Assembly (NCBI GenBank): GCA_003290165.1
Contig: QNQO01000533.1
Coordinates: 620,001-684,000, forward strand
Length of the DNA stretch: 64,000 bases
Direction: 5' to 3'
Source of the DNA: Berberis thunbergii
Lineage: Eukaryota; Streptophyta; Magnoliopsida; Ranunculales; Berberidaceae
Shown here in pieces: positions 1 through 64,000 of the stretch (position 1 is its first letter; the number at the start of each line of letters is the position of its first letter). The notes under the pieces were generated by a model. It was not told the DNA's origin. It worked only from the letters and a program-made list of their open reading frames with translations, and did no database searches. A program made the translations under genes and the position numbers.

Positions 1-146
1 GGTGAAGACGATCTCTTTTATTACCAATTGTTTTGCTAATTATAATCCGACTATCACTGTTTCGTACTCGACTTCGTTGTTTGAGGCTTTGAAATTGAAT
101 TTTATCGACTTTTCAAACGTTACGCCTTGTGAATTGTACAGGGTCA

Positions 147-953
147 TCACTTCCCCCTAGTTGGATGCTCCGTTGCAACGGAGGATCCATTCATGGGTGG
201 TTTTTTGGTTTGTTCCTCCTCATGGCTACTTTCTAGCTGGCTATCATTGCAGCCTGGGAATTCAACGATGAAATTCGCCAATGCTTGGGCTTTTATTGTT
301 GTTCTGGGGGCATAATTGTTGTCGAATTGCCCGAGTTCTATTGCCCATTTCACCATTTTTTTCGGATAGCTCTGGTTTGTGTAGTACTGATCGAAGTGGT
401 TGTTTGGTTATAACAATGATTGGGTGAGTTTGGAAGTATGGTCATAGCTTTCTTGAAGATACGATCAGGGCGAGCACTAATTTCTCCAAAGTCGGGTAGT
501 TGATCTCCGCATCTACAAGTGTTTTCTAACTAATATATTGGCTTTAGTGCGCCCTTTTTCCTCTGTATCAATGCTGAACTTACTGCATGGTTAGACACAC
601 ATAAGTACAAATACAATGTTTCCCCGATGCTTGGTTTTGACAACAGCTCTGTGCTCTCCATGTACGCCTTTAAGCTTTGAAAAGCCATTTCGCATTTTTC
701 ATTCCACTTGAATGTTTTGTTCCCTTTCAAGATTTTTGAAGGAAGGTAGACATTTGTCCGAGGACTTGGAAATGAATCTGTTTAAAGCCGTTATCCTACC
801 GTTGAGACTTTGCACGCCCTTTATATTCGTTGGTGGTTGCATGTTGAGTAGTGATTTTGTGTTTTGGATCAACTTTTCATTTCCTCTTTGGTTGACCATG
901 TATCCGAGGAATTTTCCTGATTTTACTCCAAATGTGCATTTCTCTGGGTTCAA
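147..953 (-). pseudogene. gypsy RT thumb and RNase H region (broken)
   Basis: In minus frames, 699-953 holds the RT thumb/connection segment (NPEKCTFGVKSGKFLGYMV). Next, 530-730 starts the RNase H domain (FKWNEKCEMAFQSLK, LSKPSIGETLYLYL, then SNHAVSSALI). 147-356 holds the later RNase H stretch (KWAIELGQFD, IKAQALANFIVEF). The pieces lie in different frames, so several indels have accumulated. The RNase H would degrade the RNA of the RNA-DNA hybrid during reverse transcription; this copy cannot encode a working enzyme. Confidence 0.8.
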
Positions 954-968
954 CTTAATTTTGTATCT

Positions 969-1400
969 TCAGATATGGGAGAAGGCATGTTCAAGATCTC
1001 TGATATTGTCTGTTTGGCGTAAGCTTTTGACCAACATGTCATAAATGTACACTCCCATCGTTTTACCGATTTGGTCTCTTAACATTTTGTTGACCAGTCG
1101 CTGGTACATGGTTCCTGTGTTCTTAAGTCCGAATGGCATCACCCAATAGTAGTATGTACCTCTCTCCATTATAAAAGACGTTTTTTCTTGGTCAGGAGGA
1201 TGCATTTGTATCTGATTGTACCCAGAGCACGCACCCACGAAGCTCATGAGTTTGTGTCCAGCAGTTGCATCCGCTATTTGGTATATGCATGCGAATGGGA
1301 AATTTTCTTTTTGGGCAGGCTTTATTCAAATCGGTATAATTTACACATACTCTCCACTTTTCATTCTTCTTCTTCACCAACACTGTGTTAGCTAACCAGT
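969..1400 (-). pseudogene. gypsy reverse transcriptase core (broken)
   Basis: The minus strand encodes the RT fingers (KNEKWRVCVNYTDLNKACPK, about 1320-1383) and palm (SGYNQIQMHPPDQEKTSF, then YYYWVMPFGLKNTG, 969-1247). The catalytic box normally reads Y-x-D-D; here it reads YIYD (about 1035-1055), so the first catalytic aspartate is replaced by tyrosine. The two parts are in different frames. Together with the pre-RT part right of the LINE insertion this was one polyprotein. The sequence shows a dead copy. Confidence 0.85.
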
Positions 1401-1503
1401 CCGGGTAGTGAGATTATCTGATCATTCCTACAGTTATCAGACGGTGTACTCCCTCATTTATTGCTTGATTACGTTATGGGGCAACCAACCTTTTTTTTGT
1501 CGA

Positions 1504-2016
1504 ATTGTTTCTTATCCGGAAACAATCCGACAAAAAAAAAAGGAAATGCTATAAGACAATTGTTCGACCAGCCATGCTATACGGTTCAGAATGTTGGGCT
1601 ACTACGGGACAACATACGCATAGGATGACAGTAGCAAAAATGCGTATGTTAAGGTGGATGTGTGGTAAAACTCATAAGGATAAAATTAGAAATAAAAGAA
1701 TTAGAAGATACTTAGGTGTAGCGCCCATAGAGGACAAAATTAAAGAAAGACGTTTAACTTGGTTTGGTCATGTGGCGGAGGAGACCAAGCACGGCGCCAA
1801 TTAGAAAATGTCTAGATTGGTAAGTTAATGGAGGGTGTAGACGGAGGGGACGACCATTGAAAACTTGGTTGAAGGCGGTGAATGAAGATATCATTGAGCT
1901 TGGATTAGGCGAGGATATTTGGGAAGATAGCATTGCTTGGAGAACCAAAATCCATGTAGCCGACCTAAAAAATCTCGGGAATGGGCTTTGATGATGATGA
2001 TGATTGTTTCTTATCC
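1504..2016 (+). mobile_element. RTE-type LINE 3' fragment with 14-bp target duplication
   Basis: The plus strand encodes the C-terminal end of a non-LTR reverse transcriptase: TIVRPAMLYGSECWA, MRMLRWMCG, then IRRYLGVAPIEDKIKERRL and TWFGHV (1505-1804). It ends in a TTTGATGATGATGATG-type tail, typical of plant RTE-clade elements. The sequence ATTGTTTCTTATCC occurs at 1504-1517 and again at 2003-2016, an exact target-site duplication. The body is therefore about 1518-2002, a 5'-truncated copy, as is usual for LINEs. It splits the gypsy pol between the pre-RT segment and the RT fingers. Confidence 0.92.
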
Positions 2017-2720
2017 AGATTGACTTGCAGTTTGTGAGTGATGACAAACGGGTTTATTCCCACCATATCTTTCATCGTCCAGGCAAAAACATCTTGATTA
2101 TTCTTCAATAGTCGGAGCAGTTTCATGGCGAATTCCGGATGGATTTTTGTGCCAATTCTAATTGCTTTGTTTCCTCCATCATCTAGGTAAAATATTGTCG
2201 TTTCTTTTTCTGGTTGCCCCATGTTTGGTCGATCTCTTGGACTAGTTGGAGCTGTATCGTCATCTTGGAGATTGAGGTATGTTTTGACCAGATTGTTGCA
2301 ACTGCTCTTCCAGTCGTTGCAGTAATTGCTATTTGTGTGGAGCTTTCATCCCTGTATAGTGGCATTCACGTGCAGCTGGCTGATCTCCTTTGATTATTCC
2401 AATGTCGTTATCAGTATGGTACTTCAAGCATTGATGCATGGTGGAGGATACCGCACCCATTTCATGTATCCAAGACTTTCCGAGAAGCATGTTGTATGCG
2501 GATGGGGCGTTGACAATAAGGAAATTGTTAACAAGACTCGTCTTTTAGGTTCTCTTGTTTTGACTGGCAGTTGGATCATTCCGAGCGGAAGACATTGTTC
2601 TCCGTTTAAACCTACCATTGGGTGAGATCATTTCTTTGGTGAGTTATATATTTTGGAATGATGTTAGATATAGAAGGTTGGCCGAGCTGCTTGTATCGAC
2701 CAATACTATTTTAATCTCCC
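2017..2720 (-). pseudogene. gypsy protease and pre-RT region (broken)
   Basis: From right to left on the minus strand, about 2390-2620 contains a retroviral-type protease domain tail. With a frame change it reads APSAYNMLLGKSWIHEMGAV, the usual post-catalytic part of plant gypsy proteases. About 1965-2222 holds the linker before RT (FAWTMKDMVGINPFVITHKL). The DTG-like protease active site is not clear to me. Reading frames shift between these blocks. Confidence 0.7.
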
Positions 2721-3099
2721 ACTTGGCTACCAGTACCAAAATTACCATGGCGTCATTATGAGGGAAATTGATTCCCTTCGCGTCTTCGTTGGAGAATGTT
2801 AGAGTTCGTTGTGTCGTTCTGGCACTTTTTACGGAAAGCTCTGAATATCTGATCTTTGTTTGTAAATCCCGGATTGATCAATTGGGACTACTTTTCGATT
2901 ATGCCATGTAAAATGTATATCAGCTCCTTTGTCGTGGCTTTTCCTTCTTTTCGCCTAATGAACTCTCCAAATCGTCCTTTTTGGATATGGCGTTCGATCT
3001 CATTATTCAAGTTGTAGTAGTCCTCGTTGCGTGCTCACAATCCCCGTGGATAGAGCAATATCTGCTTTTACTTCGCTTGTCTGGATCTCTTCTCATTTT

Positions 3100-4237
3100 G
3101 GGTGGTCACTTAACGTCCTCCCACTTCGTCATACTTTTAAGAACCTCAGCTCAACTTGCTTTCAAAGTTGTGGATAGTTTGGCTTGACACTCCGAGTTGC
3201 AGCTTTCCAGGTCTTTGTTGGTCGAACTCGGGTATGCCACTGGTTCGATGTCTTTTCGATTGGCCAATTTCCCCTCTAGGCTCGTCGTGTCTATTCTCGG
3301 ATTCGTTCTCCCTTCTGGCAGTCAACATCTCCTTGAGGGTGATGTGTTTTTGGGTGGTATTCAATAGAGTCGCCATATTTTTCGAGGGGTTTAAATTTAG
3401 ATAATCGTAAAATGGCCCCTTTTTATTCTAGCGATGAAGGTGGCAATGGTCGTGTTGTCGCCGCAACCATCGATCATGGTCAATTTGTTAGTAAAATGAG
3501 TGACATATTTCCTTATCGTCTCTTCAGGCTTCTGTCTGATAAAAAGCAGATAATGTGGGCCTTTTCTGATTCATTGACAGCCAATGAACCTCGTAATGAA
3601 GGGGGAAGCTAGCGCTTGGAAATAGTCCTATCGATCTCGGTAGCAAGCTGTTGAACCAACTCATTCTGGAGGTGAGGCTGGTTGGAAATGTTCGACATAA
3701 GATTGACTTTGTGTTCTCCTTCAGCGCCATCATGTGGTGAAAATGTCATAGATGGTCAGTGGGATCCGTATTGCCATCGTATGTCTCAAACTTTGGTGGA
3801 GTGAACTTTGTTGAAAAAGGAGTGATCATGAGTGTATCAGAAAACGGTGGTCTGGCCATTTCGTACAGCACGTTAGGATCTGTGACTCCGATTCTGAATG
3901 GAATTTGTGCAGGCGTCCTGTTGTTCTGAGGAGTGTTATCTGTTGGTAGTTCATTGTTTTCGAGGTTTCCTTGTTGAGGTTTTGCAATAAATTCATTACT
4001 TTCTCGAACGCGGTTGAAGGGTTGAGTGTGCTCTTGAGTGAGTTTTTTCACCGTTGTGATTAAGAGATTCATCTTCGTCCTGAGTTGATCCACGCAAGGA
4101 TCCGTGGCGGCGACGCCGGATGTTTGAGATGATTGGGCTATCGCTCCATGTAGTGGATCTCTGTCGCTAGGTATGTTTGGCTCGAGAGTTGTTGCTAGGA
4201 CTGAAGCATCCATTGTAGGTAATACGACTTCTTCCAT
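3100..4237 (-). pseudogene. gypsy gag (broken)
   Basis: A 163-residue minus frame (3746-4237) starts near a plausible gag Met (MEEVVLPTMDAS). It contains the typical gag lead-in PPFSDTLMITPFSTKF followed by PPKFETYDGNTDPTDHL, which in plant gypsy gags precedes the capsid-like domain. Further left (3100-3733) gag-like frames continue but are interrupted. Gag would form the virus-like particle. The adjacent PBS and LTR on the right fit a 5' gag position. Confidence 0.7.
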
Positions 4238-4368
4238 GAAGGATCGCTTTTATTGTTGCTAGTTTGAGGGTCTGTAGTTCATTCCATCTATCTAAAAGCT
4301 TTTTAATCGCAGATCAGAACTGAGTGCTTCTTACTGCAGACTCTTTTTGAAAGGAAAATTGTCGTTCA

Positions 4369-4386
4369 CCATGGACGACGCCAAAC
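4369..4386 (-). other. primer binding site of the gypsy element
   Basis: Directly inside the LTR, the minus strand reads GTTTGGCGTCGTCCATGG. This resembles the TTTGGCGCCGT-type PBS used by many plant Ty3/gypsy elements. A related site with the same spacing follows another LTR of this family at 37750-37767. Confidence 0.65.
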
Positions 4387-4891
4387 TGATGTGTCCAAAT
4401 TTTGTTATCCTGTAAGTGCGATCTGCAAAAACAAATGTTAGATTGCCAAAGGCCACCTTTTGGTGGCTGAAGACACTCCAATGCTTAAGTCAGTAACTCA
4501 GTTGGAGATGGAGATAAATCTGGACAAAACTCAGTTAAAGTTGCATACTTTTGTCGAATGTTCCCTTTAACCTAATATAATGGCCATTGTTAATTCCCTG
4601 CGTAACTTAAGCATTGTGAGGCACAACGAAAGGAAACGTTCCTCGTAATGATCTCCTTCCTTATGAAGATACTTCCTCGGAGACAACTCCTTCCATGACT
4701 TTTTTCTCTTAACGTTCCTCCTTTAAGGAAGAACTTTGTCAGGCCTGGATTTTGGCCTTTAACTATGGTTATTTTGATGGACCTTGTTTGGGCTTTATGA
4801 ATTAGCTTGATTTCGGAATACTTGATCGCCGTGATTGATGATTCATGTCGCGTGTACGGCTGCGATATCAGTCTTATTTGATGTTTCATCA
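4387..4891 (-). repeat. 5' LTR of the Tat-like gypsy
   Basis: The stretch starts TGATG on the plus strand and ends CATCA, giving TG...CA ends. Its inner part shares clear similarity with the LTRs at 28151-28820 and 37510-37749: the GGCCACCTTTTGGTGGCTGA-type hairpin near the 3' side and CATGTCGCGTGTACG near the 5' side. The right border is fixed because LINE coding sequence resumes just after it. Confidence 0.75.
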
Positions 4892-6130
4892 GAAACGATG
4901 GACCCACTATCCTTTTCGCGACCTCTTTCTCAGTTGCAATTAATGGTTCTCTTGATGTGCATTTTAAATCTTCAAGGGGATCATGCAGTGGGATCCCCTC
5001 TTTTTCTTTCTTGTAACATAAGTGTTGTCAGCATTGATCACTAAAGCTCAACAATCTGGTTTAGTTTACTTACTGATTTTCAAGCTTTCACTTCTTTTCC
5101 CATTCTCAAGTATGTTGATAAAAATTTGATGCATCACTTAAGCAAGTATGTAGTCAGGGACATTTTGTTATGGTTGAAGTTTGTTCTGGGCTCAAATTCA
5201 ACTTTACTAAATCCAAGTGTTTGTTGTTGGTGATGTTCAAGAGATTGATAGTTGGGCTGCTATCTTAGGTTGCAAGAAGGGGCCTTGCCCTGCATGTATC
5301 TAAGCCTCCCGTTGGGAGCTAATTACTAAATACTAGTGTGAGAAGAAACTATGAGAGAATTGAGAGTTGAAAGGAGATTTGAGTACATGGGAATGAGAAA
5401 TATCCAAAGCTGGAAGGGTCATGCTTAGTCAAAGCGCTACTGCTTCTGTACATGTGTTGTATATGATGTCTCTATGTGTGATCTCTTCTTCAGTTGCTAC
5501 TAGAATTGAAGAAATGTATGAGAAATTTTTTATTGGGTCTTTAACTACTTGTAAGAAATTGTAACGATCATAGGTCATGTAATTAACCTTTCCTTCCTGA
5601 ACAACTTGGGCTTTTGGGAGAATTGGTTGTTCATTGACAATTGGTATCAGGAGCCAAACCCCACATCCAAGGTTTAATTCCCGGCAGAGGCGACCTATAA
5701 GTTGGATTAAAATAACTTAGCTTAAGTTAAGTTGTTGAATACTGGTAGGTGAGTGGAGCTACCCAAAGAGAAAAAAGGAAAAAAAGGCAACCATCGGGCC
5801 AGTGTTGATAGAGTAGGCCGACAAGGACGTTGACTTTGGAAGCGTGGGGCAATGTCACGATCCTAGGTCATGTAATTAACCTTCCCCTTCTGGCCAGCTC
5901 GGGCTTTTGGGAGAATTGGTTGGTTCATGACAAAAATATTATCTCATCTTTTTGTTAGCCTAAATGTTAAGGTCGGTTGGCCATTAGAAGAGTTAAAGAA
6001 TTCAACAAGGCTTTGCTTGTCAAGTGGATTTGAAGGTTTGGGTTGAAACTGCGGCTTTATGGATATAAGTTTATAGTTTAAAAGTATGGAGCAAGGCCTC
6101 TAGATTGGTTGGTGGGTTCAGTGGAAGCAA
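4892..6130 (+). mobile_element. L1-type LINE reverse transcriptase relic
   Basis: With frame changes, the plus strand reads as a plant L1 RT. Pieces seen are LDVHFKSSRG and QWDPLFFFLVT (about 4940-5020, the QGDPLSPFLF block), LSALITKAQQSGLVY (5030-5070), and a stretch around 5190-5330 corresponding to the post-FADD block with GPLPCMYLSLPLGANY. ATRIEEMYEKFFIGS is at about 5500-5545. After the TRIM insertion come IRRVKEFNKALLVKW (5985-6035) and KYGARPLDWLVGSVEA (6085-6130). Many stops are present. The gypsy LTR cuts it on the left and the TRIM at 5560-5932 interrupts it. Confidence 0.8.
5560..5932 (+). mobile_element. TRIM element, copy 1 (inside the LINE relic)
   Basis: Two direct repeats of about 80 bp (5560-5639 TGTAACGATC...TTGACA; 5853-5932 TGTCACGATC...ATGACA) flank a short non-coding core. 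A TGGTATCAGGAGCC primer site for initiator Met-tRNA follows the left repeat (5642-5655). A purine-rich AGCGTGGGGCAA precedes the right one. These are LTR-retrotransposon hallmarks in miniature. The flanking 5-mers GAAAT and AAAAT match in 4 of 5 positions. The element has no coding capacity and must be mobilised in trans. Confidence 0.88.
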
Positions 6131-7753
6131 ACAAGCCAACCCAATCATCGAAACTTGTATTGACAACTTCAATAATTTCTCAAATAAAACCTAAACCTAA
6201 TTCCTCCTTAGGCTTAAAATCCTACATGGACTTATTAATGGATGGCCCATTATTTAAATAATACAAATAAATAAATAAAATAAGTTAATATTCCATCAGG
6301 TTTACTACTATACCAAATATAGATTATGGGTGTTCACTGTGGAAAGGGATCATGAAAATGAAATTTGATTTTGAAAACAGGTTTCAAGTGAACTTCATAA
6401 AGGAGAGAGAATCAAAATTTGGGATCGATCACATGTGGGATTGATATAGACTTTTGGATCACAGGTTTCAGCAATTCTCAATAATTAGTCTGGAATTGAT
6501 TAAGACTTTTGGGACAGTCAAACCCAAGGTTGGAGTTTCTATTTGAGAAACCCAATTGTTGAAATTTCTATTTGAGAAGAAACCTGAATGATTGGGAGAT
6601 CCTTTCTCTCATTGAAATGTTGCATCGAATGACCGACAAAAACAAGTGGTTGTGGAATGACCAAAGACACCCCTTCTATGTAAAAGATCGACATCCAATT
6701 CTGGCACTGAGACTTCACACATTTCATTGAGAATTTGGAAGCTATAACAATTATTTTGGTTGAAGGAATCCCCTATAGCCTCTTTTCCTTTTTGGATGTG
6801 TTTCATTGTAAAACTTTTGTTGTAGATAATATCATCAAAAGAGGTATATGCTTATTCCCAACCCATTGCGTCCTTTTTACTCAGGCAGAAGTGCCCATTG
6901 ATAATATTATCCTTCTCTACCTGTGGTGTCTTGATTATCATTTTTCACTCTCTCTGAATACATCTTCCAGATCATTTTTAGTTTGGCGTTGAGTATGTGG
7001 TTGCCTTTCAAAAGTTGCCTTACTCCTTTTGGTAAATGGGGCTTGGGATAGATTAATACAAATTTTGGTATGGGGTGATTTGGAGAAAAAGGAATAACAC
7101 ACTTTCAAGAATATGCAGAAAATAGTTCAACAACTACTGATGTACGAAAGTTACACTTTGCTATGAGGTACTAATTGGGATAGATTTAAAGAGATTAACA
7201 TTGTTTCATATATGTTCAAATGGGGGTGTATAGTTCTCCTGATACCACTTGATGTAGAGTTTTCTAAGGGGGTCCGTGTTTTTTTTACTACCCCCATCAA
7301 TCTGTTTACACCTCATAGAATCTTTTTGTTTGTCTGATAAAAAAAAGAAGAATTTGTTTCAATTGAACAAATTGGTGAAAGTGTAGTTCTCAAAATTCCT
7401 ACAAAACATGAATCAGATATGCATTTTTCCTTCTGTGAGGAGTTTGCCCGTCCCACTGGATTTTGCATGCAAGAAGGACGATGATTGCAAATAAACCCAA
7501 CTCTTGAGTCAATTTCCATTTCAAAATATTTAAAAAATGTATAAGCTACTGCAGTGTAAAGAAGCGACCGAATTGTAAATAATAGACTCAAACCCAAAGG
7601 TAGGTTTTCGAAACCTCTTGTAATAGACCTGCAGAAATCACGCAAAACCTACATAATAAAATTTGGACTTAGAAACTTCTAGATCAAATTTAGATGTGAA
7701 CACTTGGCACAAATATGTTTAAGCATTCTGAAAAAAAAAATATTTATCAACAA
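6131..7753. other. no recognisable gene
   Basis: AT-rich DNA between the LINE relic and the second TRIM. Only short, unconvincing open frames occur on either strand and I recognise no protein motif. No clear repeat structure was seen. Confidence 0.5.
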
Positions 7754-8106
7754 TAATCTGTTACGATCCTTGTTATGGACCTTCCCTTCCTGGACAGCTC
7801 AGGCTTTTGGGAGAGTTGGTTGGTTAATAACAATTGGTATCAAAGCCAAACCCACATCCAAGGTTCGAATCCCGGCAGGAGCGACCTTTAGGCTGGATTA
7901 AAATAATTTAGCATTATGTATGGGCATAGTGCTAAGTTGTTGAATACTGGTAGCTGAGAGAAGGCTCACTGGGACAGTGTCGATAGAGTGGGCCAACGAG
8001 GACGTCGGCTTTGGAAACGTGGGGCAATGTTACGATCCTTGTTATGGACCTTCCCCTCCTGGACAGCAAGGGCTTTTGGGAGAGTTGGTTGGTTCATAAC
8101 ATAATC
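7754..8106 (+). mobile_element. TRIM element, copy 2, with perfect TSD
   Basis: Two 74-bp LTRs (7759-7832 and 8028-8101; both start TGTTACGATCCTTG and end AACA) enclose a core with an initiator Met-tRNA PBS (TGGTATCAAAGCC, 7835-7847) and a purine-rich tract before the right LTR. The element is 343 bp. It is flanked by the exact 5-bp duplication TAATC (7754-7758 and 8102-8106). It belongs to the same family as the copy at 5560-5932 but is shorter inside and has better matched LTRs. Confidence 0.93.
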
Positions 8107-9362
8107 ATAGAGGGATTTTGTCACATTCCATTTGATGATCATGAGAGGTGAGAGGCCATGGAAGCTATGGACAAGTTTTAAATACCCTAAACTTCATTTT
8201 AGCTTGGAAGGGATCCAGCATGGGTTTAGATTATATGGGAGCTTCAACTTAATACTTGATGGGTCATAAAGTCATTAAGTCATTTCCTATCCATGAGTAA
8301 GGGCTCTCAATAAAAGATGCATATGGAACAACATAAAACTGAAACCATATGCGAAGTTGCATTTTCTTAAATTATCCATTTTTCATTTAGTGTTAATTTT
8401 CTCATCAAAGACAATCGGTAGTTGATGCCTCATTTGGAATTATTACAACATGATAGTGTTGATACTTGGCTTCACTTCAGTGCATGAGTGTTGAGGTAGG
8501 GATGATTGGTGGTGGTGTCCAGGGCTTAGTTGACTTGTGGAATCAGGTGGATATTGCATATTCAAGTAAGGATTGACATCTTCAACGCAATACAAAAAGG
8601 TATGAAAGTTGAGGTTGTGGTTGTGGAGGTGTGAGATATGAAATTGTGGTGGTGGAAAGGTCTAATCACATAATATTGGTGCAAAGTAACATACTTTTTC
8701 TCCAAATTAGGCAACTCATCTTTTCAACTAACAATCTTACTCAGCACGGATCATACCTAGGATTAGATGTTGGACATTGTGGCCAATAAGAAAGTTGAGA
8801 GCAACAATAATGGATTTATCTGAAGCTGAACGCACGATAATGGAGTTGGATGTCTTGTAGTAAACTAATCTTGTGGAGTTGATTGTGAAAGATGATAGTG
8901 ATCGGATTAGTCTAAAAATCAAGTTAATATTGCAACTAAATAGTGACATAACTTCGAGTTATGGATTGGAAAACATAAATTAAATAAAAACAAGGAAAAA
9001 GAGTGAAATGAACAAAGATAATTTCAACAAGGAAAACGTTAAGGAATAATTTTACAAACTTTAATTTACTCCTTGTATGTAACACCATAACAATTTTGAA
9101 ATCTTCTAAAATAGTTCATAAGTTTGCTTCGCTAAGTAACATCCAAAACATATTAGAATTCAATGTCGATTCTAAAAATGTTTCAAATGCAAGAAAAAAA
9201 TATGATTTTGAACGAAGTAAAAGCTACTTATTTTAACTTGGAACTCTAAAACCTTATCCATTAGATCGAACTTTTCAACAAAAAACTGAAGAAAACAAAG
9301 TACTCACAAAATAACACTTTTACCATAAGAGAATTAATGTATTTTACAATAAATAGTAAAGT
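8107..9362. other. no recognisable gene
   Basis: AT-rich spacer between the TRIM and the first copia element. Open frames are short and without known motifs. Confidence 0.5.
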
Positions 9363-9367
9363 GATTT

Positions 9368-9601
9368 TGTCAATGAATATCAGGCTTTGGAAGAAGAAAG
9401 ATCTTTTTTATTTTGATTTGTAAGTTCTTGCTTATTACACAACTAGTAATGTCTCTACTTATAGTGTACAAAGTCATTGAAAATAAGATGTAGTAAATGA
9501 GTTAATGGGTGGCTAGTAGGTGGCTGGTAGAATCTGCTGCATTAATGAGCTATTAGGTGGCTGATAAATCTGCTGCATCAGTAAAGTCAACAATTCCAAC
9601 A
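9368..9601 (-). repeat. 3' LTR of copia 1
   Basis: It starts TGTCAATGAATATCAGG and ends CAACAATTCCAACA on the plus strand. It is 234 bp against 199 bp for the partner LTR. The extra length comes from a local duplication around 9530-9580 of a segment containing GGTGGCTG and AATCTGCTGCAT. Immediately inside lies CTCCCCTCGAG, the reverse complement of a polypurine tract. Confidence 0.9.
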
Positions 9602-9700
9602 CTCCCCTCGAGCTGGTGAATAAATATTTTGCATTCCCATCTTGGAATCTATGCCATGAAAGACCTTGTTGCATAGCCCTTTAGTTAGTATATCAGCCAA

Positions 9701-10346
9701 TTATCTTGTAGTAGCGGCATAAGGAGTACAAACCAGTCCACTATCCAACTTTTCCTTAATAAAATTCCTATCAACTTCAATATGCTTTGTTGCACTATCC
9801 AACTTTTCCTTAATAAAATTCCTATCAACTTCAATATGTTTTGTTCTATCATGCTGCATAGGATTATGCGCAATATTGATAGCTGACTTGTTATCATGAT
9901 AAAGTTGCATCGGTCCACTCCTCTTGATCTTCAAATCATCAAGAATTATCTTCAAACAAAGTAGCTCACAAATGCCTAATGCCATTGCTCTGAACTCGGC
10001 TTCTACACTTGATCTTGCTACCTCATTTTGCTTCTTACTTCTCCATGCCACAAGATTTCCTCCAATGAAAGTACAATACCCAGATGTTGACCATCTGCCC
10101 AATACTGATCCAGCATAGTCTGCATCTGTGTATGCTTCCAAGACCAAACATGAGTTACTTTAAAAAAAAAACACCTTTGCCTGGACTGCCTTTCAGGTAG
10201 TGTAAAATTTGGTGTGCAGCTTGCAAATGAACTTTTGGTGAGTGCATAAACTGACTGACCATACTAACAACATAAGCTATATCTAGTCTTGTGTGTGTGA
10301 GGTAAATCAACTTCCCAACTAGTCTCTGGTACATCTCTCGATCCAC
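9701..10346 (-). pseudogene. copia 1 RNase H domain
   Basis: Minus frames hold YQRLVGKLIYLTHTRLDIAY (10155-10346, RT-RNase H connection) and the RNase H proper (9701-10147): YTDADYAGSVLGRWSTSGY, SSVEAEFRAMALG, YHDNKSAINIAHNP and HIEVDRNFIKEKLDSG. The last block is present twice because of a 54-bp in-frame tandem duplication. The D, E and D residues of the RNase H fold are visible. A frame break separates the two parts. Confidence 0.88.
9739..9846. repeat. 54-bp in-frame tandem duplication in RNase H
   Basis: Two adjacent copies (9739-9792, 9793-9846) of a 54-bp unit beginning CACTATCCAACTTTTCC, nearly identical. The duplication adds 18 codons repeating the HIEVDRNFIKEKLDS block without breaking the frame. 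Confidence 0.9.
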
Positions 10347-10479
10347 TTTAACATCCTCAGGTGCCTCACCAAGTTTCTGATTTGGATCAATAGCAACAAC
10401 TACTGATTTACATCCTAGTTTTTCTGTTTATTTCAACAAATCTGTCACATTTTTGCTGAAAGATAAATATACCTTGATG

Positions 10480-11060
10480 TGAATGTGCTACTTCAATCCC
10501 TAGGAAATATTTTAGCCTTCCCAACTCCTTAATCTCAAACTCTTTGGCTAAACAAACCTTCAATCTCTCCCTTTTTGTTTCATCGTCACCTGTTATAATG
10601 ATGTCATCAATAAATACAAGGAGAACATTTCCTTCCCATCTTGAGAATGTTTGATAAACAAAGTATAATCACCTTGACTCTGTTTGTACCTTGAGTTCGA
10701 CAACACTTTTGCAAATCTCCCAAACCATGCCTTAGGAGACTTTTTCAAACCATAAAGAGTTTTTCTTAATCTACAAGCCTTGTTAGCTCCCAATGATCCC
10801 CATAACCTAGTGGTATCCGCATATAAATTTTGTCATCTAGATCTCCGTGTAGAAATGCATACTTCACGTCGAATTGTTGAAGAGGCCAATTAAAGTTTGC
10901 AGCTAGAGATAATACTCTTACTGTGTTCATATTGGCCACAGGTGTAAAGGTTTCTTGATAATCAATGCCATAAGTCTGAGTCCCTTAGCTACTAACCTTG
11001 TTTTGTATCGTTCAAGAGTTCCATCAGCTCTATACTTCACTGTGAAGACCATTTGCAACC
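10480..11060 (-). pseudogene. copia 1 reverse transcriptase (broken)
   Basis: A minus frame at 10593-10793 reads CRLRKTLYGLKKSPKAWF and then DYTLFIKH, the standard copia RT block just before the YVDD box. The catalytic box itself falls at the frame break near 10595, where VLLVFIDDIIIT-like coding is recoverable only by switching frame. Upstream (10800-11060) RT sequence continues in other frames. Non-functional. Confidence 0.8.
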
Positions 11061-11753
11061 AACTGGCTTCTTCCCCTTAGGCAAATCAACTATCTCCCAT
11101 GTCATGTTGTTCTCCAAAGCCTCCATTTCCACCTGCATAGCTTGTCTTCAATTCTCATTAGATAACGCCTCAGATAAGGCTGTTGGAGTTGGGGTGGTAT
11201 TAAGACTCACAAGAAAGCTTTTATGCGATGTTGAAAACTTATCAAAGGCTACAAAATTAGAAATGGAATAAAGGGATTTTTAGGTGCATTCACAGGTCCC
11301 TTTTCTAAGAGGAAGGAGTTACCTCAGTGCCAGTATTAGGAGCTGATGATGGAGTATGTTGTGGTACAGATGATGACTTTTTTTGTCTTGAGTACACCTG
11401 TGAGAACCTTTTAGTATCACGCCCTAAAATACTGAAGTTTTATGTTGATTTAGTGACTTGAGGTGTAGGTTATTTTGTGACTAGTTAGGTTTAGGGTTGG
11501 TTTCAGGACTAGGACTAGTATACAGTGTTTCACGTTCAGTAATTGATGATGGAACTGAGGAAGGTAGGTGTAAAGGGTTGAAGTCTAAGGAAACATCAAG
11601 CTTATCTTCCAATAAACTCTCCCCCTGAGAATAAGGCTTGGTGTAAACTGGTTGGTTTCATGAAAGGTAACATCAGTTGAAGGTGGATGGTAACATTTGT
11701 AACCTTTTTGTGAGATGAATATCAAACAAAAATGCACTTAATGGCTTTAGGAT
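11061..11753 (-). pseudogene. copia 1 integrase-RT linker, degenerate
   Basis: This stretch lies between the integrase and RT blocks. On the minus strand it corresponds to the poorly conserved linker of copia polyproteins and has no long open frame. I assign it only by position. Confidence 0.5.
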
Positions 11754-12588
11754 CTAACTTACTTCTGAAAGGGCTATGGATGTGAACAAAGGAGGTGCAG
11801 CCGAACACTCTAGGAGATATAAAGCTAAAAGTATTAAAGTTTGGAAAAAATTGTGTGAGAAGAGATATGGCGATTCAAAGTCGAGGACAGGAGTAACCAA
11901 CGTGTTTATGAAATAAATGGAAGTGAGAACAGCCTCCCCCAATAGGATTTTGGAACTGAATTTTGAAACAATAGAGCTCAAATAGTGTCCATTTTTCCTT
12001 TCCATCGACCCATTTGTTAGGGTGTGTGAACACATGAAGACTCGTGAATTATTCATTCTTTTTAGAAAATATGGTGATAAGTTTTTATTAAAATAATCAG
12101 TGGCATTATCGGAACGAAATCTTTTTACTTTCACACCAAATTGATTTTGAACCATTGCATGGAAAATAGGAAACACACTACTCACATCATATTTTTGCTT
12201 TAGAAGATATACCCATGAAACTTGAGTACAATCATTTATAAAGGACTCAAACCATTTTGCACCAAAAGTAATAGGAACTCTAGAGGGACCCCAAATATCA
12301 CTATGAATCAAATGAAAAGGTTTTGAATGTCTTTTATTATTAACTGGAAATGAAACTTGTTTGTGTTTACAAACTAACAAATATCAAGTCCCTTAACAAA
12401 GCTGGAAACATAACTTGTAAAGTCCTAAGAGAAGAATGACCAAAATGATTATGATAAAGCCAGACCCTATCTTTATCGGTGGTTGACTCGGTGAGTAACC
12501 ACTTAGGTAGATTAAACTTGAAGCTACTTGGTTGATAGGTGGCCTCAAGATGATACAAGCCATCTCTTTCCCTAGCACGCCCAATCAT
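11754..12588 (-). pseudogene. copia 1 GAG-pre-integrase and integrase core
   Basis: Two minus frames give LYHNHFGHSSLRTLQ (12367-12588, the GAG-pre-integrase HxxxGH block). The catalytic core (11754-12380) reads PFHLIHSDIWGPSRVPI, WFESFINDCTQVSWVYLLK and VKRFRSDNATDYFN. The first two acidic residues (D in HSDIWG, D in RSDN) of the D-D-35-E triad are present; the E region is altered. The frames overlap by a shift. Integrase would insert the cDNA and make the 5-bp target duplication seen here. Confidence 0.85.
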
Positions 12589-12599
12589 CTTCCCCGAAT

Positions 12600-14145
12600 C
12601 CTAATCCTGAAACACTCGGTAAGAAGGATAAAAAAACCACTTTACAATTCAGGTCATTAGTAAGCCTATGAATGGATAACAGGTATGTAGACAACTTAGG
12701 GACATGTAGGACATCTTTAAGCACAAATGAAAGTCGAATTTAAACATTCCTTATAACAGCAACAGTAGTATATGAACCATCACCTACATATATCTTCCTA
12801 TTACCAAGACACAAATTATAGGTACTAAAAGACGTACAGTGTGTGTTATGTGTTGGTTGCCCCTAACCCAGGAGTTAGAAAAGCTTATCCGAGGCATTAA
12901 ATACTTGAGAATTGGATGACTCACCTGCTTGCACCAAGGAGCAAGTCCCAGCAGCCTTGTCTTGTGTTAGAGAACTCAACAAGCTGCGTAATCTCTCTAT
13001 CTCTTCCTGCTTAAACTCATTAGTCACCTGAGCATTTCCATGAGAGTTCTGGGTCTCTGCAAGATGTGCCTAGTTTGAGTTCATATCATGTCCTCTTTTA
13101 CGATTTCAATCTCGACTGGGTGGTTTTCCATATAACTTCCAGCAAGTGTCCTTTGTATGCGTGGGCTTCTTGCAGTAGGTACACCACAAATGCTCTTTGT
13201 TTGAGTTCCTTGGCTGCCTAATTTCTTGAAATTAGGCTGTGCAATTTGATCGCATGCTTCAGCGTTCTGTCTCCATCAGAAAGCATTAGATGAATCCCTC
13301 AGATGGCAGCGGGCTTCAAGCATCACCCCTCGTCTTGCGCTCTTTCAGTTCTAACCATAGAAATAGTTTCATTTAAAAGATGGCATCTCCTCTTTCCCAG
13401 GGATCGTGCACCCTGACCTGCGGCAAATTCAGCATTTATGCCCTGCCTAAAAAATCATAGACTCGATCTTTCTCTTTGAATTTTTTCAGGGCAGCTGCAT
13501 CTCACCACATTTTATCTCAATGCACCTGTAATGGTTCTCATTTCCTGCCACAGATTTTTCAGCAAGTTTGCATACTCAGTACATTTATTACCTTGTCTTG
13601 CAGGCTGATTGTTTAACATCATACACTTGTGCTGCATCGTTCACTATTTGAATAAGTTTGCTAGACATTACTCCCAAATATCGCTGTTATAGGAATAGAC
13701 GTACGAGTATCACTGTATCTCTGGGCTCCATTGAATTACCCATAGCCAAGGACTCACCATAGTAGTCCCTCATCTCAGGCCTTTAAAGCCAGTTTCATCC
13801 TTCTGAGGACCAGTTCCTAGCAATAGTAGCTCAACTTCTCTTTTCCTTTGACAAAAGTGCTAACAAGTTGTGACCACTTCTAATAGTTCTTCCCTGTTAA
13901 TCTATAAGCTGTTGGATATTTTGCAGCTCATTGAACTCTAACTGATTGGAGCAGATTCCAGTCTGAGTTTTTATTTTTCTCTCTTTTCCTGGCATTGTGT
14001 CAGTAAATTAAGAAGATAGAAAAAAATCAGAACAACAGGGAGAACAAGACATAATATTTGAAGCAATGAAGGCTTCAATCGAAAAATACAACACTATATG
14101 CATGTGACCCACTATAAAGCTTGTAAAATAATGAAATTTAAGGGT
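12600..14145 (-). pseudogene. copia 1 gag region, heavily decayed
   Basis: Between the pre-integrase block and the PBS, the expected gag position, no open frame of useful length remains. Short gag-like pieces can be guessed on the minus strand, including a zinc-knuckle-like area near 13130-13200. The call rests mainly on position. Confidence 0.55.
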
Positions 14146-14157
14146 GCTCTGATACCA
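14146..14157 (-). other. primer binding site of copia 1
   Basis: GCTCTGATACCA on the plus strand is the reverse complement of TGGTATCAGAGC, the initiator Met-tRNA primer site, directly next to the 5' LTR. Confidence 0.92.
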
Positions 14158-14356
14158 TGTTAATGAATTTAAGGCTTTGAAAGAAGAAAGATCTTTGTAT
14201 TTTGATTTCTAAGTTCTTGCTTATTACACAACTAGTAATGTTTCTACTTATAGATGTACCAAAGTCATTGAAAATAAGATGTAGTAAATGAGTTAGTGGG
14301 TAACTAGTAGGTGGCTGGTAGAATCTGCTGCATCATTAAAGTCAACAATTCCAACA
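14158..14356 (-). repeat. 5' LTR of copia 1
   Basis: It starts TGTTAATGAATTTAAGG and ends CAACAATTCCAACA. It matches the left LTR throughout except for the expansion in that copy. Confidence 0.92.
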
Positions 14357-14361
14357 GATTT

Positions 14362-15176
14362 ATTATAAATAGTAAATCCAGAATAAGAAAACCACAAAAT
14401 CTGCATTTTCAACGAACAAAAAAAATATAAATCTCATATGTCATCTTCCAACATCATCAATTTTGGAATCATTTGAAACTCTCCTAACATGGTTCGTCTA
14501 ATCCACACCCATCCAATGTCACTGGTAAAGTTAGTTCCTTTTAAGCAATAGATACTTTCTTGTAATTGTGATAGATTTCTTTGATTCGTCAATAGTTTTG
14601 TACAATTTGCTCATAGTTATCAACAATTGTTAGGAAGACACTTCACAAATTGACGCCTCCCACCTAGGGTAACTAGGATTGTAGGGTGAGCTTTCGAACC
14701 ATGAGCTGGGCCGTACGACCCTGAGCATGGTGTGTTTGCAACAAAGATTGTGAATCTGAGCGTCCATAAAAAGAATGGAGAGTAAGAAATAAGATGTCTA
14801 CTTTTTGTTTTTTGTTTTTTGTTTTTTGTTTTTTTTGTTTGAAAGAATAAGAAGGAACAAGAAAGTGAGGCGACAGCTTTGTTGTCTTTTCCCCCCAAAA
14901 AAATGGAGTCCCTTTGTTTTTAAGCTAACAATGAAATCCTATTAATAAAATATAGAGTCCTTGTTTAAGTTAGTGATACCCTTTTCTTTGTAACAAACCT
15001 ATTTAGTTAATGAGTAGTTGAGTATTTTACTTTAAATGGAATTCTCTCATAATAGAAATCCTTGATTGTGTGGGTATCTTTCTGGAAAACAAAAAGTTTC
15101 CTAGTCTTTTTGAAATCAAAAGTATTTCTCTATTAGTTAACATCTAAAAGACATTGTATAATTTTGTATTGAACCA

Positions 15177-15215
<39 letters not shown>

Positions 15216-16308
15216 CAAACTACAATCCGAACCGAGTATACCCCTTACCCGTACCACATACCAAAACAACCCCTAAACCTGCAAGTTTCCTACTTTTCAT
15301 TTTCACCACTGATCCTCTGACTAATGCATTTAGCAGTTAATTGAAGGGGAAACAAGGATGCATAGAATAGTTATACTATTGGTTAGTAAAGTCAATACCA
15401 CCAATACTACTCACTACCTTTTTTTCCAGCCTGATTTTAAGAGTGGAAACCACACTAATTGGCGTAAGAATTAGCTTTCAAATTTTGAACATGTTCTACT
15501 TAATCATCACAGAAAGAAAAGTTGTGTTTTGCATATTGAGTAAACTCACACCAATCATAAAACCAAAACAGAGATCCACACAGACAGCATTGGAAATCAA
15601 TCTACAAATGGCCTCCCACACGAGCTCAATTTCCAATGATTGGGAAGCAAATTGTCTCAAATCACTACCCATTTCCTCCGTATCTGACCAAAGCTCATCC
15701 TTTCCAAGCGAGTCAAGAAACTTCCCATTCTATATGATTATAAGCCATTTCAAAGGCGATCTTGCAGAGCAAATCTCTTCACAAATTTGAGATTTATTAA
15801 CATCATTAGCAATTAGAACACAATCTTTGATTTTTTATTCTTCACCAATGCCCACTGGAAATAAAAAAAGTTATTTATGATTTCCATTTTCATTATTTTT
15901 TTTACTCTTTTGGTGGTGAAAGAGGTCTCCTTTTATGCATCTTTTGATTCACTAATTTGACATTGAATTGATGAGAAGTGCATTCAATTCAAGAGAATGG
16001 CTTCATCAAAGAATATTTTCTTAGATGTATTTGAACTTTTTTTTCCATTTGGTGCATAACTTCTTAGTGAAACATATTATTCTTGATGTTAGAAGATAAG
16101 CTTGTAAAGGCATCAAAAGTATGTTGACATTATTTTAGGACTTTCAAACTAGAAGTTAGAGTTGTGAGATAAAAGTTGCCGGTGAGACTAACTCTACTGT
16201 ATGTACTAGAGTATTTTCTTGAGCTGACATGTCGATTAGCTTGGGCGCACTAGGGGAGTTGGGCATGGGATTAAAATGACTAAGAAACCATCCACAACGT
16301 TTGAGAGA
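14362..16308. other. spacer between two copia elements
   Basis: No gene recognised. It contains a (TTTTTTG)n-like tract at about 14797-14838 and a run of about 36 A at 15178-15213. Short open frames on both strands show no motif I know. If the RHD3-like exons at 21895 belong to a once intact gene, this DNA would lie in or upstream of it, but I find no RHD3 exon here. Confidence 0.5.
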
Positions 16309-16313
16309 AACCT

Positions 16314-16849
16314 TGTTGCGCCTTATTGCGGAAGCGGGTAGACACCAACAATTGCACACAAGTACCACAAGGATTCAATCAATTAAATAGAGCAACTAGC
16401 AAAGAAAGAGATTAGAGAAAATTAAGAACATACCACAAGAGATACAAGGTTTACGTGGTTCAACAAATTGCCTACGTCCACGGTGAGGTGAGTTCACTAT
16501 ATTCAAGAACAAAGTACAAGAAGATGACAATTCTCAAACAATCTCTCAACAAGAGATGAAACAATTGAAGGAATTATCTTTCTCTACTCCTTGTGCATCA
16601 CAGTTTTTCTACGTGCAATCATCATAATAAAAACACCTATAGTTCCTAGTATATATAGGAACAACAGTTTTTTTGTTTGGCAGCAGTTTCCTGTTTCATA
16701 GTAGTTTCCTATTTCACAACAGTTTCCTGTTTCCTAGAATTTATTTCCTGTTCAAAAAACAATTTCCAGAAGTCCAAATAGTTTCCTGTTTCAAACACGT
16801 TTCCTGAAGTCCAAACAGTTTCATGTTTCAACACGTTTCCTGTTTCACA
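16314..16849 (-). repeat. 3' LTR of copia 2
   Basis: It starts TGTTGCGCCTTATTGCGG and ends GTTTCCTGTTTCACA. A palindromic TATATATA promoter motif lies near 16651-16660. The stretch 16680-16849 is a set of degenerate GTTTCCTGTTTCA repeats, placed in U3 when read on the minus strand. Length is 536 bp against 493 bp in the other LTR. Confidence 0.92.
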
Positions 16850-17286
16850 ATTCTCCACATCGGCGAATTTTATAAGGAAAAAATGAGCCGAAACAAGGCA
16901 TGAGAATAAACTGATCAACACTCCATCATAGCTTTGTCACCTCACGAAACCGCCCGAAGGGCAACGCCCCAAAGGGCCTCATCAACATGAGTCAATGTGG
17001 AGTAAGTCCAAACAATGTTGGAACTTAACTCCAGGAACAACCTTTGTCAACATATCAGCAGTGTTGTCTTTTGTGTGTACTTTCACCAAAGACACATCAC
17101 CATCCTCAATTACATCTCGAACAAAGTGATATCGGACGTCAATATGCTTAGTCTTGCGTGATGAACCTGATTTTTAGCCCAAGTGGATGACACTCTGACT
17201 GTCACAGAGAACCTCAACACTATCTTGTTCCACTCCCAAGTCATTTAAAAGACCTTGAAGCCACAATGCTTCTTTTACACCTTCTG

Positions 17287-17772
17287 TCAATGCCATATAC
17301 TCTGCCTCTGTAGTAGAGAGGGCCATTGTATCCTGAAGCATGGATCTCCAACTAACCGGAGTACCGTATATCTAAATACGTAACCAGTAGTAGATCTTCG
17401 TCTATCTAGATCACCAGCATAATCAGAATCAACAAACCCACGAACTTGACATGAATTTCCATCGAAGTCCAAACCCACATATAAGGTACCTTTTAAGTAC
17501 CTAAGCATCCATTTCATTTCCTCCCAATGTTTCTTCCCAGGGTTTTCCATATACCTGCTCACAACACTAACAGCCTGTGAAATGTCAGGGCGTGTACACA
17601 CCATAGCATACATTAAACAGCCAACTGCACTAGCATAAGGAACATGCGACAATGTATTCCTTTTCTTCCACTGTGACTGGAGATAACTTTCGAGAAAGTC
17701 TAAAATGTGAAGCCAAAGGAGTAATAACCGGCTTTGCATTTTCCATGCCAAACCGTTATATGACCTTCTCAA
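17287..17772 (-). pseudogene. copia 2 RNase H start and RT connection
   Basis: The minus frame reads YASAVGCLMYAMVCTRPDIS, then VVSRYMENPGKKHWEEMKW, RYLKGTLYVGLDFDG and FVDSDYAGDLDRRRSTTGYV, the classical copia RT-RNase H connection. The frame then departs from the family after about residue 135, and the remaining RNase H lies in other frames to the left (17040-17300). Confidence 0.88.
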
Positions 17773-17895
17773 GGTACCCTTCTGTGAAAGAAATAATTTT
17801 TATTCTCCTTTCTCTTCTTATTCCATACCAAGTATTTTCCTTGCAGCACCCATATCCTTCATCTCAACTCAGAAGCAAGTTGAGACTTCAATTAT

Positions 17896-18413
17896 TTATC
17901 TCCACCATACTCTTACAGGCAATGAGCATATCGTCAACATAGAGCAAAAGATAAATAAAATCACCATACAAAGTTTTTTCCTGTTTACACAACAATCATA
18001 CTTACTTCGTGTGAACCCATGTTTCAACATAAAAGTGTCAAACCGTTTGTACCACTGCCTAGGTGACTGTTTTAACCCATAAAGTGATTTCCTCAAACGA
18101 CAAACATGGTCTTCTTTTCCACACCTTAAAACTTCCGGCTGATGCATATAAATTCTCCTCTAAGTCTCATGCAAGAAAGTTGTTTCACATCAGTGTTCAA
18201 GCCAAGGTCACCATGAGCTACCAAGCTCAACAACACACATATAGAAGTGTGTTTTACCACAGGCGAAAATATCTCATTGTAGTCAACGTCTTCCCTCTGA
18301 GCAAAACCCTTAGCTACTAATCTTGCCTTGAACTGAGTACCAGACTCTAGAGTAGTCTGTTTCTTCTTAAACACCCACTTGCAGCAATTGCTTCCTTCCA
18401 TTAGGCACGACAC
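17896..18413 (-). pseudogene. copia 2 reverse transcriptase (broken)
   Basis: Minus frames give FKARLVAKGFAQREDVDYNE, FSPVVKHTSI and LNTDVKQ (18126-18413), then CRLRKSLYGLKQSPRQWYKR and the FMLKHGFTRSKYDCCV block (17896-18147). The YVDDML box is present at about 17930-17950 only after a frameshift. The two halves overlap in different frames, so pol was disabled by at least two indels. Confidence 0.88.
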
Positions 18414-18899
18414 TAGATCCCAAGTATGGTCTTCTGGAGAGACTCCATCTCACCCTGCATAACTACTAACCAACTATGACTATCTGAATGACGAGCAGCT
18501 TGCTTGTAAGTAGTTGGCTCATCATCTTCCACGGAGAGTGCATATGCAACCAAATCAACTGTATTCAACTGACCATAGTGCTTCAACGGTTCCTCAAAGC
18601 CAAATTTTGAACTTGCTTAACCGATCGTTTTGACCTAGTTAAGGCAAAGGTTGCTACTGGGATTGATTATCTTCAACTGGTTGTTGTTCCTCATGGTCTT
18701 CAGGCTCATAATTCAGATCATGTGTGCCTGCTTCAACTACTTGTTCATCTGCTGCATCCCAAGACGCTTTAGCTTCCACTTTCTGAGTGTTATTAGATTC
18801 ACCACCACTATCAACCAACTCCTTAGCTTTAGTACAAGCTAACAAGGAATTTCATCAAATTAACATCTCGACTTATCACAAATTTATTATTTTCTAAAC

Positions 18900-19690
18900 A
18901 CCATAGACGATAACCTTCACGCCTTTTGCATACTCCAAGAAAATGGCCTTCTTAGCCTAGCATCAAGTTTATTTTCTTTCACATGGTAGTAGGCAATACA
19001 ACCGAAAACTTTCAGTACACTGTAATCAGCATGTTCACCTGACCACACCTCATAAGGTGTTTTTGCAGTCTAATGTAGAATGTGGCGATCTATTAATCAA
19101 GAAACACGCGGTGGCTATTGATTCAGCCCACCATTCTCTACCACGACAAGCATTGGAGCGCATACAACTAGCTCTTTCAAGCATAGTACGGTTCAATCTT
19201 CAGCAACTCCATTTTGTTGTGGCGTGTTTCTAACAGTCCAATGTCAAACAATTCCTTCCTGATCACAAAACTGTTTGAAAGTACCCTCAGTATACTCGGT
19301 ACCATTATCAGACCACAAAGTCTTCACCTTTCTTCCAGTTCTATTCTCAACCATTGTTCTCCACCTTTTAAATGTCTCAAATACTTCATTCTTGGACTTC
19401 AAAAAATATACCATGTGTAACGGAATAATCATCAATAAAGGAGACAAAGTACCTGGAACCTCCCTTAGAGGCGACCTTCGCTGGTCCCACACATCTGTAT
19501 GCACATAGTCTAGAATACATCTGCTCCTGTGCTTGCTTGTACTGAATTTTACCTTGCATTATTTTCCATATACACAATGCTCGCAAAACTCCATAGTCGG
19601 TTTCTGCATACCCTTCAGTAACCCTTGCTTGCTCAGTAGAGACAATCATTTTTCTGTCATATGCCCAAGTCGCATGTGCCATAACCTAGT
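18900..19690 (-). pseudogene. copia 2 integrase (broken)
   Basis: Minus frames contain GSRYFVSFIDDYS and the surrounding HTDVWGPAKVASKGG block in two frames (19244-19682). NRTGRKVKTLWSDNGTEYTE follows, then a stretch ending near 18950 with the NGVAERMNRT-type region decayed. The acidic residues of HTDVWG and SDNG are visible. Frames alternate within about 60 bp near 19470. Confidence 0.85.
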
Positions 19691-19742
19691 GCTTTCGATG
19701 AAGAAGTTCTCACTGCCACATTTCTGTTACCGTGTTACCCAT

Positions 19743-20057
19743 CTAGGTGTACAAGTTACCTTGTTTGATCCCTTTCATGACAACCAAAGACCCACGGACA
19801 ACCTTTAAAACTCCACCTACCGCTGTAAACTTACAACCATTGGAGTCTAAAACACCAAGTGAGATAAGGTTCTTTTTCAAGGCTGGGACATGCCTCACAT
19901 CAGTTAAGGTTCTCACAACACCATCATACATCTTAATCCTCATTGTTCCAATTCCAACTGTTTTACAAGCGTAATCATTACCCATCAGAACAGTACCACC
20001 ATCAATGTGCTCATAGGTAGTGAACCAATCCCTGTTGGGCACATATGGTAAGAACAC
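19743..20057 (-). pseudogene. copia 2 protease to pre-integrase segment
   Basis: A minus frame holds [20 protein letters not shown], then [14 protein letters not shown] and [18 protein letters not shown], the conserved stretch after the copia protease active site. It is out of frame with gag-protease by one base: the junction CP-NRDW lies near 20033-20040, where one nucleotide appears to be missing. Confidence 0.88.
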
Positions 20058-20968
20058 CCAGAGTCAAGGAGCCATCTCCCAGAGATTTTTGTGTTTTCAC
20101 CCACAAATGAATAACATTCTTCATCCTTTTCCATACTAGATGCATAACTTGCTTCACTAGTATCACCCTTATCTTGCTTTTTCTTGCCCTTCCAACTGTT
20201 ATCATGATTACTCTTACCTTGATTTGGACAATTTTTCCTAATATGCCCCCACTCTCTACATTTGTGACATTGTGGACCTCTAGACTTTGATCTAGATTTT
20301 CCACTATTTGAAGATGATTTCACTTGAGACCTTCCTCTAACAACCAACCCTTCAGCTTGATCTTTCCCATTACCATTTGATGAAGTTTTCTTCCGAATCT
20401 CATTGGACAAGAGTGCACCGGTAGTTTCATCAAATGTAAGTTCATCTTTCCCAAACAAAATTGTTTGTACAAGATTTTCATATGACTGCGGCAAGGAGTA
20501 AAGCAATATAATTGCTTGGTCTTCATCCTCAATCTTCACATCCACATCTCTCAAATTTGAGATAATCCGTGTAAACTTGGCGATATGATCACCAATTGGA
20601 GTGCCCTCATCCATTGCTAGTCTGTACAATTGGGTTTTCAAGTATAACCTGTTTGATAATGTCTTAGTCATAAACTGTGACTCAAGCTTCAACCAAACAT
20701 CAGCTGCCGTAGTCTCTTCATTAACTAAAAAAACTATGTCTCTATCCAGACACAAGCAAATAGCAGCACGCGCCTCCAAATCCAATTCTTCCCATTCATC
20801 ATCTGACATGGTTTCAGCCTTTTTATCCTTCCCTAGTAATGCCTTGTGTAATTTCTGAGAAATAAGCAAATTCCTCATTTGTATTCTCCAATATCCGAAA
20901 TCGTTCTTACCATTAAATTTCTCGATTTCATACTTCCCCACATGTGCCTTGCTCACCTTGGATGCCAT
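20028..20968 (-). CDS. copia 2 gag-protease N-terminal frame (open)
   Basis: Open minus frame of roughly 310 codons; I choose the ATG at 20968 ([18 protein letters not shown]) because the upstream start is TTG. The gag capsid-like region is at residues 1-200 ([30 protein letters not shown]), a basic stretch follows, and the CCHC zinc knuckle is [15 protein letters not shown] at about residue 240. The protease motif [13 protein letters not shown] ends the good part, then a 1-nt loss shifts the frame. It could still make Gag protein, so this copy might supply particles in trans; that is inference. Confidence 0.85.
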
Positions 20969-21115
20969 TGCAAACAAAACCTGTGACTTTCTAGACAAGA
21001 AGCTTCACTAAGGTTTTTTTTTTTTTTTTTCAAACAACTTGTGCACAAACAAATCCTAGCACTTTTGAATCTTCACAATCTTGAGTAGAACAATTCAAGA
21101 TCAATTTCCCTTAGT

Positions 21116-21127
21116 GCTCTGATACCA
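21116..21127 (-). other. primer binding site of copia 2
   Basis: GCTCTGATACCA, the complement of the initiator Met-tRNA primer site, two bases from the 5' LTR. Confidence 0.9.
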
Positions 21128-21129
21128 AT

Positions 21130-21622
21130 TGTTGCGCCTTATTGCGGAAGCGGGTAGACACCAACAATTGCACACAAGTACCACAAGGATCCAATCAATT
21201 AAATAGAGCAACTAGCAATGAAAGAAATTAGAGAAAATTAAGAACATACCACAAGAGACACAAGGTTTACGTGGTTCAGCAATTGCCTACGTCCACAGTG
21301 AGGTGATTCCACTATATTCAAGAACAAGGTACAAGAAGATGACAATTCTCACACAATCTCTCAACAAGAGATGAAACAATTCAAGGAATTATCTTTCTCT
21401 ACTCCCTGTGCATCACAGTTTTTCTACGTGCAATCATCATAATAAAAACACCTATAGTTCCTAGTATATATAGGACAACAGTTTTCTGTTTGGCAGCAGT
21501 TTCCTGTTTCACAGTAGTTTCCTGTTTCACAACATTTCTGTTTCCTAGAATTTATTTCCTGTTCAAAAAACAATTTCAGAAGTCCAAACAGTTTCCTATT
21601 TCAAACAGTTTCCTGTTTCACA
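21130..21622 (-). repeat. 5' LTR of copia 2
   Basis: It starts TGTTGCGCCTTATTGCGG and ends GTTTCCTGTTTCACA. It is near-identical to the other LTR over the R/U5 part; the U3 repeat block is shorter. The same TATATATA motif lies near 21466-21475. Confidence 0.92.
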
Positions 21623-22793
21623 AACCTTCAAGTAACTTATGAAAAACAACCCAAAAATCTCCCTAAATTCAGAACTTCTCAAAATGCAAGCTACTAAGCC
21701 CTTGCTTGTACTTTGTTCACCCATGCAAAATTGAAAACAGATAACCTTTCTGACTGTAGTTTCACAAGATTCTACCTGTATCATATGTCATTTGTTCGCT
21801 GGATTAAGTTGGAAACAAATTTACCAACAGTTTGTGGAGTAATCACTGTTCTTTTATATATCAGTGTTGTGTAAAATGATCTTTTTTTCTGCAGGAGGCC
21901 CACAAACGAAATAACAACTGGCTACCTCCGTGGGCTATTCTGGCAATGATTCTCCTCGGTTTTAATGAATTTATGCTCCTTTTGAAGTATATGCTCTACC
22001 CTGTGGATTCTGAACTCTAATTTTCATATATAATCTTTATGACCTTTGTTGAGTTTAAACTGAGCAGCTACTATCATTCAAATCCATTTACTTACTAGTT
22101 ATTCACTGCTTATGATACAGGAATCCTCTTTATCTGACAGTAGGCTTTGTGATTTTCAAAGCACTGTGGGCAGAGCTTGAATTCTCAAGAGAATTCCAAA
22201 ATGGCGAGGTGTGTAATACCTTTTACTTATAAATACTTCCATATTTCTTTCTTGTGAATGTGTTAAACATGTATTGATTTACTATCCACAGTTAATGGGA
22301 ATAAAACTCGACACATGATTTACATTTCTCAGTGTATTATAGAATTATAAAACTGTCTGCTGGACAACATTGATTCCCAGAGAATTAAGGACCAAACTTT
22401 GTGCTTTCACAAAGGACTCACTTATGAAAAACGGATAGTGTTTGTACCCTTTGACAAGGTCTTTATTTGAGAAAAAAAAAAGAAAAGCATATATATCATT
22501 GTTGGATTGGCATGCTTGGATGTTTCCTTAGGTATTTGCTTCATGAGGATACACGTCAGCAAGAATTGGCATGATGCTTACCTTGGAATATTGCGATTTA
22601 GCCATTTTCTGAGCAGAGAAGTTACTTGGAGTTGGATAGAATCAACAAATGAAGAAAGTTCAAAGCGCATCGATAAAAGATGGCCTACAAGACCTAAACC
22701 CATGAGACGAACAATTTGATATTAAAAATTTCTTAACACTCAAATTAACAAGGACAACGAAAAAAGAGAGGGGGATGTTTGGAAGGAAGAGAA

Positions 22794-22984
22794 TCTTCTT
22801 CTGAAACAGACTCTTGTTTGATTACTTTTAATTCTCTATAAATCTTCGATGTCCTTTTTCTTTCTCCTTTGAAAAAGTTTGTTCACATATGCTTCTTCTG
22901 AAACAAAATTCTTGTCTGGTTACTTTTAGTTCTCTTTAAGTCTCTGCTGTCTTTTTTCTTTTCTCCCTTGAAATGTTTGGTTCA
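22794..22984. repeat. tandem duplication of about 93 bp in RHD3-like intron
   Basis: Two neighbouring diverged copies start CTTCTTCTGAAACA (about 22796 and 22889) and continue with matching TTACTTTTA...TCTCT and CTTTTTTC...CCTTTGAAA stretches. Confidence 0.75.
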
Positions 22985-23374
22985 CTATTCGAGAATAGAT
23001 TTTATATGGTGCAGTTATTGACCAAGGACAAATATTGCAACGGCATGCCTACTTGATTAATATTGTTAGGATTGGTTTCTAAATGAGGCTTGGAGTTTAT
23101 TGTGAAGAGATTCACACATGGATTCGAATATAACCCTCTTAGTTCGTTGAGAATATTTTGAATCTTTCTTGTTTGGGGCTCCTCCAATGCTCGAACAGCT
23201 CTATTTTTTATATAAAGCATTTCACCCCAACCTTGGAGCACCACAGGGCCACACCTTAGTTAAGAGTCCTGATACCCCTAGGTAGTTTTTGAAAACTAAC
23301 TTAAACGAAGAGATAAAAAATAAATAGAAATTGGTATAAGAATTCATAAAACCTTAATAATAATTTTTTTGAAA

Positions 23375-23567
23375 TAAATCTAAGAGTGATTCTATGTCGA
23401 GGAAAGGCGAGGAACCAGCGAGGTAAAGATGGCGGGGTGAACCGTTCACCCCCCTCGAGATGCGCGCAAGAAAACATCTCGGGGTGAACGGCATCACCCC
23501 CGCCACCTCGTTTACCTCGCTGGTTTCCTCGCTCTTTCCCTCGACATTAGAATTTCCCTAAATCTAA
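23375..23567. mobile_element. palindromic MITE (Mutator-like), copy 1
   Basis: The element 23384-23558 (175 bp) is an almost complete inverted repeat with arms containing GCGAGGAACCAGCGAGG and its complement. The centre is CTCGAGATGCGCG. Terminal sequences are GAGTGATTCTATGTCGAGG and the complement of GGGAAATTCTAATGTCGAGG. A perfect 9-bp duplication TAAATCTAA flanks it (23375-23383, 23559-23567), the size made by Mutator-type transposases. It lies in the second visible intron of the RHD3-like gene and is much more GC-rich than its surroundings. Confidence 0.92.
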
Positions 23568-24643
23568 ACTTCTATCCTTTAAAGGTTCTACCAGATGTCG
23601 CACTCACCAAGGCTTTAGTGGTGCCTCTCGTCACTGCTGACATGATAACATAGGTTAAATTTAGTAAGGTTGTTAATTAAGAGAAATATAAAAAAGGAAT
23701 GATGTCATGCTGGCCTTTGCTAGCCGTTATGTGCTTTCTAAAATGTTTCAGAGAATATGTTGTGCCTTCTTGTTTTGTTCGTTGAGTTGTACTAGGTGGC
23801 AACTCTATTTTGATTTTGAAGTAATTTTATGACCTGAAAGACATTTAGACAATCGATTGTAAGCTTCATGCAACACAAAATTTTCAATTCCCTTTCTATC
23901 AATAGTTGTTAGTTTATTGTGTGTGTAGCTCTTATCACACTAGGTGACATTCCTATTGCTTCTGAATTTCCAATGCTTTGAAATGTTAAGGTACTCAGTA
24001 GCCTCGTAAACGCAACATAATCCTTTGTGTGTTTCAAATAAGATATCATTACAAGAAAGAAGAAATGCTCAAAACCTGGGAGGATATGTTAAACAATAAG
24101 AAGATGACAGATAAGATATAACAATCGATATTGTCCCTCCAAAAACTTAAATCTCCAACCGTATTAATAGACATCTAAAGTTCATGTCAACTCATATGAA
24201 TAGGATAATATCTACTACAATCTTCAAATCCATGTAATAATTGCATCATGTGTATTAATAACCATATTAGTAGCCATCCTCAACTTGGATTATATTTCCA
24301 TTTTAACTTTTTTTTTTTCAACTTTCTGTAAAGTCGCCAATATATATATCAGCTGGTCATCTTGTCATCTTTATGCAGCTCCCAGGGCTTCTTTCTGTTT
24401 CAACAAGGTTTCTTCCCACATTGATGAACCTTCTGAAGCGACTTGCTGAGGAGGCATAAGAGCGCCCAACGCAACAACCTTTTAAGATCACCAACATCTT
24501 TGGGTTCCCAGAGTTTCAGAAGCCAAAGGGAGATGCCGACTCCTGTAAGGGAGACACTTCAAACAGAGATGCCAACACCAGTAACGGAAACAATTCCTGA
24601 TGCATCCATGTCATCTACAGTTTCATCATCTGATGGTTCCTAA

Positions 24644-26845
24644 TGCATCTGCATCTTTAATCATCTGATAGTGCTAACAATTACTCTCAAGTCATCTGCT
24701 GATCAACAGGCAATTTGACAAAGATTTAACAACGGATCATAAAATTTGTTGATCACATAATTTCCTGGAAGCTAACTGTGCACAGATACATTACAACTTG
24801 ATTTTGAGAAAAAGGAAAAGTGCATGAATTCCTAGTGGACTCTATACATTTGCTTGTATAAAATATATATATATATATATGAATTTGTATAGAGAACTTA
24901 CATATATGCATGTAAACTTGATAAATGCTTCTACCAGGTCATTCATTTGTCAGAAATGTTACAGTTGTGTTATTGTTAGATGATGATCACAAGAAAACCA
25001 CAGTAAAGGGGTGTCCTTTTGTATTAATGGTGTCCATTGTTGCAGGGTTTTAGCTTGTTATTCCAACAGGTATAATAGAAATGACTGGGAGCAGACCATA
25101 TGGACTCTGAAAGGGACTTGGAAGTAGTAAATATTGTAATGCTGATTTGTTTCACTGTAACACATTGGATATATTTAATTTCGTAAGTGATATCTTCGTG
25201 CTAAAATTTATATTAGAAATCGGAAATGCATGAATTATTTGGGAATCTCTACCAAAACAAGTGATATGGTTAGTGTTAGGGTAAAGTCGGGATTTTTTAT
25301 TTATTATTATTATTTTTTTGTATACACCTATTTTTTACTTTTCCAGAAACTGTTGATTGTTTCTTATCAGTAAACCATTGGAGACTGATGCAAAAGTTGA
25401 AGGCTTCAGATTTTCATGGTATTGTTTAATTCCTACATAAAAATGTGGAGTTTGGGAGTTCTCGAGTTACTTTGCATACTAGTAGAGTTCTTCACCGATG
25501 CATGTGCTAAAAAAAAAAAAGAGCATGAGGATTTTTTTTTTTTTTTTGAAAGTGAGCTGGGTTTTTAAAGGGTGCCACAAACCTATCAATAAAATGCGAC
25601 CTACAGATCAACACCATAAGAAAGTAACTATGCCACCGACGGGTCTCAAACCTAGGATGTGAAGAATAAACCCACACAGCACCACTCAACCATAACACCA
25701 TTGGCCTGGAGGATGTTATGAATTGCATTACAACAAATAGCATATAAGCACCATGTTCCATCGTAAATTGTATGAAATCAAGTTGATAATATGTATGACA
25801 GAGACTGCAAGGGACCCACTTATTCTTTTTTCTCATTATGTCTAATACAACTTGTAGTAGTAAATGTTCTTTTTTACCGACATTCGGATGAGGTGGATTG
25901 GAATTTAAGTGAGTTGTGTATAATTTTTGGGGGCACTGGTAGTTTAGGACAAAAAGGCATTTTGACCGTCATTTAGCACCCAATAAGTTATTTTGAATTC
26001 ACTAAGTAATTGTTTACACTCAAAGGATACATGGACGCAGACATGCGTGTTGTGTTGGATATGAACACAACACTTCGACTCGATAATTTTTCAAAAATTA
26101 GAACTCGAGGACACATTAACACATCATACTATTTTTCTTAATAAGTCATATAAACATAAATAATAATCTAATAAAGTATCTTCCTAGAGTGTCTTCATCT
26201 TTGTTGTAAGTAGAAAAAAATAGAAAAAAAACAGAAGAAAGAACGTGTAGAGAAGAAGAAGAGGTGCAAAGGCGGAGAAGAAGATGACACTTTGTTGTAA
26301 GAAAAAAAAAACAAAGTATAGGAAAGAATAAACAAATGAGAGAAGAAGAAGAAAAATTAAGAAGAAGCATAGACTATTTCATTGCTTTAATGGCTTTTTG
26401 CCCTGTCTATCTTGAATGTCAATTGAAAGAGTCATTTACCTCATATAGATCAACAATCATTAAATTAGATGATTATTTACATACATTTATAAATAAAAAA
26501 TAAAATAAAGTCGGTTGTCAAGTTTTGACCTCATCCTGACCAATTTCTGGTGTATCGAAAGTGTGCCCAACATGTTGACCAAATTGATCATGTACCTAAC
26601 ATTTACCGATACGTTGACCACGTGTTCAACGCATGTCAAAGACGTGTTGGTGTCGGATACGTGTTGGACACGAATACGACTAATTTTTTTAAGAGTTTGT
26701 GCTTCCTTGTTTACACTTAAGGATACTACTAAACTAAAAAAACGTCTTTTAATTGGTTTGAATTTCGTTTGAATTGAAAATTTCAAAAGATTATGGATGT
26801 TTAGGAACAATATGCTAAAATTCAACCCATTTTGTCACCATTTCG
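24644..26845. other. downstream region, no gene recognised
   Basis: Probable 3' UTR and downstream DNA of the RHD3-like gene, then AT-rich spacer. It contains (AT)n near 24862-24880 and the SINE-like sequence listed separately. No coding region is supported. Confidence 0.5.
25531..25712 (-). mobile_element. tRNA-derived SINE-like element
   Basis: On the minus strand the sequence starts near GGCCAATGGTGTTATGG and has an A-box-like TGGTTGAGTGGT (25681-25692). A B-box-like GGTTTGAGACCC follows (25641-25652), about 30 bp further, the spacing of a tRNA-type pol III promoter. It ends in a run of about 17 A (plus-strand T run at 25531-25547). GAGGAT occurs at both ends, a weak duplication. It cannot be a functional tRNA gene because the rest does not fold as a cloverleaf. 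Confidence 0.55.
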
Positions 26846-26846
26846 T

Positions 26847-28148
26847 AGGGATGAACAAAAAATGATCAAACCAGTCAAATCGATGGAACCGAACCAATCT
26901 GAAAAATTCGGTCCGATCTTTTTTCTTTCTATTCAAATCGGTTTAAAAAACTGCAAAACCGACAGGTTCGATTCGGTTTTCAGTTTTGAAGTTAATATAA
27001 TCGAAAAATTGAACCGCCTGAATTATTACAAACATATTTCAAAAATAAATTAAAGTATCATGTTGTAAAGATTTTTTCTTCCATCCTTTCAAATAAGAAA
27101 ATTATACTTAATCTGACAAGGCATTTAATCGAGAGTGAACTAGTTAATTTTACTTTATTCAAAAAATTATTTCTTTCATCCTCTTAAACAAGAAAATAAT
27201 AATTAATCTGACATTGTATTTATGAGAATGGGACCAACATGTGTTGCTTATGCATCAACTTTTGGCACTCATCCGGCAATCACATGCACCTTGCTCCTTT
27301 GCAGTCTTTGAAATGACTCTTGAGAAAAAAACAACTTTGTATACTATTAACATGGGTCAAATCTAATAGGATGGTGAGCCTTTGAAATGGAGAAACCCAT
27401 CTCTTTGATTCAAATAGAGAAAAAAACATAGATGAGGGATGTGTTCCTGTAGGTTGCAGACCCATCTCTTTGGTTGTTGTTCATGTAGAAAAAAATAGAG
27501 TGAAACAGAGTATAAAAGGAGAAGAAGCGAGTTGTGTATTTGGGGGACTCTGAGAGTGTAATAGTTGCTCACAATGAGAAACATAGAGTAAATAACCAGG
27601 AGAAGTAGGGGGTTGGGACAGACCTGTGAGTTGGAATTTTCTTCTTTCTCTTGAGAGAATTCTCTTTTTCCTTTTCAAGTTACCTTTCTTCTCTCAAATG
27701 TTTAGCAAAGATTTCCAAAGCCATTACTGAAGAAAGAGAACTCTAGGCTATTGATGTTTATCAATCGAGTAAATAAACAAAGCTCAAACTGGCAAAGCCG
27801 AAGGAACCGTTCGAATCACTCGATTCGATTACGACTCAGTTAGTATAACAGTTTAGTCAGCTTTGATTTATAGTATGTGAAAACCGATTGAGCTTTTCTA
27901 TGTGTCGAGGGAAAGGGCGAGGAAACCAGCGAGGTAAACGAGGTGGCGGGGGTGAACCGTTCACCCCCCTCGAGATGCGCGTGCGGAAATCATCTGGAGG
28001 GGGTGAACGGTTCACCCCCCGCCACCTCGTTTACCTCGCTGGTTTCCTCGCTCTTTCCCTCGACATTTAGAATTTCCCAAACCGATTATAACGATTCGGT
28101 TGGCGGTTTTGGCCAAAATCGATCCTAACAAAACCATTTTCATTCCTA
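26847..28148. mobile_element. possible hAT-like element with TAGGRATGAA ends
   Basis: The left end TAGGGATGAACAAAAAATG and the complement of the right end (TAGGAATGAAAATGG) look like hAT terminal inverted repeats, and both flanks carry the AACCGA/TTCGGTT-rich subterminal sequence common in plant hAT MITEs. I find no 8-bp target duplication. It includes diverged tandem copies of about 96 bp at 27074-27225 and palindromic MITE copy 2. No transposase coding is visible. Confidence 0.35.
27881..28087. mobile_element. palindromic MITE (Mutator-like), copy 2
   Basis: The 189-bp element (27890-28078) has long inverted arms: GAGGAAACCAGCGAGG, then AAACGAGGTGGCGGGGGTG and AACCGTTCACCCCC, followed by the mirrored arm. 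It is flanked by the perfect 9-bp duplication AAACCGATT (27881-27889, 28079-28087). It is the best-preserved copy in the window and could fold into a stem of roughly 80 bp. Confidence 0.93.
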
Positions 28149-28150
28149 CA

Positions 28151-28820
28151 TGTAATCAAATCATTTTCTCCTTGACCTTGACCAGCACAGGGAACACACG
28201 TGAGTCAAGGACAACCCTTTTGGCGGCCGATAGCACTCCGATGCTAAAGTCAGACAAGGCTTGAGAAAGGATTAAAGTTGTATATTGGGTTTTGTAGCAT
28301 ACCTTCGTTCATCAACCCTGTGTTTATTTATAATGCAAAATTCCTTATTCGGCTGGGCCGTTGGTGGCGTAGTTTAGGAAAAAATATCTTGCTAGAGATC
28401 ATTTCCTTGATAGGAGTCATTCGTGTAAGAGAGTTTTCCTACACGACTTGTGCTCCTAGATCTGCAGGAGAAACTTTCCTTTTGGAGTGTTGTCCATGCA
28501 AGGGAGTTTTCATGCATGACTTATACTCCGGTATTTATTTCCTAGTCGGAACCAATGTATTGCTGGCCTTGCCCATCTTAGGTCGATCCCCCAGATACTT
28601 GCCTGATTATGCCTTACGGGTATTGGGCTTGACCATGTCACGTGTGGGCTTACTAGGGTGCTGCAATTTGGGTTCCAACGTCTTGGATTTTTCCAAAATG
28701 GGCTTAGTGTTGTCCGGGCTTTGCCAGATTGAGTAGGCAATCATGCATGTTTTGCTCTGCTAACGTGATTATCATGACACGTGTACGATGATAATTAAAG
28801 GACAGTTTGGTGTATCATCA
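28151..28820 (-). repeat. LTR of Tat-like element A (3' LTR)
   Basis: It starts TGTAATCAAATC and ends GTATCATCA on the plus strand. Similarity to the LTR at 4387-4891 and, in opposite orientation, to 37510-37749 is clear: CTCCTTGACCTTG at the edge, the TTTTGGCGGCCGA hairpin, and ATCATGACACGTGTACGA near the other end. Just inside lies GCTACTCCCCATGAG, whose complement is a polypurine tract, so this is the 3' LTR of a minus-strand element. Confidence 0.75.
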
Positions 28821-28981
28821 GCTACTCCCCATGAGATAGTGGGCCAGCCCATCGATCCAATAAGTCATGTCATGAAGGACCTGAGAAGTCATGATGTTAG
28901 AGTCTGAATTGTCTCCTATAGCGGGGCGCGTCATTAATTGGGTGTGCGTCTGCTAAAATAATAAGGTGGGAGTTTTGCTTT

Positions 28982-28990
28982 CTATATAGA
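28982..28990 (+). promoter_or_regulatory. TATA-like motif before the antisense ORF
   Basis: CTATATAGA lies on the plus strand just upstream of the antisense ORF and about 160 bp inside the 3' LTR. The pyrimidine-rich stretch after it would suit a leader. A similar CTATATATAGG sits at 33782-33791 behind the second LTR remnant. The promoter role is inferred. Confidence 0.35.
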
Positions 28991-28999
28991 TCCCTTTCG

Positions 29000-31610
29000 T
29001 TGCAGAGTTTAGCTTCTTTACTCTTTTTACCTCAAAGACTCTGTTTTGTCGTTTCACTTTCGGTGCTTTTGACTTTGTTTAACTTCCGTGATCGAAAGTT
29101 TGTACATTCTTCCATAGCGAGCCATAATCAGCTTATTGATGAACTATTCACTAAAGGCTGTAAGTTCTTCAAGAAGATGTCAATCTCTAAGTTGAATCTG
29201 GAGGGCCTTCGCGAGAAGTATGGGATCCCTGACGATCTGGTGCTCTTCACATTGGGCGCTGATCAGATGCTATTGTCTCATCCACAAGGATTTATCTGTT
29301 TGCACTGAAGTATGTTTCAATTGGGCTTTCGTTTTCCTGTCATCAAGGAGATTTGGAGCTTCTTGGCGTACCTCGGTATTCTGCCCGCTCAGCTGGTTGA
29401 ACGGGTATAGGTCGATAATAGCCATTCTGATTAGGGTGAATGATGTTGGTGTCTGAGTGTCTCCGAGGGTTATCCAACGACTCACCTCTCCTCGGACCGA
29501 GGGTTATCCAACGACTCACCTCTCCTCGGATAAACAAGCATGTTGTGTACGTGTTGTCGTCACCGTCTTGCTTTGGCAATCTACCCGACAACTTCAAGTT
29601 TTGGCAGAAGTATTGCTTCATGGCTTCTACAACTCAAAGTATTCTGAACTTGATGGTTGTCCGATCAAGTGGGAGTTCAGGCAATTGAATAAGTTTGATT
29701 CTATTTTCGATCTCGCTGGTGTTGATTGCATATTGAATCATTATCTTTTTCGGTAGGGAAATTTTCATCTACGCCCCTTTCTTTTGTGTACGAAGCGACC
29801 ATAGATAAATTTCGTAACATGCCTTGGATGCGGGTGGATGATGTCGTCCAACCATCTAATATCAAGTGTAGCGAACTCTGGGCTTATTGGCATGAGGTCC
29901 CCCACTCTTTTTAGAGTTCCAAAGTCTGAAAGCGAACCCTCTTTGAACAAGAGGAAGTTCCTGAAGGTTAAGATTTCGAGTCCGTTAAGGGGGCGGAGTT
30001 GAATGAGGCATTTTCTTCTTATGTGTGTTCAAAGAAGCCTTGTGCTGCGACTAAGCCTGTTTGTGAGTGTTCGACCCTTTCATTGGGAGGACGCAAATAT
30101 GTAAGGCAAGATCTTGATTTGTCCACTGGGGCAAAAACTGTTGTGTCCGAAGGGCATGATGCTCAGGCAAATGCCCATTTTTACCTTCCCGACTTGGAGA
30201 AGGCGTATTTGGAAATTGTGAGGGTTGAAGATGCAACGAAGATGAGTACTGAGCAGGAGAAGGTCATGGACTACCAGTTGCTGCAGGCGGGTATGTAAAT
30301 TTCGTCCAATGTAGGTTAAACTTGTCCTTTTTCGTTGAAGGATTTCGCGTACAAACCCTCTTTGGACACGTCTTATTGGCTTGTTGAAGAGTCGTATGCT
30401 TGTCGTCCTTATGGAGAAAAGTCTTCGCCACATCTCTTGTATTGTCCTCCATCCATATCTCAACCTCACATTGAGGTGACGATGGTTCGAGAGATAACTG
30501 ACTTCCCTCTTCCTTATCAACTGCTTTCGAGTCGGCTAGTGAGAGAGAACCGATCTTTGCAAGCAAGGGGAAATCGGTGGAGAAGGGCCATGATGCAGTG
30601 AAGACAACAAAGGGCGGCGCTAGAGTGATTTCGATCCTAGAGGACCTCCATCCGGATGTGCGGATCAGTCTATTTGCCTAGGATGTGGTAAATATGACCA
30701 ACCAAGCCTGGCATCAGGAGGTTGATATTTCTTATGCCTCCAACAAGCGTATTAGTAGATGGATTGACTAGATCGTGAATTAGGCTCCGACACTAGAAGG
30801 TGATACACAAGAAAGCGTATGGACAAGGGGCGAAAAGATCTCATGCTAGGGAAGTCATATCTAAACCAATTTGTTGAGATGAAAATTGAGGCTACTTGTG
30901 AGAGTGTATACCATGGAGCGAGTCTTTGCAAATATGCAGAGGTCATATTTTGATGCTCTCCACAAAATTGAATCATTGAAGAAGCAGCTTGAAGAAATGA
31001 CGCCTGCCCAATCGGTTGTTGATTCGAAGACCTGGCAAGCAAGATCGAAGGCTTAGAGGATCCGCTTGGAAACATTTGAGTCCGATCTGGCAGAGGAAAG
31101 GTCAGCAAGGGACAAGTTCAATGACGAATTGAACCTTGTCCGTCATGACTTACAATTTGCTCAGGAGACCGCAGCCAACGCGCATGCTGAAATGCAGGCT
31201 TTGAATGACGAAAATGCCAAAAAAAAGTTCGAGTGGATTGTCCGATGTCAACAGTTAGAGGCTGATGTTGACTTCAATGCCAAGAGTGTGAGGACAACAA
31301 AAGAGTAGATTCTTCTGGCGCAAAATGAACTTAGTGATGTCAAGGACAACCTGAGTGGCAGGCCAAAACTGATGTGCTATTGAGCAAGTTGGAGCAACTG
31401 GAACGAGAGCTCACTCAGTCAAGAGCTCAGCAGAGTTGTGCAAGAAATACTAGAATTGTTGCAATTGATGAAGGAGGAGCATGCTGATTGGGACCTCAAA
31501 ATTTCCTCTACGGATACATCCCCCGCTTCTTTTCCTGCCAAGTCTAGTTCTATTGTATCTGAACCTCCCTTGACAAGGAGTGTACTTTGTATTTTTTGAA
31601 TTATCAATGA
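29000..31610 (+). pseudogene. antisense additional ORF of Tat-like element (broken)
   Basis: The plus strand, opposite to the element's own gag, encodes a protein of the 'putative gypsy type transposon' kind. It starts with NLEGLREKYGIPDDLVLFTL (29190-29308) and then FLAYLGILPAQLV (29350-29400), and ends with a coiled coil (31066-31308, ESDLAEERSARDKFNDELNL and so on). Such extra ORFs in antisense orientation near the 3' LTR are known from Tat-lineage elements; their function is unknown. Frames are disrupted, including by a 34-bp tandem duplication at 29464-29531. Confidence 0.7.
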
Positions 31611-32149
31611 AATATGATATGTTGAGTAGAACTTTGTACTTGTGTACTTTTTTGAATTTTCCTGTTGGCTTCTTTCTGTTTCGTTTTATCACGATGTTTG
31701 CTTTTAGACAAGAGGTTTTGCTGAGTTAGAAAAATGTAGGATTAATCTGATGATGAGAGTTTTGACTGCTTATGTTGTGAAAGTTCAGGCAATCCTGGTC
31801 TATACTCTTTAGAGTTCAAGTTGTATCGATCAAGTCTTGTAAGTTAGCTAAACTCCATGCGAGGAGATAATTTTGGCTGGTAATAGATTATTTGAACCAG
31901 GTCGTTGTCAGCTTTTGTGATCTACCATTGTAATTTGCCCTTTGCAGGTAGGCTATAGATCAGACCAGCAGTTGCCGATGCTAATATAAGTGAATTGGCC
32001 AGATTATGGAAGTGGGCATCACTGTAAGTGGTCGGACAGTGGTCCTTGTGGGTCGTCTGAGTTAAGCTTTTTGAACTCTGACTTGACTTTCAAATTGTCT
32101 TTGTCCACTTCTGGGGGACTAGGCTTCAAGTCGCACTGATAGTTATCGT

Positions 32150-33250
32150 CATCAGTCATAACTAACTAAACTTAGGTAAGGCTCGGCGAACATTGCCTGT
32201 GGTTGGACAATGATATCGGGCAAGTCATCGTGATCAGGCATCAAGAGCACTAACTAGACTCCGACTTTCTAAAACATTGTCATCTGATTTTGGCGGACTA
32301 AGCATTAGAATGGACCAAAAGTTATCTTCATCAGTTGGAACAGACTAAACTTTGGTAGGGTCTGGCGACCATTGTTTGTAGTTGGATAATGATCTCTAGC
32401 AAGTCATCGTGATCAGGTGTTTAGAACCATGACTAGACTCCTACTTTCTAATCCATCTTCTCACGCGCTCGTCAGACTATGGTCTTAGAGAGGACCAAAA
32501 ACTATCGTCATAAGTCGGGACTAACTAAATTTTGGTATTGTTCGGAGATCATTGTATGTAGTTGGACAATGATCCCTGGCAATTCATCGTGATCAATCGT
32601 TGAGAACACTGACTAGACTCCCACTTTCTAAGTCATATTCACCCGCGTTCAACAGACTACAGTCTTAGAGCGAACCAGAAGCTATCGTCATTAGTCGGGA
32701 TAGACTAAGCTTTGGTAGGGTTCGACGACCACTGTTTGTAGTTGAACATTGATACCTGGAAATTCATCGTGATTAGGTGTCGAGAATGCTGACTAGGCTC
32801 CCACTACCTAAGCCATCTTCATCCGTACTAAGCAAACTAGCCGTTAAAGAGGACCAGAAATTATCGTCATCAATTGTCAATGACTAAACTTTGGTCAGGT
32901 TCGGTGACCATTATCTATAGTTGGACAATGATCACTGGCAAGCCGTATTTATCAGGCATTAGAGCGCTAACTAGGCTCCCACCTTTAAGCCATCTTCATT
33001 CGCGCTCGGCGAACTATGATCTTAGAGCGGATCAAAAGCTATCATCATCAGTCGAAACTGACTAAGTTTTGATCGGGTTCGGCGACCATTGTCCAAGGCA
33101 AGTCATCGTGATCAGGCATGAGAGTGCTGACTAGACTCCTACTTTCTAAGCCATCGTCATCCGCTCTTGGCAGACTAGGCAATAGATCGGACCAAAAGCT
33201 AGTCATCAGTCGGGCCTCACTAATCTTTGATCGGGCTAGCCTCCGCTTGG
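32150..33250. repeat. tandem array, about 179-bp unit, six to seven copies
   Basis: The anchor TAAACTT/TAAGCTTTGGTAGGG recurs at 32167, 32346, 32526, 32706, 32885, 33063 and, more diverged, 33221. This gives periods of 179, 180, 180, 179, 178 and 158 bp. Each unit also carries an AAGTCATCGTGATCAGG-like block and a GGACCAAAAGCTATCGTCAT-like block. The array lies between the antisense ORF and the next LTR remnant. Tandem arrays in the 3' untranslated part of Tat-lineage elements are known and can seed satellites. Confidence 0.9.
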
Positions 33251-33289
33251 CCTTGGGCGTGTAAGTCTGACTTAGGTGTCTAGACTTAC

Positions 33290-33630
33290 TTAATTCGTCT
33301 AATGGTCTGACACGGAGGTCGGATCAATAAGTCTGACTATGGAGCCGGATCATCATAGATTGGTTGGACTGAGTTTCATCCAGATTTAATGAATTACAAC
33401 TAAATTTTAATAGAGCGAGTACCTTGGATTTATTGATAATATCATTGTAGGCATGCTCTTCATTCCATGGATGCTTAAGGTCTTCGCCGTTTGTGTTTTT
33501 GTGTGTACTAGGCCATTCTGAGCCGGATCTGGCAGGGCACTCACTTGGGCCCACTTGTTTGTCGAGGCTTGTTGGAGAGATCATCGTGCCACATGTATGA
33601 CGTAAATTGCAAGGCGATTTAGTATCGGTT
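33290..33630 (-). repeat. second Tat-like LTR remnant
   Basis: It shows weak similarity to the LTR at 28151-28820: a CAACTAAATTTTAATAGAGCG...ACCTTGG-like block corresponding to its R region, then ATCATCGTGCCACATGTATGACG near the right end. A pyrimidine run (TCCCCCCAG) follows, as expected for a PPT complement. It suggests that a second minus-strand element starts here. Borders are approximate. Confidence 0.5.
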
Positions 33631-33639
33631 AATCCCCCC

Positions 33640-34240
33640 AGTTAATGGGTTTGCGTGCAATGTCATTAATCGATGAATGTGGACTCGTGCATTGCAATTG
33701 GAATCGTCGCCTCCTTATTTCTCGTACGACATTTAATGCTGACATAATTGTTGGTTGACTTCATTTCGTGAACCGTCGTGCCTATATATAGGTTGGTATT
33801 CACCATTTCAAGCATTGCCATGAATGTTGTAGAGCATGTCCTTCAAATGCAACTCTTTAGATAATATGATTTGGGTTCCTCAACGGCTAAAAGAAGATCT
33901 TCGTTGTTGGAGTCTTTGAATGTTCTGACATTTGTAGTGATGAGTCTTGACAAGACCTGCTATTATGTGAGTTCGCCTGGTTTGGTGAACATCCAATTGG
34001 TTCCATGGGACCTTGTAATCCTCTCCGTAAGGTCTACGCAATCTATTTCGAGCGTGTTCGCTGCCACGTTCAAATCATCCATGCGAGGCAGATTGATTTA
34101 GAAAAGAATCATTTGCGTACCTGCAATCTACTTTAGGCACTTTGGTGCTGGCAGGTCGTTCACTTATTGCCAATGCTAGCGAAGTTACTGAGAAGTGAAC
34201 TTTGTGCGGGCAGGTAGTTCTTCACTGGACTGCCCACTTT
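33640..34240. other. Tat-like internal sequence, unassigned
   Basis: Sequence between the LTR remnant and gag. It has a TATATA motif at 33782-33791 and a block (CAAATCATCCATGCGAGGCAG, minus its last base, at about 34068) that recurs at about 34688. The recurring AGATTGACGGAGC-like word appears five times between 34085 and 34800. No clear protein. Confidence 0.45.
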
Positions 34241-36366
34241 TGGAGTAGGGGCATGTTTGTTGAGGTGTTGTTACTTAGCTTTACTGGATTGGATGGTGTC
34301 CCCATTGCTAAATTTTGGCTCGTCGTATAGTTGAGCCTTGGTTGTCGGAGTTTTGTCTCTGTCGGTGCAAGATGATTCTTCCCCCTTATCTGGGCAAGGT
34401 GTCTGATATGCATGTCCCGCGGAATAATACCCGCAACCAACTTTGGATGGTTGATCCTATTATATCTACTAGGCTTCACGCGTGATGCCATAGCTAGAAG
34501 GTAGATTGGCGGAGCTCTGATGGACGCAACTTGCAGTCCTAGGGTGCTAACTCTACATCACCCCAGGCAATCCTTGTTTGAGAGACGTCCTTATTCGCCT
34601 TCTTCTTTTATATCTTCGATTCCTCTCCACAAGGCAGATTGACGGAACAAGGTGTCCACAGTCTATTTTGAGCGTCTTCGTTGCTACTTTCAAATCATCC
34701 ATGCGAGGCAGATTGGTGGGGCAAAGAATCATTTGCGTACCCGCAATCTACTTTAGGCACTTTTTGCTTTCACTTCTGAATCCTTTTCTGGAGGTAGATT
34801 GACGGAGCGAAGTTTTGACGTGTGTTTCAGTAGATCCATACTTGTGTTGGACTTAGATATTTGTAGTGTATAAGCTTTTGTACGAGTCAATCGGGCAAGA
34901 TGACCAGAGTGTCATTGTGAGGAGAATGGACGCCTAGGAGGTCCTTGTCCATGAATGTCTGTGGTGGGATCAGGCTCTGAATACGTGCGTAATGCACTTG
35001 TCGGCCCTCGAAGGTGGGTTGCATCTACATCTCGAGAAGTGTCCTTTTGTGGGACCTATTAGGTTGCTCACCTTCCGAGCAGACTCCGCGAAGTACATAT
35101 ATAATGCCAAGAGCTTTTTCTCTATCTCCTTGATGACATCCTCCATTTTCTTTGCTCGGTATTTCCTTTTGTCTGGACTCATGAACTTTTTGAGCTTCCC
35201 CTTTCGGATCCAATATTCTATCTCACTCCTAAGACTTTTGCAGTCCTTACTGTCGTGGTCACCCTCCTTGTGAAAGGAACAATATTTGTTGTTATCGTGC
35301 CGGGAGGATCTCCTCGCTGTTTGGTGGGCCACTTAAATTCTCCCCAATTCTTAATGGAGTTGAGGACGTCTGACATACTGGAGTTGAGGGGATAACATTT
35401 AGACCCAACGAAGTTGGAGGTATTATTTTGCCTTTCGCGTCTAGAATCGAGTTTGATTTCATTGCTTTCATGGTAGTTTTCCTGTTTATTTCCCTCATTC
35501 TTGTTTTTGGAACTAGAGGGGTTTTTTTCAAAAAAATTTCTCCTTGGCGGCCACCATCTCATCGTGAATGATGCATTTCTGGACACTTTTCAACAAGTTC
35601 GCCATATCGGTTGGAGGCTCTAGACTAAGGAAATAGTAGAACTTGCGTCTTCTCAAACCTGAGGTGAAGGTTGTGACCGAGGCGTCGTTACTACAGCTGT
35701 CGACGAGGGTCAACTCATCATTGAAGTGTGTCACGTATTCCCTAAATGTCTTGTTCGGCTTCTGTTTGAGGGTGAGCAGGTAATGCGACCCCTTCTCGAT
35801 TCGTTGGTTACCGACGAAGCGAATGAGAAACATTGTCGCCAGTGTCAGGATGAGTCGATGGATTTCGGAGGGAGGTTGTGGAACCAGGTCAGTGTTGACT
35901 TCTTCAGGCTGGTGGGGAATGATTGGCACATTATTGTTTCAGATCCTTCTTTGAGCGCAATTACATGCTGAAGTTTGTAAGTGATCGGACGGGTTTGATG
36001 TCCCATTGTAAAACTCTAGCTTTGGCGGGTGAATTTTTCGGCAGGGGCTCGTTCATGATGTGATCCATGAACGGGGGATGGTGAGGTTGAACATCACGTC
36101 AGGATTGGTGGCCCCATGCCGGAGAGGATTATGCAATTTGCGGCTCTATACGTTGGGTGTCCGTTGGCCGCTCATCCACTGAGAGCGCGCTGGGGCAAAG
36201 TTTTCCTGAATATGTTCTCCGGTGTCTTCCGAGGATGGGGCTCTCCACTACTCTTGGTCTCCTTTGACGGGTGGAAGATTTCACTGGGTGAATATCTCCA
36301 CTGTTCATGCAGTTTGCTGCATCTGGTTGACAGTAAATCAACCTTGGGGTCCATCGTGGCGTTCAT
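34240..36366 (-). pseudogene. Tat-like element A gag-protease region (broken)
   Basis: The minus strand, read leftwards, has a gag N-terminus near 36366 and a capsid-type domain at 35528-35929 (KPNKTFREYVTHFNDELTL, TSGLRRRKFYYFLSLEPPTD, MVAAKE). A zinc-knuckle-like segment at 35200-35300 (YCSFHKEGDHDSKDCKSL) has a CxxH...HxxxxC arrangement. A tail to about 34250 matches the plus-strand gag copy at 37826-39300. Stops and shifts interrupt it. It abuts a plus-strand integrase fragment at 36366, so its own PBS and most of its 5' LTR are lost. Confidence 0.8.
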
Positions 36367-36935
36367 GCAAGTGCGAAAATGTCAGAGGTTTGCACTAACT
36401 CCTATGACTAGTCCTTGGTCGTTTACGCAATGGAGAATGGACATCGTCGGACCACTTCTGACATTGACTAGTAAAAAATTCTTTCTTGTAGTCATCGTCG
36501 AGGCTGAGCACCTATCCAAAATAGGGCAGGTCCAAATAAAAAAAATTCATATGGGCCACTGTCGTCTACAGATTTGGCATCCCCAAGGTATTGGTTAACG
36601 ACAATGGAATTCAGTTCAAAGGTAGCAAGGTCAAATAACTGTGCAAAGGTCTGGGAGTCGAGCATTACTTCTCCTCACTAAGACACCCCTAGGCCAACTA
36701 CCAAGCGGAAGTTACCAACTGAACGATCCTAGAATCCAACAAAAGGAAACTAAACGCGGCCAAAAGAAAATGGGTTTCAAAGCTACTAGGAATACTCTGG
36801 GCATATCGAATGACCAAAAGAATCCCTATCGAGGAAGCACCCTTCGCCCTAGCATACAGGTCAGAAGCTATGGTTCTGGTAGAACTCGAGGTGCCAACCT
36901 TTCGGACTGAAGAATTCAGACCAGACGGTAATGAT
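36366..36935 (+). pseudogene. gypsy integrase fragment, plus strand
   Basis: The plus strand reads CQRFALTPMTSPWSFTQWRM and DIVGPL (36380-36470), the zinc-binding to catalytic-core junction of gypsy integrases, then FFLVVIVEAEHLSKI. After frame changes it gives the core end and an AYRSEAMVLVELEVPTF block (36850-36905). It is flanked on the left by gag in the opposite orientation and on the right by an LTR end, so it is a displaced piece, probably brought in by recombination or nested insertion. Confidence 0.8.
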
Positions 36936-37007
36936 GAAGCCTTTCGCTAACGAGATTATCATGACACGTGTATGACGCAAATTAATTGACGGTTTTGTGT
37001 ATCATCA
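36935..37007 (-). repeat. Tat-like LTR terminal remnant
   Basis: GCTAACGAGATTATCATGACACGTG...GTGTATCATCA matches the right end of the LTR at 28151-28820 in the same orientation. It may be the start of the 5' LTR of the minus-strand element, the remainder being replaced by the integrase fragment. Confidence 0.6.
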
Positions 37008-37509
37008 CCTAACATTTCTCAATACGTGTTTAGGTCCACGCTAATAAACATCATGATAAATTGTCTTTGTAGGTGTTTTAGGTCACCATTTTAGGTGGTC
37101 TTGGACAATGGACATTGATTGGCCTCTGGCTGCCCAGTGTCGTGACCTTGCTTGCTTTGGGATTATATTGGAGAATTGCTTTTTCATATTTTAATGTGTA
37201 TCTCAAGGCATGCATGTCGAATGGATGAACTTTAATACGTTGTTTCTTATGCGAATCTTTATTTTTTTTTTCTCAAATTTCCCATTCAAAAGGAAGCTCA
37301 AAGGATAGTCTTACATTTAAGTCATGTGTATGTAGTGAGTTTCCTTTAAGTGTAAATCGAAAAACCCAAGTACGATTCATAGAATGGGAAGTCAAAATAA
37401 AGAAACTTGTGTACTTTTAATCCAAAATACTATAAGTTTTTCTTTGTACAGGTTATTTTGGATATGGATTGTTTCATTTCATCCTTGTTGATGTAAACAA
37501 AATATCCTT
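37008..37509. other. spacer, no gene recognised
   Basis: AT-rich sequence between two inverted Tat-like pieces. No motif or repeat identified. Confidence 0.45.
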
Positions 37510-37749
37510 TAAATCTGCGTCGTACGCATGTCATGATAGCTCTCGTCAGCAGAGCCAAAGGCGGGACTTGTTTGCCTACCCATCTAGTCACAGGCCCCAA
37601 ACAATACTAAGCCCATATTTGACAGAATCCAAAAGTTGGGACATTCTGACATTGTCAGTCGCCCTACTTAGGCTCACACGTCACACATGGTCATGTGCGT
37701 TCCCTGTGCAAGTCTAACAAGGTCAAGGAGAACAATATTCGATACATCA
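37510..37749 (+). repeat. LTR (3' part) of Tat-like element B
   Basis: In plus orientation this is the reverse counterpart of the LTR at 28151-28820. Shared words include GTCATGATA...TCAGCAGAGC, AATACTAAGCCCAT, CTCACACGTCACA-TGGTCA and CAAGGTCAAGGAGAA. It ends GATACATCA directly before a PBS. The 5' part of the LTR is missing or unrecognisable. Confidence 0.72.
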
Positions 37750-37767
37750 GTTTGGCACTGTCCATGG
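37750..37767 (+). other. primer binding site of Tat-like element B
   Basis: GTTTGGCACTGTCCATGG follows the LTR end without a gap and matches the site at 4369-4386 (minus strand) in 14 or more of 18 positions. Confidence 0.65.
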
Positions 37768-37825
37768 AAAATGATGAAGTTCCTTAAAAAAAACAGTGAT
37801 ATCCCCTTCCTAACGATCCAAAGAT

Positions 37826-39320
37826 ATGGTGACCACGAGATCTCGCAACAATGGAAACATTCCTGAGCCCTCAAAGGCTCGTATTGTAGAGCATCACCAG
37901 TTCTGGCGGATCCGGCACCTCAGGGGAACAAAATCAAACCCCCACACCAGTAGCAGTTGCGGCGAACACCATGGCGGATCTACTGTCAACCCAGATGCAA
38001 TAAATTGCACAAGCGGTGGAAATGCATACTTAGTAGAACCCTCTACTCGTGGAAGGAAACTAGGAGTAGCGAAGAGCCCGTCCCGAGAAAATACCAGAGA
38101 ACACGTTAAGGAGAGTCGCACTTCCTCTGCAGGTTCTCAATAGACCAGAGGCAGAGGGCGGCCAACAAAGACCCAATGTCTAGGGCAGACAAACAAGTCT
38201 CATAGAACCCCCTCCGGCTAGGGGCCACCAATCCTGATGTACTATTCAACCTCACTGTCCCTCCGTTCAAGGATCACATCATGAACAAGCTTCCGCCGAA
38301 AGAAGTCACTCCGGTGAAGTGAGAGTTGTACAACGAGATGACAGAAATTACTGTTCTTTTCAGAAGGAGGGTGCTACGACACTTAGGACTGCAAAAGCCT
38401 CAGGAGAATAGAGTATTGGTTCAGAAAAGGGAAATTATAAGAGTTCATGAGCTTAGACAAAAGGCAGGATTGGGCAAAGGAAAGGGAAGATTGTGTAAAG
38501 GAGATAAATAAAGAATCTCCTGGCATCATATATGTTTTCATGGAGTTGGCTCCGAAGGCGAGCAATCCAATAGGCCCCGCAAGAGGACACTTCTTGAATT
38601 GGGGGCACGGCCCACCAACGAAGACAAACAAGTGCAATATGCAAGAATTTAGAGCCCAATCCCACCACTGATGTTCACAAACAAGGACTTCTAGGGCATT
38701 CATTCTCCTCACAATGATGCCCTGGTCATCTCGGTCCTCGTTTCAAAGTGGGAAGTAAAAAAAGCCTTGGTGGAACAAAAAGCTCTTAAAAGTCTTGTTT
38801 CGCAAAGCCTTTCGCGATATGCAACTCAAATATGAAAACTTAACACCACCAACCACCCCATGGTCGGGTTCATCGAGATAAATGCTTCCTTATTTGGAAA
38901 ATCAACCTAATGGTAGTGGCAGGAGAGCCACAATTACGAAAGTACCTTGTCCAGGAGTTCATGGTGGTCGATGCTCCATCTGTCTACAATCATCCTGGGG
39001 AGGCCTTGGCTCCATTATATGGAGGCAATAGTATCTACTCTACACCAATGTATTAAGTACACTGCCAACCATGCCCAAGGGAATATTCATGGAGATCAAC
39101 CTTAAGCTAGAAACTGTGACTATGCAGCACTGAAGCAGCTAGACTGCTAGCAATTATAGCTTGGGTGACATACGTATTAGACACTAGGCCCAGATGAGGG
39201 GGAAAAGTCACCCTGCATGGACAGAGAGAAAGCTCCGACAACCAAGGCTCAACTATTCTACGAGCCGGAATTCAGCATTGGAGATACAACCAGTCTAGTA
39301 CAAAGCTAAGTAATAACATT
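37826..39320 (+). pseudogene. Tat-like element B gag and protease region (broken)
   Basis: The plus strand starts MVTTRSRNNGNIPEPSKARI, and then shows gag pieces parallel to those of the inverted copy at 34240-36366. These include SPSRENTREHVKESR (38070-38120) and the KRTLLELGARPTNEDK-like segment near 38580-38620. A protease tail lies near 38955-39120 (EFMVVDAPSVYN, then a frameshift and a WLHYMEAIVST-like block). The capsid core seen in the other copy is largely deleted. Sequence stops abruptly at a TTTTTA microsatellite near 39318. Confidence 0.7.
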
Positions 39321-39361
39321 TATTATTTTTTATTTTATTTTTATTTTTTATTTTTTTATTT

Positions 39362-39424
<63 letters not shown>

Positions 39425-39542
39425 ATTTTTATTTTTATTTTTTATTTTGTTTTTTGTTTTTTGTTTTTTGTTTTTTTGTTTTTTGTTTTTTGTTTTTGTT
39501 TTTTTATTTTTATTTTTTGTTTTTATTTATTTTTTTATTTTT

Positions 39543-39575
<33 letters not shown>

Positions 39576-39620
39576 TTATTTTTATTTTTTATTTTTTATT
39601 TTTATTTTATTTTTTTTAAT
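39318..39620. repeat. TTTTTA/TTTTTG microsatellite
   Basis: About 300 bp of alternating runs of T with single A or G, mostly (T5-6 A)n with a central (T6 G)n block. Any open frame here is phenylalanine-rich nonsense. Confidence 0.95.
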
Positions 39621-39903
39621 AATTTTTAGTAATGCCATTTACGTACTCATGCATTTTTTGTAATATAGGTAAGAACATTTGTGATGGACCACCGAGATAT
39701 TTAGCACAATAAAGAACAATAAAAATTTTAGACCAAGAATTGAAACAAAGTGATTAACTTGTCGACTTTTAAGTCTAGAAATTTAATAAAAGAGGTTGAA
39801 TGTAAGATAACAATTAGATACATGCGTCGCAGTTTATAGGATTGGAATGGTCTTAATTATAATAGAACAGTATTCAACGCCGTTGGAATCCCAATTATAA
39901 CTC

Positions 39904-40101
39904 GTGAAATCTAAAATGTTCGAGGATAAGAGCGAGGAAACCAGCGAGGAATAAGGAGGTGCGGGCGGGGTGAACCGTTCACCCCTGAGCATGTTTTTGG
40001 CCGGGCCGCATCTCCGAGGGGGTGAAACGGGTTCACCCCCCGCACCATCCTTTCTTCCTCTGCTGGTTTCCTCGCCCTTTCCTCGACACATAGAATCACT
40101 C
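39904..40101. mobile_element. palindromic MITE (Mutator-like), copy 3
   Basis: Same family as copies 1 and 2: arms with AGCGAGGAAACCAGCGAGG and CTGCTGGTTTCCTCGCCC, ends GTGAAATCTAAAATG and the complement of GAGTGATTCTATGTG. The loop differs (GGCCGGGCCGCATC). I find no target duplication, so ends are approximate or the flanks have diverged. Confidence 0.85.
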
Positions 40102-40600
40102 TGATGGCAATGACAATTGACCACCTCAAGTCCTTAAAAGTTAAACTCATCATTACAACTCTATAGGATAGGTATACTAAATTTCGTTTTGTGTCCCTCA
40201 ACTCACATGAGCGTGAAAAATAACACAATCGTTTAGACAAAAGCCCTATTTCTCTCTATCAAACATTCCAACGGGCCATACAACCAATCGACTCCCTCAA
40301 GCTGTCAACAACTCCTTCCTCTCAAGCAACTCATCCTTTTGGTTTCGCCGGTCCTTCTCAAGCAACCATCCTCTGGTTGTGTCTGCTCATTATCTGTAAA
40401 TCTTCAATTAAACTGCTAGTATGAAATGAGAAAGTTGTTATGAGCACATTGGTTCTTGTGTTTAATGTGTTGCTCTATTCAAACCACAAAATAAATCCAA
40501 GTTTGTTCTACATAGTGTTATCTACCCTCAATCTTAGTTGTAGCTTTCACTAGGTTTTTGTATTCAATTATTTTTAGATTTAGGGTTTCAATTGCTGTTA
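40102..40600. other. spacer, no gene recognised
   Basis: AT-rich sequence without a supported coding region. Confidence 0.45.
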
Positions 40601-41819
40601 CAGGGGGTATTCAATTATGGATTTTAATAGACTGTGAAAAATTTTAAATCTCATGGATTTAAAATATTTCAAAGAGCTTACAGAGTCCACTGAACTTTGA
40701 TATATTTTAAGTGACTGGATTTTGATGGATTTTTATTATTGGATTTTCTTGAATTTTGGGTTTCAATGGTGCGTCCACTGACGTAGCGTCCCTCCATTTA
40801 GCCCAATCCAACCCAAAGCAATGAAGTCTAGAATTGACAAGTGAAGCAGAAGAAAGAAGAACTCACACACATACACACTCTGTAATGGTAAAGGTCAGCA
40901 GCAGCTATGCAGAGATCATCCGGCAATAACTTCTTCTTCCCTTCACCTCTCCAAAGGCTTTCAACATTCAAAGATAACAACACATCATCTTCTTCATCTC
41001 ACAATACAACCACACCATTGCTAAAACTCATCTCCGACTCATTCGCTCTGACCCCATCTTCTCTGCATTTCTCTCTTCCGATTTCGACTCCACATGCTTC
41101 TCCTCTTCAAGCCCTCACTTCTGGCTCAGCTGACGCACGTGTCGAGAAGCTTCAAGAAGGCATCCATACTTCTTGAGAAGCAACTCCGCTCTCAAGTCCT
41201 CTCTCACCATCACCATCTCCCTGCTCAATTATCATCTCTCAATGACGCGGAATCTGCTATCTCTCTTATTTGATCTAGGATCTCAACTCTTTAATCCTCT
41301 CTCCGTCGCCTTCGTCAAGAAATCGCTCATCCTCATCTCCACATTCGACTCCAATCCCTTCAACTCTCCAACATTCATCAAATATATTATCTCTTGTAAT
41401 CTGCCATTAGCGTTTTGAGATTGTTCAACTGCACTCTGAGAAAATCCAATAATAAAAAAAGGGAGAAAAGGTTGGAAACATAACTCAGATAAAGAAGAAA
41501 TTGGAGTTGAAAGGAGAAACCAAAACACACAGTGTCGGTGGAGAGAGGAAGGAGAGAAGTTGAAATCCGAGGGGAAGAGGCTGGATTTGAAAAGGGTTTT
41601 GATATTTATACCTTTTCACACATAAATCCTTCAAAGTCCATCAAGTCAACAAATCCATCAAAATTTACTGTTTTTGAATACCCCCCAATTTTGGTGGACT
41701 TTTGAAAATCATGAATTGAATACCCCCTGATTTTAATGGATTATAAACAATCATTTAAAATCTGTATTTGAATACCTTAGATTTACATGTATTATTTTAA
41801 ATCCTTAATTGAATACCCC
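40601..41819 (+). mobile_element. TIR-like element carrying a COG5 gene fragment
   Basis: The left end CAGGGGGTATTCAATTATGG is mirrored at the right by complements of CAGGGGGTATTCAATTCATG (ending 41729) and GGGGTATTCAATTAAGG (ending 41819), with further GGGGTATTCAA complements at about 41676 and 41775. These multiple nested ends flank a gene fragment, as in Pack-type DNA transposons. The superfamily is uncertain: CAGGG suggests hAT, but I find no matching 8-bp duplication. Confidence 0.6.
40907..41420 (+). pseudogene. COG5-like: COG5 5' exon fragment (broken)
   Basis: It encodes the N-terminus of conserved oligomeric Golgi complex subunit 5, a tethering factor for retrograde vesicles at the Golgi. 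The first frame (40907-41176) has SPLQRLSTFK at about residues 14-23 and ADARVEKLQEGIH at the end. In a shifted frame follow LEKQLRSQVLSHHHHL, LSSLNDAESAISLI, then STL*SSLRRLRQEIAHP and QLSNIHQIYYLL, interrupted by two nonsense codons. About 170 of the expected 750-850 residues are present and no further exon follows. Upstream, 40770-40906 resembles a leader. It lies inside a TIR-like element, so capture is the likely origin. Confidence 0.78.
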
Positions 41820-41989
41820 TATATTTTAATGGAGTTAAATCTTTCACACTCCATTAGTGAACCCCAATTTTATTTGTTCCATATTCTTAGTTTGTTATAA
41901 TCAGTACTTTTTGTTTCGTAAACAATGTTTCTTTTACATCAATATGATATTGTGCTCAAAGAAAAGATAGTTTAGATAACTTTCACTTA

Positions 41990-42350
41990 AAACATACTGA
42001 ACTTGAGATCTAAATTAGAACGTCCAAAACACATAGGGGTGTCCTAAAATGGAATAATGAACTTGATATTTGAATTAGGATAGGACACCCTAAACAGGAA
42101 GAGGTGTCTTAAAATAATGTACTTAATCTTAGAAATTAGAACACACAAAACATCGGTGATTCTAAATGGCGAGGGAAACGGGCGAGGGAGGGGGTGTGAC
42201 CCTCCATCCCCCTCGAGATGCGCGCTCATGTGAATCTCGAAGGGGATGGGGGTCAAACCCCCTCCCTTACCCGTTTCCTCACTAGTTTCCTCGCCGCCTA
42301 GCATCACTCCACAAAACATAGAGGGGTGTTCTCTAAAATATGAGAATATA
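41990..42350. repeat. degenerate tandem repeat of about 60 bp
   Basis: Three diverged units alternate words like AGGGGTGTCCTAAAAT, GGACACCCTAAACAG and AGAGGTGTCTTAAAATAA. The third unit is interrupted by palindromic MITE copy 4. Confidence 0.65.
42144..42319. mobile_element. palindromic MITE (Mutator-like), copy 4
   Basis: The element 42154-42309 (156 bp) has mirrored arms (GGCGAGGGAAACGGGCGAGGG and, at the other side, its diverged complement) and the family centre CCCTCGAGATGCGCG. It is flanked by CACAAAACAT on both sides (42144-42153, 42310-42319), a 9-10 bp target duplication. Confidence 0.9.
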
Positions 42351-43293
42351 TAAGACTCCCCACAGTAGATGCATAAGGGATGTCTTTCATTTGTGCCTTT
42401 TCTAAATCATCTTTTGGGTTTTAGAGTAAACTTAACTTACCACCCTTAGCAATGGGTCCATCACCATGTTTACAATTAGAGATGTCAAATCTAGTTAACA
42501 CCATTTCGACATAAGCCTTCTCTGATAAGCCAACAATACCACGTCATCTGTCATGATGAATTTCTATGCCTAACACAAAAGATGTTTTACCAAGATCTTT
42601 CATTTTGAATCTCTTTGAAAGAAATCTCTTGGTCAAGATAAGAAATCTACAAAAAAACAAGCATATGTCATTACTAGCTAGTAGGATGCATCAACATATA
42701 AAACCAGAAACAATAATTTCTACCACTAATCTTACGATAAATAAAATGATCAATCGTATTTTCCTTGAAACCAAATGGGAAAATTACTTGATCAACTTTA
42801 TATACCATTGACGAGATGTTTGTTTTAAGTCGTAGATGGATTTCCTCAATGTGCAAAATATATGTTACGACTCTTTAATCTCAAAACCCTGTGGTTGCTT
42901 CATAAAAATAGTTTATTCAACATTTCCATTCAGAAATGCAATCTTTACATCAATCTGATGTAGCTCTAAATCATAATGAACTACAAGGACCATTATGATT
43001 CTAAGAGTCTTTCGTAGAAACTAGAGAGAAAGTATATTTATAATCAATGTCTTCCTTTTGAGTAAAGCCTTTAACGACAACACGTACCTTATATATTTCA
43101 ATGTTACCTTTGGAATCATATTTGGTTTTAAAAACTCATTTGCATCCATTGGTTTCACCTCCTTAGGTAACTCGACAAGATCCCAAACGTCCTTGTCCTT
43201 CATAGACTTTAACTCATCTAACATAACATTCATCCAATATGAAGAGTAAACACTTTGTTTGGCTTGAAGAAAAGTGATAGGATCATTTTCCAT
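42320..43293 (-). pseudogene. copia 3 reverse transcriptase and connection
   Basis: The minus strand gives LDELKSMKDKDVWDLVELPK with KEVKPMDAN (43021-43293, start of copia RT), then scattered RT pieces in changing frames. Near 42480-42600 a SEKAYVEMVLTRFDISNCKH-like stretch appears, and at 42330-42420 KAQMKDIPYASTVGSL. No continuous frame exceeds about 90 codons. Confidence 0.8.
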
Positions 43294-43849
43294 TTGTATA
43301 TCAAATTCATGCGCATTGAGGATAAACTACATAATCATCCAAATAGAAAATCTCTTCTTTTTATTGGATCTCCTTATTGACATTTGTAATTGAGGAGGTT
43401 GAGGTGCTTCTGGATTAGCATAAGGCAATCCAGCTATATCTTGGTGATTTGCATCCGCATCCTGTTTAAGAAAAGGTATGACCACGTTAATAGGTTGAAT
43501 ATCCATCATGGGAATGTCAACACATTCTTCTTCAAAACTAATATTTCTAAATTGTGTACTCCCACTATTCTAAACATCCTCAAATAAACTTGGCATTATT
43601 CGTCTCAATTAAGGTATTAGTAGAGAAGTAATAAAACTTGAATCCCCTTGATCTTTATGAATATCCAATAAAGTTGCAACTAATAGTTTTTTTAGTCCAA
43701 TTTTCCTTCATGAGGCCAATAAGGCCTAGCCTCAGCTGGCACCCCCAAATATGTAAGTGTCGAATGCTAGGATGTCTACCAGTTCATAGCTCATATAAGG
43801 TTTTGTTGACTACTTTACTGGGTACTCTATTAAGGATATAAACTGCAGT

Positions 43850-44420
43850 CTTTAGGGCGTCTCCCTAAAAAGACTCTAGCAAGGTTAAATGACAAATCAT
43901 ACTCTGAAGCGTGTCTTTTAGGGTCCTATTTCGTCTCTAAGATACACCATTTTGACATGGTGTCCCTAACATAGTATACTGATGGACGGTGCCACATTCT
44001 TGTAAATACCTTGCAAATTGACCTGAACGATAGCTTGAACCATCATATCTACCTTAGTATTCACCACCACGATTAGATCTAATGGCCTTAATTTTCTTAT
44101 TATGTTGATTTTCAACCTCGGCTTATAAGCCTTTAACACATCCAATGATTGTTATTTTTCATGTATTAAGTATAGATACACATCCAATCATTGTGATTAT
44201 TCTGTATTAAGTAAAGATATCCATAGCGAGAATAATCATCTGTAAAAGTGATAAAATACCGTTAACCATTCCAAGAAGCCGTAGGGAATGGTCCACAAAT
44301 ATTGGTATGTATCAAATCTAGGACACCTGAACTCCTATGAGCACCTAGCTTCCTACTGTTTGTTTGTTTATCTTTTATGCATTAAATACAAATCGTAAAA
44401 TCTGTAAAATCAATGGTACC
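43850..44420 (-). pseudogene. copia 3 integrase core (broken)
   Basis: On the minus strand around 44020-44130, EVENQHNKKIKAIRSNRGGE then Y*GRYD and FARYLQECGTVHQYTM are readable in one frame with a nonsense codon. This is the D-x35-E part of copia integrases; the usual RSDRGGEY aspartate is asparagine here. Confidence 0.8.
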
Positions 44421-44899
44421 AAAAACTCCAGTTGACACAAGCCTTTCGATCATCGATCAAGAGATATGACCTAGACACTTAAAATGCTATAACATAGAAG
44501 AGTTCTCATTAATTAATCTTCACTTAGTACTATAATTTATAGCATGCAAAGTTTCATTTGATTGTAAGTGGGAAACATCTAAGTCTAACTTATATAGATT
44601 ATTAATTATAGATCCGGTACCAACAACATTGAAATTTTGTTAGAGACTGAAACTTTCTTTTCCATAAGAAAAAGTATAACTGCATTTATCCAAACTGAAA
44701 ACAGAAATTAAATTCGCCTAAATGACGGTACACAAACAGTCTCATCCAAATCAAAACAAAAACCAGACTCTAATTTTAATCCAAAGACTTTGATTGCCTC
44801 CACACAAGCTTTATTGTCATTCCCCCATGTAAATGAACCTTTCAGTATCATTTGGTTTCCGACTACTTATGCAATCACGCATGGAAACACTAATGTGAA

Positions 44900-45810
44900 T
44901 AGTTGCACATGTTTTTATCCATCAGGAATGGCGTGGTTCCTCAACTAGATTAAATTCAAAACTAAAATTATCACCTTTCTTTGCGAGCAAATTATGATAT
45001 TTGAGGCAATTCTTCTTCACATGACCCACTTTCTTGCAAAAGAAACATGTGGCGACCTTATCATGTTTATGTTGCACAATTTTCTGTGAAGTCCCATCAG
45101 ATGCAGTTCCCTTGGCTTTAATAGAAATATTTGTTTTCCTTTTCTTGATTCCTGATTTTTTTTATTATTATAGATGTTCATCTTCTTGCACACACTAAGA
45201 AATGAGTTCATTAAGAGTCCATTTCTCCATATGAGTATTATAATTAATCTTGAAGGGACCAATATGTAAAGGAAAAGAAATAAAAATGGGGTGTATATGG
45301 AGATCATCCGAAAACTCAAACTTTAGTGTCCTAATTTTGGAAACAAGATTAGACATTTCCATTATGTACTCCCTTATATTTCATTTGCCAGTATACCGCA
45401 TGGTAACAAGTTTGCTAAGAAGTGTACTTGCCTCCACCTTTCCGATGCAACAAATCGGTATGCAACCTGGCGTAGGAAATCTTTAGCATTTTCCTTCTTA
45501 GGCATGGCACCACAAAAAGTTTCAGAAATTGAGCGTTTCATTATCATAAGACTAATGCAATTAGAGCGCTCCCACTTTTCATAAGAAGCTTTATCTTCAA
45601 CTGAACTAGAATAAGTAAGCTTAGTGGGTGCATTGACACGAAGCGCGTAATCCAAATTCATACACCCAAAAACGAACTACTATATGTTTTGTCCATTTTT
45701 CAAAATTTAATCCATTAAGCACTGAAATGTTGTTTAAGTTGACAGATATCGAAGAAGAATTTACTAAATAACACAAAAGAAACAAACTCACAGTAAGATA
45801 TATGTACACC
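44900..45810 (-). pseudogene. copia 3 gag (broken)
   Basis: Minus frames give VLNGLNFEKWTKHI (about 45690-45720), then DYALRVNAPTKLTYSSSVED with KASYEKWERSNCISLMIMKR and ISETFCGAMPKKENAKDFL (45374-45661). A CHC-type knuckle remnant lies near 45000-45050 (KVGHVKKNCLKYH in a shifted frame). This is the typical DUF4219/UBN2 gag of plant copia elements. Confidence 0.8.
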
Positions 45811-45830
45811 CATCAACCGTAAAACAATGA

Positions 45831-47346
45831 TATGATAACAAAAAAAATAACAAGTAATCATTATCATGCAAAATTTAGTCTAATTAAGGAGAAAACAAAT
45901 AGACAAAGAGCAAAAAATAGTACATATAAATTTACATTTTTAATAATGGGCCCTTATGATAAACCGAGCACACCATTACAATTCAGGTCTGTGGATAGGC
46001 ATGGTAACATGTAAGTGGTTATCTTAAAACAACTAAGGCTAATTAATTTAAACAAAATAAAATCGAGCTTGGCCAAACAATAACCTTCCTTTTGGCTTAT
46101 CACTGAATGCATTAGTAAATCTCAATAAAAAAATTTACTTAAAATTAACTACCTTGGACAGTCCATAAATCGGCCAAAATAAAAATCTTCATTTGGGCCG
46201 ATTTTTATTTGCATGGGTCATGATGCAACCATATGTAATCCATTCAAATATTAATCTGAAATTTCAATTCAAATAATATTTCATGAATGAGGTCACTTAG
46301 GCGATGTAGCAAAAAATTTCACCTAAAGATAAGTTTTGGATTGCTAATTAAAATATTCTTCAAGTGCTCGTAAAAATTCCTTAAATGTAGGAGTAAAGAA
46401 GGCCAAAAATTGCAATTGTTCCAACACAAGAAACTAACATACCAAACATGCCAAAAATTGGTCCAAACAGTTCTGAACCGGTTCACCGGACTGAACCGAT
46501 CCAATTGGTCAAAACAAAATCGGCCAAAGTGAACCGAACCTATCAAATTCAGCAGAAAATGACCCAATAGGACCCAACAGAAAATCAACCCAAGCCCAAA
46601 AGGCCTTCATCTTCTTCACCTTATCTCTTAGATTTGAGAAAAAAAACAAACAGAAAAAATAGGAAAAAAAACTGAAGAAGGTCGATCAAAAGACAACCCA
46701 GCTCGTGCCATCGATGCAATCTCTGACACTTAAAGCCTTTCCATCCCGACGAAAACACTCAACTTCAACCCAGCAGAGCCAAAACCCAACACATCCAACA
46801 ACGGAATGACTGGCTGAGCAACATCATAACTGATGATCAAATGGTTGGGTTTTGATCAGCACCGGAGGGATGAAGAGAGGTCTGATGTTGGTTAGAACTG
46901 ATTATCGAAGGATGAGGGAGAGGTCTGACGTCGATCAAAGGTAACTTTTTTTTAACAGTAAAGTCTGAAAAAAAATTTACGATGTCAGTTCTAACTATCA
47001 TCGACCACCCAAAATATCCATATGGGGTCGATCAGCACCGGGTAAATCACAATCTAGTCGTCGGGAGAACTAGATCCGGTGAAATAAATTTCTATGGTTG
47101 GGTAAACACGTGAGGATTGATTAATTAATCAAGCAATAAAAAACATATGTTTTCTTCAATGATTCTGCGTACTTGACGTAGCCGTTGATGAAGAGTATCC
47201 TAATAACAATCCTCACGAAGTAGCAACATGCAACAGGAAAATCTTCCACCTCCAGAACCTTCTCTTGTGTTTCTCAAAGCAGATGGGAAAAGAAGGAGAT
47301 AGAGAATTTGGTTTGAAGTGAGATCTCAACCGTATATATAGAACCC
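45831..47346. other. flank of the CACTA insertion, no gene recognised
   Basis: AT-rich DNA that may include the 5' LTR of copia 3, but I could not delimit one. A stretch at 46455-46545 contains GAACCGG/CCGGTTC words common in plant MITEs. No coding region is supported. Confidence 0.4.
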
Positions 47347-47369
47347 TAACACTACACCAAAAATGGCCA

Positions 47370-47505
47370 TTAGCAACGGTTTTAAACCGTGGGGGTAACC
47401 CATTGGCACGGCTTAGAACCGTGGGTTGTAGAGGCGTCGCGAAATCATCTGTAACGGCTATAACCGTGGCTAAAATTTTAGCAACGGTTTTAAGCCGTGG
47501 CAAGT
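47370..47505. repeat. left subterminal palindromes of the CACTA element
   Basis: Four copies of an AACGG(T/C)TTT...CCGTGG motif (about 47375, 47398, 47453 and 47481). Such subterminal repeats are the presumed binding sites of the CACTA TNPA-like protein. Confidence 0.85.
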
Positions 47506-47721
47506 ACTAGTACAAAAGTTGCATTTGTTTTTTTTTTTTTTACTATCAAATGACTTTTATTATATCTTATAGGTAAGTATAATTCAACACGTGCATCAAT
47601 TCTTACATCAGGTAAGTAAAATTTAATACGATTTTTTATTAAATTTAAAAACAGCATTTACAACCTCTGATCAACAAATTCCAGCAATTCATTACAGCAG
47701 CAACATTTACAATTCATTAAA

Positions 47722-47945
47722 AGAATGTGGTCATTTGGGAGAACAACAAAACTTGATGCCCTGCTCTATAGAGTTTGGGAAGCAAGCGATCAAGTAGCTC
47801 AAATTTTCCTAAGGCTCTCACGTACGATCTCCTTCTTGTTCCAGATGTTATGTTCGGTAGTACAAAGGTATGGGTGGTTACAACACTTGCGAAGTTGCAT
47901 TGACAGATTCTGGAGAATCTTTGATTTCTCAGATCCTATACATAA
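47722..47945 (-). pseudogene. captured SNF2 chromatin-remodelling ATPase fragment
   Basis: The minus strand reads [20 protein letters not shown], then [12 protein letters not shown]. After a 1-nt shift it gives [20 protein letters not shown] and LFSQMT. This is the junction of the two helicase lobes of SNF2 ATPases, closest by eye to the plant CHR12/CHR23 (MINU) type, where the text [12 protein letters not shown] is characteristic. About 70 residues of a protein of more than 1000. The fragment is at the 3' end of the captured series. Confidence 0.8.
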
Positions 47946-48358
47946 GTGCCACATAAGTAACGAGGACGCATACCTTTTCCATGCACATATAAATCAAGGA
48001 ATACAAAAACATCAGAGGCACAAATTTAATCAAGTCAAGGGAAAACAATCTAAAAAATGAAGAAAGTTAAAAATAATAACCACATTATGTCCCAATGAAC
48101 TCTCAGTTATAATCTGCAAAAGATGAAAACTCAAATATTGTGGTCTTTGTGGTGATTGGAAATTAGTAATTTCCTTATGATCTCCAACTTTTCATCTCTA
48201 GTTAACTCTATGGACCATCTAAAGTGAGTGGTTCAAATGAAAAATAAAAGCATTGATATTTTAACCGTTAGTTAAAAATTGAGGTAAGAATTAGATAGTA
48301 AAATTTGATCTCAAATGCATAAAATATGGCAAAAAATAAAAAGGTGCCAAGGGAATAC

Positions 48359-49328
48359 CTCTGGAGGGTCGAATTTAGCCCCCAGGTTGCTGAGTGCCGC
48401 ATGTGCTTCAGCATAGTCCTTGAAAAATGCATCTTGATCTACTGCATATTTCTCAGCATATACCTACAGTATAAGAACATGTCATGCCCCCAAACAAGAT
48501 TGTATATTACATCCCAGAGCTTAGCAATAAACCACACAAGTAACAAACTTATTATCTTTACCTTGAATGATGGATCTTCAAACAGGGCAGCATCAGTCGG
48601 TAAAACCAACAAATCTTCGTCCCTTTTCTCTTTGATATCCTGAATGTATCAGTTATCCGCAGCATGTTAAGACTGATAAAGGGAAAGTATTATTTCATAT
48701 AAAAGAAAGAAAATACACCTACGCTGAAATAAGAGTTGTCAAATTTCAACCACTTGGCAGTCCATGACTGTCCTCCTGGTGCTCCAGGACCATCGTTCTA
48801 TCATGTCATTAAAAACAAAATAAGTGGAACGTTATTTGCTGTGAACCATCTTACTAGTTACTACGTGGGTAGCAGAGATATCTTCAGACAAGTGAATTCT
48901 GAAAAATGAGCCAAAGCTTAAATCCTTTATTTCTTGAAAAATACAAAAGGCTAGCAAATGAGAAGGAACTAGTAACTTAGTAAGAATTGTTCAATGACTA
49001 CTAAACACGATCTTTAACCAAAAAAAAAGACTACTAAACACGAACAATACAATGATAATTGATGATTTTTAGCAACATACTGTGTATTTAGTTTCTGGCT
49101 TGCCCCAACCGCTGCGTTTTGGTCTGGATCTCCCCAACGTGTGCGCACCAGATAATGCAACTATTTCCTATAAACAGCTGTAGGTTAAGTTGCTAGAAGC
49201 ACAATTAAAAATAATCATGAAAAACACAAAATTAAGTATGGAGCATGATGGCAAAGTAACCTTGTCACTTAAACCCATTCGGTAGAAGACATCACGTAAA
49301 TGACTAGCAGGTGAAGGCAGGCCAGCAG
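48359..49328 (-). pseudogene. APX-like: captured ascorbate peroxidase fragment, five exons
   Basis: Five exons with GT-AG borders: 49261-49328 ([20 protein letters not shown]), 49081-49167 ([20 protein letters not shown]), 48723-48797 ([20 protein letters not shown]), 48562-48639 ([20 protein letters not shown]) and 48359-48463 ([20 protein letters not shown]). This is the C-terminal half of the peroxidase domain of a chloroplast-type (stromal/thylakoid) APX, including the proximal haem histidine in SGAHTLG. The distal histidine region, transit peptide and C-terminal end are missing. Introns are kept, so the copy was made from DNA. The exons I read are free of stops. Confidence 0.9.
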
Positions 49329-49329
49329 C

Positions 49330-50500
49330 TGAAAATAAACCACAATTTTCCAAACTTAGTTGTCACAAACAGTTGTAAATGAACAAGTCATGCCCAAATG
49401 TAAAAAGTACTAGTTTAAACAATTCAAACTAGCAGTGCGTCTGGAGTATATGATCCATTAAATGAATTGAAACATTCACCTGAAAATCATTCATTAGCAC
49501 AAATATGATTTGTCTAACAAACATAGTTATCAAAAACATTTATTGTATCATATTTTGGAGAATGGCTGCATTCTTTTGTTTAACAAAACAAAGCAAGAAA
49601 CAACAAACTTTAAACTGACTTGCTGCTTTCTAGCTAAAGCAAACGCTCCTTGCCCATAAAACATAGCCACCTGCTCTATTTTTCCTCGAAACAAACACAA
49701 CAGACCTGCTGTGTTTTTCCTTGAAAAAATAGAGCAATTGCAGCCAATTCCTCTGCACCTGCGCCTTGCACCTTCCAGCCATCGCTGCTCTGTTTCTGAA
49801 CAGAAACAGAGCAAAACAACTTTGTCCCAAGCCAAGACAGCACCTTGCCAGGACTCTTTAATGAGAAAAATGCATAAAGATAATAGTATACAAGAAAAAT
49901 TACCATTACGAAAGGAAATGGAGGTATATTATATAGAATAACGGACTTAGGATAGGAAAAGCCATTACCTCAACCTCAATTGCTCAAACCTTCCATGGTT
50001 AATCATTTCAATAAAATCCTTGATGAATGGGAGATACGCGCTTTCACGCATCTCGAGGGGGATGAAAGGCTTCACCCCCTCCCTCGCTGGTTCCCTCGCC
50101 ATTTAGAATTTCCCTTTAATAAGTGTCACTTTATCCATGCAATATTACTTGAAATGTGATTCCCAATGGTTACTACATAATATTCCTACTCACGGTCTTA
50201 CTGTCCTATCCAACCTTAGCATTACCTACTCCATATTAAACTCCTCCACGATGAACTTATCTTGTGAACATTAAAACCTTACCACTTCACCTAGACATTC
50301 TGTTTTTCTTTTTCTTTCCTTGCCAGCCTTTAACTGCCAACGTTATTTTTTCATCAAAGTAGAAGACGGTAACATGTTCTGTATGAAGAACCAAGAGCAG
50401 AGAAGATAAAGCATCAGAGAAGTGAGTAGTTGGATGCTTAATCACCAACAGAATGCAATCATCTCCTATAATTTTATTGTGGCCATACCTTCAAAACAGC
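49330..50500. other. junction between APX and GrpE fragments
   Basis: No coding exon recognised. It contains a stretch at about 49550-49860 with no known match and the truncated palindromic MITE (copy 5). The junction of the two captured genes lies somewhere here. Confidence 0.5.
50024..50114. mobile_element. palindromic MITE, copy 5, truncated
   Basis: It contains the family centre (GCATCTCGAGGGGGATG) and the right arm (CCCTCCCTCGCTGGTTCCC, then TCGCCATTTAGAATTTCCC). Most of the left arm is lost. It lies within the CACTA element between two captured genes. Confidence 0.8.
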
Positions 50501-51091
50501 AGCAAACTGTTCATTCATTGGATCGTATTTCTCCACTCCATACTTCCTGAATACCTGAGAGGAGGCATTCTCAAGACTTTAGTTTCTAGAATATACTCTA
50601 GAATTTATATATAGAATTAACGACATACACAAAGAAATGATGCAGAAGTTACATTTTTTTAAGACAAGGCAAAACAATAAAAAAAAAATTAATTATAGGG
50701 AGCTAGAGTGAGAAATTCTCCCCTTCAAAGAACACCCAATACAAAAGATAAATATCTTTTTTTAATCTAAAATTGGGGCTTAATGGACCACATTTTATCC
50801 ATCCATTAACTACCTTATACCAAACTACTACAGGCTACTATGTACATCGTAAAATACCAAAGCAAATACTACGTCACCTCAGCAAGTTGCTTGTTGGTCA
50901 TTTCAACACCTTCTAAAAGTGTTTTCAGCAGTGGAACAGCACCAGCAGAGTCTTTTGTTTGATCTATCTTCGAAAATCTATCTTTAACAACTGCTAAAGC
51001 TCTTCCTAGATTGTCAGCAACATCTAATAAGCTCTTTGCAAAGTTCTGCAGCATTTACGAGAAGTAAGATTTCAAGAGTAAGTAATAATAA

Positions 51092-51123
<32 letters not shown>

Positions 51124-51475
51124 CAGATATTTGATACAGATCATGGATAATTCAAGAAATTCTAACCTGGATGGCAATCTTTTTGGAGTTCTCTGATTCT
51201 ATTCTTGTTCTGTCCATTATCGCTAGCGTATCTGCATAGCCCCTGAGAACACTATCTTGCATGCGATTCATCTCCGCACGCTTATTCTTGAACAAGTCTT
51301 CCTTCACAGTCAGAAGAAATTCTAATTTGCGAATGTATGCTTCTTCCTTCTCACGTTTGGCTTCTGCACTAGCCTTTGGGGTCTCCTCATCGGTAACAGG
51401 TGCCTATCCATCAGCAGGCTTGTTTGTCTGTTTCTTAGACGGTAACGAAGGCCAATTTTGTGAACTAGTGGTATC
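50500..51475 (-). pseudogene. GrpE-like: captured mitochondrial-type GrpE fragment, three exons
   Basis: GrpE is the nucleotide exchange factor of mitochondrial/plastid Hsp70. Exons on the minus strand: about 51167-51471 (PSLPSKKQTNKPADG, stop TAG at 51404-51406, then EEAYIRKLEFLLTVKEDLF, the long coiled-coil part); 50878-51045 (NFAKSLLDVADNLGRALAVV then KDRFSKIDQTKDSAGAVPLL, exact phase); about 50490-50555 (VFRKYGVEKYDPMNEQFAAV). The C-terminal beta domain that contacts Hsp70 is missing. The in-frame stop in the first exon means no full GrpE could be made. Confidence 0.9.
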
Positions 51476-52714
51476 AAAAATTAGATAATTAAATAAAGTC
51501 GCCTACAAAACAAAACAATATAATGTCAAACACTCCAATAAAACTAAACTCTGAGAATTACTTTTTGTCCAATTTATGGGCAACAAATTTATGCTAAGAG
51601 AACATTACTTTCAGTACTTTAAAATGAAACTAAAGTTATGTGAATAGCCTATCTATTTTCTTGATTAAGTTGCATTACCAATTCTACAAGGAGAAAAATG
51701 CAATAAGGTAATCATTCTTACCTGCTCAGGTCAGTATCTGAAGATGGATGGAAGTAGAATAGCAACTTCTGAAGAAGAAGGGTAACCACTTTTCTATTGG
51801 GTAGCCACCTATTACGTATAGAAAATTTAGTGACCTCAAATATCTCATTACATTAAGCGAACTAGACACAAAGTTTATACACAGTTCATCTGATCTTTAA
51901 GTACGGGGCATCCACAAGGGATTGAACATAAATTTGTTCATATCGTAGCATGGAGCAATCTAATAGGTTTTTGTTTATTCCAATCTAATTGTATTGATTC
52001 CTACATGCTTCCACCATGCATTACAGTTATAGATGGTTGATCATTAAATAGGAAGCAAATAAATGACTATTCCATCACTTTTACAAATTAGCACATTGAG
52101 TACCTCAGTTATTTCATATATAAATAGCCAACATCAGCACATTCACTAGGTCGTAATTCACCCATATGAACAAGTTTTGTTCCCTAAGTGTCTACCTCAA
52201 CTATGTATATTGACAGTTTGCAAAACAGATCATACTCTAATATTGCAACCATGGAGTCCATTTTATCATAATACAAAAGTGCTCCATTTGAGTTTCAATA
52301 GGAAAAAAAAAAAAAAACTCTCATAAGTAATATGTTCAGCAGTAACTTTTCTATTTAATCTTGATTCTCAGTATGAAAAGTTGAAAACATATCAAATAGG
52401 CACCAAAACAATGAAGCAAAGTAGGTAGGTAATATACAGCTTATAGCATAAGTAGTCAATACTGAAGACCAGCATGTCCTATAAAAGAAAGGCAAAAAAT
52501 AAGAAAGGGAAAAAAACCTCTAAAAGAGAGGTGAAGGATGTGAGCCGGGGGTTACACAAATTACCACCATCCATTCAATATTTGACACAAGCCCTCTTCC
52601 AATTCAAAAAGACAAGCTTCGAGTTTCATCCATAAAGCTTTAGCTTAGAACAAATTTACTCGAAAAATAGAGAGAGAAGATGCAAATTAAAATGATTTAT
52701 CCTTGTTTAAATAC

Positions 52715-52960
52715 CTCATTATGTTTCAACTTTTCTAGTGTAAGCTCTTGGTTTAAACCAACCATCCTGCACAGAATACAGGGAACGCAAAAAAGGAGAT
52801 TTCTTCAAATAATATTTTGTCTTCTGTCATCAGTAGTTCATATATCCTAAAGATGAAAAAATTTCAACTAAGCTACTTGATCTGCACCAGTAATGACCTA
52901 CCTGGCCTGTAGTTCTGCAACCTTGAGAAGCAATACTCTCTCTCTTTCAGAAACCTCGGC
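52715..52960 (-). pseudogene. two unassigned coiled-coil exons in the CACTA element
   Basis: Two short exons with good splice borders (52902-52960 and 52715-52766) join in frame into 37 residues: AEVSERERVLLLKVAELQAR then MVGLNQELTLEKLKHNE. The composition and leucine spacing suggest a coiled coil. They lie between the MetE and GrpE fragments, in the same orientation. They could be an upstream GrpE part or a separate captured gene; I cannot assign them. Confidence 0.6.
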
Positions 52961-53120
52961 CTGCCCAAAAAAGAAATAAAATAAATCATAATTATCCTCT
53001 TTTATGACCTTTACATAATTATCCTCAGAAATCTGAAAATCGGATTAAGTGTTAGTGGAACAGAATTGCTTGAAGCTGAAATCATGAGGTCAACAGATAA
53101 TATTGCTAGAGATCACTCAC

Positions 53121-55226
53121 TTGTTTCCCTTGAATTCACGGCGGACTCTCCTAAGGTCAGCAGTCTGAGGGAAAGACCCAATGGTCGTGGTTGGGAGGAT
53201 TGGAAGGTTTAACTTCTTCTGCTGAGCATCCAATCTGGCACTCACATTTGTAGTTCTGCGGTGATCAGAGCCCTTCAAAGCAGCAGCCTGAGCAAATATA
53301 GATAGTAAAGATTAGTAAGCATGAAAAGTTGTGAAACAGTAAAATACAAAATATCCTCAGATCACTTACGGCTTTCTGAACGCCCTCATTTGTCACCCTT
53401 GGGGAGGATTTTCTTGAAGCTTGAGCAGCAGCATTAGCAGAGAAAAAAGCATGTCAATATAGCAAATACAGTGAGACAAACACAACTATATTTATTCGTT
53501 GTTCAGTATAATTATAAATATTTATAGATCTGGGTAAATCAAATTGCCAAGTCCCAGTATGATAGCATGCACTATAGGGTCCGAGGTTCTTAGGAAAACA
53601 TCAAAGTGACATTAACCACCATACTGAACAATTATAGGGCCATAAAATTTGATTGATGCATGCCAACAACAAACATACAAAAATAGAAACTTTGGAACTA
53701 AAGATAAGAATGGATACCTCATCCTTTTGGCCAGACAATGCCTTCGCCAAGGTGTTCACTTCAACAACCTTCTGTGCAGCAAATGCAAGCCATGATTTGA
53801 TTTCATCATCTAGCTTTGTCTCGTTGATCAAATCGACAACACTGTGGAGGAGTGAGCATGAGGTGGAAACCACCAACTTGTCTGAATAGGATAATTGATA
53901 TCATGATAAATCAGTTCAACCTGATTGATTAATAAAAAAAAACTAGTGCATTGTGTCTCTAGGATGATTACCTTTGCCCACAATGCCTACGAGAGTCTGA
54001 AGGGTACTGACAGATGCAGCAAGATCATTAGCCCAGATATTCCTTCCATCAACCACACCAGCAAAGAGGTATTTGTCCGAAGGGAATCCACCTTTAATCA
54101 GATCAAAGGTTTGAGTCCCTCGAACCAAATCAAACCCTACTCCTGTAACACCCTTCAAAGAAGTGACTGTCTTGTATGCCTCAGTTGGAACATCAGCAAA
54201 GTATGTCTCAATGATAACATTAAGACTAGACATAATTGATTCTAGTTCAGAATAGGCCTGAGTAAATGCTTGAAGTTGGTGAGCCTCAAGATCCAACACT
54301 AGGGTGGGCTCATCAAACTGAATCCAGGAAGCATCGGCAGCCTTCAACTCAGTAACTACTTCCCTGCAAAAAATGTGATCATCATTCATTAGTTCTAACT
54401 AATTGGAGTGGGCATACTAATAAATATAGATAGCAACACTCATGGGCAGACTTACTTGTACACTGGAAGAATGCTTCTGAGAAGGGAGAGAAGAGAAAAG
54501 GATTTCTCTACACCCTTGGCGGGCTTTGATAGCAACAAGTAAGAGACAGGGCCTACAAGGACTGGGACGGTCTCAAAGCCAAGCTGCAAAACAGAAAGAA
54601 GGAAAGATTTAAGGAGACTTAACCATTACCAAGTAATATCAACATGGCATAGCTCTACCATTACAATTCGACTAATAATAAAATTCCTGAGTGCACATAC
54701 CGCCTTGGCCTCTTTGTATTCATTCACTGCCTTGTGGGAAGAATAAGTGAACTTGGTCTCTGGTCCCAACTCAGGGACACTGAAATGGATGCATCAATTA
54801 GAGCCCAATTAATACACAAAACTCCATGGATCAATGAAACTTGTTTGAAATTATGAAAAAGGATATCATCACTTACTAGTTGGTGTCGAACCACTTGGTC
54901 ATTTCCATAGCAGGTACAGAGGCATTTCCTCTGGCCATGGAGAAGTAGGTGTGAAACCCAATCTCACCACCAGTCCAGTTGTATATGGAAGGAACAGCTC
55001 CGATCATCGCTGTAGCGTCAAGCACTTGATCATAGTATGAAAAGGTGTTGCTGGGGATGTACTTGATCCCGACCGAAGCCATTTGCTTCCAAATGGAGGA
55101 CCTGAGATCAGCAGAAACCTTCTGCAAATCCTCGGCAGTGGTCTTGCCATCCCAGAAAGATTCCAAGGCGAACTTGAGCTCTCTTTTGGGGCCCATGCGA
55201 GGATATCCAACAATATGTGATGCCAT
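53121..55226 (-). pseudogene. MetE-like: captured MetE (cobalamin-independent methionine synthase) fragment, seven exons
   Basis: MetE transfers a methyl group from methyltetrahydropteroyl-glutamate to homocysteine. The minus strand starts with [20 protein letters not shown] (ATG at 55226). Exons are 54877-55226, 54701-54788, 54456-54583, 53972-54363, 53718-53881, 53370-53450 and 53121-53287. Phases agree throughout and cover about 458 of some 765 residues: the N-terminal barrel ([35 protein letters not shown]) and linker ([18 protein letters not shown]). The C-terminal barrel with the zinc and homocysteine sites is absent. Two acceptor sites read AT where AG is expected (before 54788 and 53450). 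The other borders are canonical and no stop interrupts the exons. Confidence 0.93.
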
Positions 55227-56460
55227 TTTTTTTGGTTCACATCAAGAAAAAAAATCAAAATCTCATGGTACCCAAACAAGTAATTGCAAAAAAAATGTTG
55301 CATACGAATTACCCCCATTGTGAATGCACGTGTGATTGTGATAACCAAATTCAGTTCAATTGAGTTTCTCCAAAATAATGAAAATCAAAGAGTTGAGTGG
55401 ACGAGTATCGAATGGGGTGGGTGTTTCACTTGTATTAGTACATTATAAAAACTGAAAACACATTTAGAAAGCACAGGAGATCCGCAAAAACAAGTTTGTA
55501 GGAATGAATCTAAACAAGATCTCCATAGATCTTTAGTAATTGAATGAAAAATAAGAGTTTCAGATCCATCTCAATCTCTATCTAGTAAAGTATGTGTGAT
55601 GCAAAGAAGAAACTGAAGGGGATTTAACGAAAACAGATGTTGGAAACCTACAATGACAAGTTGGGTGGGATCTCTGAGTTAAGATCAGATCTGAAATTGT
55701 TCAAAAAGATTACACTAGCAGCATTACTGAATTGAAAATCTTTTATGACATAAAGATGCAAAAATGTAAAGTAGCTCTAAAATTACAAAGAGTCTCCCTA
55801 AATTTTTAGAAATCTGAAACTTGCACAAATAGAACATAAAGCAATGCCAATCAATCCATCGAAACAAACACCGAAATTGCAGAGATTGAAACTAGAAAAT
55901 GTAACAAAACAAGAATGAAGAAGGTGTTAGTTAAGCAAACCTAAGTTGTGTCTTCATTTCATTCAAGCTAACTAAAAATTAGTACAAAAAAGCAGAAAGA
56001 TAACTCAACGATTGATCGTTCAGAGCATAGATTGAACTACATTCACTTAATCGAAGCTAAAAATCACACACATTAGAGAGCTTAAGAAGGAAGATCTAAA
56101 CAAGCAGATAGCGATCTTTCAAAGAAAACTTACGAAGTCTAGGGTCACAGATTGAAGAACCGATCCCTAGAAGAAGAAGTTATCTCTGTCTCGCCTTCTA
56201 CACTCTTCGTATTGCCTTCTCGACCGACTACTGCTCCTCCTCGACTTCTCCCTCTCTCTTTCCTTCTCCTTCTCTTTCTCCTTCTCTCTTTCCCTCTCCT
56301 TGAAATTTTAGGGTTTGAAGCAAATTATGGGTTGAAAATTGCAGAGTTGGGGGGAGATGGAGCGGGAACGCAAAGCAGGAAGCAATTTGTTTTCGCAAAA
56401 TTTTGCCCGCGAGAAATCGACTTACTTCTCCATACGTCCACGTGCAACACACGTGCACTT
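55227..56460 (-). other. leader region of the captured MetE, probable 5' UTR introns
   Basis: Upstream of the MetE ATG there is no coding sequence, but a polypurine minus-strand leader (56225-56310) and a donor-like CTTC|GTAAGTTT (about 56130) suggest a 5' UTR exon followed by an intron. Plant MetE genes often have such leader introns. Whether the promoter is captured is unclear. Confidence 0.45.
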
Positions 56461-56669
56461 TTGCAGCGGTTTTAAGCCGTTGGGCACTATAGCCACGGTT
56501 TTTAGCCGTGGCAATCACACCAACGGTTTAGAACCGTGGCCAAGCCTTTTTTTAGCCACGATTTTAAGCCGTTGAGCACTATAGCCACGGTTTTTAGCCG
56601 TGGCAAACACACCAACGGCTTAGAACCGTGGTCACCCCTGTGTAGCTAATCAGGCCTTTTGGTGTAGTG
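56460..56669. repeat. right subterminal palindromes and TIR of the CACTA element
   Basis: Six CCACGG(T)TTTTAGCCGTGG-like motifs lie between 56463 and 56632, followed by the TIR ending GGCCTTTTGGTGTAGTG at 56669. They mirror the left subterminal block. Confidence 0.88.
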
Positions 56670-56672
56670 TAA

Positions 56673-58301
56673 CTCTATTATTAGCCCATAATCAATATTA
56701 GAATTATATTGGGACTTAAATTTGTATCAACACATAAATAAACCTCCATACTCAATTCAGTAATACATGTCAAGACATAAAATATGTAATTAGAAACATG
56801 TTTATGAACCTAGTCTTGTTTTTTAATGATCACAACTAATCGGGTCTAATCAAACATCGCTCAGCTATATTTTAACAGTCTACAACGTATAATAATATGA
56901 ACTATGTAGATCCACCTTAAGAGAATTTTCTAACATATTATTGTCAAATTTAATAGACATATACTTTTAAACATTGTTGTAATAATAAGTTTGTTGAAGT
57001 CAATATTAGTTGTCCTTGTGCTATAATTTCAGGTGTTCAACCCCCATTCCTATACATTGTGGGATTCTCATAAAATTCATTCAACTTGCGATAAAAATAA
57101 GGTAACCATAACTAGAAATCTCTATTGTCAGGGATGTCCATGTGAATCAAAATCAATACCCTGTAAAAGACGAGGTTACAACCATGGGCCTATACCTATT
57201 GTTATGGGTATCCCTGTTTTATGAAAACTCAAAACCACTATCAATGGGGTCATAAACATTGTACACTCATATTGTCACTGGTGTGCATGTCAAATCAAAG
57301 TTTAACACCACTATTAATAGGTAATGTCCATATCGGACACCTATGTTGTCATCAGGGTCCATTTGAACATAATAAAACAAAGAATTCCATCGACAACATA
57401 AAAATGAAATATAAAATGAAGGAGAAGAGGATCAACAACTTTGCCTCATTAATTTTTAGAAAAAGAAAAACAAAACAACAATTTCCCACATGCAAAAAAA
57501 GTGTGCAGGGTTGATTGAGATATGCCAACACAAATGAAAAAAAAAAATCAAAAGAAGGCAATCAAACCATGGATGAGGATAATATACTCTCACAAATTGC
57601 TAATGATCATATACCCATTTGGGATGACACTTTAATTTCCACTTGCTACTTATTGACCTAGCTATACTAAGATAGTGTTTGTTTTTGTTCTGAATAGAGT
57701 CAGAAGTCTTAATAAGAAGTGGGACATCCTATTTAGAGTGTTTTCTTTAGTTCTAATCAGATGTTGAACTTCTTATTGGAGTAAGCAAGAGGGGGTGTTG
57801 ATCATTTAGCAGTGAGTGTTTTTCATTCTAATGATAACCTCACAATAAATTTGTAATGACTATTGTGCTACCCCTCTTCTCTACCAACCATCCCCTTTTC
57901 TCTACCTATTTTCTATCAAGTGAGCAGTGTCGCCACCGCTACTACCACTACCACACTCCCCTCCTCTACTTCTTCCTTTTCATCCTTCTCTTTCTTTTAA
58001 GATTGTAGGAGGAACGGAGAGGGATATAGGGTTGTTTTTTGTGGTAGAGAAGGAGGATCTTCATGGTGTTTGGAGGAGATAAAACATGTGGAGAAGGGGA
58101 ATTAATGTTAGTGGTTTGTGGTGGCGGTGGAAGTTGTGATGGTGGGAAAAAATGTCAAATAACTTCAAATTGTCACCTAAAAACAAACACCTTCAATTTT
58201 ACAGCTTCTAATCAGCAGCTCATTTAGAAGTGAAACAAATAGTTCATTCATAAGCTCATTCAGAACTTCCAACTCCAGTTAGAATTTAGCTTTTGAACAC
58301 A

Positions 58302-58333
<32 letters not shown>

Positions 58334-59356
58334 ACCACCACCTAAGTTTGTATGTCTTATCATTGCCATTTGTGAGAATTGTTGAGGAAAGTTAGATTCG
58401 AGTAGCCCGATCACGCAATGTAGCATTGTGGTCTATTATGCCTAACTTGGAACAAATTTAGTTGCATGGTCATACCAGCAAAGAGATTTGGTAACTTGTT
58501 GGATTTGCCCCCCTCTTTTGCATTCAACCTTTTCTTAACTAAAACTGGAGTAATTGCAACCATTGGACACCCCTATTTTCATAGGTGTCCATGTAAATCA
58601 ACAATGCTTTTATATAAAATAAGTCTCATACATGAATTTGTTACATTAAAAATGCAACACAGTCAAAATATAACAAGAACGTTATTCAAACCCCAAATCC
58701 AAAATACAAGACTAATCATTTACAAAATGAAATGAATTAGAGTAATCTTACAAAAAGATGGCTAAGGGACGTTACAAAAACAAATCCCCCCTTTTGACCA
58801 AGCACATTAAAAGTCTTGCAGTTATTTCTTTTAGTTCTACTGATGTTTTCAACACCTACGCTTGTTTTCAGAGTAACAAATAAGAAGTGCACATTACAAC
58901 ATAAAAAACACCACATAACCAAAATTTTAAAGCATCACTCGCACAAAATGAAAGAATTTAAGGGGTTTTTTTTGTTGCTACGTCGTAATGAAACTGTAAG
59001 AATTAAAACCAAAAACAAAATCTTCTCAACCTTGACACCCCTATGAACTATGGGTGTCATGCTCATTAACCAAACATCGATATAAATACAGACTGAAATC
59101 AATCAGTAATAACCTAAGTAAATGACATTGTAATCTAACAAAGAACATGCTTACAATCCACAAACCACTACTATTGAAGAATAAATCAAGAAAAATAGGG
59201 AAGAGAAAAGGAACTGAAGAAGATTGAGCATCAAATAACCCACTAAAGGAGCTAAAATCAAATTTGAAGTTTAATGTCATATCTGAAGAAGAAGAAATAA
59301 ATAAGAAGGAAGCTCAAAAAAAGGCACGAAATTCAAATTTAAAACTTTTAATGGCA
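56673..59356. other. spacer with short hairpins, no gene recognised
   Basis: AT-rich DNA with a run of about 30 A near 58302-58332. Several short hairpins of the type GGACACCCCTAT...ATAGGTGTCC occur (58565-58590; related at 59034-59060 and, more loosely, 57130-57350). No coding region is supported. Confidence 0.45.
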
Positions 59357-60255
59357 ACCAAAATATGTCCTTGCTATGAGAGCTTATACTATTACAGGTG
59401 GGATGTTCAGTACTGATTCTTGTAGTATTGTTCGAGGAGTCGATAAGCTAATTCCTGTCGATGTTTATTTCCGTCGTATCCGGCTGAATATAGAGTGAAG
59501 TCTGAAACAAAAGGCTGCAGCGTTCGATCCACCATTTCTAAATGGGGAGACTTGGGAAGAGGACAACCTCTTTGAGCTGTCAGAAGTTGTAGCTTCGGAT
59601 GCTAGACGAAATGACCGGAGCTGCCCTGGAACAAGAAAGAAGGAGGATCATTCGCTATTACGACTACCGGCACGTTCGATCCTTTCCTCAGAGGCGGCTT
59701 CGGCTGCGTCTTTGCCTATTCTCATTTGAGATAGTGTCTCATGATACCCATACCAAAAGAAGTCGTTGACGAAGGCCCTCCTTCGGCGGGACCTCTTCAT
59801 CGTTTTCGGCATTTATATACTTTCTGAGAAATGAACATGTATATGTCCCAATCTGCTTGTAAAATTTCATGTCCATCCGATCTTACTACCCAGTTCATAG
59901 CATTTCTTTTAGTTGTAGCCCGACGCGCTGCTTCAATGGCTCGATATAAACGACGACCAGCTCTACAACTTTGAGTGCCATATCTTCCAAAAAAAAGTGG
60001 TGTACTGTCCGGTTCGGCGCAACCAACCAACAAACTATTGGAAGGCCTCAGCCAATTCAATCTTGACCCCCCTCCAACCTCTCCTGGCTCACATCCACAG
60101 GCACTTCTCAGATCAGGCTAGGCCTCTCCTGCGGAGCCGGGCGCCGGGGCCATGGATGCGCTAGCGATCGACACATAGGGGAGGCCCGGGTTTCTCGGTC
60201 TGGTATCCTACACCTCTTTGAAGCTTTCCTCTATGATAACGACTTCTGTAATCAT
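59357..60255. other. organelle-derived DNA with ndhK-like and rpl16-like pieces
   Basis: GC content rises abruptly here. On the plus strand 59358-59471 encodes a plastid ndhK piece ([20 protein letters not shown] and [14 protein letters not shown]), where family proteins read [18 protein letters not shown]. On the minus strand about 59914-59992 reads FGRYGTQSCRAGRRLYRAIE and AARRAT, matching the start of mitochondrial rpl16. The rest (for example 60060-60200, with GAGCCGGGCGCCGGGGCC) has the look of plant mitochondrial spacer. Plastid DNA inside mitochondrial DNA is common, so a single mitochondrial-to-nucleus transfer would explain both. The gypsy LTR at 60256 ends it. Confidence 0.7.
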
Positions 60256-60522
60256 TGTTGGACACTCTATCTGGAAGCGCTTTTCTAAAATGAGGACAAG
60301 TGACTGCGTGTCAACCTCTTATTAATTGTTTTCAAAATTTTGTTACGTCTCTACTATTAAATATAGATGAAAAGAGGAAAACCCCCATCAAAATATTCAG
60401 AGTAATTTGAGGTCTCTTGTTCTAGAGGACTTGAGAAGTGTCATTTCCTCATTAGAGAGCCTGATCTAATACCAATTCCCAGTTTCTTACTTGTTGATCA
60501 ACTGTTAGTCACGAATGTGACA
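60256..60522 (+). repeat. 5' LTR of the right-hand gypsy
   Basis: It begins TGTTGGACACTC and ends CGAATGTGACA next to the PBS; a TAAATATAGATG promoter-like word lies near 60358. Length is 267 bp. The partner LTR is outside the window, so the left border is inferred from the TG start. Confidence 0.7.
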
Positions 60523-60536
60523 ATGGGTATCAGAGC
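60523..60536 (+). other. primer binding site of the right-hand gypsy
   Basis: ATGGGTATCAGAGC, one base longer than the standard initiator Met-tRNA site TGGTATCAGAGC, directly after the LTR. Confidence 0.8.
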
Positions 60537-60565
60537 AAGACTATGATCCTTAGATTTGAGGATTC

Positions 60566-62800
60566 ATGGAGACTATGGCAAAGGAGATGGAGGAAATCTT
60601 GAAGGAAACTAAAAGGAACCAGATGGAAAAAGTAGGCCAAATGGAACCCATGAAAATTGAGTTAAAAAGGCTAGCCATGATGAGTAAAGCATGGATGCAA
60701 GTATGGAGCAACTATTCCAAGTATTACAGAGTACTCACAAGGGTACTGGAGCGGCTGAAGAGAGTTCTACACCTTCTTCACATATAAGTGGATCTACAAA
60801 ACCGAATAGGAAAACTTCTTTCCATGTTCCATTGGAGACTCATGGTATGTTTTCTCGCCTACCTAAATTAGAATTTCCCCAATTTGATGGTTTAATCCCA
60901 CACTCATGGATTAAGAAGTGTGAAGGATATTTTTTTGTTCTACCAAATTTTGGAAGAAAACAAGGTGGCCATAACATCCATCCACTTAAATGGTAGAGCA
61001 TACCTCTGGTTCCTTAACTACTAGGTCTGCAATGAAAATCTTAGTTGGTCAGTGATTGTACATGACTGATGAGAGCAATTTGAAGAATCAATACTAGGGC
61101 TGAGCCGGCCTAAAATGCTAAAATCGAAAGTCGGACGGGCCCAAAAAAATTTGAATTTCAGAAACCAAAATCGAGCCGGGTCAAGCTGAGTAACCGGGGT
61201 CCTAGTTAACCGACAAATCAGTCCGGGTCGGTCTCAGTCCCTGAATCAATTTTTTTGGGCCCAGTTTTTTCAGTCCATATGATTACTCTTCTACCTTTAT
61301 TCTTCAAAACACATCACAGTTTATCATCTGGTTTAAATTGATTTGTATAAACATAACACACATTCCTCTCCACAACACACCATTCAATGCATTTGCAATC
61401 CTCCGAGGGACCACCATCACTTCTTCCTCAATCCTTGCCTACTCTTTTCATTGCAATCTCTATATGCAGTGAATACTTAAGTCTTACTTAACTAAAACAA
61501 GTCATTCTTCTTGGCTAAAACATTAACACCACACATTTAGCTTAAACATCACTGTGTTAACCTCTTCTAACATATCTTGCAAACCAAATTGCTCAAATTC
61601 AAAAAGAAATAACAATGTACGTATTCATTCAAGTATTCAACACGATTTCACAAGTACAAACAGAACATAACACGTCAAATCAATACATCTATCAAGTTCA
61701 GCCTTAGGTTAAACTAAACAAAATACTAGAATTAAACAAACCCATTATACCATTATATATGCCTACAACCACAATACATTTTCTCTCTACCTACAATAGA
61801 TCCCTCTAATACACCCCCATTTTTCAATAGATCAGATCAGTTCTTCTTTAAAATCAAGAAGCCCTACCTTATACCTCTGTCAAACATAAGAGGAGGCGAC
61901 GAGCAGGGTTATGAGAAAGAGGAGATGGTTGTGAGTTTTGTGACTGTGAAAAGGAGATGTCGCAGGGTTGTGAAGAAGAGGAGGCAGAAGAAGAGAATTT
62001 GATAATGAAATTTTGAGTTAAATACTTAAAGGCCTAGAATTTTTTTTAGGTTTCCAAAATACCCGGGCTAGGCCGATTACCCGATAGGTTCAAAAAGTGA
62101 AATCGAGGACCGAACAGGAAACTTCGGTCTGGGCTGATTTTTAGGATTGTACATCATTTTAAATCGGCCCGACCGGTTCGGTCCGGGTTTTCGGTCTGAA
62201 ATGCCCACCTCTAATCAATATTGGATAACTATGTTGCATCATTCAACAAATTGAAACAAGACACCACTGTAGAGTACTATTATGACAAATTTGAATAACT
62301 CAAATCCCTTATGCTAACCCACAACAAACACCTCGATGAAACCTATTTTTGTTAAGCTTTTTGAGTGGCCTAAAACCTGGAATTAGGGCCTTATTTCAGA
62401 TGTTTAAACCTACAAATGTTAGCCAAGCTTTTACACTAGCAAGAATCTTCTCTTGGGCACAACCATTCCACATCTAGAAATCATAACTACTCTATTGTCC
62501 AACCTAGACAGGGAAACCAATCCATTGCATCACCAACTACTTTCAAATCACAGCTTCAACCAAATATACTCATTACTATTTCTAATAAAGCCACCCAACC
62601 TACCACTCCATTCAAGCATTACCTACCCTTCTTCCACCCCATCTACTGTCAGATTTTCTTCCTCCACACCTCCTATCAAGAAATTAACTCCAACTCATAT
62701 GAAGATAAGGCGTGAAAGAGGATTATGTTATAAACTAGGACATTTGTGTAAACAACAACACTTGTACATGTTAGTACTAGAGGAAGAGATGACTGTTGAA
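60566..62800 (+). pseudogene. gypsy gag, split by a hAT-like element
   Basis: Gag starts METMAKEMEEILKETKRNQM (60566), changes frame near 60760, and continues with LPKLEFPQFDGLIPHSWIKK and CEGYFFV (60860-60945), the usual gypsy gag opening. After the hAT insertion it resumes exactly (LDNYVASFNKLKQDTTVEYY, 62223-62290). A decayed zinc knuckle lies near 62725-62770 (LCYKLGHLCKQQH). Stops and shifts are present on both sides of the insertion. Confidence 0.85.
61087..62221. mobile_element. hAT-like non-autonomous element in gag
   Basis: The 1119-bp element (61095-62213) starts TAGGGCTGAGCCGG; the complement of its right end starts TAGAGGTGGGCATTTCAG, the usual look of plant hAT termini. The flanks are ATCAATAC (61087-61094) and ATCAATAT (62214-62221), an 8-bp duplication with one change. 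GC-rich CCGG/GGCC-containing ends surround an AT-rich centre. No transposase frame is visible. The gag reading resumes directly behind it. Confidence 0.85.
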
Positions 62801-63020
62801 GACACCAATAGCTCTGTAGAGACTGAAGACTTAATTCAGGACATACAAACTGATATGGAAGTATTAGTATATGCCATACATGGTAGCTTTTCAGTCAATT
62901 CCATACTACTCAAGGGATTACTAAATAAGAAGGTCATATCCATCTTGATTGATACAGAAAGTACACATTCCTTTGTGGACCCTAGAGTGATCAAAGAAAC
63001 CAGTTGGCCAACCATTTGAC
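62800..63020 (+). pseudogene. gypsy protease region
   Basis: VYAIHGSFSVNSILLKGLLN followed by ISILIDTESTHSFVDPRVIK is the plant gypsy protease. The active-site triplet, usually D-S/T-G, reads D-T-E here, so the enzyme would be inactive. The frame ends soon after (TGA near 63018). Confidence 0.8.
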
Positions 63021-63539
63021 ACCCCAAATGGAGGTAAAGCGGCCAATGGCCAACAACTACTCAGTAATGCAGTCTGTCAATGTCTTCAATGGTCTATGCA
63101 TGGGATTCCTTTTGAAATGAGGGTAAGAGTGTTATGACATGGTCTTGGGAGGTTATTAGCCTATAAAAACTCCAAAAGTACCCTGAACATTAAAGGGAAG
63201 CCAATAACTCTATAAGGGACCCCCAATGAGAGCTTTATGTTCCTAATGAATCCAAGGGTATAACTAAGTTCTTCAAGAAACACTCTTCTTGTTTCATTGG
63301 TCAGTTATTTTCCATCACCAACACTACTACATAGAATCAGGAAACACAACCACTTCTTACTGAACTTCTATCTGACTTTAAAGACAATTTTCAAATACCA
63401 ACTACCCTAACCCCACTAGACCATTAGATCATAAAATTCCATTCAAACCAAATTATTCACCTCCCTCTCAAACCCCATACAAGAGATGTTTCACGATGAC
63501 TAAATCCAACAGTCTCATAGCCCTTTTGCAGCTCTATAC

Positions 63540-64000
63540 TTCTAGTAAAAAATAAAAATGGCATGGGAGATTCTGTGTGAATTACAGAAGATTAATTGAA
63601 ATCACTATCAAGGACAAATTTCCAATGCCCTTGATAGATGAACTTCATGGGGCCACAATATTTTCCAAGTTAGACCTCAGGTCTGGTTATCACCATATCT
63701 TAGTTCACCCCCTGACATTCATAAGACTGCATTTAAGACCAGCTATGGTCACTTTGAGTTCAAGGTTATGGCATTTGGTCTAACCAATGCCCAACTTCAT
63801 TTCAAACCTTAATGAATCACATCTTTCAACACTACCTTAGGAAATTTATACTTGTGTTATTTGATGACATCCTGGTATACAACTCATCCTTATCTCATTA
63901 CTTATGTCACTTACACAATACTTTCTCAACCCTCAGACAACATTAGTTATATGCCAAGTTGTCCAAGTGTTCCTTCATTCAACCTAGGTTAAAATACCTA
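63540..64000 (+). pseudogene. gypsy reverse transcriptase, truncated by the window edge
   Basis: The plus strand reads [40 protein letters not shown], then after shifts [20 protein letters not shown] with LTNAQ. The catalytic box VLFDDILVYN is at about 63852-63881, with the first aspartate pair intact (FDD). At the end the KLSKCSFIQPRLKYL block is seen. At least two frameshifts occur near 63715 and 63790. Confidence 0.88.

Follow-up and report, generated by a model that had tools for sequence, protein, structure and literature searches.

A probably non-autonomous CACTA element with pieces of four or more unrelated host genes on one strand

The window (the whole stretch of 64,000 nucleotides of Berberis thunbergii DNA that was analysed) includes a CACTA-type element of 9320 bp at positions 47350-56669, the ends and flanks of which were read directly. 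The left junction reads CCCTAA/CACTAC and the right junction GTAGTG/TAACTC, giving a target-site duplication of TAA with copies at 47347-47349 and 56670-56672. A motif search located the 13-bp terminal inverted repeat CACTACACCAAAA without mismatch at only two places in the whole window, 47350-47362 on the plus strand and 56657-56669 on the minus strand. With up to two mismatches allowed, the window contains four matches, the remaining two of which carry two mismatches each; given that 2.69 matches are expected by chance, the weight is carried by the perfect inverted pair only. A repeat search identified short CACTA-type palindromes of the AACGGTTTTAAACCGTGG type, restricted to 47371-47503 on the left and 56461-56634 on the right, the latter region containing two copies of an 89-bp unit.

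Inverted terminal repeats starting with CACTA, a 3-bp target-site duplication and subterminal palindromes at both ends correspond to the terminal and subterminal features named for CACTA (En/Spm) elements in PMC8978399, whose wording we follow here. Because the duplication, the terminal repeats and the subterminal repeats are concordant at both ends, two separate insertions and an ordinary gene cluster were both rejected as descriptions of the locus. An earlier note on this DNA had proposed one complete element of 9320 bp, and the perfect repeat pair, the duplication and the end-restricted palindromes bear this out.

Between the terminal repeats lie fragments of host genes, as in Pack-CACTA (Pack-TYPE) elements. 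From right to left, these derive from MetE, two exons without any match, GrpE, ascorbate peroxidase and an SNF2-family ATPase, and all of the identified fragments are on the minus strand. The analysis therefore supports one complete CACTA element that contains pieces of four or more unrelated host genes in a single orientation. A Pfam scan of 20 of the 99 listed open reading frames (10 of 67 on the minus strand of at least 35 aa, picked as likely gene exons, and 10 of 32 on the plus strand of at least 50 aa) revealed no transposase family; MetE or GrpE domains were found in four of the ten minus-strand frames scanned, and nothing in any of the ten plus-strand frames. Within the window, no donor copies of the captured genes were found outside the element.

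The captured MetE coding sequence opens with the start codon (55226) and extends over seven exons plus a truncated eighth. Exons 1 (54877-55226, including the start codon), 3 (54456-54583), 4 (53972-54363), 5 (53718-53881) and 7 (53121-53287), all on the minus strand, follow from the exon model and its match to the solved plant MetE 1u1h (2.2e-252). The acceptors expected before exons 2 (54701-54779) and 6 (53370-53450), also on the minus strand, read AT in place of AG; for exon 2, an in-frame AG lies nine bases past the expected acceptor and was used in the model. Truncated exon 8 (52994-53032, minus strand) was found by tblastn with the Thalictrum protein. The segment 55227-56458 on the same strand is presumed, by eye and from its position, to be the MetE leader and upstream region. 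Identity to plant MetE proteins reaches 88%, the best matches being those of Thalictrum and Aquilegia (87-88%); over the same columns, the Thalictrum protein is itself 0.89 identical to that of Dillenia and 0.91 to that of Stephania.

This fragment is more damaged than those of the peroxidase and GrpE. Of the 271 columns in which the 120 relatives listed show a constancy of 97% or more, the captured MetE deviates at 7, compared with a median of 1 and a maximum of 9 for the relatives; since the columns were defined from the relatives themselves, which biases the comparison in their favour, these deviations suggest mild decay at most. Measured against the window (0.55), the MetE exons have a lower ratio of observed to expected CpG (0.33), of the kind that methylation decay would give.

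The mitochondrial GrpE fragment comprises three minus-strand exons: exon 1 (51167-51403), the left part of which is weakly conserved and the acceptor of which is presumed; exon 2 (50878-51045), identified by protein match, Pfam and splice borders; and exon 3 (50504-50554), identified by protein match and splice borders and broken inside the exon at about 50504. The fragment matched the Pfam GrpE family (3.6e-21) and plant mitochondrial GrpE proteins (at best 75% identity, across 78% of the query). These protein matches are scattered across angiosperms, so that, together with those of MetE, they place the element in a flowering plant and in no narrower group. Its exons have AG and GT flanks up to the break and join into 152 open codons. 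An apparent premature stop in exon 1 was dismissed: its TAG can be read as the end of an acceptor, ATAG, that precedes the exon, and on this reading the joined frame stays open. The chloroplast ascorbate peroxidase fragment consists of five minus-strand exons (49261-49328, 49081-49167, 48723-48797, 48562-48639 and 48359-48463), assigned from splice borders and a match to the chloroplastic enzyme 1iyn (1.9e-81); all five are preceded by AG and followed by GT, and together they provide 137 open codons. The SNF2 piece (47733-47935, minus strand) is frameshifted; joined across the frameshift, it matched SNF2-family ATPases (2e-14), and similarity is lost at about 47733.

Two further, small minus-strand exons with GT-AG borders, modelled as exon 1 (52902-52960) and exon 2 (52715-52766) of one gene, are probably the two unassigned exons of the earlier note, which located neither. 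A protein search restricted to targets of 0.55-1.75 times the length of the artificial query returned 51 candidates, all with E values above 1, and further searches likewise gave no match. They were rejected as GrpE exons, with no match up to E 10 among the 120 GrpE matches listed. The segment separating GrpE from the peroxidase also includes, at 50041-50115, a portion of a dispersed MITE-like repeat, with matches at three other places in the window. A minus-strand open reading frame at 49968-50102 overlaps this repeat and was discarded as a host exon, about half of it being repeat and the rest lacking any match.

Most of the gene content had been recognized in the earlier note. Its three GrpE exons, five peroxidase exons and common orientation of the captures are all upheld; its SNF2 assignment stands as to identity, although the frameshift had been missed, and its seven MetE exons are present, although the truncated eighth and the two acceptors without AG had escaped it.

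The captured fragments retain their introns, with GT-AG borders throughout the peroxidase exons and in GrpE up to the break, which indicates capture from DNA and rules out capture through spliced RNA. Together, these observations make it likely that this flowering-plant locus is a non-autonomous, multi-gene CACTA element (En/Spm superfamily) of the Pack-CACTA type. Its interior was probably filled by gap repair before the element was mobilized. Under this model, an older CACTA element would have suffered a break or an excision gap, and repair would have filled its interior with copies of other loci, jumping between templates at short matches. The terminal repeats and subterminal palindromes would have been kept around copied genomic sequence of four or more host genes, and transposase from an autonomous relative would then have moved the finished element to its present site. 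The element is most likely a passive carrier of gene fragments.

We examined the three exon-internal breaks for traces of such repair. The MetE break coincides with a 13-bp direct repeat, GAGGATAATTATG, in two minus-strand copies 27 bp apart (52987-53026): exon 8 runs to AAAGAGGA, after which GAGGATAATTATG recurs from 27 bases upstream, as though re-annealing and extension of the end had been followed by a switch to the next template. A 10-bp direct repeat (copies at 47685 and 47710, spanning 47685-47719) lies beside the SNF2 break, and no direct repeat of such length occurs within 40 nt of the GrpE break. Repeats of at least 10 bp thus lie within 40 nt of two of the three breaks, which random points equalled in 0.9% of 20,000 trials, in a test that covered three breaks only and was set up with the MetE repeat already known; with repeats of at least 9 bp, random points do as well in 5.5%. 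Close repeats also occur at a distance from the mapped breaks, as shown by one of 15 bp in a peroxidase intron. The 13-bp and 10-bp repeats may therefore be taken as weak, post hoc agreement with template-switching repair. For gene capture by terminal-inverted-repeat elements in animals, a published model invokes microhomology-guided template switching, and microhomology was reported there at one or both breakpoints in 190 (67.6%) Pack-TIRs (PMC8277862), and a review raises the possibility of an undiscovered route for capturing unlinked gene fragments (PMC13317346).

The best-surviving alternative, which we nonetheless regard as unlikely, is stepwise fusion, in which neighbouring CACTA copies at different loci moved as one unit through their outermost ends and took up the DNA between them at every step. 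Fusion of neighbouring insertions has been described as a capture route for Pack-CACTA elements, with examples in maize and rice, in which closely spaced hAT and PIF pairs are mostly in the same orientation (PMC8903248). However, a weight matrix of the subterminal motif and a scan for the terminal repeat revealed no internal CACTA ends in the interior. The 18 best motif matches (scores 20.2-28.8) are all terminal; the best inner score is 12.1, whereas the best scores of 30 block shuffles average 10.5 and reach 17.0, and thus gives no sign of a relic, and no inner match to the terminal repeat has fewer than three mismatches. One terminal palindrome, at 47452, scores only 6.6, so a diverged inner relic could escape the matrix. 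The absence of internal ends gives no support to fusion of neighbours, although deletion would also erase such relics. Fragments that end inside exons and the filler-like repeats at two of three breaks also argue against fusion.

The captures may have been successive, as inferred in the earlier note. A more specific form of the repair model, which we consider rather improbable, is that a single repair episode brought in all fragments, with template switches in series from gene to gene and one copying direction. If true, this would account for the common strand, the filler-like repeats at breaks and the absence of internal ends, and it would depart from stepwise fusion, the route currently proposed for elements of the Pack-CACTA type. 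The common strand on its own needs no such explanation, nor the orientation-specific selection suggested in the earlier note: the probability that four identified fragments share a strand by chance is 2 x (1/2)^4 = 0.125, and for five fragments it is 0.0625 (about 0.06).

The captured cassette could also be read as a working chimeric gene that starts at the MetE leader, splices its exons together and yields a message kept by selection. The shared strand, the splice sites and open frames retained by the peroxidase and GrpE exons, and the splicing of comparable fragments into transcripts in the soybean element Tgm-Express1 (PMC1947982) are in keeping with this reading, but the two defective MetE acceptors and the frameshift in the SNF2 piece are not. 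Furthermore, the models tried gave no single reading frame across the captured exons: when MetE exon 7 is joined to exon 8, translation goes out of frame and meets a stop after 7 codons, and when it is joined to the two no-match exons, a stop follows after 24. A useful fusion protein from such modelled joins is therefore unlikely, and we judge a working gene to be very improbable. The single chimeric transcript from the MetE leader that had been proposed earlier is still conceivable, although the same acceptors and stops weigh against it; if the captured MetE upstream region does drive transcription, RNA with aberrant splicing would be expected rather than a useful protein. That the fragments instead represent a segmental duplicate or gene cluster, with CACTA ends inserted by chance on both sides, is barely credible and found no positive support, as a single TAA duplication, a single terminal repeat pair and a single family of subterminal repeats enclose the block in its entirety, and each of the MetE, GrpE and SNF2 pieces breaks off within an exon.

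The reading of the locus as a Pack-CACTA element places it among several known systems. Pack-MULEs and gene-capturing Helitrons also carry host gene fragments, sometimes several, but the element described here has CACTA-type ends and a 3-bp target-site duplication. MULEs produce duplications of about 9 bp, and Helitrons are not known to produce any. Closer likenesses are found among Pack-TYPE elements, including Pack-CACTA, which have terminal inverted repeats and internal gene pieces and lack a transposase, none of which appeared in the 20 frames scanned here; the examples given in section 9 of PMC8903248 contain one or two short pieces of 58-280 bp, whereas here four multi-exon fragments are present. 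The Tpn1 family of the Japanese morning glory (Ipomoea nil; 339 copies, average 7,081 bp) likewise consists of non-autonomous CACTA elements with conserved terminal repeats, subterminal repeats and 3-bp duplications, their interiors having been replaced by captured host sequence, although the terminal repeat is 28 bp in Tpn1 as opposed to 13 bp here (PMC5105172).

The nearest counterpart is Tgm-Express1, a 5.7-kb CACTA element in the soybean wp allele that carries five unrelated host-gene fragments, some with introns, the exons of which are spliced with F3H exons (PMC1947982). Because these exons are joined in one transcript, its fragments presumably share a strand, although the word orientation does not occur in the accessible part of that paper. 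Co-oriented capture from several genes, which the earlier note had called unusual, is thus already represented by five fragments, some of them multi-exon. The present element differs in its genes, its host plant and its length of 9.3 kb, and, unlike Tgm-Express1, it lies outside any gene recognized here. Among the entries listed in a literature search on Ranunculales, no comparable element came to light. The type has already been described in soybean and morning glory, and the present case is a clear further example: a well-delimited, multi-gene Pack-CACTA element with three exon-internal breaks that can be closely placed. Its main value would be mechanistic, in that gene capture by plant terminal-inverted-repeat elements has been ascribed to fusion of neighbours, whereas here internal ends were not found and filler-like repeats accompany two of the three breaks.

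The DNA at 16313-21615 is an LTR retrotransposon, in which paired direct repeats of about 490 bp (16313-16806 and 21129-21615), sharing 94.9% identity, surround a copia-type gag ORF on the minus strand (19988-21004). Within the flanks of the CACTA element, the probably non-autonomous, gene-capturing transposon at 47350-56669, we scanned 10 of the 34 ORFs of at least 110 aa, and retroelement domains were identified in 4 of the 10. These domains comprised reverse transcriptase, two gag types and integrase, the integrase match scoring below its cut-off. Immediately to the left of the CACTA element, the DNA at 42400-47349, inspected by eye, looks like a decayed copia element on the minus strand. 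The stretch TATATATA also lies on the minus strand, with the CACTA element about 10 bases upstream of it on that strand.

Other repeats were observed both inside and outside the CACTA element. One intron of its captured peroxidase fragment contains a 15-bp direct repeat, 33 bases apart (48996-49043), that lies away from all mapped breaks, the points inside exons where the captured MetE, GrpE and SNF2 fragments end. Two inverted repeats able to form hairpins are located in an unassigned interval between GrpE and ascorbate peroxidase (49672-49813). A satellite-like tandem array occupies 32144-33093, with 5.3 copies of a unit of about 180 bp and 74% matches. The window also includes a dispersed, MITE-like family of short repeats with long inverted repeats, represented by four fuller copies (23383-23561, 27896-28081, 39906-40102 and 42174-42278) and one piece within the CACTA element (50041-50115).
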